Assembly: GCA_027596195.1 (NCBI GenBank)
Contig: JADGJG010000050.1
Coordinates: 1-59,569 of the forward strand
From: Podochytrium sp. JEL0797
Lineage: Eukaryota > Chytridiomycota > Chytridiomycetes > Chytridiales > Chytriomycetaceae
Length of the DNA: 59,569 bases
Reading direction: 5' to 3'
Shown: positions 1-59,569 of the stretch, piece by piece
Layout of the letters: every line of letters starts with the position of its first letter
How positions within the stretch are numbered: position 1 is the first letter of the stretch
Translations under genes and position numbers: made by a program
Notes under the pieces: generated by a model
What the model was told of the DNA's origin: nothing
What the model saw: the letters and a program-made list of their open reading frames with translations, nothing else
Databases searched by the model: none

Positions 1-282
1 TACAGTGAGGACGAGGCCTCGCATATCCAACACGTCACAGAGGTTCTGGAACGGCACATCAGAGCACCACAGCATTATGTTGAGCACTCTTCCCGATGAG
101 CTAGTCACAGTGACACACCGGACACAGCAATCAAACAGAGTTATGTACATGCCCAATGTGCCACCCTCAAAGTGGATTACTCCATCAACATGTTCGACAT
201 TGACAAAACCACCAACCCAGGCATGACCAAACTGACAGAAATGAGAGTCAACATTATGTAATGTACTATATAGTTCGTCATT

Positions 283-412
283 TTGCACCCTGATGTGCAG
301 ATTTTTTTGTGGCACAAGCTCAAGTGCAACACAACAAGTGAATATAATAGGTTGTCATGTTGCACCCTGATGTGCAGGTGGCACAGGTTCAAGTGCAACA
401 CGACTAGTGTGT
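283..412. repeat. Two diverged direct copies of a ~50-bp unit
   Basis: Two copies of a unit that starts with TTGCACCCTGATGTGCAG, continues through a GTGGCACA...TCAAGTGCAACAC core and ends in a short ACTAGTG or CAAGTG stretch. The copies begin near 283 and near 360 and differ by an insertion of T residues in the first. A shorter echo (ACCCTGATGTG) recurs near 1318. No coding role is visible. The repeats sit beside a reverse-transcriptase-like remnant, so they may be part of a decayed mobile element. Confidence 0.5.
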
Positions 413-838
413 CCCAACGCAATGCAGTTAGCTGTGCAGGTGGCAGTGTGGGAGCTAATACCAGGACCGCCGGCAAAGGTGGAGTTGGTGAAGGGACATG
501 ACAGGAACATGTGGACTGAGAAGGCGGGCCTGAATTCGAGAAGGAAGGAACCGGTGATGGATCAGTATTGGGACGGACAGAACCTCATTGGATGGGAAGT
601 GATTGTTGGAGGGATTTGGGTGGAGGGGAAGGTGCGGAGGAACCTCATGCTGGCGAATCGACTTGAACCTGACCTCGCCTGGCTCAACCAAGAATCTCAT
701 GGACACTATGGGAATCGCGACGGCCTCGTTGATTTTTCCGTTTCATAGATCAATCTCGATTCTCCACACAAACCTCATAGATCAGAACAACACAAGTACC
801 TCATTCAAGCTTCCCACCAGCTGCTTCCCACCCGACAA

Positions 839-1153
839 TTGAAGCACAAACGCAAGCTTTTTCTTTACAAGAACGGTTTCTATTGCATCTGCAACAACAA
901 TCTCATTGAGACCAACGACCACATCTGGGACTGCGAGTTTTTCGAAGAGGAGAAACGCCACCTCCTCATTGAATGGAGTCCACATCTTGCCATCGTTTGC
1001 AATGATGCAGAAGTTTCTGGGACTCGTGATTACATGGCTGGGTCAACCTGTAAGAACCCCATCACTCACCACCGCGCCACCAAGGACTCAACAACACGCG
1101 AGGCTGCCACCTATTCTCTATCACATCAAATCAACCTCGGAATCCACCCATGA
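839..1153 (+). mobile_element. Remnant of a LINE-type reverse transcriptase C-terminus
   Basis: The reading frame from 839 encodes a short peptide with the pattern C-x2-C-x6-E-T-x2-H-x3-C (CICNNNLIETNDHIWDC). This is the zinc-binding motif commonly found downstream of the catalytic domain in LINE-like reverse transcriptases. No catalytic YxDD motif or RNase H domain is seen in the window upstream, and the frame has no convincing start, so this is at most the degraded 3' end of an element. Only one motif supports the call; a fortuitous match is possible. Confidence 0.4.
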
Positions 1154-1233
1154 GACGCAGCACCATTTGCAATCATATCACAACTCACACTGTTTAAGTT
1201 CAATCGCTCGGAATCAATCGGAAGGAACACGCG

Positions 1234-1240
1234 TATAAAA
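1234..1240 (+). promoter_or_regulatory. TATA-box-like heptamer
   Basis: TATAAAA followed by a purine-rich stretch. No gene clearly starts downstream on this strand, so it may be a leftover promoter of the neighbouring element or chance. Confidence 0.2.
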
Positions 1241-2428
1241 GGGAGGAGGTTTGGCACACTGCCAGGATTATTATTATTCCAATAAACAACAGCTTTCCTC
1301 TTGTTCCTGCTTCACAACCCTGATGTGTCTGATTCCAAAAAGATTGTGGAACTGAGGCATGCATTGGAGGATTTTTTTTAGAGAAGCAGTGTGAGATTCC
1401 TATCTCATGGGGGGTTGGTCGTTTATTCTTGAGGAATTAATTCAGTTATTGGGTTCAATAATTTTTCTGCGGGCGGAAATTTGAATGAAAAAAATAAAGG
1501 GTCGAGTATCAAATTTGCGTGTTCTCTCTCGCTTCTGCCATTGCCAGGTCCATCACTAGTCTGGGATATCAAGAGGAGGGTCGATGATGGATGCGACCAA
1601 TGGACTGTTGGGTCAGCTTCCAACGAACACCACATGTTTGGTGTTTGGTATGAACGGCAGCCATCAAGCCACTGACCAGTGGAGACTGACTTTGAACAGT
1701 CAGAGTCATTCGCGAAACTGGTGTGCAAGGTGACATGTTCCTCAAAGAGTGGGATTCCCTGATCATCATGTAAAGTCAGTTCACACAGATACAGAGATTG
1801 TGGAAGGAGGTGGGGATCTACCACGGTAAGCAACTGCGTCAATAGAGTGTACAAACAGTTGGAAGGTGTTCTGGAAAAATCTACTTTTTTTGTATGGGGA
1901 GGAAAAGATTTTATGTTCTTGTTTGAACCCCCCCTCAATTACTTCCCTATTCTTTTTTTCTTCTCACTTTCTCAACAACGTAAAATCGGGCAATTCAGTG
2001 ATGCAGGTGATCATATGGATCTGTGGAGACAGTTGGAACCAACATCTGCATGACATGTGCATGGAATTTATGCCTCCTTGATCCGGCCATTTGAGTGGGT
2101 GGTTGGTGATGGAGTGCATGGCACTGAGATGATGCCAGAAAGTTCCGCCTTGTCGTATTCCACACCTTTAAGGTTCACTGGCACATAATCCATTTAGAAC
2201 TCCAATGAACTGGGGGTACTGCTGATCTCCCTCTTTCCGGGGGGTGCCGAGCATGCAGAGAATTACATGTTTTGACATTTGTTTTACCATTTGTTTGGTG
2301 GGTGGGTGGGAGTGGCGTGGGAGTAATGGTGGATGCACCTGAAAAAAATGTATGACCAAGGTGGCCCTTCTGCCAGAACTTCCTTCTTCCTTATATCAAT
2401 ATACAAAGTTCAAAAATATCTACTATAA
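1241..2428. other. No supportable gene
   Basis: A long stretch without recognisable genes. The longest open frame (minus strand, 1423-1938, about 170 codons) has no motif I recognise. Several T-rich and G-rich runs are present. It may be old mobile-element sequence or simple intergenic DNA. Confidence 0.5.
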
Positions 2429-3116
2429 ATGGCCGCCCTCCTCATCCCGTCTCTGCCTCCCTCTCCCCCACCGCTTCCGCAGCGGATGCCTCCCCTGACA
2501 CCTCTCCCCTCTCGGGCAGCGCGATTCCCAGAGCATGAATTGGGTGGGGTGTCAGGTGTAAGCAGCCGGCCCACAGCAGCGGCGGTGGGAAGGGGAAATC
2601 GATGGTGTGGGCACAGTATCTTATAGCATCGGCGGCGGCGACGATGAGGGTTTCGAATTGGACACCTCCACCATCTCCCCCACCTCCTCCTCGACCTCCG
2701 TCTCCACCTCGACCACCTCCTCAACCTCAAGCTCAAGCAGCATCAGCAGCGGAAGCAGCGGCGGCCATGGCAGCAGTGACGAGCCTCCACCCCCACCCCC
2801 ATCTGCGCCCACCATGTCCAGGTCCGCATTGCGTCGTGTGTGGAAGCGTCAGCAGCAGCATGCGGCTCATGCGGGCACTCTGCTTGGCACCACCGGTGAG
2901 TGACAAAATACCAGTTTCACTCTTTATCCGGCTAATTCTCTTTTTCTCTGTATACTGCGGCTTGTCGTCGTCCCTCCAGTGAGCTTATTTCTTGTGGAGC
3001 ACTGCAGTGGATGTGGAGTGGAAACAGAAAACCCCTTCCCACTCCACATCCACTGCAGTGCTTTTCGAGAAATCTGCTTCGTTCAACCCATTTCTTTCTC
3101 CTCTTCTTTCAAATAA
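2429..3116 (+). CDS. Hypothetical low-complexity protein, three-exon model
   Basis: Three-exon model: 2429-2555, 2617-2895 and 2980-3116, with GT-AG introns of 61 and 84 nt and a continuous frame, giving about 180 residues. The first exon starts at an ATG and is proline-rich (MAALLIPSLPPSPPPLPQ). The second is rich in Ser, Thr and Gly with a poly-proline stretch. The last exon is cysteine-containing and encodes part of its sequence from a perfect inverted repeat. No domain is recognised. The exon-intron model rests only on splice consensus and frame; several overlapping low-complexity frames exist, so the choice is uncertain. Confidence 0.35.
2998..3062. repeat. Perfect 24-bp inverted repeat (hairpin)
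   Basis: The left arm is 2998-3021 and the right arm 3039-3062, exact reverse complements over 24 bp (arm begins AGCACTGCAGTGGATG), with a 17-nt loop. Each arm contains the smaller palindrome CACTGCAGTG. In the gene model above it lies within the last exon. Confidence 0.85.
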
Positions 3117-3335
3117 ACACTGTTAAGCTTCTTTCAAAACGCTGCAATTCCAAAAATCAACAAGCAGGGCCACTTATTGTTCGCGTGCCGATTCATTGTT
3201 TGTTTTGTGCAATAATTCCACAGAAGATTTCCCAGCAAAAGCTCCTTTTGCCTAACCCTCCACCTCCAACCCCTCTTGGAAACGCTATTTTATACTGTCT
3301 AGGCCTCAAGATTTTCAAATTTGATTAACAACCGT

Positions 3336-3407
3336 GGGGTTATAGCTCAGTGGTAGAGCGCTTGGTTCGCATCCATGAGGCCGAGGGTTCAATCCCCTCT
3401 GGCTCCA
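3336..3407 (+). tRNA. tRNA-Ala(CGC)
   Basis: A complete cloverleaf without intron: acceptor stem 3336-3342 with 3400-3406, D arm 3345-3359 (GCTC/GAGC), anticodon stem 3361-3365 with 3373-3377, anticodon CGC at 3368-3370, T arm 3383-3399 (GAGGG-TTCAATC-CCCTC), discriminator A at 3407. The third acceptor pair is G-T (G3-U70), the identity element of alanine tRNAs, which agrees with the anticodon. One T-T mismatch lies in the anticodon stem. Internal A and B box sequences are intact. Confidence 0.9.
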
Positions 3408-3782
3408 CTTTTCAATCGATCTCTCAATTTTGTGATTGTAGATCGGGGAAGTAATGTCATCACCATTTTTTTACTTGTTTGTTTTTTCTAATAAATTTCT
3501 CTTTCAATAATGCTTATTTTTTTCCCTCCTTTTACTGCTTCGAATTTTCAAATAATTTGAGGCAGATATTGAATGTCCGACTTCCCATCTCCTTTGGGAA
3601 AGCGGCAACCAGCTTACTTCCACTTTGATTTTGGAGCCGAGCTGCTTTCGTGTTAGTTGAATTTCAGGGGCGTGCCGTGCCCGTCCCAGTTCCATTTTCG
3701 TTCAAGCAAAATACTGGCAAAATACTACTGCCCCCCCACCCAGCCGTGGCCCTCTAACCCCAAACCGCATTCGAAAACTGGC

Positions 3783-4125
3783 TCAACCCATTACTCGTCC
3801 CTGCGCCTCATTCGCAATCTCAAACGCATAAATCGCCTCCGGAATATTCTTCCACGCGCGATTCCCATCTGCACATTCACAGGATTCACAATCTGCGCCA
3901 ACATCGCGTCAAACGCCACAAAAGCCTGCTGGTTGTTATAAAACCCAGTCAAATCCGACCCCCCTTTGCAAAACGCCAGACAATACGCGTCACAGATGCC
4001 TCCACGTGTTGTCCAAGTTCCAGAGGTCTCCAGAGTTCTTGGAGCAGAACCTGAGCGAGGGAGCGACGCACAGAGGCGTTGACTGTCAACTTGATAACCT
4101 TCTCCGTTGTGTTAGCTGTTAAACA
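3783..4125 (-). pseudogene. Decayed GH5-type glycoside hydrolase fragment (mannanase/glucanase-like)
   Basis: On the minus strand, one frame encodes GGICDAYCLAFCKGGSDLTG followed by FYNNQQAFVAFDAMLAQIVN. After a one-base frame change the next frame encodes WKNIPEAIYAFEIANEAQG and then a stop. This is the order of blocks seen in fungal GH5 mannanases and glucanases: the DLTxFY segment, a helix ending in VN, and the PxIxAxExxNE block carrying the acid/base glutamate. The N-terminal part, the second catalytic Glu region and a start codon are missing. At least one frameshift separates the blocks, and a possible intron acceptor lies upstream near 4126. I infer a relic of a secreted glycosidase gene. 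Confidence 0.6.
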
Positions 4126-4344
4126 GAAGTGATAAACAAAAAATGAATATTGGATGGCGGAAGTTTTTGTTAGAACTCGCTTCCGGGCTTCAGTCTTCCT
4201 CATCAGCCATATGTTTTGACATTCTCACACCACCCTGGCTTCTCCACCTCAACGTTCTCCTCTCCCATCTTTCCCCTTTCCTTTCTCATTCTTTTAATTT
4301 TTTTTTTTTCCTCTCGTCGAAAACTCCGCGAAACAAAGGGCAAG

Positions 4345-5331
4345 ATGGACGACGACTTCTTTGGCGACATGGATGACGACCTGTTCGACAATGCGATCGA
4401 ATCGCCACTGCCCCCGCGCAAAACCATGCCCACCTCGTACGAGAAGCCGCTCGCCCAAGACGGCCAGTTTCTCTCGCCAGACGACCAACAAGCCGTTGTG
4501 GACGGATCTTTTGCGGACTTCCAACTCGTCTTCACCGGAGAAAAGCTGGCCCCATCCAACATCCAGAGCCTGATGGAGCGCGAATACCTCCTGGCAAACT
4601 ACGCATGCGTGTTGCGTGTCGGGTCACACTGGATCGCCGCCAACAAGTCCCAACCAAAACCCTTCAACTGCCTCGAAGCGTGCGATATGACGGCCCGTGC
4701 GGCCCTTCGCCAAGGCGACTGCGAAGCCGCCCTCCAAATTCTCCAAACCTGCGCCGACATTGACTTTTCCAAACCGACCCAAACTACTGCCGGCCAGTTC
4801 CTGTTCCTCGCGCAACTCTTGCGAAAGTGTGGAGATTCCGCAAAAGCGTTGAATGCCTTGATTGAGTATTCCAAAGTCCGACCAAAAGATTATCGAGCCT
4901 TCATCGAAGTCGCAGAAATCTTCAACTCCCCGATCGCCAGCGCGACTCACAAGACAGTCTCCTTGCTCGCAATGCGTCGAGCCCAATGGCTTCTCAAAAG
5001 CAGCATTTTATCGGTCCACTCGGCGACTGCTCCCGCTGTCGTATCCGAATACAGCCTCCAAGGCCACCACAACCGACATGAAATCGCGCGGATGGACGCG
5101 TTTGTCGACAATGCACCCCACAAGCATCTGATGGACGAGTTTGATGCCTCAGCGGAAGACGAAGAGGTTGTCAAGGCGCGCACTTTGTGTGAATTAAAGG
5201 ATGCGCTGCCGGACGCGTCGGACTCTGCGTTGGATTGGATTCGGGACGACGTCCTGTTGAGGCTGAGGTCCTCGGCAATGAATGATTTGGTTGAAGACGA
5301 AGAGGAAGATATTTCTCTTGCTCGGGCATAA
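4345..5331 (+). CDS. Unrecognised acidic, TPR-like helical protein
   Basis: A single-exon frame of 328 residues. The start at 4345 is chosen because MDDDFFGDMDDDLFDN looks like a natural acidic N-terminus and the upstream extension is T-rich untranslated sequence. The middle (about residues 125-210) has alternating amphipathic helices, including ALNALIEYSKVRPKDYRAFI, which resembles tetratricopeptide repeats but does not match a named family. Both ends are strongly acidic (VEDEEEDISLA at the C-terminus). No signal peptide or membrane segment is present. The likely role is as an intracellular scaffold; I do not recognise the gene. Confidence 0.7.
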   Translation: MDDDFFGDMDDDLFDNAIESPLPPRKTMPTSYEKPLAQDGQFLSPDDQQAVVDGSFADFQLVFTGEKLAPSNIQSLMEREYLLANYACVLRVGSHWIAANKSQPKPFNCLEACDMTARAALRQGDCEAALQILQTCADIDFSKPTQTTAGQFLFLAQLLRKCGDSAKALNALIEYSKVRPKDYRAFIEVAEIFNSPIASATHKTVSLLAMRRAQWLLKSSILSVHSATAPAVVSEYSLQGHHNRHEIARMDAFVDNAPHKHLMDEFDASAEDEEVVKARTLCELKDALPDASDSALDWIRDDVLLRLRSSAMNDLVEDEEEDISLARA

Positions 5332-5461
5332 AAGAGACTTTTATATTGTTAATTTCCCAGTCAGTGAACATCTCAACTTCAAAAACTTGGCCATTCCAAA
5401 CTCCTGCCGCGCCCGCAAAACAGAGCCACCGTAAGACGGCTTCCAGAAATTATGAACGCAT

Positions 5462-8400
5462 CAAACCGCCGCACAAGGACAGAACGCGAACGCGTTTGTT
5501 CAAGAGTCCTTGGAACTGCAGCTTTATATGATCTCGCTTCAGCAGCAAGTTCAAACGAACTTCATGGCTCTTCAACAGCAACTCGTAGTTGGGATATCTC
5601 GTGTCAATCGCCTCGTGGAGGCAGCCAACAAAATGGGTAGCGTAACAGCCTCGGATATGATGTCTCAAAAGTCTTCTGGGAGCGGGAGCTTCGTTGGCGG
5701 TGCAATCGATCACGATCAGTCGTCAATCTCCGAAAGGCATAAAAGTCATCTCCACCGCATCTCAGAACGCCCAACCGTTGCCATGACTGGCCGAAAAGTC
5801 GATATAGAAACACCTGCAGACTCAATGAAAAGTAGCATGGCGTGTTTTGACACCGGTGGAACAACGCGATCGTCTTTCATCTTGGCGTCTCCAGAAAGCG
5901 GCACATCCGCTGCCCTAATTCCACAACAACACGATCGCTATCAATATCATGAATACAAAGCTATGACTCCATCGTCAACAACAAGTGTCCAAGCACTTCC
6001 CGGCGTTCTCTCGAGCGGCGTTTCTGCACTGCCCCCTAACCAGCTCCAGCCAGCCCAGCCCCTTGATTCCATGATGATAATTCACCGTCGTTCAGCACCT
6101 AATACCAAGAACCTGAGTGAAATTACTTCGAAACCTATCGTCTCTGCAATTTCTCAAATGTCTCAGCTCCAAGTGGGAGGATCAACGCGTTCTCCACCAC
6201 CAAACTCCCAATTTAGTGTAAATAATAAGTCTCAATCGAGCTTGGGCGGTGTCAAATGGGACTTCACGGATTATCGATCGCAAAATACCTCGCGCAAAAA
6301 ACTTCTCAATGCGGAAGCAACGGGGGACGTTGATTTGCACCGCGCCAAATCTGCCAGTTATCAGACAAATCCACTGAAACACAGGGCTAGCGATTCTATG
6401 GCATTTCAGGTCGCGACAATGGAAAGGCATCGAGCGGAAAAGTTTAAGGAGGTTGATGGAACGGTCTCCGACATTTCTTCTGCAACCAGTATAGGAAAAT
6501 GGGTCAGTAAGATTGTTGGTATGGATGATGGGAAGGGGAAGACAATGATTGCAACATCTACAAGCTCACTCCAACAAAGCTCCCCTCAACCACCAATGAT
6601 TCTTGTGTCATCAAACTCAACCAGGCGGATAAACTCTCGTCGACAGTCAATACATTCTACTTATGGTGTCGGGTCGCCTCTCGTGGATGATGATATTAAG
6701 CAGCTGCGAAGCCCACTTGCACAAGTTCTCCATTCTGCGGACAACAGCCATACTGAGGTCTCAGCCACGAAACAGGAGCATGAATCAATTGAAATAGACT
6801 CAGAATCAGTACTGGATCAAAATCTCAGCGCTATAGCCAGCACAAAGAAGGTTGCAAGTCCCCAACCAAATGTTCGGATATTTGAGCGCTAAGAAGTTGC
6901 CAACAAGATCGAATCAGAGTCAATCAGAAGTGTCCATTCTCGGACAAGCCGAAAAACGTCCTTCTCAAAGTACTCTGCACCATCAATCCCACCCGTCAAT
7001 GAAAGGCCAAATTTGAATTCCGACGGAAAGCGAATATCAACCGACAACCAAAGATCATCAGTAGCCAAACAGCCGAGGAAAAAGAACTGGATAGATTACA
7101 TCTTCTTTGTCTCCCAATTTGAGGATCGCGGGTTTGACTATTTTCTGTCGGTTGAGGATATCAGTGATTCGAACCGCAAAATGCAAGGAATCCATACCAA
7201 TTCACCATTTGCAACAATCTTCAATTTGTTCATGATATGTAAGTAAATAACAACACTTGCATGCAAGATTCTCAAATTCGCGATGCAGGCTTCTACTGCC
7301 ATTTCAGGCATCATACCGCGACGCAACATCTAAAGTGTATCCAACAATATCATACAGGTATTTAGAAATATGATTGACCTTGAATTTTACCTTTCTGTCA
7401 TTAGTGTGTCTGGGCTGCTCGCGCTTGACACCCTCGTCAACTTTTTCACTCCCCCGATGCAGCAACGAAAATCAAGCAAACAGCTCCGCATTCCGGAAAG
7501 ATTAGGGAAATGGCAAGCATTCTATGTCAAATACTACCTCCTGATTGACATATTCTCGGCGGTGCCGTGGTCCGAAGTTATCATGTCGCAGAACCTATTC
7601 TTCCTTCTCTGCATGCTGTGTCTTGTCCGAACATTCCGATTGCCGCGTATGATGGTCAACTCTCCTTTTATCGAGTTTATCCACACGCGTATGCAAAACA
7701 CGGGAGGCATTGGAAACTCACTGACAAGGATTCTTTCCATTGGGATCATGATTGTGATATTTGTCCACACGCAAGCTTGCATTCTTTACTTTATTGGCAA
7801 GGCAAATCATTTTTCGGAATGGAACTCACTGTTTTCTCATTGGTCGGTTTATCCTGGGGGAGTGGAAATGGCACCAACAGGCGATCAATATGTTTGGATG
7901 GTCATTCAGGTACACTCCATCCTTCCACTGTTTTATTTTCTTCTCACTCTGATTCTCTAGTCTGTCGGAAACATTTTTCCAATTGGATTCAAGTGAGATT
8001 TTAGGTGAAAAGGGCTCCCGCACACTAAATTTTCATTTTCCAGAGCTGAGACCAATGCTGAACAAATTGCTTCATTCATTTTCAGCATGATTGGTGCAGT
8101 GCTTTATGCTGTTCTCATTGGTTTGATATCGAGTGCGGCCATTTCATTTGATGCCGCAGGTATGTTTTATCCTAAAAATAAATCGAGGCAATAACCTCTG
8201 ATTTAATGCCGCAGGAAAGCTGTATCGCCAAAAGATCGATGAGCTGACTGACTATCTCAATTGGAAGAATATCGACCAGAGGACAAAGAAGAAGCTGCTT
8301 GATTTCTGTAAGCGTCTGTTTCACGCGTTGTGTACAGGAATATTAAACAAAAAACACTCACCCCTTGTGCACATGAATATGAAACAAAAAACACGCAGAT

Positions 8401-9099
8401 GGCTTCAAATACATGGGTAAATATTTCGAAGAATCAAGTTTGCTTGCAGACATGAATGTGTCGCTCCGAAGAGTGAGTGAAGGGTTGTGAAGGGGGAAAG
8501 CGTGAAGCCAAACTCGCCCAGAACTCACCTTCCCTTTGATATTGAAACAGGAAATCTCAATGATGAACTGCAAGCGTCTTATTGAAAAAGTTCCATTCTT
8601 GAAACGAAATATGGGCGATGGACGCGATGAAATCTTCTTGGGACAAATCGCGACGGCTTTGGTGCCGACCTTTTTTGTCCCGGGTGATTATATTTTCAAC
8701 CAAGGCGAGCGCTCAACCGAGATGTTCTTCGTGTTATCCGGGACAGTCAACATTATTGTGAATGGGTGCATAGTGGCATCATTCAATGATGGCAACTTTT
8801 TCGGAGGTTTGATTTTCCTTTGAATTATTTTGTTAAAATTAAATTGCCCTTCAGAGGTCGCACTCATTGCGAATATTCCAAGAACCGCATCTGTCCAAGC
8901 TGCTACGGCTTGCAGCTTATACAGCCTCTCTGCAATCGACTTCCAGGCTATCATTTTGGAATTTGAAGACGTGAGGCTGAGAATTGACCAAATTTATGAA
9001 GAGAGAATGATGAGAGTTCGAATGGAGCAAGGAATACCTGAAGACTATGAGTCAAGTTATCACACACAACGATCGAGACACAAGAGCAACTTCGTTTGA
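5462..9099 (+). pseudogene. Broken copy of a cyclic-nucleotide-gated channel gene
   Basis: Near-identical to 10265-13921, including introns, but non-functional by several independent defects. The original ATG is missing: the homology begins at the fifth codon of the intact copy and an in-frame TGA precedes it. A CAA codon of the intact gene is TAA at 6890-6892. A 19-nt deletion near 7289 removes part of the exon for the first membrane helix and shifts the frame. In the C-linker the conserved KYRG block reads KYMG. The long N-terminal exon upstream of the nonsense codon is otherwise preserved at the protein level, so inactivation or recent gene conversion is young. The cyclic-nucleotide-binding domain exons (8558-9099) are still open. 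Confidence 0.85.
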
Positions 9100-9390
9100 T
9101 TTTTTTTTCTATTGTCTTTTCGAAAAACCAGATAATATAATGGAATTGACCGCAGCTCGTGGAACTGAGTCATATTCCGCTGTACGAGCTTCCGGTAGCG
9201 ACACAGCATGGATTTGAATGGTTCACGCGGAGGCAGGGGCCCTTTTTGCCACCTCCTCCGCGCTCTTCCAGTCCCTTCCTTTCCTTTATATCGTCTTCCT
9301 TATATTTAAGAAAACAAGAATATTTAATCGACTCGAGATGGTCGTGGCTTCCACCAAAAAGGGGAACTGCGAGAAAAAAAAAGCAAAAAC

Positions 9391-10209
9391 ATGTCTTTTC
9401 TTCGCCCTGCGACCTCGGCATTCACGGGATTTGGCAGCAGCATTCTATCTGCAACCAATGGACTCATGCGGTCCTTCCAACCGCTGATGGCTCAGCAGCA
9501 GATCAGAAATGTTTCGTACGTTGGGTTGAGGCCGAGACGGATGGCCCACAAGAAGATGCAAAAGGGCTTCTTCAAAACTCACAGCGGCGGATCTCTCAGA
9601 GGAACCTCTCTTCTCTTTGGAAACTTTGGGCTGCGTGTTGTGGAGGGCGGGTACGTTGCCTTCCCTTCGATTGCGCCTGATCGCTGATGAGTTTTTTCGC
9701 TGGTCATCAGTCGTTTGCAGGACAAGCAGATCGATGCTGCCAGAACCGTAATGCGTCGAGTTGTGAAGGAGGAGAAGGGCGCCCAATTCCACCTCAAGTA
9801 TGTGTGATTTTGATGATGCGTAGTGTGATTAACCTTCAATTTCAGATGTTTCACTGACCGCCCTGTCACATCCAAACCTGCCGAAGTGCGTATGGGAAAG
9901 GGAAAGGGCGCCGTGGAGTTTTTCGTGTCGTGGGTGCCCAAGGGACGCGTGATTCTGGAGGTCAGCTGTGCGCGCCGCGAGACAGGTCTGGAGGCACTGC
10001 GTGTTGCTGCCGCCGCCCTTCCCCTGCGCACCGAAATTGTCGAGTCGAAGGTTGCCGTTGACGCGACGTACGCGCCCCAGCAGGCCGTGACGCCCCCACG
10101 CTGTCTGCCGTTCTTCATCAGAAAGAGGCTTGCTGATCAGGAATTCAAAGAAAAGCTGGCGTCGAGAAGAGCAGAGCGCGTAAAGGCTGCTGCTGATGCT
10201 TCTGCATGA
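9391..10209 (+). CDS. MRPL16: Mitochondrial large-subunit ribosomal protein uL16m
   Basis: Three exons, 9391-9650, 9711-9797 and 9846-10209, give 236 residues. After an N-terminal presequence of about 45 residues (MSFLRPATSAFTGFGSSILS, rich in Ser and Arg, no acidic residues) the mature part shows the uL16 signature: RPRRMAHKKMQKG, then LLFGNFGLRVVEGGRL, QIDAARTVMRR, and the loop RMGKGKGAVEFFVSWVPKG followed by LEVS. It builds the peptidyl-transferase/tRNA region of the mitochondrial 54S subunit. It sits between the dead and live copies of the channel gene, so the channel duplication is not a simple head-to-tail tandem. Confidence 0.95.
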
Positions 10210-10252
10210 ATAAACGCCTTCGCAAAGGAAATTTTTTGGAAATCTTGCTCAC

Positions 10253-13200
10253 ATGTCGGCGTACCAAACCGCCGCACAAGGACAGAACGCGAACGCGTTT
10301 GTTCAAGAGTCCTTGGAACTGCAGCTTTATATGATCTCGCTTCAGCAGCAAGTTCAAACGAACTTCATGGCTCTTCAACAGCAACTCGTCGTTGGGATAT
10401 CTCGTGTCAATCGCCTCGTGGAGGCAGCCAACAAAATGGGTAGCGTAACAGCCTCGGATATGATGTCTCAAAAGTCTTCTGGGAGCGGGAGCTTCGTTGG
10501 CGGTGCAATCGATCACGATCAGTCGTCAATCTCCGAAAGGCATAAAAGTCATCTCCACCGCATCTCAGAACGCCCAACCGTTGCCATGACTGGCCGAAAA
10601 GTCGATATAGAAACACCTGCAGACTCAATGAAAAGTAGCATGGCGTGTTTTGACACCGGTGGAACAACGCGATCGTCTTTCATCTTGGCGTCTCCAGAAA
10701 GCGGCACATCCGCTGCCCTAATTCCACAACAACACGATCGCTATCAATATCATGAATACAAAGCTATGACTCCATCGTCAACAACAAGTGTCCAAGCACT
10801 TCCCGGCGTTCTCTCGAGCGGCGTTTCTGCACTGCCCCCTAACCAGCTCCAGCCAGCCCAGCCCCTTGATTCCATGATGATAATTCACCGTCGTTCAGCA
10901 CCTAATACCAAGAACCTGAGTGAAATTACTTCGAAACCTATCGTCTCTGCAATTTCTCAAATGTCTCAGCTCCAAGTGGGAGGATCAACGCGTTCTCCAC
11001 CACCAAACTCCCAATTTAGTGTAAATAATAAGTCTCAATCGAGCTTGGGCGGTGTCAAATGGGACTTCACGGATTATCGATCGCAAAATACCTCGCGCAA
11101 AAAACTTCTCAATGCGGAAGCAACGGGGGACGTTGATTTGCACCGCGCCAAATCTGCCAGTTATCAGACAAATCCACTGAAACACAGGGCTAGCGATTCT
11201 ATGGCATTTCAGGTCGCGACAATGGAAAGGCATCGAGCGGAAAAGTTTAAGGAGGTTGATGGAACGGTCTCCGACATTTCTTCTGCAACCAGTATAGGAA
11301 AATGGGTCAGTAAGATTGTTGGTATGGATGATGGGAAGGGGAAGACAATGATTGCAACATCTACAAGCTCACTCCAACAAAGCTCCCCTCAACCACCAAT
11401 GATTCTTGTGTCATCAAACTCAACCAGGCGGATAAACTCTCGTCGACAGTCAATACATTCTACTTATGGTGTCGGGTCGCCTCTCGTGGATGATGATATT
11501 AAGCAGCTGCGAAGCCCACTTGCACAAGTTCTCCATTCTGCGGACAACAGCCATACTGAGGTCTCAGCCACGAAACAGGAGCATGAATCAATTGAAATAG
11601 ACTCAGAATCAGTACTGGATCAAAATCTCAGCGCTATAGCCAGCACAAAGAAGGTTGCAAGTCCCCAACCAAATGTTCGGATATTTGAGCGCCAAGAAGT
11701 TGCCAACAAGATCGAATCAGAGTCAATCAAAAGTGTCCATTCTCGGACAAGCCGAAAAACTTCCTTCTCAAAGTACTCTGCACCATCAATCCCACCCGTC
11801 AATGAAAGGCCAAATTTGAATTCCGACGGAAAGCGAATTTCAACCGACAACCAAAGAACATCAGTAGCCAAACAGCCGAGGAAAAAGAACTGGATAGATT
11901 ACATCTTCTTTGTCTCCCAATTTGAGGATCGCGGGTTTGACTATTTTCTGTCGGTTGAGGATATCAGTGATTCGAACCGCAAAATGCAAGGAATCCATAC
12001 CAATTCACCATTTGCAACAATCTTCAATTTGTTCATGATATGTAAGTAAATAACAACACTTGCATGCAAGATTCTCAAATTCGCGATGCAGGCTTCTACT
12101 TCTTCTTGATTTTCTATCTGCCATTTCAGGCATCCTACCGAGACGCAACATCTAAAGTGTACCCAACAATATCATACAGGTATTTAGAAATATGATTGAC
12201 CTTGAATTTAACCTTTCTGTCATTAGTGTGTCTGGGCTGCTCGCGCTTGACACCCTCGTCAACTTTTTCACTCCCCCGATGCAGCAACGAAAATCAAGCA
12301 AACAGCTCCGCATTCCGGAAAGATTAGGGAAATGGCAAGCATTCTATGTCAAATACTACCTCCTGATTGACATATTCTCGGCGGTGCCGTGGTCCGAAGT
12401 TATCATGTCGCAGAACCTATTCTTCCTTCTCTGCATGCTGTGTCTTGTCCGAACATTCAGATTGCCGCGTATGATGGCCAACTCTCCTTTTATCGAGTTT
12501 ATCCACACGCGTATGCAAAACACGGGAGGCATTGGAAACTCACTGACAAGGATTCTTTCCATTGGGATCATGATTGTGATATTTGTCCACACGCAAGCTT
12601 GCATTCTTTACTTTATTGGCAAGGCAAATCATTTTTCGGAATGGAACTCACTGTTTTCTCATTGGTCGGTTTATCCTGGGGGAGTGGAAATGGCACCAAC
12701 AGGCGATCAATATGTTTGGATGGTCATTCAGGTACACTCCATCCTTCCTCTGTTTTATTTTCTTCTCACTCTTATTCTCTAGTCTGTCGGAAACATTTTT
12801 CCAATTGGATTCAAGTGAGATTTTAGGTGAAAAGGGCTCCCGCACACTAAATTCTCATTTTCCAGGGCTGAGACCAATGCTGAACAAATTGCTTCATTCA
12901 TTTTCAGCATGATTGGTGCAGTGCTTTATGCTGTTCTCATTGGTTTGATATCGAGTGCGGCCATTTCATTTGATGCCGCAGGTATGTTTTATCCTAAAAA
13001 TAAATCGAGGCAATAACCTCTGATTTAATGCCGCAGGAAAGCTGTATCGCCAAAAGATCGATGAGCTGACTGACTATCTCAATTGGAAGAATATCGACCA
13101 GAGGACAAAGAAGAAGCTGCTTGATTTCTGTAAGCGTCTGTTTCACGCGTTGTGTACAGGAATATTAAACAAAAAACACTCACCCCTTGTGCACATGAAT

Positions 13201-13921
13201 ATGAAACAAAAAACACGCAGATGACTTCAAATACAGGGGTAAATATTTCGAAGAATCAAGTTTGCTTGCAGACATGAATGTGTCGCTCCGAAGAGTGAGT
13301 GAAGGGTTGTGAAGGGGGAAAGCGTGAAGCCAAACTCGCCCAGAACTCACCTTCCCTTTGATATTGAAACAGGAAATCTCAATGATGAACTGCAAGCGTC
13401 TTATTGAAAAAGTTCCATTCTTGAAACGAAATATGGGCGATGGACGCGATGAAATCTTCTTGGGACAAATCGCGACGGCTTTGGTGCCGACCTTTTTTGT
13501 CCCGGGTGATTATATTTTCAACCAAGGCGAGCGCTCAACCGAGATGTTCTTCGTGCTATCCGGGACAGTCAACATTATTGTGAATGGGTGCATAGTGGCA
13601 TCATTCAATGATGGCAACTTTTTCGGAGGTTTGATTTTCCTTCGAATTATTTTGTTAAAATTAAATTGCCCTTCAGAGGTCGCACTCATTGCGAATATTC
13701 CAAGAACCGCATCTGTCCAAGCTGCTACGGCTTGCAGCTTATACAGCCTCTCTGCAATCGACTTCCAGGCTATCATTTTGGAATTTGAAGACGTGAGGCT
13801 GAGAATTGACCAAATTTATGAAGAGAGAATGATGAGAGTTCGAATGGAGCAAGGAATACCCGAAGACTATGAGTCAAGTTATCACACACAACGATCAAGA
13901 CACAAGAGCAACTTCGTTTGA
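10253..13921 (+). CDS. Cyclic-nucleotide-gated cation channel, intact copy
   Basis: Nine exons: 10253-12041, 12092-12179, 12227-12731, 12783-12814, 12866-12981, 13037-13129, 13221-13294, 13373-13628 and 13677-13921, total 1065 residues. Residues 1-600 are a long Ser/Gln-rich cytosolic region. Six membrane helices follow; the S4 equivalent (LVRTFRLPRM) has few charges. The pore loop is YVWMVIQSVGNIFPIG, with SVGN at 795-798 where potassium channels have GYG/GFG. S6 and a C-linker (RQKIDELTDYLNW) lead to a cyclic-nucleotide-binding domain with FVPGDYIFNQGE and a phosphate-binding cassette FFGEVALIANIPRTAS that keeps the key Glu, Arg and Thr/Ala. It is a plasma-membrane channel probably gated by cGMP or cAMP. 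Zoosporic fungi use such channels in zoospore signalling; that role here is inference. Confidence 0.9.
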
Positions 13922-13988
13922 ATAAATTTTTAGATTCGTGTTTGCAGTTAGCAGCAGTTTGGCGCGATTGAAAAAAAAACTGACAATT

Positions 13989-16532
13989 ATGGAGATCGCT
14001 CAGCGGCAGCAGCTCGTTGAACGCGTCGCAAGAGAAACTTTCGACCTTCAAAGCAATCTAGTGGCATTGCAGTCCCAGATCGGAGCCGGAGTCGCCAAGA
14101 TTAACGCCCTCGCTGAGTTGTGCACATGCCTGATCGGCGAAACGATTCCCGCCGTGAGTCTCTTGGAAATCGCCCCCTGGTCTTGTCCGCGTCTTGAACT
14201 AAACGTAATATTTGCGCAAAGACGTTTCATAGCACATCAGTGATTGATGTCCCGAAATTGGAGGTTTCCTTCGACCATGCGTCAAACGTTATGCTACAGC
14301 CCGCGTTTGACAGATATGAATATCATAATCCCCTCCATCCGCGTCTTTCTGATTCTTCTGCGAGACGCGGGAGCAACGTTATCGATTTCGATCTGGGAGT
14401 TGGGAACGTCTCCCAATTGTCGCAATATTCATATGACGTGCCCTCACTTTCGCGACGTTCAAAGCTGAAACCAGTCAACAGCTCCGTCGTGGCGAAGCAC
14501 AATGAATCCTCCGATAATATCTCCATCGAAGTATTGGCAGCCAGCTCGACGCGTCAAATTAAAGAAATTATTGACGAGACAAAAGGATTGGCTGAACCAG
14601 CAACTGTGGAAACACCCGGGGCCCATAAAAATGAAAAGCTTTCAGAAATATATCTTTCTCTTGAAGAAAGGATCCTCGAAAGCAATCCGCGAAAGTTGAC
14701 GTTGGTTCAACGCACCCTCTTTTCTGCGGCAACAGAACGTGGGCCGGATTCTACAGAGAACTTTGGTATTTTCACAACCGGAATCGATACACACTCTCCT
14801 TTTGCTTCAGTATTTAACTGTGCAGTTATTGGTATGTAGTTTTGGTTTATACCAATCTCATATCCATTTTTGACAGTGATTTATTGCTTTGCCGTATTTT
14901 ACGTTACTTATCGAGCCGCATATCGTGATCAACCGAGCATTGTCTTTTGTTTCATTTCTTGGGCGTAAGTTGAACTTTCAATTTTTCGGGCTTAATTTTG
15001 ACACCGACCCACCCAATGGGTTAACCGAATTCCTGTCCAACTCCAGTCTGTCGATCGTGTTTTTGTTGGACTCAATGGTCAACTATCACACTCCCCATCT
15101 GGAGAGCGAAAAAATCAGCAAACCATGCCAACTCCCCCGGTCATTACGCGACTGGCAGATTGAATATGCAAAAAAATACGCGGTTATCGACGTCATCTCC
15201 ATGATCCCTTGGTCCGAGATTCTTCATGATCAAACGCTGGCTTTTGTGCTGTCCCTGTCGATTGTGTTGCGAATGACACGCTTGCCGGCCATGGGATCTC
15301 AAAATATCTATTGCATGGCGGTGCAAGTCAAAATACGAAATATCGCTGGATATGGAACAACGCTATCTCGAATCATTTCCGTCAGTGCAATCCTGCTCGT
15401 AGTGGTTCATTTGCAATCATGTGTGCTGTATGTGATTGCGCAAGCGCAAGACTTTGCGGGATGGGAGAGTCAATTTTCTCATTGGGGCAGTTTTCCAGGA
15501 GGGTTCCAAGCCAGCTCTGAGACGGACAGGTACATTCAACTTTGATTGAAAAAAATAATAATTTCGCGTTCAAAATGACACGGACAGGTACATTTGGATG
15601 CTGTCGCAGTCAATAGGCAACGTCTTTCCGCTGACGGTAACTTCAGAGTCATGTTTTCTCCGATCGATTGAACCAAAACAAAAAAAGTACAAACCAGAAA
15701 AAAATACGGATCAGCTCTTCACGTGTTTGTTCATTACGATTGGGGCTATCCTTTACGCTATTCTCGTCGGTCTTATCTCCTCTGCTGCCGTTACTTTTGA
15801 TATCCCTGGGAAACTTTATCGCCAACGCATCGACGAGTTGAAGGAATATTTGGCATGGAAAGAAATCGACGACGGAACAAAATCAAAGCTGCTTCAGTAC
15901 TATGAAATCAAGTATCGCGGAAGATTCTTCGATGAGACTGAATTGCTTTCGGATTTCAACGCGAGTTTGCGACAGGTTTTTCTTCTTTTCCTTTTTTTTC
16001 ATCACTAAAAAATAATTATCTAGGAAGTCGCGACCATTAATTGCCGAAGATTGATTGAGAAGGTACCCTTCTTGAAACGAAACATGGGTGATGGACGAGA
16101 TGAAATCTTTTTGGGGAAACTCGCAATTGCTTTGGTGCCAACGTTCTTTGTGCCTGGCGACCATATTTTCAAGCAAGGAGAAATGTCAACAGAGATGTTC
16201 TTCATCCTCTCTGGGGAGGTTAATGTGATTGTGAATGGTTCGATTGTCGCTCTTTGCGATGCTGGAAATTTCTTTGGAGGTTCGGTCTTTGTTCTCTGAT
16301 TCCATTTTATATCATGTCTCATCTGTTATGTAAAGCAGAGGTCGCTCTTATCGCGAATATCCCCAGGACAGCCACCGTCGAAGCTGCAACGGCGTGCAAC
16401 TTGTACAGCCTCTCCGCAAAAGACTTCAACACCATTTTATCAGAATACGAGGACATGCGAGAACGAATTGACAAGATATACGAGGAGAGAATGAAGAAAA
16501 TTAGACTCGAACAACTTTCCCTCCATCCATGA
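13989..16532 (+). CDS. Second, diverged cyclic-nucleotide-gated channel paralogue
   Basis: Eight exons: 13989-14153, 14222-14831, 14877-14964, 15047-15529, 15588-15636, 15688-15975, 16024-16279 and 16339-16532, total 710 residues. It starts 67 bp after the stop of the previous channel. The N-terminal region is much shorter (about 260 residues), opening with a helix-prone segment (MEIAQRQQLVERVARETFDL). Pore loop YIWMLSQSIGNVFPL has SIGN at 457-460, again lacking the Tyr/Phe-Gly of a potassium filter. The binding domain has FVPGDHIFKQGE and FFGEVALIANIPRTAT. Two introns of the paralogue in the C-linker are absent here. The 51-nt intron 15637-15687 has no stop and is a multiple of three, so it could be retained; alignment with the paralogue favours splicing. 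Confidence 0.88.
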
Positions 16533-16559
16533 AATAAATCCTATAATGCCTTTAAGCCC

Positions 16560-16910
16560 TCATTCCATAAAATAAATCCCATAACGCCTTTGCATCCCTC
16601 TCAACCGATCAATCCTCGCCATACTCTTCCTCAACAAATCCTTCACAGGCTCCATCTGCCTCCCAGCCCTCTGCCACTTGACAACCTCCTTCATCCACCG
16701 AATACATTTCGCAATCTCAACCGACTCTTCAAATTCCCTACCCGACGTCAAATTCCTGTCGGGACTGTTGGCCCCATTATTCACCCCCATCGATTCCAAC
16801 TGCGCTTCCAAATCTTGGTTCGCGTCTAGAATGTGTTCAATGAATTCAGCCGTTTCGCTGTTCATGCTGCCCGGCGCGAACGACATCAAGCCTTCCCGCA
16901 AGGCCGTGCG
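16560..16910 (-). other. In-frame coding-like extension after the F-box stop codon
   Basis: Directly after the TAA at 16913-16911 the same frame stays open for about 116 codons and looks like protein: SMNSETAEFIEHILDANQDL, then helical charged sequence ending RRYGIYFME and a stop. It may be a continuation reached by splicing (a donor in phase near 17007 with an acceptor near 16887 would bypass the stop), by stop-codon readthrough, or it may mark recent truncation by a nonsense mutation. An independent small gene starting at an internal ATG is also possible. Confidence 0.5.
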
Positions 16911-18666
16911 TTAACTCAGGAGACCGCCGAGGGTGTCGAAATCTTGCTGAGGAGCTGGTTGAGGTCTCGCTTGCTCCAGATCAGGAGGCACGACGGGAGG
17001 TTCGGGGACACCGTTGGGTGCTGCTCCTCCTATGGGATCCTCCGCATGGGGCAAGGGCCCTCCTCCTTCTTGACGCCGCGGGAGATTGAACAAATTCCTA
17101 TGAAACATGAGTTGAAGCGCTTGCAGGATCCGATGGGCCGGTTTCTTTGCAGGCGACGAGGGGTTGGTCGCATTCGCGTCGGGTTCTTGGTCTTGAAACT
17201 CGCGTGAGGCTGTTTGCAAAATGTCGAGAATGACACTCAAGTTGAGAGAATTGGCGTGTGCCAATGCGCGATAATATAACATGCAGTAGGAGTCGAGAAG
17301 TTTTTGGCTGCTGATTGTGACTTTTTTTTTGGGGGGGGGGGGGGGTGAAACAAACGTCAAGATTGGGAAAAGAAGAAAAATAATCAAGAACGGGGGGGGG
17401 GGGTCACGCCTCACCATACTGAACCTCAATCAAAATCGAATTGCTAATCGCATTCAAGATCCCTCGCAGCTTATCGAACGCATACACTTTGATTTGAACA
17501 AACCCCCTCTCCGAAATCCCCGCATGCCGCCAAACCAAATTCTCAAAAGTATCCAAAATACCCAAAAACACAACCAAAGTATCCACCCCCTCCACCCCAA
17601 GCACCCCACAAAGCGCCACAACACGTCGCCCAAACCGCACCAGATTCGTCAACAACCGATCTGGATCCATCAACGCGTCCACGGGAGTATTCATTCCCGA
17701 ATTCGAAGCCCACGATTGCAAGCTCGGTGAAGACGTGGCAGCCGATCCTTGTTGAGAGGGTGGGTTCGGTGTGATTGGCTGGCTGACACTCGTTGTTGCG
17801 GCACCACCACCACCTTCCATCACAATATGCCATTGTCCAGTCGCAGCTCCATTCGTGTTCCGTCTCCTCACTGTCTTCTTTTTGCGCGCATCGTGCGTGT
17901 ATTCATGCGCTTCTTGAAGCCTCTCGCAAACATTCACGAGTCTCATCAGGACGGGATGCAAAAACGTCCACCTCGAATTCGATCGATCCGTCACCATCAA
18001 TCGAAACAAACTCGACTGAGTCTTGATAATATCCTCGTTCGATTTCCCCGCACCACCTTGCTCCAAACCCGCCACGCCACGTCCAAACGTAACAGACCGC
18101 GTAATCGTGTGATACTTCCAGTGCAAATAATTCCCCACCGAATCATTCGTGTTTGCGCAAGTCTTGTTGTTTTCCACAACAGAGAGGAACCGCCAAATGG
18201 ACGAGATGGACGGCAAGAACGCATTTCCGTACAGAATCGGGGTGGCTGCGTGATTCCATCGCCGGGAAACGAGTGCACACTCTGTAAGACTCGACGGGCC
18301 CAATTTCTCAATAATAGCGCTAATGATTTCGTGTGGCAAATTCTGAGTTTGGTTCACTGGAGTTTGCCCATGTTGCGGATTCGATCCACGCCCAGTGGTG
18401 GTGGTGGTGGATGCAGTGCTCGCGCTTCGAATGTGGACAGAGGATTCCCACTTTAATTCCGCAACGGAAAGTGCAGATAGGGATGCCGAAAGGTTCGGGT
18501 CACCCGCGTTGCGCTTGATCGTTGCGAAAACGGCCACTTGTGCCATGATGGCAATCCATACAGCGTCCTGCGCTTCGCCACATACGGTCATGTTTGCTGC
18601 CGTGGTAAGCAGTGCCGCGAGACGCACGCTGTGCAACCTGTGCTTCGCCATAATGGAATTCGGCAT
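16911..18666 (-). CDS. F-box protein
   Basis: Two exons, 18666-17420 and about 17310-16911, give 548 residues to a TAA. Residues about 110-150 form an F-box (LPHEIISAIIEKLGPSSLTE then CALVSRRWNHAATPILYGNA), so it is expected to bind Skp1 and recruit substrates to an SCF ubiquitin ligase; RBX1, another SCF component, is encoded in the same window. The rest is predicted helical with Ser/Thr- and Pro-rich spacers and no recognisable substrate-binding repeats. The donor GTATGG at 17419 is chosen because it keeps frame with the second exon. The intron contains two long C runs on the coding strand. The start is the first ATG of the frame; several later ATGs are possible. An in-frame extension follows the stop (see next entry). 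Confidence 0.75.
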
Positions 18667-18747
18667 TGTTTCCCCCCGCAAAAGTGAGCCAATCAGAAAA
18701 AGGCTTCGAATTCGGCATTTATTGGAACCATTGGAACAAGAAAGTGA

Positions 18748-19246
18748 TCATCGTTTCGATTGGCTCGGATTCCAAGCTTGTGGACCGTCTTGCGGTTTTG
18801 GCTGCGACTGTTCGGCAATCAGCATCGCCTCTTTTTCAAGCATCTTCAAGCGCATAATCTCGTCTCTCTCATCAATCGCCTTCGCAAGACCTTGCACCTT
18901 CAAACGCTGCGCATCCGCAGCCAGGATTTCCTATGAGAACCAGGGTGGATTAAATCAGCCCCGTCAACTCCGCAATCAGGGAAGATGAGCAAACCTCATG
19001 TGTCGGCGGATCCGTCCGCGTGTGCGTCAACCAAGCTACCCATTGCACAGGGATATCATTCGAAGAGTACGAGTCCTGCGCACCGTTCATGTATTCGACC
19101 GTGCGTCTCGCGCGGGAGAGTGATCCCTGGTGGATGGGCGGTGCTTCGAAAAAGAGGAATGCTCGTTGGGGATCACTGCCAATCAGTGTGTTGGTGCGCC
19201 ATGGGAGCGGGAGGGAGCGCCAGGTTCGCTTGATGAAGGAGGCCAT
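18748..19246 (-). CDS. NDUFAF2/NDUFA12-like complex I assembly factor
   Basis: Two exons, 19246-18995 and 18930-18748, encode 144 residues. The N-terminal half has the family pattern: an opening helix with basic and aromatic residues, LIGSDPQRAFLFFE, an RARRTVEYMNG block, then IPVQWVAWLTHTRTDPPTHE. The W-x2-W-L...R-x-D-P-P-T signature is characteristic of the NDUFA12/NDUFAF2 family; the long charged C-terminal tail (EILAADAQRLKVQGLAKAID) fits the assembly factor (mimitin) rather than the structural subunit. It would act in the mitochondrial matrix during respiratory complex I assembly. It lies just upstream of the F-box gene on the same strand, 81 bp apart. Confidence 0.85.
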
Positions 19247-19610
19247 TGATCGGGGAAAGGGTGGGGTGGAGTTCGCGGGGTTTTTTTTCCTTGCCACGCC
19301 CTCGAAAGCGGGTTCATCCCTTGTTGCCATGCGCAAGCAACACAACCACATTAAAAGAGTGAATTTGGACTAGAATTTTCGACAGTGACAGTGAAAAATG
19401 GGGCACCGGGTGTTGCTGGAGTGAAAACGCGTGAATGAGGAGCGGAAATCTGTTCGGGTTAACTCTGGGAATATAACACGCAAGAAGGGGGTGGTAGCTG
19501 CGACACTTTTTAACTCAAAATGTTTATGGAAAGGACGAATACAAAAAAAAACGAATAAAAAAGAAGCTACCAAAGAAAAAGAAACAATCCTGAGCACAAA
19601 ATATCCCCCC
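19247..19610. other. Intergenic, no gene seen
   Basis: An A/G-rich stretch between the NDUFAF2-like start and the 3' end of the next minus-strand gene. No open frame with recognisable protein character and no structured RNA motif noticed. Confidence 0.6.
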
Positions 19611-20821
19611 TCAGTAGTAATCAGCGTCTCTGGATCGACCTAAAGAGAAATGGTGGAGTGTGAGCAAAAAGCGAGATTGAAAACGCGAAAAATAAGAAAC
19701 AAACCCGAATATGCTCTCAATCCATCCGTTTTACGCGGTGACGCAGCCGTTGATGGTCTGTCTCTGTCTCTGTCTCTCGAAGAAGTAGATCTCGGCTTTG
19801 TGTCAATCGACAAGCCCTTATTCCTCGGCGTGCTCGACTCCCACGGAAACTCTTTTTCCTTGGACTCCTTCTCGCGTCTTCTTCCCTTGGAGTCGTATTC
19901 ATCATCGTCATCATCGGACCTGTGTCTGTCTCTGCTGCTCTCGGGGCGACGCTCCCTGTCACGGTCTCGGGACGAGAATTCTCTGTCTTTGGCACCTTTG
20001 CTCGACTTGGCACTCGGCTCGTACTCGTCCTTGGACGATTTCCCTTTGGGTTCTACTTTTCCATCAAGCACCTTGTCACGCAGACGGTCCCAGATCGGTT
20101 TCGAATCACCGCGATCTAAGTCCCTCATGCTCTTGCTCTTTTCCTTTTCGAGGGGCCTGTCGCGACTTTTGGCACTCGAGGGGCGTTCCTTCTTTTTCTT
20201 GGAGTCGTATTCGTCCGAGTCGTAGTCTTTGGACTTTTTGGAGGACGAGGACTTCTTTTTGGACGAGTCGTACGCGTCCGAGTCGTCCGAGTCCTTGTTG
20301 ATTTTTTTGGATGAGGAAGACTTTTTTTTGGTGTCGTAGTCGTCGTAGTCCTTTGTCTTTTTGGAAGACGAGCTCAGCGACTTTTTCTTGGCCTCGTATT
20401 CGTCTTCGGATTCGGACTCGAAATCATCCTCGTACTTTGAACTCGTCTTGTTGCGTCTGTCTGTACCGCGTTCGTCATACTTGTCCTTCCCCTTCTTGTC
20501 CCTCGCTCTTACGGGCGCGTCACCAAGATACGCGACAATAATCTTGTCCCCATCATCCAACACACTCACAGGGGTCGTTTTGTTGATGGCCGTGAAATTG
20601 GCCGCATAGAAAGTAACACGCGACGCGTCAATCCCTTCATCGTCACTGAGCTGTTCACGGATCGCCTTTGCGCAAAAGTCGAGCATGGTCGGAATCGTGC
20701 GGCCGAGTTTTGTCACGTCGGGGAGGTCGCAGACGATGCGGCGGATCGGGGCTTCGGCCGAGTCTCGCGGGGAGTGCGGGGCGAAGCCGAGGAAGTAGAG
20801 GGCGACGCTGGAGCGGGGCAT
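19611..20821 (-). CDS. Unrecognised protein: folded N-terminal domain plus Lys/Asp/Ser-rich tail
   Basis: Two exons, 20821-19705 and 19639-19611, encode 381 residues ending in GRSRDADYY. Residues 1-105 look globular (MPRSSVALYFLGFAPHSPRD at the start, FYAANFTAINKTTPVSVLDD and GDKIIVAYLGD near the end), a pattern reminiscent of ubiquitin-like beta-grasp domains, but I cannot name the family. From about residue 110 the protein is low-complexity: repeated DDYDTKKKSSSSKK- and YDSKK-type motifs, then RDRDRER- and SRDRDRDR-type segments. No signal peptide or membrane helix. Such tails occur in nuclear and microtubule-associated proteins; function is not assigned. It shares a short divergent promoter with CSN3. 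Confidence 0.7.
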
Positions 20822-21041
20822 TTTGGTTGCGCGCGCGCGGTGGCTTTTTTTGTCTTTGGGGTGAAGATCTGTAATGAGATTTACATTTTTGGCATTGTGG
20901 TTGGACAGAGGGAGGGAGGGGGCGGGGCCCAATTTGATATGTATTTTATGTAGGAGAATACGTTGCGGATGCATGCAATGCGAAAACACGCGTTGGACGC
21001 ACGCGTTGCATACACCTTGCCAAAAAAAACACTCTTTCGAA
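20822..21041. promoter_or_regulatory. Divergent promoter with two ACGCGT boxes
   Basis: This 220-bp region separates the starts of the Lys-rich protein (minus) and CSN3 (plus). ACGCGT occurs at 20988-20993 and 21001-21006, each followed by TG and 13 bp apart start to start. ACGCGT is the MluI cell-cycle box bound by MBF-type factors in yeasts; that it acts so here is inference. Confidence 0.4.
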
Positions 21042-22963
21042 ATGAGCTTCTTTTCGTTGGCTCTCTCTGGCGACACGCCCAGCGCGTTGCTCACATCTCT
21101 CGCACCCAACAGCATTCTGCGCCAGGCACTCGCTGCCAGTGACGCCGACTGTGGCGCTGTGGGCGCCCCTGCCGACGCCCTTGAGGTTCTCGCGTCACCT
21201 TCGCAGACGCTGCTCGCGTGTGTCGTTGCCAGCGCGCGTCTGCGCCTCGCCGCGAAAGGCGACACTGCGCCGCGCCTCGACGCGAATGTGCTGTTTGCCC
21301 ACGCGAGACGCATCGCATCGCAACTCGCATCGCAAAAACACTCCGAAGACTTGGACACAATCACTGTCCCTTTTGCACAGGCTATGGCTGCCCTGGCCGA
21401 CAGACTGCGTGCCCCAATGCTGCCCGTGCTGGCCCTGAGAGACATTTTGCGCAATGAGTGAGTGCTTAGCAAAGTACTCAACCATGTCTCACTCTCGAGA
21501 AACAGACGCTACTGCTCCCCACAAACAAACCACCACCAACTGTCCCGCATCCACGTACTCTTCCTCAAACATTGCATCCTGTCAAAAATCCACCAGCTCG
21601 CCCTGCCCGTCATCGAACTACCCCTCTCTAAAATCTCGCGTCCCGCAAAGCACATGCTCTCCATCACGGATTTCCTGCTCTACTCCTACTACGCCGGCAT
21701 CATTTTCGCAACTCTCAAGCGCTTTGACGAAGCCGTCGATATGTTCCGCTCCTGTCTCGCCGCCCCTTCTCGCGGCGGCACCTCTGCCATCCAAGTCGAA
21801 GCCTGGAGAAAGGGTGTCCTCTGCCACTTTCTTGCCGGTCTCCCTGGTGGTTGGAAGGCCTTTGAAAAGGATGGTATCGCCGCCTGTGCCAATCTCTCGG
21901 TTCTCAAGACGATTGAAAATGGAGGTTTTCGTAAAGGCTATCTCGACCTTTTGAATGCTTGCAACAAGGGTGTTTTTGTTGTTGCCCAAGCTGGTATGTT
22001 TTGCTTTTTTCGTTGAGTGGGGCAGAGTGAGCGAGCCGAGCGTGAGCCCGAGCGAAGCGAGGGCGGGGTGGGGCCGGAGCGCAGCGACGCGGCGTGCGCG
22101 CGCGCAGCGCACGTCATGCATAGCACAAAGCGCGTAGCGCATGCAGGGAGCGAAGCGGTGGCGCGCGCGCGACGCACGCAGTGCGAAGCGAAGAAGAGTA
22201 GCGACGCAGCGCGTCGCGTCGCACGCAGTGCATAGCAATCAAATCTAACCCATTCTCCCCCAAACCATCCCCCCAAAAAAACACAATAGAACTCCAAAAA
22301 TACTCAGACATCTTTGCCAAATCCAACAACCTCGGCCTCGCGAAACAATGCTGCGCGCACCACCTCACCCGCCAACGAATCCTCCACCTCACACACACCC
22401 ACTTGACCCTCTCGATCGCCGACATTGCGAAAGCCGTGCGAGATTCCGTCCCTCCCCCCGCCGTCGATGCCGCCGTCCAACAACCCAACGGAGGAGGGAC
22501 CGGTGCCGCGCAATCCGCCGCGCTCATCAAACACCACATTCTGCATTTGATTGAATCGGGACAAGTCCATGCGACCATGGACGAGAGTATCCAATCGGAC
22601 ACTGCGGTGGGTGGCACGAACGGCGCCATGGTGTCGTTCCACGACGTGACGCACTCTTACGCGGACCGCGCGTCCATGATTCAATTGGACACGTTGATGA
22701 AGACTTCGATCCGCGTGTTTGACCGGTTCAGCGAGATGGACAAGAGTTTGGGCTCGTCGAAAGAGTATTTGGTCAAGGCGCATGTGGAGAAGGAGAGGGC
22801 GGGTGGAAGTGTGGGGGGTGCGTCTGTGGGTGCTGGCGGTGCCGGTGCATCGTTGGGGTTGTTTAATATCGGGACAGGGAGTGGGGTTTCGTTTGATGAT
22901 GATGGGGTTGAGGATGACGACGATGTGTTTATGGGGGATGGGAATGACGACGAGTTGGTGTGA
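21042..22963 (+). CDS. CSN3: COP9 signalosome complex subunit 3
   Basis: Three exons, 21042-21457, 21506-21993 and 22290-22963, encode 525 residues. The central part shows the CSN3 pattern: LSRIHVLFLKHCILSKIHQL, then FLLYSYYAGIIFATLKRFDE, MFRSCLAAPSRGGTSAIQVE, and a C-terminal PCI region with RILHLTHTHLTLSIADIAKA and IESGQVHATMDESI. The C-terminus is Gly/Ala-rich then acidic. CSN3 is a PCI-domain subunit of the COP9 signalosome, which removes Nedd8 from cullins and so controls SCF ligases; the F-box protein and RBX1 in this window belong to the same system. The second intron is unusually long (296 nt) and filled with a GC-rich repeat. Confidence 0.9.
22017..22240. repeat. GC-rich AGCG-motif repeat inside CSN3 intron 2
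   Basis: About 220 bp built from recurring GAGCGAAGCG, GCGCAGCG, CACGCAGTGC and GCGCGCGC motifs, with local dyads such as GTGCGCGCGCGCAGCGCAC. Composition differs sharply from the flanking exons and from other introns in the window. No coding potential is inferred. It looks like an inserted satellite-like or foldback element. Confidence 0.7.
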
Positions 22964-23077
22964 GAATGTTGTTGAAGTTGTTTTTTTCTCGTTGTTCTTG
23001 CAGAGTTTTGATATACAAAAAGACCATCTGGCTTATTCAAAAACTGTTATTTAATTATAAACAAAAAAGAAAAAGAG

Positions 23078-24655
23078 TTATGTTGACAACGCCCCCCTCC
23101 CCCCACTTTGCCCCAACAACGCATCCCCTTCCCTCGCCGACAAGGTCGCCGCATAATCCTCATCGTCATACCCCCGCACATCAAACAACACCGTCTCCTT
23201 CCTCCACCCCACCAAACTCAAAACAAGCCCCCAAATCAACACGGCATCCTCCCACAAATCATCCGGCTTCACCACATCCACCAACGCATCCCACATACTC
23301 AACCGCATCGCAGCAGGTCCCACCCCTTCCCCTTCAATCGTCCCATAAACCCCCGCCGAAACCCTCCTCCGCCTCGGACTCACCGGTGTCGCCACCGCCA
23401 CCCCATCCCCATGCACACCCGCACCCACAGCCCCTCTCACCCCCCTAAACTCCCTCCAAGAAAACGCCCAACAATTCATCACCGCGGCTCCACACATTTC
23501 AAAACACGTCAAAAACGACATGATGGCATTCACAACCTCCCCCACCTCCCACCTCTCATTCCCCTTGACCCTCCCCTGCGCCACCAACACAACCAACACC
23601 GCGCCCTGCACGTACCCCACAAACAGCACAAACTTAATCGCCATGAACTGGTAAATGGGTCTTCCCGGGGGTAAATCGTGATGCACGGCGAGGTAGAATG
23701 TGAGGAGGGAGAACATGGCGAGTCCCATTCCTGTGAGGTTGAAGAGGATGGCCCAGAAATGGCCGTAGCGTGGGGAGAAGGAGTCTGGGCAGAAGCGGTT
23801 GATGTGGGAGAGGTAGATTGTGAAGGAGGAGGAGAAGAGGCGGGTAAGGACCTGTTTGTGCGGAGGCGCATTTAAGTTTGGGTGTTGGATTTCGAAACGG
23901 GGGCGCCAAACCAATTGACAAATCCCAAGCTTGCAATACGTCAAAAACCGTGGATTCTTTGGATCATAATGAAAACAACACCATGGCGGTGGAAACCGTC
24001 TCACACTCGATCCACCCGAACATTGCATCGACTCTCGCTGTTCTCCCCACGTGTGTCCGAGATATAGGAGGCATAGATTGAAGAAGGAGTAGACGGCGAA
24101 TCCTTCGTCTGTGTGGTTGTGTGCAGGTATCAGAATGACGGTTTCGTTGACTGGGTTCGAAATTATTTTTGGGCGGTGGCGGGATACGTACAGACGTCTC
24201 GATAGAGGTTGATGTAGATGGCGGCATCTGGAAACCGGTACGACACGAACGCGCAGAAAGCATAAGAAGGCACCATGAACAGAATCTAGGAGAGCAAATA
24301 TGTGTCAGCAAAAACTCCGCCCCCCTCCCCTCCGCCCCCATGATTTCTCAACGTTATTTACCCGCACGATATGCCTCTGCAACGTCGGCCGCGTCCAGTT
24401 CCTCAAATGCAACACAATCAACGTGGCCGAGATGAGAATCGCCATGAGGGCAAAGAAGCCCGCGGTCGCCCATCCAACCAGCCATTTGCTGTCGTCGTTG
24501 TCATCGTCCGTGTCGAGGTTTGTGAATGAGAAGAGAGGGTTTGTGTGTGCGTAGGAGAGGAGGAGGGATTGGAGGAAACGTTCGGGGGGGATGGGGGCGT
24601 GGTGGACGGGGCATTCGAAGGTGTCGTTTGCGGAGAACATTTTTTCGTCTGTCAT
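23078..24655 (-). CDS. TMEM184/organic-solute-transporter-alpha family membrane protein
   Basis: Three exons, 24655-24362, 24285-24192 and 24108-23078, encode 472 residues. The order of family motifs is present: first helix near WLVGWATAGFFALMAILISA, then HLRNWTRPTLQRHIVR, ILFMVPSYAFCAF, IYINLYRDVYEGFAVYSFFN, the Cys-rich PPWCCFHYDPKNPRFLTYCK with GICQLVWRP, and later helices around FNLTGMGLAMFSLLTFYLAV and KFVLFVGYVQGAVL. The C-terminal ~120 residues are cytosolic and variable. Seven membrane segments are expected. The fungal members are usually vacuolar or endomembrane proteins of unclear transport role. Convergent with CSN3 (114 bp apart). Confidence 0.85.
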
Positions 24656-26373
24656 TTTCTAATCAAAATATTTAGGAAAGGATGGAGAAAAAAGATTGAG
24701 CCGGTGGATGAGGACCAGCAGGAACTCATCTAAATGATTCGGCGTTAAAAAAAACTACGTTGCTGAGACGTTTTTTTTTTCTCCTTTAACTTTTCCTTTC
24801 AAGATTCTTTCCCGAGTACCTCTTGATTAAATTGAATTCGCATTCTGGAGTGTCAATTCATTTTTCTTCTTTGTTTTGACCCTTAACCACCTCCGCCCCA
24901 CCCCCGCCCCTGTTTTATCGAATCCGCGGAATGCCCAAAAAATGCCACTCGAGCTCAAAAACCCCCCACAAGCTGTCAGAAAATAAGAAGATTATGAGGC
25001 TATCCTCAACGCGTATACGTCTGAGGAGTCTGTACCTCAGGCCGCATTAAAATTATATATTTTATATATTATTATTTTCCTTCCCCCCCCCCCCTTTCCT
25101 GAATGATGAGGGCGACGAGCAGGGGCGGGAATTCCGTGCTGAGATGCGTCGCGTATTCGGGGTACTCATCCGGGTAACGGATTTTGAGGTCGGGCGATGC
25201 TGGACAATCTCGACGCAATCGACTCCAGCCCCGAGGCAAACAAAAAAGGACGTTCACGCGACGCGCTTGAAGGAGTGAAAAAGATGAGTGCTTCATTTTT
25301 AAAAAGGGAGAGTAAATACTGTTACAAGCACTCAGAAAACAGTGTGCTTTATTCTTGACTCTGAATTTGGTGGCTGATTGGTGGCTGAATTCTAATTGTC
25401 CTACGTTGTTTTATTTGGAAGGAAGGGGTGGGTGGCGCGTTGGTGATGTTGTCGGGTTAATTTCGGCGCGTCTTTTTTTTTTGTTCTCTCCACAAAGTAC
25501 TTGCTTCATTTATTGCATACTTTGTGGAGGTGCGTACATTCATTCTGTTGTGTTGTGTTGAGTTATTGATCGGATGTTTTGGAGGAAGGTTTCTACTCGA
25601 GCTTCATTGATCACCTTGTGCACCGACCGAATTGTTGAAAAGTCGCTGCATTTTAAAAGGTCTCCCACGCACTACCTGTCAAAACCGCATCCTCGCGCCA
25701 CCGAATTGTCAAGTTCTGACAAGTTGCCACAGCAAGGACAAACAACACTCTACACGAGCGAATCACACGGAATCTCTGTTACCTATAACAGCAGGCGCAC
25801 AGAAGTTCCGGTCAGTGCAGGCCTCCCAACCACGACCAAAGGGCACCAGGACTTGCTCACATTGCACAGGAAGCCAACAGGATAGCAGAAAGAGCGATGC
25901 CGAGCGGTGCTGGTGGGTGCCAGCACACGAAATTTTTGGGGCGTTTCATTTTTCCCCGGGATTTCTCGGGAAACCCCCGGGGACTCCCGGGGGTCAATTT
26001 GCTGTGACACAAATTCAAGAAGAAAAACAAAGAAAACTATCGGTCCTTGGTCAGGAAAAATCGGCCGAGAAACACTCCTAAGTAGTGTTGGAGAATTGAC
26101 CTTTCCGCCGCTTGGCGGCCCATAACAATCAACAAGTAAATTTTGGAACACGCGCTGCCTCGGCAATCTAGCACGTAATCTGAATGTTGGCTTTGGATTG
26201 GACTCAGTTCCCTGTATTCTCCGAGTCCCACCGATGCCCGCGACAAAGCAATTTTGGCCAGCGATGAGCTTCCTATTCTATTTGCGAAGCTCGTCGTTAC
26301 TTTAGAAACATAAGAAAAAAAAGTACACGTTTATTTTATTGTTTTGTTGGCTGTTCGCCCGAAAAAGAAATAA
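24656..26373. other. Gene-poor stretch
   Basis: No supportable gene. Contains AT-rich tracts near 25050, a C run near 25085, and a pair of GC-rich hairpins near 25955-25994. Open frames here are short and without recognisable motifs. Confidence 0.55.
25955..25994. repeat. Adjacent pair of GC-rich hairpins
   Basis: The first hairpin is 25955-25970 (six pairs including one G-T, 4-nt loop). The second is 25973-25994, ACCCCCGGG-GACT-CCCGGGGGT, a perfect 9-bp stem with a 4-nt loop. The two stems are separated by 2 nt in an otherwise AT-leaning region. The arrangement resembles the double-hairpin elements described from chytrid and Allomyces mitochondrial DNAs. Confidence 0.7.
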
Positions 26374-27693
26374 TCATGCAGTTTTGGAATCCCGCAAGCT
26401 AGCCAAATGAGCTCTCCGCGCGAGAGGCGGCGCAATTCCCAGCGCCTTCCTCCTCGAAGTCGAATTGCCATCCAAATACGGCCGCTCCCCAAGCGACGCC
26501 GCACGATCCCCCAACCGACTAAACTCATCAACATCGAAATCAACGGTCGCCGTATGATAAGAAGAGCGGTTATCCCAGACAGCCACATCGTTTTTGTCCC
26601 AGCGGAAACGGACTTGCACGTCGTGGTTTTGCACGGTGAGGTTGAACAAGTGGGTGAGGACAAGGTCGCTTTCGTCTTTGGAAAGTTCATTGATGCGCAG
26701 CGAAAACTCTTTGTTGGCGAACCTGAACGCGTATTATTTTCGTTGTCAGTGAAACACAACAACAGTGAAGCGTGGAACAAACGAACTCACACTCCCTTCC
26801 ATCCAGTAACCGGATTCGTCCGAATCACTGGATGCACCGCCGTCAAATGAACCCCAACATCCTCAGGGGCACCACGTGGGCCAGGATGGATCTCCGCCAA
26901 CCCCGCTTCAGCCAACTTGAGGAACCCAACTCCGCTGTGGGTCGCCGTCAAGCCCTCCAAGAATTTCTGGAAAGCGGGGGAGAGACGGTCGTAAACCTCG
27001 TACGCACTGGCCCAGAGCGTGTCGCCGCCTTCGGGTGGAGTGTCGCGAATCTTGAGGACGGCGTAGTCGGATGGAATGTTTTCGAATGTTATGCTGTCAA
27101 TTGCAAGTAAGTGGTTAAAGACTGGAAAATGATGAGAAACGGAAGCGCTCCAGAAACTCACTCAGAATGCCACTGCCTCGAATGTAACTCCGACCCAAAC
27201 CCATACGCCTCCCAACGAACCTTTTCCGCCTCCGAAGAAATCACGTAATTCTTGTTTCCAAGTTCGTCTGATTCATCACTGATGGGGTGAGCATGGAGTC
27301 CTGAGGTGCTTGGCTTTCCGGAAGCACGGCCGAGGCGGTCAGCGAATTCCTTTTGCTCGTCGAATGTGATGTCTTGGTTGCGCAGGAAGACCACGTTGCG
27401 TTCGGAGACGAGGATGGCAAAGTCGAGGAGGAGTTCGTCCGAATTGGGCGCGTTGAGTAAATCACGGATTTGGATTCTGGGAATGTGAGGGTGAAGTTAG
27501 TTTCACTCTAGGGAGAGACAAAGTGAACTCGTAAGTACCCTTTCTCGAACTCCGTTCCAATGTGCGGTTGGAGTTTGGAGCTCTTGTAGAGAGCATCCAA
27601 CGAGAAGTTTCTCTTCTTTGGTTGGACCTTTAGCGTCTGGTTCTTCAACGACAAGGTGGTGGCAACTTGGGCGAGTTGTTCAGCAGGTGACAT
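26374..27693 (-). CDS. TauD/TfdA-type Fe(II)/2-oxoglutarate dioxygenase, intact copy
   Basis: Four exons, 27693-27539, 27476-27162, 27093-26791 and 26722-26374, encode 373 residues. The metal triad can be seen: His and Asp in W-H-S-D-I-T-F-E, where the Asp codon is split by the second intron (GA|C), and the distal His in DNRSSYHTATVDFD. The Arg that binds 2-oxoglutarate lies in the following GERPYLDGNSTSRR segment. GGDTLWASAYEVYDRLSPAF and AVHPVIRTNPVTGWKGVF are further family blocks. The family oxidises taurine, other sulfonates or related substrates; the exact substrate is not readable from sequence. No targeting signal. Related copies lie at 54.9-56.1 kb (broken) and at the right edge. Confidence 0.9.
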
Positions 27694-28448
27694 TTTGAGA
27701 ATGTATTCTTGGTAGAGATTTCCTCTTTAACCCTGCCTTTGTGCCGAATTGCGTCATGACCCGTGTCTCATTGAGCGCACGTGCATTTTGGCGATGACAA
27801 ATCAGAAAAATTGATGAGGAGAACAAACTACGAATAATCACATAAACCTGGATATCGCAAACAGATTTAATTCTTTTGGTTCGTTCACCAAGAAGAGGCA
27901 GCAATTTATATCCTTGTTGGCTGCATCGCGGACCATCGCGACTCCCGTTAACGAACGAAGGAAGCTACACCTCCAATACAACTGCGCGGAATTACGGGGC
28001 AACATGCTTCATAGTCATCAACACCGCCTCCATCTCGGTCCATCCACGCGTCTTCAACCCACATGCAGTCGGGGTTGATTGCCTTGCACAGTTGAGCCAC
28101 CTATGAACGTCAGGTGTGGCCCATGGCATCAAGGGCGATGATATTGAATGCCACTCAGGATCGCGGCCAGCTGTTTTGCGCGCGTGTTTGCAGATATTTA
28201 ACAGAGCAAACTTTTCAAAACATTCCTTACCTGCCACGCATATATCAACAATGAGATTTACTCGCACTACCACTCAACAGCCCGGCATATCTCTCAATAT
28301 TTGCGCGCATTTTTATAGACTGCCTTGACGGTTCAGATCAGACAAGGGAAAAATGTGCAGCAACCGCCTATTTATTCTCGAAAGCAACTGCAGCAAAAAA
28401 ACAAAGAAACAACAGATATATAAAAAACTCGGGCCATATTTGAGAAAT
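27694..28448. other. No intact gene; possible coding relic on minus strand
   Basis: Between TauD and the RBX1 pseudogene. On the minus strand around 27990-28110 one frame gives VAQLCKAINPDCMWVEDAW followed by MDRDGGGVDDYEACCPVI, which looks protein-like but is interrupted on both sides, has no start and matches nothing I recognise. The rest shows no signal. Confidence 0.4.
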
Positions 28449-29243
<795 letters not shown>

Positions 29244-29522
29244 TTCGGGATAAAGTTTTTTGGATGCGATCGAGATTAAATCGACCCCCTTGTTCGATAT
29301 TTTTTCGTTTTTCCCTTCCAAAGCATCTGGTCACATTCATTCTTCTTCAACTGTGCCAATTCTTTGTCACCTCTACCCAACTCCTCCGCAACCGTCGTCT
29401 CGGCTCCAGCCGCAATATCAGACAAGGGGAAAATTTGCAACAACCGCCATTTTATTCTCGATCGCAACTGCAGCAAAAACAACGAAACAACGGATATACA
29501 AAACTCGGGCCACTTTGAGAAT

Positions 29523-30360
<838 letters not shown>

Positions 30361-30458
30361 GGCTTTTTTGTTGAAGTTTTTTGGATGCGATCGAGCACCA
30401 AATGACCACCCGTTTATTCCAACATGTTTTGCGTCTCCCTTCCAGATGAACCCCCCCA

Positions 30459-31772
30459 TCAGTGCTCATGCGTGTCCTTCTTCAACTCCGCCAAATTCTT
30501 GGTCACCTCCACGGGCGTCCCCAACACCACCAACTCCTCCACAACCGTCGTCTCGGCTCCAGACAAGTTGTCCGCAATAAACAACGTAATACTCTGAACG
30601 CTCTGGTACTTGACAAATCGGAGGGGAACAGTTGCACTAACGCTGGTTTCGGACGCTTGCGTGTACAAGGGGGTGAGGTCGATAGTTTCGAGGGGTTCGA
30701 GAGAGTCGGCTTCGTCGAAAGAGAGAGTGGTGGGACGGTTGATGTAGGTTTTGATAATCTTGGGGGCTTTGTCTGTATTGTACGAGGTTTCGCGGAGAAA
30801 TCAGTCAGCGACTTTCCCAGAACGCGTTCCTTATTGGGACCCCCATCCATCCAAAACACTCTCACCCTTTGGAGCACGAATCGTCAACGAATGCACCTTG
30901 ACGACCTGATTGAACGGGACAACAAGAATCAACTGCTCATCCACATCGCTCTCGAGAAACTGAGTCGCGCCTTTCGCAAACACACTCGCGACCGTGTGCG
31001 TGTCGGATTGGTTCAGGCATTCGAGTTGGCGCATGTCAATGAATTCGGTGAGGGCTCCCTGTTGCATGTTTTGGAATGTGAGCGAGAAAGAAAGCAAGGG
31101 TCAATTCACTCACGTGGGGGCCAGCCGAAGGACCCGCAGCGGATCCATCTTGAGGTCCTTGATGCTGCTCAACCAACGCCTGTAATACTTCAAGTCAGAA
31201 CAACAACCCGTCCGGAATTCGAAATCCCAAACAAAACTCGCCTGCAACTGTGTCGGATCCGCTCCCTTCATGGTCGCCACCAATGCACCGGCCTTGTAGA
31301 ACTGGAACGTTGGGACGGACGTGATTTGGTTCTTTCCGGCAGTTTCCTAATAGCGGCGTCTGAGCAAAAACGCGCGGCCCTTCTGATCCCCCGAAAGTTC
31401 GAAGATCCCACACGCAGACACACCTTGAGCTGGTCAATATCAACCGTGACAAAGGACACGTGTCTGTGTTTGGACGCGAGCTCGGCGTAAAACGGTTTGA
31501 TGGCTTTGCACTGATGTCAAACAGCCGTCAGTACAAACACCCCCAATCGAGAGACGATACACTTACAGGACCGCACCAGGATGCCGTAAAGTCCACAACG
31601 ACCTGGTTGAGAAGAGGGGTGGGGTGAATTAAATCACGGGGTCGAGACGAGATCAACACGCAAAGCGATCCAGTGCTTGTCTGAAGTGGTTTCGTACCAG
31701 CTTGGAGGGTTCCGCAGACGCAATTGTCTCGGCGAATTGGGCGTCCGTGGCCATGCTTTTGACGAATGCCAT
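30459..31772 (-). CDS. TXNL1: Thioredoxin-like protein 1 (thioredoxin plus PITH domain)
   Basis: Seven exons, 31772-31698, 31602-31567, 31510-31424, 31346-31242, 31179-31114, 31058-30866 and 30772-30459, encode 291 residues, close to the usual size. Residues 1-105 are a thioredoxin fold with the redox site WCGPCKAIKP split by an intron between Pro and Cys, and VPTFQFYKAG. A short linker leads to the PITH domain (GALTEFIDMRQLECLNQSD, VDEQLILVVPFNQVVKVHSL, APKIIKTYINRPTTLSFDEA, SITLFIADN). TXNL1-type proteins are cytosolic and bind the 26S proteasome via the PITH domain. The intron at 31241 appears to use a GC donor (CAG|GCGAGT). The end lies 98 bp upstream of the RBX1 start on the same strand. 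Confidence 0.93.
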
Positions 31773-31926
31773 TGGGGGGTTGACGGTTTTTGTGAAGTTT
31801 CTTGGGGAGGAATGCATCCTCTTTCTTCTGCTTCCCCTTCCTCCAGCTCCTCATTTCGTTTGATTCATCTGTAGCTGAAGAATGGGACTAAAAAACTGAT
31901 TTGAAACGCGTTCAAAACCTCGCGAA
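31773..31926. promoter_or_regulatory. Short divergent promoter between TXNL1 and the TPMT-type gene
   Basis: The two ATGs face away from each other with 154 bp between. T/C-rich tracts are present on the plus strand; no specific factor site is recognised. Confidence 0.4.
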
Positions 31927-32795
31927 ATGCCCACCTCACCACCCGCTTCATTCGCTCCACCCGGCGGCCTCCCACCCCTCGGAAACGTTCCCGACCAACA
32001 ATTCTGGGAATCCGCGTGGTCAAACAACCGAACCAACTGGGACCTTGGCGGCCCCACGCCAGCACTCGTCTCCATCCTGACCTCGCATGACTCGATCCTG
32101 TTTCCATCCACCAAACACTCGCACAAGGTTCTGATTCCAGGCGTTGGACGCGGGTATGACTTGGTTGCATTTGCCCAGAAACCAGGATTGCATGTCGTCG
32201 GGTTGGATATCAGCGCGACAGTTGAGTCATTTTTTTGCATCATGGTGTTTAATTAACCATGGTTATTTCTATTTTTGCTTTCTGGCAGGGAATCGAGGAA
32301 GCCAAAAAGGAACTCGCGAGATCCCACTTATCCACAGACCGCGCGGAAGCCCTGTTGATGGATTTTTTCGAATTCAAACCCACCGAGCCGTTCGATGTTG
32401 TCTATGACCACACGTGAGTGTGTTCTGTGTACTGTTGAATACGGGCGGACCTTACGGCTTGTTGCTTTTGAAGGGGGGCTGACCATTCCTTCATGCACCC
32501 ACAAAAAAGATTCCTCTGCGCAATCCACCCCACCCAACGTCTCGACTGGTCAAACAAAATGGCAAGCCTTACTGCCAAAAACGGACACCTCATTTGTTAC
32601 ATGTTCCCTCTTCGCGACGCGGACGAACGCGGTCCCCCGTTCGCTCTCAGTGAAGAAATTTACGATCAACTTCTTGGCGCGAGTTTTGAGAAGGTGTTAG
32701 TGCGCGATTTGGAGGAGAGTGAGGCGCTTACAAAGGGGGGGGAGAGGGAGCGGTTTGGGGGGCAGAAGATTTCGTTGTGGAAACGCAGAGAATAA
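31927..32795 (+). CDS. TPMT-family S-adenosylmethionine-dependent thiol methyltransferase
   Basis: Three exons, 31927-32220, 32289-32413 and 32510-32795, encode 234 residues. Family blocks are visible: FWESAWSNNRTNWDLGGPTP, the SAM-binding motif VLIPGVGRGYDLVAFAQ, VVGLDIS, MDFFEFKPTEPFDVVYDHTF, then LCAIHPTQRLDWSNKMASL and GHLICYMFPL. This arrangement is shared by thiopurine methyltransferases and fungal/plant thiol and halide methyltransferases. It is probably cytosolic; the substrate cannot be decided. The first intron donor is GTTGAG, slightly unusual. Confidence 0.9.
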
Positions 32796-32924
32796 AATAT
32801 TTTTGCTGGCTGTTTGAGGGTGGAGTTCGTGAACGTGTTGTTACGAGTGTTTTGATCGTCCTGGAACATACAATTCACATCTTTCTTTCTCCTCAGTGCA
32901 AATAGTAAATTCAATTAATTCAAT

Positions 32925-33170
32925 TAATACAAAATCAAAAACCCAAAACAACCCAATCGCGCGTTCAATCTCCACACCCACATCAATATCAAAGAACCCA
33001 GGACGCCGTCGAAACACCCGGCATCGTCTGCATCTCCCCAAGCAACGGGTACAAGAACCCAGCCAAAAAATTGCGCGAATGTCTCTCACAGGAACCACTG
33101 ACCTTTCGACGCCCTTGAGCTGAGAAGGAAAAGTGCGTATTGGCCATGCAGATGGGACGCATTCAAACTG
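32925..33170 (-). pseudogene. Duplicated 3'-end fragment of the C1-THF synthase gene
   Basis: About 245 bp closely matching 33605-33860, the last coding exon and stop region of the neighbouring C1-tetrahydrofolate synthase. It encodes recognisable but frameshifted pieces such as RPGFFDIDV and VPVRDIRA. No upstream exons are attached, so it is a dead fragment. Confidence 0.85.
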
Positions 33171-33310
33171 CCATGCAGGTGTAGCAAAAATTGAGTATTC
33201 AGAACAGATTCTTTTAGAACTCTCGTGCAGTTAGTTTGAACGACATCGCAAGTTTGCTGAAGAGAATGGACCGAACCGGCAAGCGTTTCGCGTTTGAGGA
33301 ATCGAAATAA

Positions 33311-33552
33311 TTGAGACATAATCTCTCAAGGCCCAGCAGCAAGTCTTTGGAGAAATGCATCCAGACACCTTTACTACACACCACAAACTGGCTAGTTTAT
33401 ACCAATCAGAAGGTCAGTATGGTGAAGCAGAGCCACTCTATCTCAAATGTCTCAAGGCCAGGAAGCACGTTCTTGGAGAAAAGCATCCACATACTCTTAC
33501 CACACTGGAAAATCTCAAGACGGTGACGGAGGGGCTGATATGCCAAGAATAA
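33311..33552 (+). pseudogene. Isolated kinesin-light-chain-type TPR fragment
   Basis: The frame encodes one and a half repeats of the TPR class found in kinesin light chains and NB-ARC/TPR proteins: MHPDTFTTHHKLASLYQSEG, then YGEAEPLYLKCLKARKHVLG and EKHPHTLTTLENLK, then a stop. It has no separate start or promoter and lies between a gene fragment and a functional gene, so it is most likely a captured or decayed piece of a larger gene. Confidence 0.6.
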
Positions 33553-33617
33553 GAATTCATTCTTTTAATTATTGAAATAATAAATTCAATCGGTTTATTC
33601 ACACACAAATCAAAAAC

Positions 33618-36600
33618 TCAAAACAACCCAATCGCGCGTCCAGTCTCCACATCCACATCAATATCAAAGAACCCAGGGCGAGTCGAAAGACCCGGCATCG
33701 TCTGCATCTCCCCAAGCAACGGATACAAGAACCCAGCCCCAACACTCGCGCGAATGTCCCTCACAGGAACCACGAACCCAGTCGGCACACCCTTGAGCTT
33801 CGGGTTGTGCGAGAACGACAAGTGCGTCTTGGCCATACAGATCGGAAGCCCCGCGAACCCTTGACGCGTGTACACCTCAATCTTGCGTTTGGCCAACTCG
33901 CTCAACTCGATCCCATCGGCTCCATACATTTCCTTCGCGATCGTCTCAATCTTCTTCTCAATCGGAAGACTCAAGTCGTACAAGAACTTGAACCCCCCCT
34001 CCGCAGGAACCTCATTCGTCACCTTGACCACCGAATGCGCCAAATCCAACGCCCCCAACCCGCCACGAGCCCAATGATCACACACGACCGCATCCGCAGC
34101 CCCGGCTTGAATCGCCATCTTCCTCACCATCTCCAACTCAGCCTCCGAATCGGAGCTGAACCGGTTCACGGCGACAATCACGGGAACCCCAAACTTGCGC
34201 GCGTTCGCAATGTGCTTCATCATGTTTTGACATCCGGGTTCCAGCAGAGCGAGGTTCTCGGTTTGGTACACTTCCGAAATGGGGCGGCCGGCAATCACTT
34301 CGGGTCCGCCTCCGTGCATTTTCAAGCTTCGAACGGTGGAAACGAGAATCACGGCGTCGGGAACCAGCCCTGACGTGCGGCACTTGATATCAAAGAACTT
34401 TTCCATCCCAATGTCCGCCCCGAATCCACATTCAGTGACAACGTATCCGGCAGGAATGGCATCATCGCCCGTGAGAGCTGGATCAGTTCCAGCGAGTTTG
34501 AGCGCGATACGGTCCGCAATGATGGAAGAGTTTCCGTGCGCAATGTTGGCAAACGGTCCCGCGTGAACGAGGACGGGGGTTCCCTCGATCGTTTGCATGA
34601 GGTTCGGCTTGATGGCGTCTTTCATGAGTACGGCGAGTGCTCCTCCGCAGCCAATGTCGTCGGCGGTGATGGGAGTTCCCGCTTTGTTGGAGGCGATGAC
34701 CATCTTTCCAAGTCTTGAGAAACAAAAAGGGTCAGCAACCGTCGAGATACGAAATAATCCGAAAGCGCGTTTACCTTTCTCTCATGTCCTTCAAGTCCGT
34801 CGTCAAAGCCAACACTGCCATACACTCACTCGCCACCGCAATATCAAACCCAGTCTCCCTGGTCTTGCCCTGCTCCTGAGGCCCCTGCCCAACCGTAATC
34901 TTTCTCAAGAACCGGTCATTCGTGTCAACAACCCTCTGCCACGTAATAGTCTCCACATCAATATCCAACCTCACAAACTTGCTCCTCTCCTCCTCCGTCA
35001 ACAACTCGGGATCACTCCACTTGTCCTCCGAAATCCCAAGCCGCTGCAACCGCCCCTTCATCACCTCGCTAAACTTGCGCACTCCCTTCTTCTGGGGACA
35101 CAAACGGTCAAACAACGCGGTATCGCTCTGCGTCGATTCGTGGAACATTCTCGCATCAATCGCGGCCGCCAAGAGGTTGTTGGCCGCAGTGATGGCGTGG
35201 ATATCGCCCGTGAGGTGGAGGTTGAATTCGTCCATGGGGATGACTTGAGAGTACCCACCGCCAGCGGCGCCTCCCTTGATTCCAAAGGTGGGGCCTTGCG
35301 AGGGCTGGCGGACACACGCGAACACGGTTTTTTGGAGGTGCGCGCCAAGGGCTTGGCAGAGGCCGATGGTGGTGGTGGATTTTCCTTCGCCGAGAGGAGT
35401 GGGGGTGATTCTGGAGTGAAAAAACAATGAGTCAGTGGAATGTGCAAGTCGAGAGTGGGAGAAGGGACCAAAACAGCAAACTCACCCAGTCACAACAATG
35501 TACTTTCCATCCTTTCTGTGCTTCAAACGATCCAACACAGAGAGGTTGATCTTGGCCTTGGACGGTCCGTATTCTTCAAACTCGTTCGAAAACAGTCCCA
35601 ACTCAGCCGCCACTCTCTTGATGGGTTTCGGGCGTTGCGCCATGGCAATATCAATGTCGCTCGGGACAGGGTCCAGCAGTCTCAACTTCAACACTTCGGT
35701 GGGGGCCTTGAATCCCTTCAAAAAGCGCTTGGCACTGATGACAGTGTTATCCAACAGCATGGCCACAGTCATCGGTCCAACGCCTCCAGGAACGGGCGTG
35801 ATTGCCGAGGCGACTGGCAACGCTTCATCGTAGGCAACGTCTCCAACCCAGCGGACTCCAGCCTTCTTGGTCGCGTCGGGAACAGCGTTGGTACCCACGT
35901 CAATGACAACACAACCAGGCTTCAACCACGACCCTTTGACAAGTTCGGCGCGTCCGACAGCAGCAACAAGGACATCCGCCGTGCGAACGATTTGCTCGAG
36001 ATTTCTCGTTTTCGAGTGACAAACAGTGACGGTGGCATCGGCGGCGGTGAGAAGAGTCGCGACAGGGGATCCAACAATATTGGACCGTCCAATCACAACC
36101 GCGGTTTTGCCAGCAAGATCCACGCCGGAAACTTTGAGGAGCTCCATGACACCCTTTGGTGTGCAGGGGATAAACAGCGGTTCGCAATCGCGTTTCGCGA
36201 GTTGTCCCATGTTCACGGAGTGGAAACTGTCAAGGAAAAATGAGACAAGTTCAGTCACACAAGCCTCATTCATATCAGTGAGTGAAAAAACAAAAACAAA
36301 GCATACCCGTCCACATCCTTCCTGTAGTCAATCGACTCGGTGACAAGATGTTCGTCGAAACCGGGGGGGAGAGGAAGTTGGACGAGGATTCCATGGATCG
36401 AAGGGTCCGAGTTCAACGAGTCGATGATAGCGAGGAGCTACGTGTTGTTGAGTGAGAACTTTCAGCTTTTGAAGCAGCGAAGCAGCAATTAAATCACCTC
36501 GGTTTGCGAAACATCGGCCGTCAGCTTCTTGAGCCCGAATTTGATTCCGGCCTAAGAGTCGCACAGAAAGAATCAACGAGGGCTGAAACCGAGGCAAATC

Positions 36601-36899
36601 ACTTCACCTTCTGGGCTGCATTCTGCTTCATGCGCACATACACGGACGAGTCTTCACGCGCGCCAACCTGGGAATAATCAATAAGCAAGATGCAAAAGAA
36701 AGCAACGGAAACGAACCTGGATGATCACCAAGTGTGGTTGGAAGTGGCCGTTGGTGGCAGCAGACAGGTCTGAAATCTCTTTATGCAGACGAAGGCGGAT
36801 GGATCTGGAAGGGCGTGAGATTAGAAGCGCATTCGCAACAAAGCAAGCCAAGACTCACTCGGCAACAGCCTTTCCGTCGAGAACAAGTGCTTGTGTCAT
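33618..36899 (-). CDS. ADE3/MIS1-like (MTHFD1): Trifunctional C1-tetrahydrofolate synthase
   Basis: A multi-exon gene (first exons 36899-36859, 36804-36717; last about 34712-33618) of roughly 940 residues. The N-terminal third is methylene-THF dehydrogenase/cyclohydrolase: SSVYVRMKQ with the catalytic Tyr and Lys, [45 protein letters not shown]. The rest is 10-formyl-THF synthetase: P-loop [72 protein letters not shown] and a C-terminus ending [20 protein letters not shown]. It interconverts one-carbon folates for purine, thymidylate and methionine synthesis. The only in-frame AUG near the start gives the cytosolic form; an open upstream frame looks like a mitochondrial presequence. Confidence 0.95.
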
Positions 36900-37332
36900 G
36901 TTGTATCGCTTGCTGATTTGGCTGAGAGGAAAGTGTCGAGGCGCAAGAAGCCGGATCGGTTTGGGGCTGAAAACGGTGCGGAAAAACGCGGACCGAAGAA
37001 TCTTTGCTGTTTTTGTTGCACCAGTTTTTGGGTTTGCGGCTTGAAGATCTCCACACAAGGTTCCTAACTTGTTGTTCACTTACAGTCAGAGGAAGGTCGT
37101 GAAGTAATGATAACGATATTCCTTGGATACTCCAATCGCGACTTGAAAGGTTTTCCGATTTGAACGAGGAATCCGGACTTTGTCCAAACAGGTGAATTTG
37201 GAAGCTACCTTCGAATCCAAGCTATGCTTCTACGAGATCAACCTTGCATATGAGTGTCTGACCCAACATCTCTAGGAAAGCGCTTTGCCACATACACAAG
37301 GGAGATGTTTTTTTTTTTTTTTGGAATCCAAA
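36900..37332. promoter_or_regulatory. Divergent intergenic region between C1-THF synthase and NLE1
   Basis: 433 bp between the two start codons. On the NLE1 side a run of T residues (about 37307-37322) lies just upstream of the ATG. On the other side the first 180 bp remain open in the C1-THF synthase frame. No specific regulatory site is recognised. Confidence 0.4.
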
Positions 37333-39252
37333 ATGAACACGCCCGGCGAAGTGCAATCCTCGAAGCGCGCCAGCGACCAGGCCGATCTTGTGCCCTTGAC
37401 ACCCGGCGAACGCTATGTGAAGCCCAAAGTGCGCAAGGAGATTGAGAAGGAGACCCGAAAGCTCGCCTTGGCCAACATGGATCCCGAAAAGAAGATTGTC
37501 GCCCAGCTTAAGTCGGACGAGAACGAGCAAGTCTTGGGACCGCTGCTCAACTTGCCGGTTGGATCTACGGTGAAGCAATTATCTGAGATTGTGAACCAGC
37601 TGCTCGGAAACGTAACTATCGCGCTGCCATTCCATTGGGTGACTTGTTTTGAGCGGAATCATTGATAGGAGGACCCGCTTCCATACACCTTCTTTGTCGA
37701 TTCCCAAGAACTCTCGTCCACCATCCATGAAGATATCATTGTGAACCAGGGCAAATCCTCTGAAGAAATGATCACCATCTGTTACCGCCCGCAAGCCGTG
37801 TTCAAAGTCAGAACTGTGACGCGTTGCTCCAGCAGCTTGAATGGGCACACCGAAGCTGTCTTGGTAGTTTCTTTCAGCCCGGATGGGACCATGTTGGCCA
37901 CTGGATCCGGCGATACCACGATTCGTATCTGGGATCTGAATACCGAAACCCCGAAACACACTCTGACAGGTGCGCTTCTCTCTACAAGCTCTATTATCCA
38001 CTCTTTTTAAATCTCGATTATTTCTCCTCTGAAAGGCCACACGAACTGGGTCCAAATTCTCGCTTGGTCTCCTGACGCCAAATACCTCACATCCGGAAGC
38101 ATGGACAAGACTGTTCGCGTGTGGGACCCCAAGGCCGGGAAAGCTCTCGGCGAAGGACTCAAATCCCACACCCAGCTCATCACGGGAATCGCGTGGGAGC
38201 CATTGCACTTGTAAGCATTTCCCAATTCAGAGTGCAATCCATCTCACACTTGCATTTCTCAGAAACGCCGCCTGCAACCGCTTCGCCACCTCCTCCAAAG
38301 ACATGTCCATCAAAATCTGGAACGCCCAAACCCGTCAAGTCCTCATCTCCATGACGGGCCACACGGCCCCCGTGACATGCATCAAATGGGGCGGAACGGG
38401 ACTCATGTACAGTGCCTCGCGCGACAAGTCGGTGCGCGTATGGGACGCCAAGGATGGGAAACTCGTGCGCGTGTTGGAAGGCCACGGACACTGGGTCAAC
38501 AGTTTGGCTGTGAGCAGCGAGTTTTTGGTGCGAACGGGTGCATGGGATCACACGTTCAAAAAGTTTGCGACGCCGGAGGAGGCGCATGCGGCAGCAGTGG
38601 AGAGGTATAACAAGAATAAGGGAGAGGGTCCCGAGAGGTTGGCGTCGTGTTCGGATGATTTCACAATTTTCTTGTGGAATCCGGAAGTGAGCAAGAAACC
38701 GGTGGCGAGAATGACGGGTACGAAATGCGTTGGTGTCGTGTTGCCGTGACTATCGATCTAACGCGAGATTTCGGTAACAGGACACATGCAGCTTGTGAAT
38801 CACATCAGCTTCTCTCCAGACGGTCGCACACTGTCGAGCGCGAGTTTCGACAAATCCGTAAAGCTGTGGGACGGGTACACGGGAAAGTGAGTGTCCTCCT
38901 CAACGTTGCCGTAGATGTTCCTGTCCGAATCTAACCCAAACCTTCAGATTCATCGAAACTCTACGAGGCCACGTCGGCGCAGTCTACCAAGTCACATTCT
39001 CTAGCGACTCGCGCCAAGTCTTGTCGTGCTCGAGGGATTCCACGTGCAAAGTTTGGGACCTCAAAACGAGAAAGCTCAAGATGGATCTTCCTGGACATGC
39101 CGATGAGGTGTTCAGCGTAGACTGGAGCCCAGGGGGTGACAAGGTTGCGAGTGGAGGAAAAGACCGTATTGTGAAAATGTGAGTGTTCTTTGTTTTTGAT
39201 TTTATTTGCTGTTTTTCTAACCCGTTTCTTTCGTCATAGCTGGAAGCACTAA
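37333..39252 (+). CDS. NLE1/RSA4: Notchless-type WD40 ribosome assembly factor
   Basis: Seven exons, 37333-37611, 37669-37969, 38036-38210, 38263-38717, 38781-38886, 38948-39178 and 39240-39252, encode 519 residues. Residues about 45-135 form the NLE domain that contacts the AAA ATPase Rea1/Midasin, followed by an eight-bladed WD40 propeller (for example [60 protein letters not shown]) ending in VKIWKH. The protein acts in the nucleolus/nucleoplasm in maturation of pre-60S particles. The last exon codes only the final residues. It converges on the first chitinase with 42 bp between stops. Confidence 0.95.
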
Positions 39253-39294
39253 ACCCGCATATTTTTTCAATTCGAGCGATAAATAAATGACATC

Positions 39295-40896
39295 TTAGCA
39301 ACGACTCATGTATGAAAAACACAACTGAGTTGGATCCGCACACTGCGAATTTCCAATACACGCAGGCAATCCACAAGTTTCATTCGCATACGTCCAGGTT
39401 GTGCCACACCGCTGAGGCCACATGGTGTAATCCGTAAACGGTCCCTGCGGCGGGTACCCACTCCCCACACGTTTCCCATCCAACGCGTTACGAATCGTTT
39501 GAGAGTAGGTTGAAAACGCGGGATTCGAGGAGGACACGTCGTACACGGAGATTCCGTAAAACTGCGAATCGGTCATGACGCCGTCCACCACCGCTTGGAG
39601 TTGTCCCGCGTTCAAGAATCCACCTGTGATGGCGGAGGTGGCGTCACCTGCCAATCCAATCACGATGGGTCCCGCGTAATAAGTTTTCCAAACGTTGAAG
39701 TTGAATCCGAAGGGGTAGCTGGTTAAAAAGGAGAGGGTCAGTATTAAGGACAAGGAAAAACAAAAATGGACTTACGAGCACGATGGGTTATTGTAGAATT
39801 GAATAACCAAGTAATCCAAAAGCTCAGGATGTGCTTGAATGACCGGCCCGGTGTTGCTGTCTCCAAGTCCTCCATTCAAATAACACTGCGGAACTGCAGA
39901 ATACAAGCTCTTGGGGGACAGTTTCCTGAGCGTTTGAAGCATGATAACTTGCTCTTGCGTGTAAGCCGGGCCCGTCTTTTCCACATCGAATTCAACACCG
40001 TCGAGAATCGCGTTTCCAAAGGGACGTTGGCTCGAATTTCCTTGTAGGAACGAATTGAAAAGGATATTGGCGTACTTGACGCCGTCTCCGGGAATGAATT
40101 GGTATGGAGAGTGCATGTCACCGCCGATGGAAAGGATAACCTTGATTCCCTTGGATTGACAGTGTTGAATGTCGGCACCAACTTGGGTGAATACAGACGG
40201 CTGGAAAAATCAATTAAGCACAGTTACATACGCTTCAAATAGTGGAATAATGGCGTATGCTTACATCAACAGGCCCGCCAATTAACGTGCTCGTCGTAGA
40301 AACAACGCCACCCGCAGAAACGTCATACCGTCCAATGCTGGACAAATCAAGCCCCCAGTGTCCATCGCCACCTCCAAAATCGTACAGAAACGCAATATTC
40401 ATGGTTTGATAGTATCCCAAATCGCAGTAGGATGCGAGGCCTTGTTGTTCGACCGTGGCTGGGCGCGTGTTTTGACCACCCGCAATGCTCACACCATTGC
40501 CTGATTTTTCGATTCATTATTGTCGTATTCTAAACTGTATCACATACCTATTGCGGATTGACCCCAGTAACCAAAGAGTTTTTTACCCGTAGCAGAATTC
40601 GGGGTATTCCCTGAATTTGTGGTTACACTCGGTGGCACGACAGGTGCCCCAGTTCCTGTTACTGCCGGTGACCCAGCTTCTGTAGTAACAGGAGCTGCAG
40701 CGCCAACTGCAGTGTTCCCAGAGGCATTGGACGGACTATTACCAAGGTGGCTTTGCGTCACGAAATACCCAATCAGGATGGCACCGGCCACCAGTACGGC
40801 CACGATGGCCACAATAAGGACCGTCAAGTTTCGTCGTTGCACTTTCTTGATGGCAGCGTGATCGGGCGCTTTGCCGCCGGTTTGTGTTGGAGGCAT
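39295..40896 (-). CDS. Membrane-anchored GH18 chitinase, copy 1
   Basis: Four exons, 40896-40548, 40500-40265, 40200-39776 and 39718-39295, encode 477 residues (an ATG at 40929 would add 11). A basic cytosolic start and one N-terminal helix (LTVLIVAIVAVLVAGAILIG) make it a type II membrane protein; a Ser/Thr/Pro-rich stalk follows. The catalytic domain is class III-like GH18: KLFGYWGQSAIGNG, VILSIGGD and the active-site strand ILDGVEFDVEKTG. The proton-donor Glu is present, but the usual DxxDxDxE reads D-x2-E-x-D-x-E. A Cys-rich end (ANETCGLPACIGNSQCADP) may be a small binding module. It should act on chitin at the cell surface or wall. Confidence 0.9.
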
Positions 40897-41009
40897 TTTT
40901 TTTGGGGTTCTTCCTTTCCTTCCATTCATTCATTGGAATTCTTGGCGTTCCCATCTTTCCTCTATTTTCAATGTAACTCTAAAACACGGAAAGCGGATCG
41001 TCTATGAAA

Positions 41010-42480
41010 TCAACATGGGCTCATATACGAAAAGCACATCTGATTCTTGTCCGCACACCCCCCATTCACACACGCCGGAAGCCCACACGTCTCATTCGCC
41101 TGACTCCAAGTCCCCCCACATCGATGAGCCCACTGCGTATCCAACGTGGCCGGGCCTTGAGGAGGGTACCCGCTCCCCACCCGTTTCCCATCCAACGCGT
41201 CGCGAAGAGTTTGGGAGTACGTTGAAAACGCGGGGTTCGATGAGGACACGTCGTACACAGAGATTCCGTAAAACTGCGAATCGGTCATGACGCCGTCGAC
41301 GACGGCTTGGAGCTGTCCCGCGTTCAGGAAGCCGCCTGTGATGGCGGATGAAACGTCTCCTGCGAGTCCAATCACGAGAGGTCCCTTGTACAGCGCTTTC
41401 CAGGCGGCAAAGTTGAATCCGAAGGGGTATCTGATCGAAAGCGAAAGGCGTCAATGTCAAGGAAATGGAACATTCAGAGAAACGAGCAACGTTCCACACT
41501 TACGAGCACGTGGGGTTATTGTAATATTGAATAATCACATAGTCCAGTAGCTCAGGATGAGACTGAATAATCGGACCAGTGTTGAGATCTCCGAGCCCTC
41601 CATTCAAATAACACTGTGGAACGGCCGAATACAAGCTCGTTGGAGAAAGCTTCTTGAGCGTCTGGAGCATGATGATCTGCTCTTGAGTGTACGCAGGGCC
41701 CGTCTTTTCAATGTCGAATTCAATTCCGTCGAGAATGGCACTCCCAAACGGCCGCGTGTTCGAACTTCCTTGCAGGAACGAGTTGAACAGGATGTTTGCG
41801 TACAATGCGCCGTCTCCATTTGCAAAGTGGTACGAAGAATTCTTGTCCCCGCCAATTGAAAGGATAACCTTGATGTTGTTGGCCTGGCAGTGAAGAATGT
41901 CTTGTCCGATTTGGAGGAACGCCGCCAAATCTCCCGATGCAACTCCAGCAGCAGACACCTGGTAACCCCCACTCCTCGCGAAATTCAACGCCCAGTGACC
42001 ATCGCCTCCTCCAAAATCGGACAAGAAGGCCAAGTTCATTGTCTGGTAGTACCCGAGGTCGCAATAATAGGCAAGGGAGTTTTGGGCAACATTTGACACC
42101 CTCGTTCCGACTCCAGTCGGTCCAACTCCGTTCCCTGTTGCACGTGATCAGTGTTTAATCAATCCAAATTGAGGCAACCAACCAATTGCGTTTTGCCCCC
42201 AATATCCGAACAGCTTCTTCTTTCCACCACCAGTGACTGGAGGTGTGGTTGCATTCGTGGCTCCAGTTGCGGAGGCGACAGGGGCAGAGGCGGTTGCCTT
42301 GGCGGGAGCGGAGGAATTTGATGCGGCAGACGCCGACGAGTCCTTCTTTGTGGCAAAGACGCCAATCAGAGTCCCCGCGACAATCAGAACGGCCACAACA
42401 ACTCCAATAATGATTGCTCGCTTGCGTGGGTTGGTGGAGGGCACCGGCTGCTCCTTGACGTCAACTGCGGGTTCGGCCAT
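41010..42480 (-). CDS. Membrane-anchored GH18 chitinase, copy 2
   Basis: Three exons, 42480-42183, 42134-41504 and 41430-41010, encode 449 residues. Domain order as in copy 1: N-terminal anchor AIIIGVVVAVLIVAGTLIGV, Ala/Ser/Thr-rich stalk, KLFGYWGQNAIGNG, VILSIGGD, ILDGIEFDIEKTGPAYTQEQ and the Cys-rich end. The intron that interrupts copies 1 and 3 before the VGADIQHC region is absent, and the segment there is diverged (ASGDLAAFLQIGQDILHCQA). The first intron donor is GTTGGT. Confidence 0.9.
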
Positions 42481-42585
42481 CGAATTTTTTGATTAATTTT
42501 TTGATTGATTGTTTGCGAGATTTTTGTGGAGGAGCCATTCGCCACTAAAGGAAGGAAGGAGGTATTATAGAAATTTAATGAGAAG

Positions 42586-44166
42586 TCAACAAAACGATAA
42601 ATATGAGAAACAAAGTTGATTCGAGCCAGCACACCCCCCATTCACACAAGCAGGCAAGCCACACGTCTCATTTGCATAGTTCCATGTGCCGCCACATCGA
42701 GTCGCCCACTGATGCTCCGTGGTAAAGTTTCCTTGCGGAGGGTACCCGCTGCCCACAACTTTCCCATCCAACGCATCACGAATCGTTTGAGAATAAGTCG
42801 AAAAAGTCGGGTTGGAAGAGGAAACATCGTACACAGAGATGCCATAGAATTGCGAATCGGTCATGACTCCATCCACAACGGCTTGGAGTTGCCCAGCGTT
42901 CAAGAATCCACCCGTGATGGCCGAGGTGGTGTCACCGGCCAATCCAATCACAAGAGGTCCGTTGAAAAGAGTTTTCCAGATATCAAAGTTGAATCCGAAG
43001 GGGTAACTAGTGGGTGACAATTGGAAAAAATGGATGTCAGAACACAAGGAAAGTTTACAAGAACATCCCACGAAAGAAACAACAGCGCTCCACACTTACG
43101 AGCACGTGGGGTTGTTGTAATATTGAACAATAACATAGTCAAGCAGCTCGGGGTGTTGTTGAATCACCGGGCCCGTGTTCAAATCCATTCCAACACCGTT
43201 CAAAAAACACTGCGGAACCGCCGAATACACGCTCGTGGGAGAAAGCTTCTTGAGCGTCTGTAGCATGAGGATCTGCTCTGCAGTGAAAGCGGGACCCGTC
43301 TTTTCAATGTCGAATTCAATGCCGTCGAGGACCGCGTTTCCGAAAGGCCGTTGACTCGAGGTTCCTTGCAGGAACGAGTTGAATAGTATGTTTGCGTACA
43401 TGGCGCCGTCTCCGGGAATGTATTGATACGGAGAGTGCATATCGCCGCCGATTGAGAGAATAACTTTGATTCCTTGGGACTGACAGTGCTGAATGTCGGC
43501 GCCAACTTGGGCGAACCCGCTGGCCTGAACAGAGAATGGGATCAGAACAGAACTGCAGCAGTGACACGAAATTACTCACATCGATTGGTTTCCCGTTCAG
43601 GGTCGTGGAAACAACGCCAGCCGCAGAAACGTCATACCGTCCGAGATTGGACAAATCCAGCCCCCAGTGACCATCGCCACCACCGAAATCATGCAAGAAC
43701 GCGATATTCATGAACTGATACAGGCCTGTGTCGCAGTAGGATGCAAGACTGTTTTGCTGAGCTGTCACAGGGCGTGTATTGGTTCCCGTTGGGCCGACAC
43801 CGTTGCCTTCATGAATTCGAAATTAGCGCCATGGCTGATAGCTTCACATAGGAAATTGATTCGAAACAAACCAATTGCCGACTGGCCCCAATATCCAAAG
43901 AATTGTTTTGCCGTGGGTTGGTGGGGCGACGGTTTGTTGCCGCCACTGGTTCCATTGTTGGTCCCCGATCCACCGGCATCACTTGTTCCGGTGCCAGATG
44001 CTCCGCCGCCAACTTGCGGTGCCGAGGAGGACTTGTTCTTGGCCACAAAGACTCCGATCAATGATCCAGCAATGATCAGAGCCACAACGGCTCCTCCGAT
44101 AAGGAAGGCCCGGCGGCGATTCTGGTTGGCACCCGTTCGGCCGTCTTTCAATTCAGCAGCAGCCAT
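42586..44166 (-). CDS. Membrane-anchored GH18 chitinase, copy 3
   Basis: Four exons, 44166-43872, 43806-43580, 43524-43100 and 43006-42586, encode 455 residues. It begins MAAAELKDGRTGANQNRRR, then a membrane helix (AFLIGGAVVALIIAGSLIGV) and a Gly/Ser-rich stalk. The catalytic blocks are FFGYWGQSAIGNG, VILSIGGD and VLDGIEFDIEKTG; the Cys-rich end is ANETCGLPACVNGGCAGSNQ. It is closer to copy 1 in intron positions. All three copies are head-to-tail on one strand, 90-115 bp apart. Confidence 0.9.
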
Positions 44167-44393
44167 GCCTTTGATAAGTTTCTGTTTCGGTTCGGCTTTT
44201 CCCACGCAATCTCCAATCCGAAAAACGCGAATGAAATTTTTTCGGGATTTGATTACAACGAATTTTCAAATTCTCCTTGTATTCCTCTCCATATTTTTGT
44301 TTCATTAGAAGGCATTTCCTATTTGTCACGCTTCCTTAATTCTGTGTAGAAATCCGGCCATATGCCAGCCACATCCTTTTTTCAAATCAAAAA

Positions 44394-45407
44394 ATGCAGT
44401 GGCAAAACGTCCCCTACCTCCGTGCCCACGCCGAGGAGCCGAATCAGCGCCCCGAGCAGTCCTCCAAGTACAATATCCTGGATCTCTACCTTCCCGCAGG
44501 AGACCTGAGAACATCAACACCCCTTCTCGTCTTCATCCACGGGTGAGACCAATTGATCTTGGCCATCGCAATCTGACTCCTGCTCAGTGGTGCCTGGCGT
44601 GCGAGCCGCCCCAGCAACTTTAGCGAGATTGCCAGGCAGTTTGCGGATCGCGGCTTGGCCGTGGCCCTTGTTGGATATCGCTTGTCCACAGTCGAGCCGG
44701 GCGAATCGACCAGCCGGATTGCGCATCCAAGCCATGTAAACGATGTTGCTGCAGGCGTGGCCTGGTTGTTTGCCGCTGGCGGAGGGCTTCTCGATCGTTG
44801 CGATGATGAGCCCAGCAACGCTGCCGCTCAGGCTCTGCAAGCGTGGAATCCGCAAAACTTGTTCGTCTCGGGACACTCGGCGGGTGCCCAGATTGGCTCC
44901 TTCTTGGCCCTCGATGCGAACTATATTCAGAACGCCCTGGCCTCCCTTCTCGGTCCTTCGAAAACCCCGGAACGCGCGTTCTGGATGTCCAAAATGCGCG
45001 GTTTCATCGGAGTCGAAGGAATCTACGATATTCCTCTTATTGTCAAGAACTATCCGACCTACAAGGATTGGTTCATTGTGGCGGCCTTCGGTGAAGAACC
45101 CGGCAGCGGATGGGTTCGAGGGTCTCCCGCTCTGTGTCAAGCCTTCAACCCACCCCTTTCCTCAACGATCGCGCACCTGGTCCCTCATTTGGTGATTCAT
45201 TCGCCCGACGACGAATTGGTTGACGTGATTCAATCCAGAAAGTGGTTTGATCTGCTGTGTGGATTCCGGGCCGCCACGCCGGGGGCTGAAAACTGGGAGT
45301 TGGATTTCGAAGCCGAAAAATTGGTTGGGAAGCACGACGATGTCATTTTGAGCAAGGAGTTCTTTGATTATGTGTCGGAATGGATCGAAAAACGCGTTGC
45401 CGTGTGA
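44394..45407 (+). CDS. BNA7-like: Kynurenine-formamidase-like alpha/beta hydrolase
   Basis: Two exons, 44394-44542 and 44588-45407, encode 322 residues. The oxyanion-hole motif HGGAWRAS is split by the intron; the nucleophile elbow is VSGHSAGAQIGSFLAL; the acid lies in HSPDDELVD and the His in LVGKHDDV. NILDLYLPAGD precedes the hydrolase core, as in arylformamidases. The likely reaction is hydrolysis of N-formylkynurenine in tryptophan breakdown to NAD, but other carboxylesterases share these motifs. No signal peptide. Divergent from chitinase copy 3 (227 bp). Confidence 0.8.
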
Positions 45408-45590
45408 GGATCAACGCGAATCAGTCTTCGCCACGTGCTGGCTCCTCCAATAAACATTCCCACATCCGTAAGGAGTTTACTTCGACATCGTGTCCAGATG
45501 GGTCAAAAAACACGCTGCGGTGCGAGAATCAACAAATCAGTTGTCGCCACGTGACCCGCGCAGCCAATGTATTCACATCGATGCTTTATT

Positions 45591-46004
45591 CTACGCTGCA
45601 TTCACGAATGCCATTTGCTGTTGTTCTTGCTCCTGCTGTATTGGAGGGCCTGCTACGAGACCAACTCGCATCCGCTTCCGCCGCCGGCGCCAGAAAACCC
45701 AACCGACGCACCAGACGCAGAAGGCCAGCAGACTGGCGATTCCTCCCGCCATCACGGCGGTGACCGAGAATCCGGTGAATGAAATGACGGCATTCGCGGG
45801 GCAGGTTGAATTCTGCAGCGAGGCAACGAGGTCGGTGCATGACGAGGAACAGTCATTGACGTTCGAAACGGCGCCGAATCCGATGCCGTTGCACTGGCAG
45901 CCACAGATCCAGAGGGACGCAGACGTGGGGTGGGGGAGAGACAGAGTCAAGGCGAGTACGAGGATCTGAGCTGTTGGTCGCCGTTGGCATCGGGGAATCT
46001 CCAT
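45591..46004 (-). CDS. Six-cysteine single-pass membrane protein, array member 1 (diverged)
   Basis: 137 residues, single exon. Signal peptide (ILVLALTLSLPHPTSAS), then ectodomain CGCQCNGIGFGAVSNVNDC with SSSCTDL and TCPANA, then one membrane helix (VTAVMAGGIASLLAFCVWCV) and a strongly basic stop-transfer WRRRRKRMRVG. The tail is Gln-rich (QEQEQQQ) and lacks the LDPxQVVVV end of most members. Pattern C-x-C-x-C-N...C-x3-C...C-P identifies it as the outermost copy of the array. Topology: type I, cysteine domain outside. Family not recognised. Confidence 0.75.
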   Translation of the reverse strand: MEIPRCQRRPTAQILVLALTLSLPHPTSASLWICGCQCNGIGFGAVSNVNDCSSSCTDLVASLQNSTCPANAVISFTGFSVTAVMAGGIASLLAFCVWCVGWVFWRRRRKRMRVGLVAGPPIQQEQEQQQMAFVNAA

Positions 46005-46237
46005 TTGCCGTTTGGAAATGACTTTTGAGTGGAATATCTAAAATGCCAGAATTCAAGAAATCAAAAAGATTAAAGTGACTGTTGGTATAGAATCTCAAGA
46101 AGGGGGGGAATGGGGCTTGAAATTTGAATCTTTCCGATCACGGACCAAGCATCCTCGAACCAGCGAACCAAAACCTCAAATGCAATCTAATGTTTAATAT
46201 GATATGTTATGCTGAATTTCACCACGCGCTCGAACCG

Positions 46238-46618
46238 TCACACGAGCACCACCATTTGCTGCGGATCCAGCTGCCCCGCCAATCCCGTCGGCCCAATTTT
46301 CCGGTTCTTTCTCTTCCGCGCCAACAAAACAACCACAACACCACATCCAGCAAAGACGATCGCGCCGAACGCACATCCAATCAACAACATATCGGCACTC
46401 CCGGATTCCAAGTGCATAATTTCAGCTTCTGGTGAGCAAAGGAACATCGTTTCGGCGTCAATGTACGTTTGAAATAGGTCTCGGCACTCGAACTCGCAGT
46501 TTTGAGCATTGGCGATGGTTCCGAAGAGGAGGTTGTTGCAGCTGCAGCTACAGAGTAAAGAGAGCGCTGAAGCTTGCTGGACGGTGTGGACCAGGATGAG
46601 AAGGACGATTTGCCACAT
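46238..46618 (-). CDS. Six-cysteine membrane protein, type A, copy 1
   Basis: 126 residues. The start is the ATG of MWQIVLLILVHTVQQASALS, a typical signal peptide. Ectodomain LLCSCSCNNLLFGTIANAQN then CEFECRDLF and CSPEAEIMHLES; helix ADMLLIGCAFGAIVFAGCGV; tail ARKRKNRKIGPTGLAGQLDP then QQMVVLV. About 390 bp including the N-terminal half and promoter are identical to the copy 957 bp further on. A TTGAACCTTGATC motif lies about 95 bp upstream of the start. Confidence 0.8.
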   Translation of the reverse strand: MWQIVLLILVHTVQQASALSLLCSCSCNNLLFGTIANAQNCEFECRDLFQTYIDAETMFLCSPEAEIMHLESGSADMLLIGCAFGAIVFAGCGVVVVLLARKRKNRKIGPTGLAGQLDPQQMVVLV

Positions 46619-46849
46619 GTTGTGATGCCGTTTTGCCGTTTGAGAAGGAGATTTCAATCGTGTGTAAAAGATGAGTCTAAATGGTTAATCAGGTTCGATC
46701 GCTCAATTTTGATCAAGGTTCAAGCCCATCGGCCATGCGCCACTCGTTTATCTGATGACGCATCAGGTCCGATCCTTCATCAAAGCTTAACAACCGCTTC
46801 CAATTAGACAGACACATCGAATTAATTATTGCACAATAATTTAAAGAGA

Positions 46850-47130
46850 AATACACATAAAATAATCACGCCGTTTTGGATTCATTTGACCACTGCTCCC
46901 CATCACCTTATTTTCCTTTCTTTTCGTTTTCGCACCAACGAAAGCCGCAAACACCGACAGTCCGATCGCAAATCCAAGTATTTCTTGAATTTGGAGAAAT
47001 CTGATGCACGTCAATTGCACTGAAATTACTACTGTATTCGGAAAAGTTTCTGATAAAATCAAGCGAATATTCTGGCAGGCACTGTTCAAGTCTCCCAAAA
47101 AGTTGAGTGCTTGCAACAGCATGGGCCACT
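46850..47130 (-). pseudogene. Type B array member, decayed (unit 1)
   Basis: Recognisable only by its membrane and tail region (EILGFAIGLSVFAAF, then KTKRKENKVMGSSGQMNP), matching the intact type B gene at 48773-49159. The signal peptide and most ectodomain cysteines are lost and the frame is broken. Part of the TM-to-tail junction is deleted compared with unit 2. Confidence 0.7.
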
Positions 47131-47194
47131 CAGCGCCCTCAGGTGGCCTCAAAGAAGAGTTTTGGGGTGTAACACGACAACCTAATTACGGTAA

Positions 47195-47575
47195 TCAAGC
47201 CCCAACAATCACCACCATTTGCTGCGGATCCAATTGCCCCGCCGTCGGCCCAATTTTTCGGTTCTTTCTCTTGCGCGCCAACAAAACAGCCGCAACACCA
47301 CATCCAGCGAAAGCAATCGCGCCGAACGCATATCCAAGCAATAACTTATTGGGACTCCCGGATTCCAAGTGCATAATTTCAGCTTCTGGTGAGCAAAGGA
47401 ACATCGTTTCGGCGTCAATGTACGTTTGAAATAGGTCTCGGCACTCGAACTCGCAGTTTTGAGCATTGGCGATGGTTCCGAAGAGGAGGTTGTTGCAGCT
47501 GCAGCTACAGAGTAAAGAGAGCGCTGAAGCTTGCTGGACGGTGTGGACCAGGATGAGAAGGACGATTTGCCACAT
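47195..47575 (-). CDS. Six-cysteine membrane protein, type A, copy 2
   Basis: 126 residues. N-terminal half identical to type A copy 1; the membrane helix region differs (PNKLLLGYAFGAIAFAGCGV) and is instead identical to copy 3, and two residues (GL) are missing before AGQLDPQQMVVIVGA. The mosaic pattern suggests gene conversion or unequal exchange between copies. Signal peptide, six-Cys ectodomain and basic tail are intact. Confidence 0.8.
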   Translation of the reverse strand: MWQIVLLILVHTVQQASALSLLCSCSCNNLLFGTIANAQNCEFECRDLFQTYIDAETMFLCSPEAEIMHLESGSPNKLLLGYAFGAIAFAGCGVAAVLLARKRKNRKIGPTAGQLDPQQMVVIVGA

Positions 47576-47814
47576 GTTGTGATGCCGTTTTGCCGTTTGA
47601 GAAGGAGATTTCAATCGTGTGTAAAAGATGAGTCTAAATGGTTAATCAGGTTCGATCGCTCAATTTTGATCAAGGTTCAAGCCCATCGGCCATGCGCCAC
47701 TCGTTTATCTGATGACGCATCAGGTCCGATCCTTCATCAAAGCTTAACAACCGCTTGCAATTAGACAGACGCATCGAATTGATTACGGCACATGAATAAT
47801 AAATACACATAAAA

Positions 47815-48090
47815 TTCACGCCGCAACCAATTAATTGCCCCGGATTCATTTGACCAGTTTCTAATCATTCCCACTTTCCTTCCTTTTCGTTTTCGCGCTA
47901 ACATTGCCACGGCAAAAGTGAAAGCCGCAAACACCGACAGTCCGATCGCAAATCCAAGTATTTCTTGAATTTGGAGAAATCTGATGCACGTCAATTGCAC
48001 TGAAATTACTACTGTATTCGGAAAAGTTTCTGATAAAATCAAGCGAATATTCTAACAGGAACTGCTCTAGTCTCCCAAAAAGTTGAGTGC
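47815..48090 (-). pseudogene. Type B array member, decayed (unit 2)
   Basis: Retains EILGFAIGLSVFAAFTFAVA then MLARKRKGRKVGMI, but the ectodomain reads without the CxCxC motif and the frame is broken at both ends; no signal peptide. Upstream sequence is nearly identical to the decayed copy in unit 1, so decay began before the latest unit duplication. Confidence 0.7.
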
Positions 48091-48175
48091 TAGCAACAGC
48101 TCGGGCCACTCAGCTCCCTCAGGTGGCCCCAAACAAGAGTTTTGGGGTGCAACACGACAACCTATTGTACGGTAA

Positions 48176-48556
48176 TCAAGCCCCGACAATCACCACCATT
48201 TGCTGCGGATCCAATTGCCCCGCCGTCGGCCCAATTTTTCGGTTCTTTCTCTTGCGCGCCAACAAAACAGCCGCAACACCACACCCAGCGAAAGCAATCG
48301 CGCCGAACGCGTATCCAAGCAACAACTTATTTGGACTCCCGGATTCCAAGTGCATAATTTCAGCTTCTGGTGAGCAAAGGAACATCGTTTCGGCGTCAAT
48401 GTACGTTTGGAAAAGGTCTCGGCAATCGAACTCGCAGTTTTGAGAGTTAGCGAAGTTCCCGAATTGAAGATTGTTGCAACTGCAGCTGCAGAGTAACGAG
48501 AGCCCTGAAGCTTGCTGGGTGACGTGGACCAGGATGGGAACGACCATTTGCCACAT
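48176..48556 (-). CDS. Six-cysteine membrane protein, type A, copy 3
   Basis: 126 residues starting MWQMVVPILVHVTQQASGLS. Ectodomain LLCSCSCNNLQFGNFANSQN, CEFDCRDLF and CSPEAEIM; helix and tail as in copy 2 (AGQLDPQQMVVIVGA). Diverged from copies 1 and 2 in the N-terminal half but identical to copy 2 in the C-terminal half. TTGAACTTTGATC lies about 75 bp upstream. Confidence 0.8.
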   Translation of the reverse strand: MWQMVVPILVHVTQQASGLSLLCSCSCNNLQFGNFANSQNCEFDCRDLFQTYIDAETMFLCSPEAEIMHLESGSPNKLLLGYAFGAIAFAGCGVAAVLLARKRKNRKIGPTAGQLDPQQMVVIVGA

Positions 48557-48772
48557 GCTTTTAAAAAAGGATTTAAATCCTCGTCTAAAAACGAGCTGAA
48601 AAGGGAGGTAGGGTTCCGCCGCAAGATTGATCAAAGTTCAATCCCATGGCCAACGCGATATCAGAGACGCATCACAAGATCCTCCATCAAAGCTCCAGAC
48701 ACATCGAATTAATTATTGCACAATATTGTAAAGACAAATAAACAAGTGAACAGTCAAGTCGCGACAAATAAA

Positions 48773-49159
48773 TCACGCCGCAACTACAACAACCAACTGC
48801 CCCGGATTCATTTGACCAGCTCTTCCAATCACTCCCACTTTTCTTCCTTTTCGTTTTCGCGCCAACATTGCCAAGCCAAAAGTGAAAGCCCCAAACACTG
48901 CCAGTCCGATCGCAAATCCGAGAATCAAAGAGCCGGCATCGAGATACTCTTCGTACAGAATGTAAGCATCTGGTGGGCAATATCCAGTGTTGGCGTTCAC
49001 ATTTTGCTGGTAAAGGTCAAGGCAGGCAGTTTCGCAGTGGTCCGGCTTATCAAGGGTCGCGAAAAGATAATTATTGCAGATGCAGTTGCAGATCGCCGAA
49101 ACGGATGGTACGAAGACGGACAGGAGGATTATCGCAAACCCCAGCAGTCGAGAGAGCAT
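48773..49159 (-). CDS. Six-cysteine membrane protein, type B, intact
   Basis: 128 residues. Signal peptide LLGFAIILLSVFVPSVSA; ectodomain ICNCICNNYLFATLDKPDHC, ETACLDLYQ and YCPPDAYILY; helix LILGFAIGLAVFGAFTFGLA; tail ARKRKGRKVGVIGRAGQMNP then GQLVVVVAA. It is the functional counterpart of the two decayed type B copies. ATGAACCTTC lies about 50-60 bp upstream. Confidence 0.8.
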   Translation of the reverse strand: MLSRLLGFAIILLSVFVPSVSAICNCICNNYLFATLDKPDHCETACLDLYQQNVNANTGYCPPDAYILYEEYLDAGSLILGFAIGLAVFGAFTFGLAMLARKRKGRKVGVIGRAGQMNPGQLVVVVAA

Positions 49160-49349
49160 GGTTGCAGTGTGATTCGGAGTTGGAATTTAGCGCTTGTATC
49201 GCGGTGGCTTTTGAAGGTTCATTTTCAGCCACCCCCACTTCCCGTGACCCGCGTGAGAAGTGATATTTCGGACGACATCATATATTAAGTTGTAATTCAA
49301 TCGATATAAATAATAGGGGAGAACAGGAGAATCGATCATTAATCAATAA

Positions 49350-49733
49350 TCAAGACCCAACAACCACCACCACCTGGTTCGGATCCAACTGCCCTGCCAA
49401 CCCCGTTACCCCAACCTTTCTATTCCTCCGTTTCTTTGCCAACATCACGCCCCCGACGGCACATGCAAAAAGCAACATCGACCCAATTGCACTCCCAACA
49501 AGTATTGCATCGACATTGCCCGATTCAAAGTGAATGATGTCCGCATCCGATGGACAGGGGGCAGTTTGTTTCTCGAGCTGTATTTGGAACATGCCCCTGC
49601 ATGCCAATGGACAGTTGTCGGTGTTGGCAATTGTGGCAAAGATCATCGCGTTGCATGTGCAACTGCAGAGAAGGGAGCTGGCAGTTGCCGACTGAAGACA
49701 GAGGATCAATACGAGAAGCGGTAACTGCGGCAT
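49350..49733 (-). CDS. Six-cysteine membrane protein, array member
   Basis: 127 residues. Signal peptide LPLLVLILCLQSATAS; ectodomain LLCSCTCNAMIFATIANTDN, CPLACRGMF and APCPSDADIIHFES; helix AILVGSAIGSMLLFACAVGG; tail AKKRRNRKVGVTGLAGQLDP then NQVVVVVGS. A clear full-length member between the type A and more distant copies. CTGAACCTTGTCA lies about 80 bp upstream. Confidence 0.8.
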   Translation of the reverse strand: MPQLPLLVLILCLQSATASSLLCSCTCNAMIFATIANTDNCPLACRGMFQIQLEKQTAPCPSDADIIHFESGNVDAILVGSAIGSMLLFACAVGGVMLAKKRRNRKVGVTGLAGQLDPNQVVVVVGS

Positions 49734-50040
49734 GTTTTTTTTTGCGGCTTTTGGATGGGGCTTTGACAGCCCGTTAACGACAAATCGGCGAAATCTTAGA
49801 CATTATTAATTGACAAGGTTCAGGGAAAGTCGAACCCAATTGTAGCGACCCTTTTTCTTGGAGCTGATGCAAAGATGTGGTAACGATGAATCCAGGTGAG
49901 CTGATCGAGGAGGTCGAAAAGCGTGACGGGAGAATGAAGGAAGTCCCCCACTTATTCCAAATGGGTATGGTAATTAGAAAACTCAATTATCGATCGTATT
50001 AATTACTAAAACATTTCTACTAATGGAAAAGGGAATGGTA

Positions 50041-50442
50041 TCACGCCGCTGATACAACCACAACCACCTGATGTGGATCCAACTCTCCAGCCCTCCCCAC
50101 AACTCCCACCTTCCTCCCCCTTCTCTTCCGAACCAGAAAGATAACACCGCATACGCATAAAGCAAATACAACGATCGCCACTCCACTCGCAATGAGAATC
50201 GGATCCGAATTTCCCAAGAATTGAAAGCTCGTGATGTTGGAATCAATCGGACACACATTGGCAATTTCGTCAAATCGTTGTCGGAACAGGTCGGTACATG
50301 AGAGTTGGCAATCGTCGGCATTCGTGATGGATCCGAAGCGGCGTGCGTTGCATTCGCAGATGCAGAGAGTGGAAGGTGTGGCGGTGGTGGATTGGAGCAG
50401 TAGGGCCAAGAGGAAAAGCGGATATTTGGATTGCGCGAACAT
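50041..50442 (-). CDS. Six-cysteine membrane protein, array member
   Basis: 133 residues. Signal peptide YPLFLLALLLQSTTATPS; ectodomain LCICECNARRFGSITNADDC, QLSCTDLFRQRF and VCPIDSNITSF; helix ILIASGVAIVVFALCVCGVI; tail VRKRRGRKVGVVGRAGELDP then HQVVVVVSAA. All landmarks of the family are intact. Confidence 0.8.
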   Translation of the reverse strand: MFAQSKYPLFLLALLLQSTTATPSTLCICECNARRFGSITNADDCQLSCTDLFRQRFDEIANVCPIDSNITSFQFLGNSDPILIASGVAIVVFALCVCGVIFLVRKRRGRKVGVVGRAGELDPHQVVVVVSAA

Positions 50443-50637
50443 TTTTAGGGTGTTTTATATTGAAGTTCGTGTGCGTTTCTTTTCGACAAATCGTGAAAAA
50501 GGGTTCAAATGGGCGGGGGAACGAGGTACGCGCCTCACTAGATGAGGCCAGATGATTGCGGAGCAAAAAGTATGTTGTCTACACAATATATTCTATATGC
50601 AGTAATAAATTAAGATCTTTCGAGAGTACTCCGTTTC

Positions 50638-50955
50638 TCAGCCTGCAACTCCCACCTTCCTTCTCCTCCTCTGTCGAATCAGAAATACAAGACCACCCAG
50701 GCACAACCCAAACACAACAATACCCATGCCACTCGCAATGATAATCGAATTCACATTGCTCACAAATTCATGGCTTGTGATGATTGAATCACTCGGACAC
50801 ACTTTCTTGATTTCAGAGGTCGGAAACAGTTTAAAGCGCTGGATGCAGGAGTGAACGGAGAGGAGACAAGATTCGCCAATCATGATCGGCCCGAATCTCT
50901 TAGAGTTGCATTTGCAGATGCAGATGGGAGGCCGGGTGGTGGTATTTTGAAGCAT
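50638..50955 (-). pseudogene. Array member, truncated and probably decayed
   Basis: 105 codons. The CICKCNSKRFG motif, CPSD, helix (IIIASGMGIVVFGLCLGGLV) and RQRRRRKVGV remain. However, there is no signal peptide before the first cysteines, the C-x3-C pair is disrupted (SCLLSVHSC) and the tail stops before the LDPxQVVVV end. Probably a dead copy of the neighbour at 50041-50442. Confidence 0.65.
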
Positions 50956-51172
50956 TTTCGATAATCAATCATTATTCGAATTGGGTTTGAAGACTGGTCG
51001 AACCCGTTCATTATTAACGAGGTAGGGACGGAAAACCGACCTCGCCGCACAAATGATGATGACGGAGCAGAAAACGCGAGAAACTCGCCAAGATCCTGAC
51101 CTTTTCCACCTCATTCAATCAAATGTACACCGGTTAATTTATTTGGAGAGGACGAAACGAAGATGTGACATC

Positions 51173-51574
51173 TCAAGCCTGATCTGGTGCTATAACAACA
51201 ACTTGCTGCATATTCGGCCTTGTAATATCTCCCATAACTCCAATTTTCCTCGCCTTGCGCTTCCGTTTCAGAATCATGACCCCAAACGCCGCAGCCCCAC
51301 ACACAATCACCGCCCCACCAATCGCCCATCCCGTCATCAACGTATCGAATCCATGGAAATGTCGAAACGTGATCTCAGCATCAACCGGGCAAACCCCCGT
51401 TTTAGACTCCAACGAGAGGAGAAACAGCCTCGTGCACGCGTCGAGGCAACTCTCGACATGCACGACAGGTCCGAATCGTTTCGCATTGCAGTGACAACTG
51501 CAGAGTAGGGTGACGGCGCTTGCTGATTGGACGAGAAGGAGCGCGAGAAGGAGGCTTGATGGCTGCCATGGCAT
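51173..51574 (-). CDS. Six-cysteine membrane protein, array member
   Basis: 133 residues. Signal peptide PSSLLLALLLVQSASAV; ectodomain LLCSCHCNAKRFGPVVHVES, CLDACTRLF and GVCPVDAEITFRHF; helix LMTGWAIGGAVIVCGAAAFG; tail KRKRKARKIGVMGDITRPNM then QQVVVIAPDQA. The tail spacing is slightly longer than in other members. Confidence 0.8.
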   Translation of the reverse strand: MPWQPSSLLLALLLVQSASAVTLLCSCHCNAKRFGPVVHVESCLDACTRLFLLSLESKTGVCPVDAEITFRHFHGFDTLMTGWAIGGAVIVCGAAAFGVMILKRKRKARKIGVMGDITRPNMQQVVVIAPDQA

Positions 51575-52174
51575 TTTTGCACCCTATTGCTGTATCTGTG
51601 CAGGTTTTTGCGCGCTTCGAACTCTTGGAACAACCAAAAGCGCGATGGCGCGCAATTTGTCAACGCAGCTTCCTTCCCGCCCTCTTCAATCACTTTTTAG
51701 TATCAATTGCACTTGCATCACTTGGTTTGGAGGCCTCGAATGATGGTCAGAGAACTGAGGCGCTCGATCAGCAATCACAAGCTTCCTCAAGCCCCATCGA
51801 GGCATTTAAAAAATTTCGCCGGATGATTGGCTTCAGAGATTATTAGATCTTTGAATATTTGTTTTTCAGGCCGCGCAGTAATAAATGAGAAACGCGCGCG
51901 AGCTTTTGAAAACTTCGACAAAATAATGTCCGCGATTACTGATTGGCTATTGCTGGAGATTTCTCAACGGGATTAAGAAAAGAGAGGGACAGATGAATGT
52001 CTTTTGACGCGATATTCGCCGCGTTAGATTTTTAAACCCTGCCATTTCTATTATTACAGGGACTGTCATTCCATTGGAAAGACGATTCGTTTTACCAAAT
52101 AATTCATAATCACAAACAGGGGGAATCACGGGATTGATTTAAAAAATAAATTCGCGATTAAATAACTAATTACA
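51575..52174. other. Spacer within the array, no gene seen
   Basis: About 600 bp without a family motif on either strand. Plus-strand open frames here have no recognisable features. Confidence 0.5.
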
Positions 52175-52552
52175 CTATAGTAGCAGGTAAGATACCCCGT
52201 CACTTCCTCCACCTTCCCATCCCTCTGCGACATCCACGACTCCCTGCCAAAACCACCACCGCAATGACAACCCCGCAACAATCACCAACCCCACTGCCAC
52301 CCCAATCAACAGCGCCTCCACTCCAAACTCGACCAACGAAATCTTGACATCAAGAGGAAGCTTCGGCAGCGCGGTTGATTTGGGCTCGTGGTCGTGAAAG
52401 AACGGGACACAACCAAATCCGCACTCATGGGGCTTGCTGTCGTTTCTTAGGAATCCGACTTCGAATTCACGATTCGCTGGACGTCGGAAACTGCAGATCC
52501 TGGTCGGTGCGTTGGCAGATTTGACGCATGCAATGAGGAGGAAGCGGAGCAA
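52175..52552 (-). pseudogene. Highly diverged array member lacking an in-frame start
   Basis: A frame of 125 codons with a hydrophobic start (LLRFLLIACVKSANA), a few cysteines (ECGFGC), a membrane helix (ALLIGVAVGLVIVAGLSLRW) and an acidic/Gly end. The CxCxC motif is absent. The nearest ATG (MKKNLL) is out of frame by one base. Position, orientation and layout fit the array, so it is probably a decayed or strongly diverged copy. Confidence 0.5.
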
Positions 52553-52665
52553 GAAGATTCTTCTTCATTTTTCTTTATGTGAAAGGTTAAAAATTGGCAT
52601 TTAACTTTTTGTATTAAGAATACGGAAAATAGAAACGGTACATGGATGTGTGAGAACAGGGGAGT

Positions 52666-53010
52666 TCATAAACTTTCCTCCTCCACCACAAAACTCGTCG
52701 TCCTCCGCCTCCGCACAAATATCGCCAATCCAATCAAAACACTCCCGACCAGTACGGCAACTATCATCGCAGACCCAATAATGTGAGTAATGCTCATCTC
52801 ACTTGACGAGATGTCCGAATCGGGCGGACAAATGGTATTGCTCTGGGTGCATTGTTGCAGAAACATTTGGGTGCAAGAAGAGTCGCAATCGGGCACGTTC
52901 GAGATGGTCCCGAAATAGTGTGTGTTGCAGTGGCATTTGCAGACGAATGTGAATGCTTGTGAGGACGATAGGAGAATTGTAAGGAGCAGAAAGCGGAGGA
53001 GCTTGTGCAT
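52666..53010 (-). CDS. Six-cysteine membrane protein, array member (diverged tail)
   Basis: 114 residues from the ATG of MHKLLRFLLLTILLSSSQAF, a good signal peptide. Ectodomain VCKCHCNTHYFGTISNVPDC, DSSCTQMFLQQC and ICPPDSDISS (one extra Cys); helix IIGSAMIVAVLVGSVLIGLA; short basic RRRRTT and an acidic end VVEEESL in place of the LDPxQVVVV tail. Confidence 0.75.
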   Translation of the reverse strand: MHKLLRFLLLTILLSSSQAFTFVCKCHCNTHYFGTISNVPDCDSSCTQMFLQQCTQSNTICPPDSDISSSEMSITHIIGSAMIVAVLVGSVLIGLAIFVRRRRTTSFVVEEESL

Positions 53011-53326
53011 CAACGTAGATTTTGGAAATGGATATAATTTGGATCCCAATCTCTTGTTTCTTTTTCTCGTTTATCTTTAGGTTCGACAGTGATTAGGGAT
53101 CTTGTTGATGTGAAGTTGTTCCGGGAGAAGGCTGGAAAAAATCAAATCATGGAAAGAAGGGGGGGGGGGGGGTGGGGGGTGATGGCGGTCCTGAATAACT
53201 TTCACAAAATTACTACAAAATCGAATCGAAAAAAAAAATTCGGTGCGGACTCGCCAATTTTCTCATTAATTTTATTAGAATATTAATGACAAGTCTGCTT
53301 CTGTAGCATAAATCAGTCAGCTACCA

Positions 53327-53857
53327 TTAGCCGCTCGAAAGCAAAAATGGCATCTCACTCGACCCACTGCCGCCACTCCTCACCGACTCCACATCACCAA
53401 TTCCATTCCACCCCTCTCGCGCATCCTCTACTACCACCAGCGTATGCTCAAGTTCCTCAGCAAAAGTAGCAACCCCTTGCCGCATCATCGGCGCCACCCC
53501 GACCACGACCCCACCCCTTGCTACATTATCCTGATGCATCACCCTCCGCTTTCGCCTCCGTCTCACGAGCACAGGCACCCCAAAGCAAGCTGAAACCAAA
53601 ACAACAAAGCCAACTACGCCCCCTGGAATCAGAAACGAGTCGTTTTCGGCGTACAATTCCAACCCCGGTGGACATGTTGAGGAAGCGAGTTGAAGGGCGA
53701 GGCTCGTGCAAGTTGCGGAGCAATCGGAGGCTGGGAGAGTTGCGAATTGCGTATGGCCACAATAACAGGCGCAAAGATAGGCGGTTGTGGGCTGGCAGCA
53801 CAAGACAAGGACGAGGATGAATGGGAATGACGCCAGGTATCTTATCGATCGTTGCAT
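53327..53857 (-). CDS. Six-cysteine membrane protein, array member with long tail
   Basis: 176 residues from the ATG of MQRSIRYLASFPFILVLVLC. Ectodomain LCACYCGHTQFATLPASDC, SATCTSLAL and TCPPGLEL; helix GGVVGFVVLVSACFGVPVLV; RRRRKRRV stop-transfer, then a cytosolic tail of about 75 residues rich in Gly, Val, Ser and acidic residues. The tail is unlike other members and could carry a different interaction site. Confidence 0.75.
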   Translation of the reverse strand: MQRSIRYLASFPFILVLVLCCQPTTAYLCACYCGHTQFATLPASDCSATCTSLALQLASSTCPPGLELYAENDSFLIPGGVVGFVVLVSACFGVPVLVRRRRKRRVMHQDNVARGGVVVGVAPMMRQGVATFAEELEHTLVVVEDAREGWNGIGDVESVRSGGSGSSEMPFLLSSG

Positions 53858-54360
53858 GCTCAAGCCGATTCTGAAGATTTTTTTCTCAAATTATTTCTTG
53901 GCAAAAAAAACGTGAGCTTGACCGTGCAAAACGGAGATGAAATGCAAAATGGAGATTCGCATGATTAGACACGTTTCGCAAACGAAAATTTGGCTGCCAA
54001 TATTAATGTCGTTGCCAATTTCCTCCCAACGCCGTCGCGACGCTCCCAGAAATTCGTAGCCATCCGTCAACTCTCGCGTCGAGAACAAGTTGCAACTGGA
54101 TCTCTGTGGACCTTGCGAGCAAAAATTAGCCTCCTGCAGCTGTTGCAGCAAGCAGAGCAACCTTTAAGCGGCGTTTTTTGAGTCTGCGGATGTTGGCAAC
54201 ACAGAACGAGCTCCTCGACGTGGTTACTCGTGACCACATCAATATTTGAAAGATTCATTCCAATTTACCTTTATTCGAAGCAGAAACGAAAAGCGAAACA
54301 CCACGCGCGCAGCCTTCCGATTCCATCCATAAAACAAGAAAGGCGGGACTTCAATCTATT
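53858..54360. other. Spacer, no gene seen
   Basis: About 500 bp between two array members. Contains short open frames only; no family motif. Confidence 0.5.
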
Positions 54361-54606
54361 TCACTTGGTCAACTTGCGAGCCACGAGAGCTCCCGTGAAC
54401 GAGATTGCAACGGCCACCAGGAATCCACCGAGGGCGTAGAAAGTGTAGTTTTCATAAGAGACGGCGGAAGAGAAGGTGCATGGGGTTGAGGTGTTGGCGA
54501 GGGCAGCGCTAAAGGCCAGTTGCATGCAGGCAGAGGCGCAGTCAGATGCGAAAGCGGAGGCGAACTTGGTGTTGTCACATGAGCATGCACACCACGAAGC
54601 GGGCAT
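54361..54606 (-). CDS. Array member, last copy; 5' exon unresolved
   Basis: The frame covers WCACSCDNTKFASAFASDC, ASACMQLAF, TPCTFSS, a membrane helix (FYALGGFLVAVAISFTGALV) and a short ARKLTK end. It lacks a signal peptide when started at its own ATG. A splice acceptor (CGCAACAG) just upstream would add ..SASLPLSNMPAS, and a donor GTGAGT near 54741 may belong to a first exon, but I could not place a convincing signal-peptide exon. Confidence 0.6.
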   Translation of the reverse strand: MPASWCACSCDNTKFASAFASDCASACMQLAFSAALANTSTPCTFSSAVSYENYTFYALGGFLVAVAISFTGALVARKLTK

Positions 54607-54878
54607 GTTGGATAGAGGAAGTGATGCAGAGGCTGTTGCGTGGAGTTAGAAGAGTCGTTTCGAGAGTGACGCCGAGAGAAAAACTGAGTACGGATTGGAG
54701 TCATTTGTTTTTCATTTTCGAAGGAAGCGTTGTACACTCACGAGTTCTGCTGGAAATCATCCTGATCATCCTGATCAGAAATCTTCAATGACATGTTCTG
54801 GCGAAATGGTGGAATACAAAAAATATCGTCCAAACAACTGTACTTATATCGCTTTATTCTTCAAAACTGCCAAAGGAA

Positions 54879-56136
54879 TCACGCATTTTTGGAAGCGTTA
54901 AGACCCGCCAAGTGCGCGCGACGCGCCAATGGGGGCGCGATTCCAAGCGCCTCGCGACGCGAAGTCGAGTTGACATCCAAATAAGGACGCTCCCCAAGCG
55001 AAGTGGCACGCTCCCCGACACGCGGAACATCCGCATCGAAATCAAATGTGGCCGTGTGGAGCGAAGAGCGATTGTCCCAGACAGCCACGTCGTTGGTATT
55101 CCAACGGAACCGAACTTGCAAGTCATGGTTCTGGAACACGAGCTTGAACAAGTGTTGGAGGACAATGTCGCTTTCATCTTTCGAAAGTTCGTTGATGCGT
55201 CTCGTGAAGCCCTCACTGACGAAACTATAAAGGGGTTTTAGAAAAGTGAAAAATGGAAAAAATACTCACACTCCCTTCCACCCAGTGACTGGATTCGTAC
55301 GGATAACCGGATGAACCGCTTCCAATTCAGTCCCAACATCTTCTGGGGCACCGCGGGGACCCGGATTAATTTTAGAGAGTCCAGCCGCGGCGAGTCTCGC
55401 GAACTGTCGACCATCATGAGTAGCCGTCAGACCTTCCAAGAATTCGCATATAGAGACGCTCGTAGACTTCGTACGCGCTGGCCCAGAGGGTGTCTCCACC
55501 TTCGGAGGGAATTTGCTTGAGCTTCAAAACGGCGTAATCTGAAGGAACTGGCTCGAAAGTGATGCTTGGAGAAAAAACGAGCCGGTGAGCAAGTGAAGGC
55601 GACGGAGAAAGAAAGGAATACTCACTCGGCATGCCACGCGATGGAATGAAATTCGGACGACTCGGGATTCAACTGGACACGTCTCTTGGTGTTTTCGGAC
55701 ACAATGGCCAGATTCGTTTCGGACCCTTCGCTTGTTGGGTGAGTGTGAAGACCCGAGGTGTTTGGCTTTCCGGAAGCGCGGCCAAGACGGTCAGCGAATT
55801 CCTTCTGCTCCTCAAAAGAGATGTCTTGGTCGCGCAAGAAGACCACGTTGCGTTCGGACACGAGGACGGCAAAGTCGAGGATGAGTTCATCCGTGTTGGG
55901 AGCGTTGAGAAGGTCGCGGATTTGAATTCTGGGAACGTGAAGTTAGTTTAATGGCAGAAAAACAGAAAAAATATCACCCACCCTTTCTCAAACTCCGTTC
56001 CAATGTGAGGTTGGACCTTGGAGCTCTTGTAGAGAGCATCCAGCGAGAAGTTTCTCTTCTTTGGTTGGACCTTTAGGGCGTGATCCTTCAACGACAAGGT
56101 GGCGGCGACTTGGGCGAGTTGTTCAACAGGGGACAT
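54879..56136 (-). pseudogene. Second TauD-type dioxygenase copy, frameshifted
   Basis: The four-exon layout of the intact copy at 26374-27693 is kept, including the split Asp codon of W-H-A-D-I-T-F-E-P and the distal His block DNRSSLHTATFDFD. After ASAYEVYERL the sequence has a net 8-nt deletion relative to the intact copy (around 55445), throwing the following EFLEGLTATHDG block out of frame. Everything else is well preserved, so inactivation appears recent. A sequencing error in this stretch cannot be excluded. Confidence 0.7.
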
Positions 56137-56856
56137 TTTTGGAGCGTTTTTTCTTTGAAGTCTGTGGCATCGCGGGTAGGTACTCCCTTTATATATTCAG
56201 TTTCGAGTGCAGATCGCGCAATCAGCCGTGCCTGCAAAGCACTTTCCCCACTCCTGATTGCGAAATTTCCCGTGCACCCACGCGAGGGACACAATGCACG
56301 TGTCCGTTGGGCTTAAACTTGATTAAAAAAAATTCCGACCCCCGCACCTGCCCCGCACCCCCGCATATGAATGAGAAACACGTAAGACTATCACCCGATA
56401 CGTCGCCTCCGTTGATTCGGAGGCTTCAGATGTCGAAGGATACTACGAGAACCTGTATGTCATCTCTACCATCCCCCCTTAATATCGTATGGTTGACAGA
56501 GAATGTTGAATCCGTTGGAAAAGACGCTGTTGCGTGTGGGCTGGTGATTTCCGCGGCCAACGTTAAAGTGAAACGACACACCCGTTGGAAGCTGCGTCAA
56601 CAATTGCCTGATGTCAACTGTCATCCTGTTGCGGTTGAACCAAAAGTTCTTGTACTTTCATCTGAATAAGAAGAGGGCAGCGAAACAGTTTTGATTTTAT
56701 GTTCAATTCGTCTCTTCAGATATATAATAATTGAAAATAATTTGAAGATTCTGTTTTTCACGACAAAAAGACGAATAACAAATTGAAAAAGTACGATACA
56801 AAAACAAACACTGGGCTCTAATATCGAGAACGGAGAATACACCACTCGAACAAAAC
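56137..56856. other. Intergenic, no gene seen
   Basis: 720 bp between the TauD copy and the CKAP2-like gene. The plus-strand frame 56061-56669 is an antisense/intergenic open frame without recognisable motifs. Confidence 0.5.
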
Positions 56857-58957
56857 TCAGTGTCTCCTCGCTCTTGGTGTCATATCCACATCCTCTTTCA
56901 AATCCAAGTCCCTAACCCGCGTGTTCACCGAATGCACCTTAAAAGGACTCCCACTCGGACTTCCCGTGACTCCAAACACGTCCTGCAGATTGCTTTTCGT
57001 CAATGGTGTCCGTTTGACGGCACTCGGTTGTCGAATTCTCGATGGACTGGTTGTTGCTGCCCGTGCGGCAACAGGGGCTGGAGGTGTAGGGTCGGGCATG
57101 GAAAGAACTTTGTTGGGGACGAATGCGTTGCCGTGTTCTTCGAGGAGGCGGTTGATGCGTTCACGCGCGTCCGGGCCGAATGCGGAGAGAGGACCTCCGG
57201 AAGCCGCGAGACGTGTTGAAGCAAAGAGGCCCGGTTCCTTCTTGATGTGAGCCGTGCCGGTGTCGGAGTCGGTCGTTGGATTCGACGGCTCGGCAGGTGG
57301 CGAAGAAGTCAAGTCGATGGGCATAAACCGAAGAGACCGACGCGCGTTGGTCACAACCGAATCCACACCAAGATACGCCTTCTCCTTCTTGCTCGCCTTT
57401 CTCGGAGTCAACACAACCACACTCCCGTCCGTCGATTTTGGCCCAATCTTGATCTCGGTTGGGTGTGCGACAGAGTCGGATTCAAGCTTGACTCCAGAGA
57501 CGGGCATGAACCCAACCTTCAACTGCTTCCCGTCTCTCGATTTGCGGACGCTCTTGACAGGAGTGTTGCTGCCGGAATCTTCATCCAGACGAATTCCACT
57601 CAGCATCGACGCCAGTTCGTTTCCAACATCCCGGGGTGTACGCGGCTTGTGAGGGTGGGGCGTTCCATTCTTGCTCGCTTTGCTGCTCTCCACCACGGCA
57701 GGAATATCATCGGCCCCAAACCCTCCATCACCTCCAGCAAAGGAAACGTCGTCTCCATCAAATCCCCCGTCTTCATAATCGTCTCCACCCACATCTTCGT
57801 TCACGTCAAACTCGTCATCCATGCACGGCGTCTCGGATTCCCATTTGATTCCGCTCGAGAGGGTATCCGTCAAACACACAACATTTTCGTCTCCTTCTTG
57901 CTCGGGCAGGACCGCGTCAGAAAGATACTTGGACCGCGGTGGCGTCACATTCGCGCCCATGTCGTCTTCATCGCTCGCAACGTTGGGGTGACCACCGAAT
58001 GCGACTTCATCATCGTCGTAGGTGGTTTCAGCGGGAGCAACTATATCAGGTTTTGATGGAGCTTCATCTTCATCATCGATGATTTGTGTGGGGGTGCGGA
58101 AAGAGAGGAACGAAGGCGTTGGTGGGCGGATGATGTGCGAAGGCGTTGAAGAGGAGTCGTGGATAGGAGTGGATTTTTCCACGAAAGCGGGGGTCGAGGG
58201 TGTGATTGGAGTTGTTCTAGACGCGACTGGAAGATTAGAGGCGCGTTGAGGTGTTGCAGTGGTTGGGCTGTTGGCGACTGAAAAAATACTGCGAATTCAG
58301 GAACGCGTTCATCGAGATAATGATACGCAAGAAACGGAATAAGAAACCTTACCATCTTTAAAAATGACCTCAAAGGCTCTGAAACAATGCTCGAGGCGCA
58401 CTCTGTCAAACGTGGAATCCGCGCGGCGTTTTGCCTCCTCAAACAGTTTTGACATTTCGACGTGAAGATTCCAGTCGTCTTTGGCGGGTTGTTTGGATTC
58501 ATCCAGGGATTCTTCGGTTTGGACGGCGATGGATGTTGTTGGACTTGACAGGTGTTGTTGCGAAGGCCTAAAACGACAGGTTAAATACGGCAAAGCAGCA
58601 GTATAATAAGGCACTGAGTATTACTTACACCCACGATTTCCTCGCATGTCTTGCCGTTGGCGTGTGCGAGTATTTTGGCTTTTCAGCCGACGATGGTTCG
58701 TAAATAATGCTCGGAATGTAGTCCTGCAGCGGATCCTTCTTTGGCGCAGTGACCACAAACGCACGGCCCCCTGGTGGTTTATCGCGGAGGCGGTTGATCT
58801 TGTCCCTTTTGTTGTTGTGAGATTTGTTGTTTTGCTTCGAGTCAAAAGGTTCTCACTTGAGCTTCTCCTGGTCCCTTTTGCGCCTGAACTCTTCGAGCCT
58901 TTGCTGAAGAGCTTCTTGTTCGCAGGTGCGGCCGTGCGGGGTCTCGAAGCCGTTCAT
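56857..58957 (-). CDS. CKAP2-like cytoskeleton-associated protein
   Basis: Four exons, 58957-58857, 58805-58629, 58567-58353 and 58277-56857, encode 637 residues. The N-terminus is charged and helical (EALQQRLEEFRRKRDQEKLK), with KINRLRDKPPGGRAFVVTAP. A helical block WNLHVEMSKLFEEAKRRADS is followed by long acidic disordered regions. Near residue 460 VVVLTPRKASKKEKAYLGVD with VVTNARRSLRFMP resembles the conserved C-terminal motif of animal CKAP2/CKAP2L mitotic-spindle proteins (TPVRxSxK...LG...V.TPVRRSxR). It is most likely a nuclear or spindle protein; the family call rests on this motif and layout. Confidence 0.6.
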
Positions 58958-59309
58958 GGCGCCTTTGCCTTTGCTGCGGAGTCACTTTTTTCGGACGAAC
59001 GGAAATTCCCCTCCCTCTTTCGCATAAGGCACATGCGTTTGGCTCAGCGCTCGCAATCGAAACAATTTTATTTACCGCGCACACACTGCATACAACGCTC
59101 GCTGGAAGCCCGCGACAAGTAAGGTGCGGTACCTGACCGCAAAACGGACAACAGAAGTGCTTTCTGTCTCAGACCACTGGAGAAAGGACTTCTTATCGAA
59201 AGAATGGTTGTTATATTTTGGCCATCTCTTTCGAACACACTCAACTCAAAATAAAATCAAATTACAATTCACGCGTGTAATTTATTGTTCTACTCCAGAA
59301 AAGAAAGAA
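58958..59309. other. Intergenic, no gene seen
   Basis: 352 bp upstream of the CKAP2-like start and downstream of the third TauD copy; no motif recognised. Confidence 0.5.
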
Positions 59310-59569
59310 TCATTCCGTTTTGGAAGCCTTGAGGCTGGCCAAATGAGCACGACGCGCAAGCGGAGCCGCAATTCCCAACACCTCGCGACGCGACTTCGAG
59401 TTGGGATCCAAATAAGGACGCTCTCCAAGAGAAGCCGCACGCTCCCCCAACCGAACATATTCATCAAAGCTGAAATCAGCCGTGGCAGCATGGTACGAAG
59501 AGCGGTTGTCCCAGACAGCCACATCGTTCTTGTTCCAGTGGAAACGGACTTGCAAGTCGTGGTTTTGAA
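59310..59569 (-). CDS. Third TauD-type dioxygenase copy, C-terminal part only
   Basis: Partial: the gene continues beyond the right edge. The visible last exon encodes LQVRFHWNKNDVAVWDNRSS, YHAATADFSFDEYVRLGER and the C-terminus ARRAHLASLKASKTE, parallel to the last exons of the other two copies. The distal metal-binding His (SSYHAAT) and the following Arg-containing block are present. Whether the rest is intact cannot be seen. Confidence 0.85.
   Translation of the reverse strand, partial: QNHDLQVRFHWNKNDVAVWDNRSSYHAATADFSFDEYVRLGERAASLGERPYLDPNSKSRREVLGIAAPLARRAHLASLKASKTE

What the first reader, a model, noticed from the sequence alone, without database searches (positions are those of the whole stretch)
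45591..54606. Undescribed array of small six-cysteine single-pass membrane proteins
About 15 copies (roughly 10 with all landmarks) lie head-to-tail on one strand over 9 kb. Each has a signal peptide, an ectodomain of only ~50 residues with C-x-C-x-C-[NGD]-x3-F-[AGS]...C-x3-C...C-P, one membrane helix, a polybasic stop-transfer, and in most a conserved cytosolic end (RKVGVxGxxGxLDPxQVVVV). The ectodomain is variable between cysteines while membrane and tail are conserved, which is the layout of a receptor or surface-variation family sharing one intracellular partner. I recognise no named family. Function (surface recognition, adhesion, zoospore contact sensing) is inference.
Basis: partly seen in the sequence, partly recalled or inferred. 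Interest (0 to 1): 0.9.

Follow-up and report, generated by a model that had tools for sequence, protein, structure and literature searches.

The report
Unannotated chytrid six-cysteine membrane-protein array
A water fungus carries, at one spot in its genome, a row of about fifteen related genes and gene remnants for tiny cysteine-stapled membrane proteins that match no family we could search; their function is not known.

Summary
The array is real. Window 45591-54606 (minus strand), a contig of the chytrid Podochytrium sp. JEL0797, holds 15 family units: 11 open intronless frames, one truncated copy, one frame-broken copy, two membrane/tail relics. All 11 open frames share C-x-C-x-C...F...C-x3-C...C before one membrane helix; 10 of 11 have a signal-like N-terminus (hydropathy). 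Five of the 11 used as genome probes found convincing relatives only on this contig. A 5.8-billion protein set gave no relative, though it holds this contig's neighbouring gene, so the array is probably missing from public annotation. AlphaFold2 gives the ectodomain a strand-strand-helix-strand fold (pLDDT 88) without a significant structural match. The one informative pair shows purifying selection on the ectodomain (12 synonymous, 5 nonsynonymous changes, p=2.6e-6), and a gene-conversion mosaic is visible: against a fast surface-variation family. 'Membrane conserved, ectodomain variable' is not borne out; only the tail stands out, with its motif in 6 of 11 copies plus one variant. Best guess, by inference: small co-receptor or adaptor-type subunits sharing a cytosolic partner. 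Not Shisa/STMC6: cysteine order and PY motif tested, not met.

The parts
45591..46004 (-). copy c1: signal-like N-terminus, six-Cys ectodomain, helix, RRRRKR stop; no tail motif
46238..46618 (-). copy c2, all landmarks and tail motif
46871..46981 (-). relic of a c5-like copy: helix and tail only
   Evidence: tblastn row, 51% to c5, E 1.2e-6
47195..47575 (-). copy c3, all landmarks and tail motif; identical to c2 from about -150 to +198 nt of the start codon
47863..47961 (-). relic of a c5-like copy: helix and start of tail only
   Evidence: tblastn row, 85% to c5, E 1.3e-13
48176..48556 (-). copy c4, all landmarks and tail motif
48773..49159 (-). copy c5, all landmarks and tail motif
49350..49733 (-). 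copy c6, all landmarks and tail motif; the sequence used for structure prediction
49515..49679 (-). ectodomain of c6, predicted strand-strand-helix-strand fold, pLDDT 88.3
50041..50442 (-). copy c7, all landmarks and tail motif
50638..50955 (-). truncated copy d8: cysteines and helix kept, most of the signal peptide and the tail end missing
51173..51574 (-). copy c9, landmarks with a variant tail
52175..52564 (-). frame-broken diverged copy (matched stretch about 52271-52552)
   Evidence: E 2.8e-4 to c6
52666..53010 (-). copy c11: short different tail
53327..53857 (-). copy c12: long different tail
54361..54606 (-). copy c13: no signal peptide in the open frame, very short tail

Best explanation
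A single-locus family of small type I membrane proteins in Podochytrium sp. JEL0797, grown by tandem duplication, loss and gene conversion and kept by purifying selection. The signal peptide delivers a roughly 50-residue ectodomain to the lumen or outside, where it is predicted to fold as strand-strand-helix-strand, probably stapled by three disulfides. A helix (GxxxG in 7 of 11, so perhaps pairing) and a basic stop follow, then in 7 of 11 copies a conserved or variant tail that probably docks one cytosolic or coat protein. Most likely they are small co-receptor or adaptor-type subunits: the ectodomain holds a partner or ligand and the shared tail couples it to one sorting or signalling machine. 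SHOWN: gene family, landmarks, purifying selection on one independent pair, conversion-like mosaic, restriction to this contig for the five copies used as probes. PREDICTED: the fold. INFERRED: disulfides, pairing, surface location, partner, adaptor role (that last step alone about 0.35).
For: 11 open frames with seven invariant residues. c3/c4 ectodomain: 12 synonymous on 34.5 sites, 5 nonsynonymous on 133.5, Fisher p 2.6e-6; their membrane plus start of tail 3 and 0, p 0.015. Confident ectodomain model, pLDDT 88.3, pTM 0.67. Tail identity 0.57 against 0.38 ectodomain and 0.30 membrane in five distinct long-tailed copies. Similarity falls with distance along the array, rho -0.56, p 2e-4; conversion-like mosaic c2/c3/c4. 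Convincing genome matches only on this contig.
Against: No transcript or protein evidence. Selection measured on one independent pair; other pairs near saturation. Where c2 differs from c3 and c4, in membrane plus start of tail, changes are 6 synonymous and 7 nonsynonymous (p 0.09) and 7 and 7 (p 0.04), so constraint there is weaker. Four of 11 open copies lack the tail motif or its variant, so a shared partner cannot hold for all. Full-length model poor (pLDDT 68.6). GxxxG was not tested against chance. No upstream motif shared beyond chance.
Confidence: 0.5

Rival explanations
1. A variable surface-recognition family (contact sensing, self/non-self or substrate recognition): each ectodomain binds a different ligand, the tails share one signalling partner.
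For: Tandem array with conversion; deep divergence among most ectodomains, 0.26 identity outside Cys/Phe; tail more conserved than ectodomain in long-tailed copies.
Against: The measurable ectodomain pair is under purifying selection; c2 and c3 ectodomains are identical; the membrane segment diverges as much as the ectodomain. No strain data.
Confidence: 0.2
2. Small structural or adhesive surface proteins (or secretory-pathway coat/packing proteins) kept in many copies for dosage, without signalling; the tail serves only delivery (C-terminal hydrophobic residues are a known ER-export signal in other proteins, recalled and seen in listing only).
For: Homogenisation of neighbouring copies; basic stop and short Val-rich tails; four of 11 open copies do without the tail motif.
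Against: The LDPxQ part of the motif is more specific than a bare hydrophobic end; most copies have diverged far more than dosage copies would need.
Confidence: 0.2
3. A decaying array without present function.
For: 4 of 15 units are broken; c13 lacks a signal peptide; no shared upstream motif; no deposited protein matches.
Against: 11 frames stay open with invariant cysteines; c3/c4 differ mostly at silent sites in the ectodomain.
Confidence: 0.05

Closest known systems
Shisa-like / STMC6 superfamily (Shisa, CYYR1, WBP1, VOPP1, TMEM92)
   Same: Short single-pass proteins with signal peptide, six-Cys ectodomain and cytosolic adaptor tail (passages of PMC5578492)
   Different: Those have C*C*CC*CC and PY motifs; here no CC in any of 11 ectodomains and no [LP]PxY in 11 of 11; CYYR1 profile only E 0.35 in 1 of 11
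CKAMP / Shisa6-9 auxiliary subunits
   Same: Signal peptide, cystine-rich ectodomain, one helix, conserved hydrophobic end that docks a cytosolic protein (passages of PMC4733035)
   Different: Eight cysteines, 399-541 residues, true C-terminal PDZ motif; here six cysteines, 81-176 residues, and the Val run is usually not the very end
TNFRSF12A-type small receptors (PF12191)
   Same: Small Cys-rich ectodomain on one helix; weak row E 0.012 for c1 only
   Different: 16.5 bits against a cut-off of 24.9, 1 of 11 copies
De novo designed miniprotein gEEHE_02 (5ji4)

Membership tests
Shisa-like / STMC6 | Six cysteines in the order C*C*CC*CC | tested here: not met
   11 of 11 read C-x-C-x-C..C-x3-C..C, none has CC in the ectodomain (pattern of the family from passages)
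Shisa-like / STMC6 | PY motif ([LP]PxY) in the cytosolic tail | tested here: not met
   0 of 11
Shisa-like / STMC6 | Aromatic motif in the membrane helix | not tested
   named in a passage; no profile of it at hand
Shisa-like / STMC6 | Profile match to the Pfam models of the superfamily | tested here: not met
   Only CYYR1, E 0.35, 11.7 bits against cut-off 31, in 1 of 11
Surface-variation (antigenic) family | Ectodomain evolves faster than the rest or under diversifying selection | tested here: not met
   Ectodomain 0.36 against membrane 0.26 mean identity over 11 copies; c3/c4 dN/dS about 0.1, one independent pair
Surface-variation (antigenic) family | Variation between strains or switching of the expressed copy | not testable with these tools
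   one genome, no transcripts
Receptor family with one shared intracellular partner | Conserved tail across copies | tested here: inconclusive
   Motif in 6 of 11, variant in 1, absent in 4
Known fold among solved structures | Significant structural match of the ectodomain model | tested here: inconclusive

The most novel reading that the evidence does not exclude
A chytrid receptor/co-receptor system not yet described: a natural disulfide-stapled strand-strand-helix-strand miniprotein used as a minimal extracellular recognition module on a pairing helix, expanded at one locus, missed by annotation, with a shared tail docking one cytosolic machine, possibly serving contact sensing in wall-less zoospores.
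Probability: 0.2. Interest if true: 0.8.

Novelty: new variant of a known kind. Interest (0 to 1): 0.47.

Why it matters
If expressed, this is a whole gene family that annotation of an early-diverging fungus seems to have missed, with a compact predicted fold that had no significant match here. It would give a small, testable set of candidate cell-surface or sorting proteins in chytrids, and a warning that 'no homologue' in chytrid protein sets depends on whether short intronless genes were predicted at all.

Tried and rejected
Homologue search with the 11-copy profile (7995 candidates scored, none at E 0.001) and with c6 alone (9 candidates, none at E 10). The method needs shared 5-residue words and a length of 0.55-1.75 times the query, so distant, longer or fused relatives are not excluded. 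PDB by sequence: full profile 13 rows, best E 0.085 (an apical membrane antigen 1 chain), most others aligned mainly on the helix; ectodomain profile none at E 10. Viral contigs with c6: 15 pattern matches, none a relative. Weak Pfam rows, all below cut-off: BCLP in c2, c3, c4 (best 5.9e-4, 19.9 of 29.4 bits, c4), Stevor in c11 (7.3e-4, 19.6 of 25.4), CEND1 in c7 (0.0028). Ectodomain alone, 10 of 11 copies (c2's not given): best E 0.047, and BCLP on c4 only at 0.24. Taken as chance.

Members elsewhere in the genome: 5 of 11 open copies used as queries (limit E 10). Rows outside the window's contig, all inspected: C18 E 8.6e-4, antisense to two small frames, one weakly WBP-1-like; C518 E 0.002, tail side of a leucine-rich-repeat-like frame; C300 E 0.056, a long multi-helix frame; C297 E 0.92, no convincing frame; C172 E 0.27, a glycine/arginine-rich frame with a zinc knuckle on the matched strand. 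The frame readings are mine. None shows the C-x-C-x-C module.

Papers: searches listed nothing that by title or abstract start describes such a family in chytrids. I saw passages only of PMC7537106, PMC4733035 and PMC5578492; all others as listings. This is no proof that it is not in print.

Full report
WHAT IS THERE. The window is a whole contig of the chytrid Podochytrium sp. JEL0797 (Chytridiales, Chytriomycetaceae): the neighbouring kynurenine formamidase exon (44577-45404) matches at 100% a protein filed for that organism from a contig of exactly 59569 bases (taxonomy). The genome held here has 24.4 Mb in 995 contigs and carries IFT57 and chitin synthase above their cut-offs, as expected of a flagellated fungus. 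Between 45591 and 54606, all on the minus strand, lie 11 open intronless frames of 81-176 residues, one truncated copy (50638-50955), one frame-broken diverged copy (52175-52564) and two membrane/tail relics (about 46871-46981 and 47863-47961): 15 units. Six cysteines and one phenylalanine are invariant in 11 of 11 open frames. A six-frame scan of the whole window for the start of the pattern gives 13 matches, 12 of them this array.

ANATOMY. By hydropathy 10 of 11 open copies have a signal-like N-terminus; c13 (54361-54606) has none in its open frame. The ectodomain reads C-x-C-x-C-x4-F-x8-C-x3-C-x(11-15)-C, with x7 after the Phe in c12 and c13. A hydrophobic helix, a K/R-rich stop and a tail follow. 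The tail motif [LM][DN]PxQ[VLM]VV is in 6 of 11 (c2-c7), with a variant in c9, and is absent from c1, c11, c12, c13. GxxxG stands in 7 of 11 membrane segments, in six of them at the same place (not tested against chance). The tree splits c1, c12 and c13, which sit at the two ends of the array and lack the tail motif, from the other eight with support 95/95; c13 is a long branch whose place the program calls unsure.

EVOLUTION. Similarity falls with distance along the array (Mantel rho -0.56, permutation p 2e-4). c2 and c3 are 100% identical from about 150 nt before to 198 nt after the start codon and then 88-93% over the next 150 nt and 74% at the end of the gene, while c3 and c4 are 82-84% alike in the first 150 nt and 94-100% later. 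That is the mosaic left by gene conversion or unequal exchange. The bodies of c2, c3 and c4 are spaced 957 and 981 nt apart, and the relic-bearing spacers repeat at 980 nt. In the c3/c4 ectodomain there are 12 synonymous changes on 34.5 sites and 5 nonsynonymous on 133.5 (Fisher p 2.6e-6); in membrane plus start of tail 3 and 0 (p 0.015); in the signal peptide 0 and 8 (p 0.18). Against this, c2 differs from c3 and c4 in membrane plus start of tail by 6 and 7 (p 0.09) and 7 and 7 (p 0.04). So the ectodomain of one independent pair is under purifying selection; other pairs are too old to measure.

It was said that the ectodomain varies while membrane and tail are conserved. Over 11 copies the mean identities are ectodomain 0.36 (0.26 without the invariant residues), membrane 0.26, tail 0.43; over five distinct long-tailed copies (c2, c5, c6, c7, c9) 0.38 (0.28), 0.30, 0.57. 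Only the tail stands out, and not in all copies. The variable-surface reading loses its main support; the idea of a shared tail partner keeps some.

RELATIVES. Five of 11 copies used as queries over the whole genome find convincing relatives only on this contig; the five weak places elsewhere were inspected and rejected. The protein collection of 5.8 billion gives nothing for the profile or for c6, although it holds the neighbouring gene of this very contig. The array's own proteins are therefore probably missing from the deposited annotation, or present only inside longer predictions, and the same may be true of relatives in other chytrids: 'species-specific' cannot be claimed. Pfam gives no row above its cut-off in 11 of 11 copies (for c1, for the rest), and the PDB nothing significant by sequence.

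HOW IT PROBABLY WORKS. Shown: a constrained, multi-copy, single-locus family with a secreted-side module, one helix and, in 6 or 7 of 11, a conserved tail. Inferred: pairing through the helix, surface or endomembrane location, partner binding through the tail. I favour small co-receptor or adaptor-type subunits over a variable antigen family, at modest confidence. The plan resembles Shisa-like adaptors, but membership fails on cysteine order and PY motif. Elsewhere in the genome (contig C18) two small frames with one hydrophobic stretch and a PPxY-type motif exist, one of them weakly WBP-1-like below cut-off; they are distinct from this array.

VERDICT. Real, constrained as far as one pair can show, undescribed as far as I could search, ordinary in its mode of growth, unknown in function.

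Noticed in passing
window 5456-8004 and 10214-12826 (+), with a diverged third unit from 14198: Tandem, nearly identical channel-like genes (by reading) with a cyclic-nucleotide-binding exon at 13328-13918; the membrane exons gave no Pfam row.
   Followed up: partly
window 39295-44265 (-): Three tandem GH18 chitinase-like genes, each with weak GH18 rows below the Pfam cut-off and, by reading, an N-terminal membrane anchor in at least two.
   Followed up: partly
window 26331-27161, 54854-55632 and about 59400-59567: TauD/TfdA dioxygenase pieces at the first two places; the third looks alike by eye in the opposite frame only. They flank the array side of the contig.
   Followed up: partly
L070 1037-1453 and 2136-2687 (-), contig C18 of the same genome: Two similar small single-pass frames with PPAYP / PPPYP motifs, one weakly WBP-1-like (E 6.7e-4, 20.7 of 28.1 bits), the other without a row: possible PY-adaptor genes in a chytrid.
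   Followed up: partly
window 48500-48556 against 47519-47575 (signal peptides of c4 and c3): The signal-peptide region differs by 8 nonsynonymous and 0 synonymous changes, unlike the rest of the gene; not significant alone (p 0.18).
   Followed up: no
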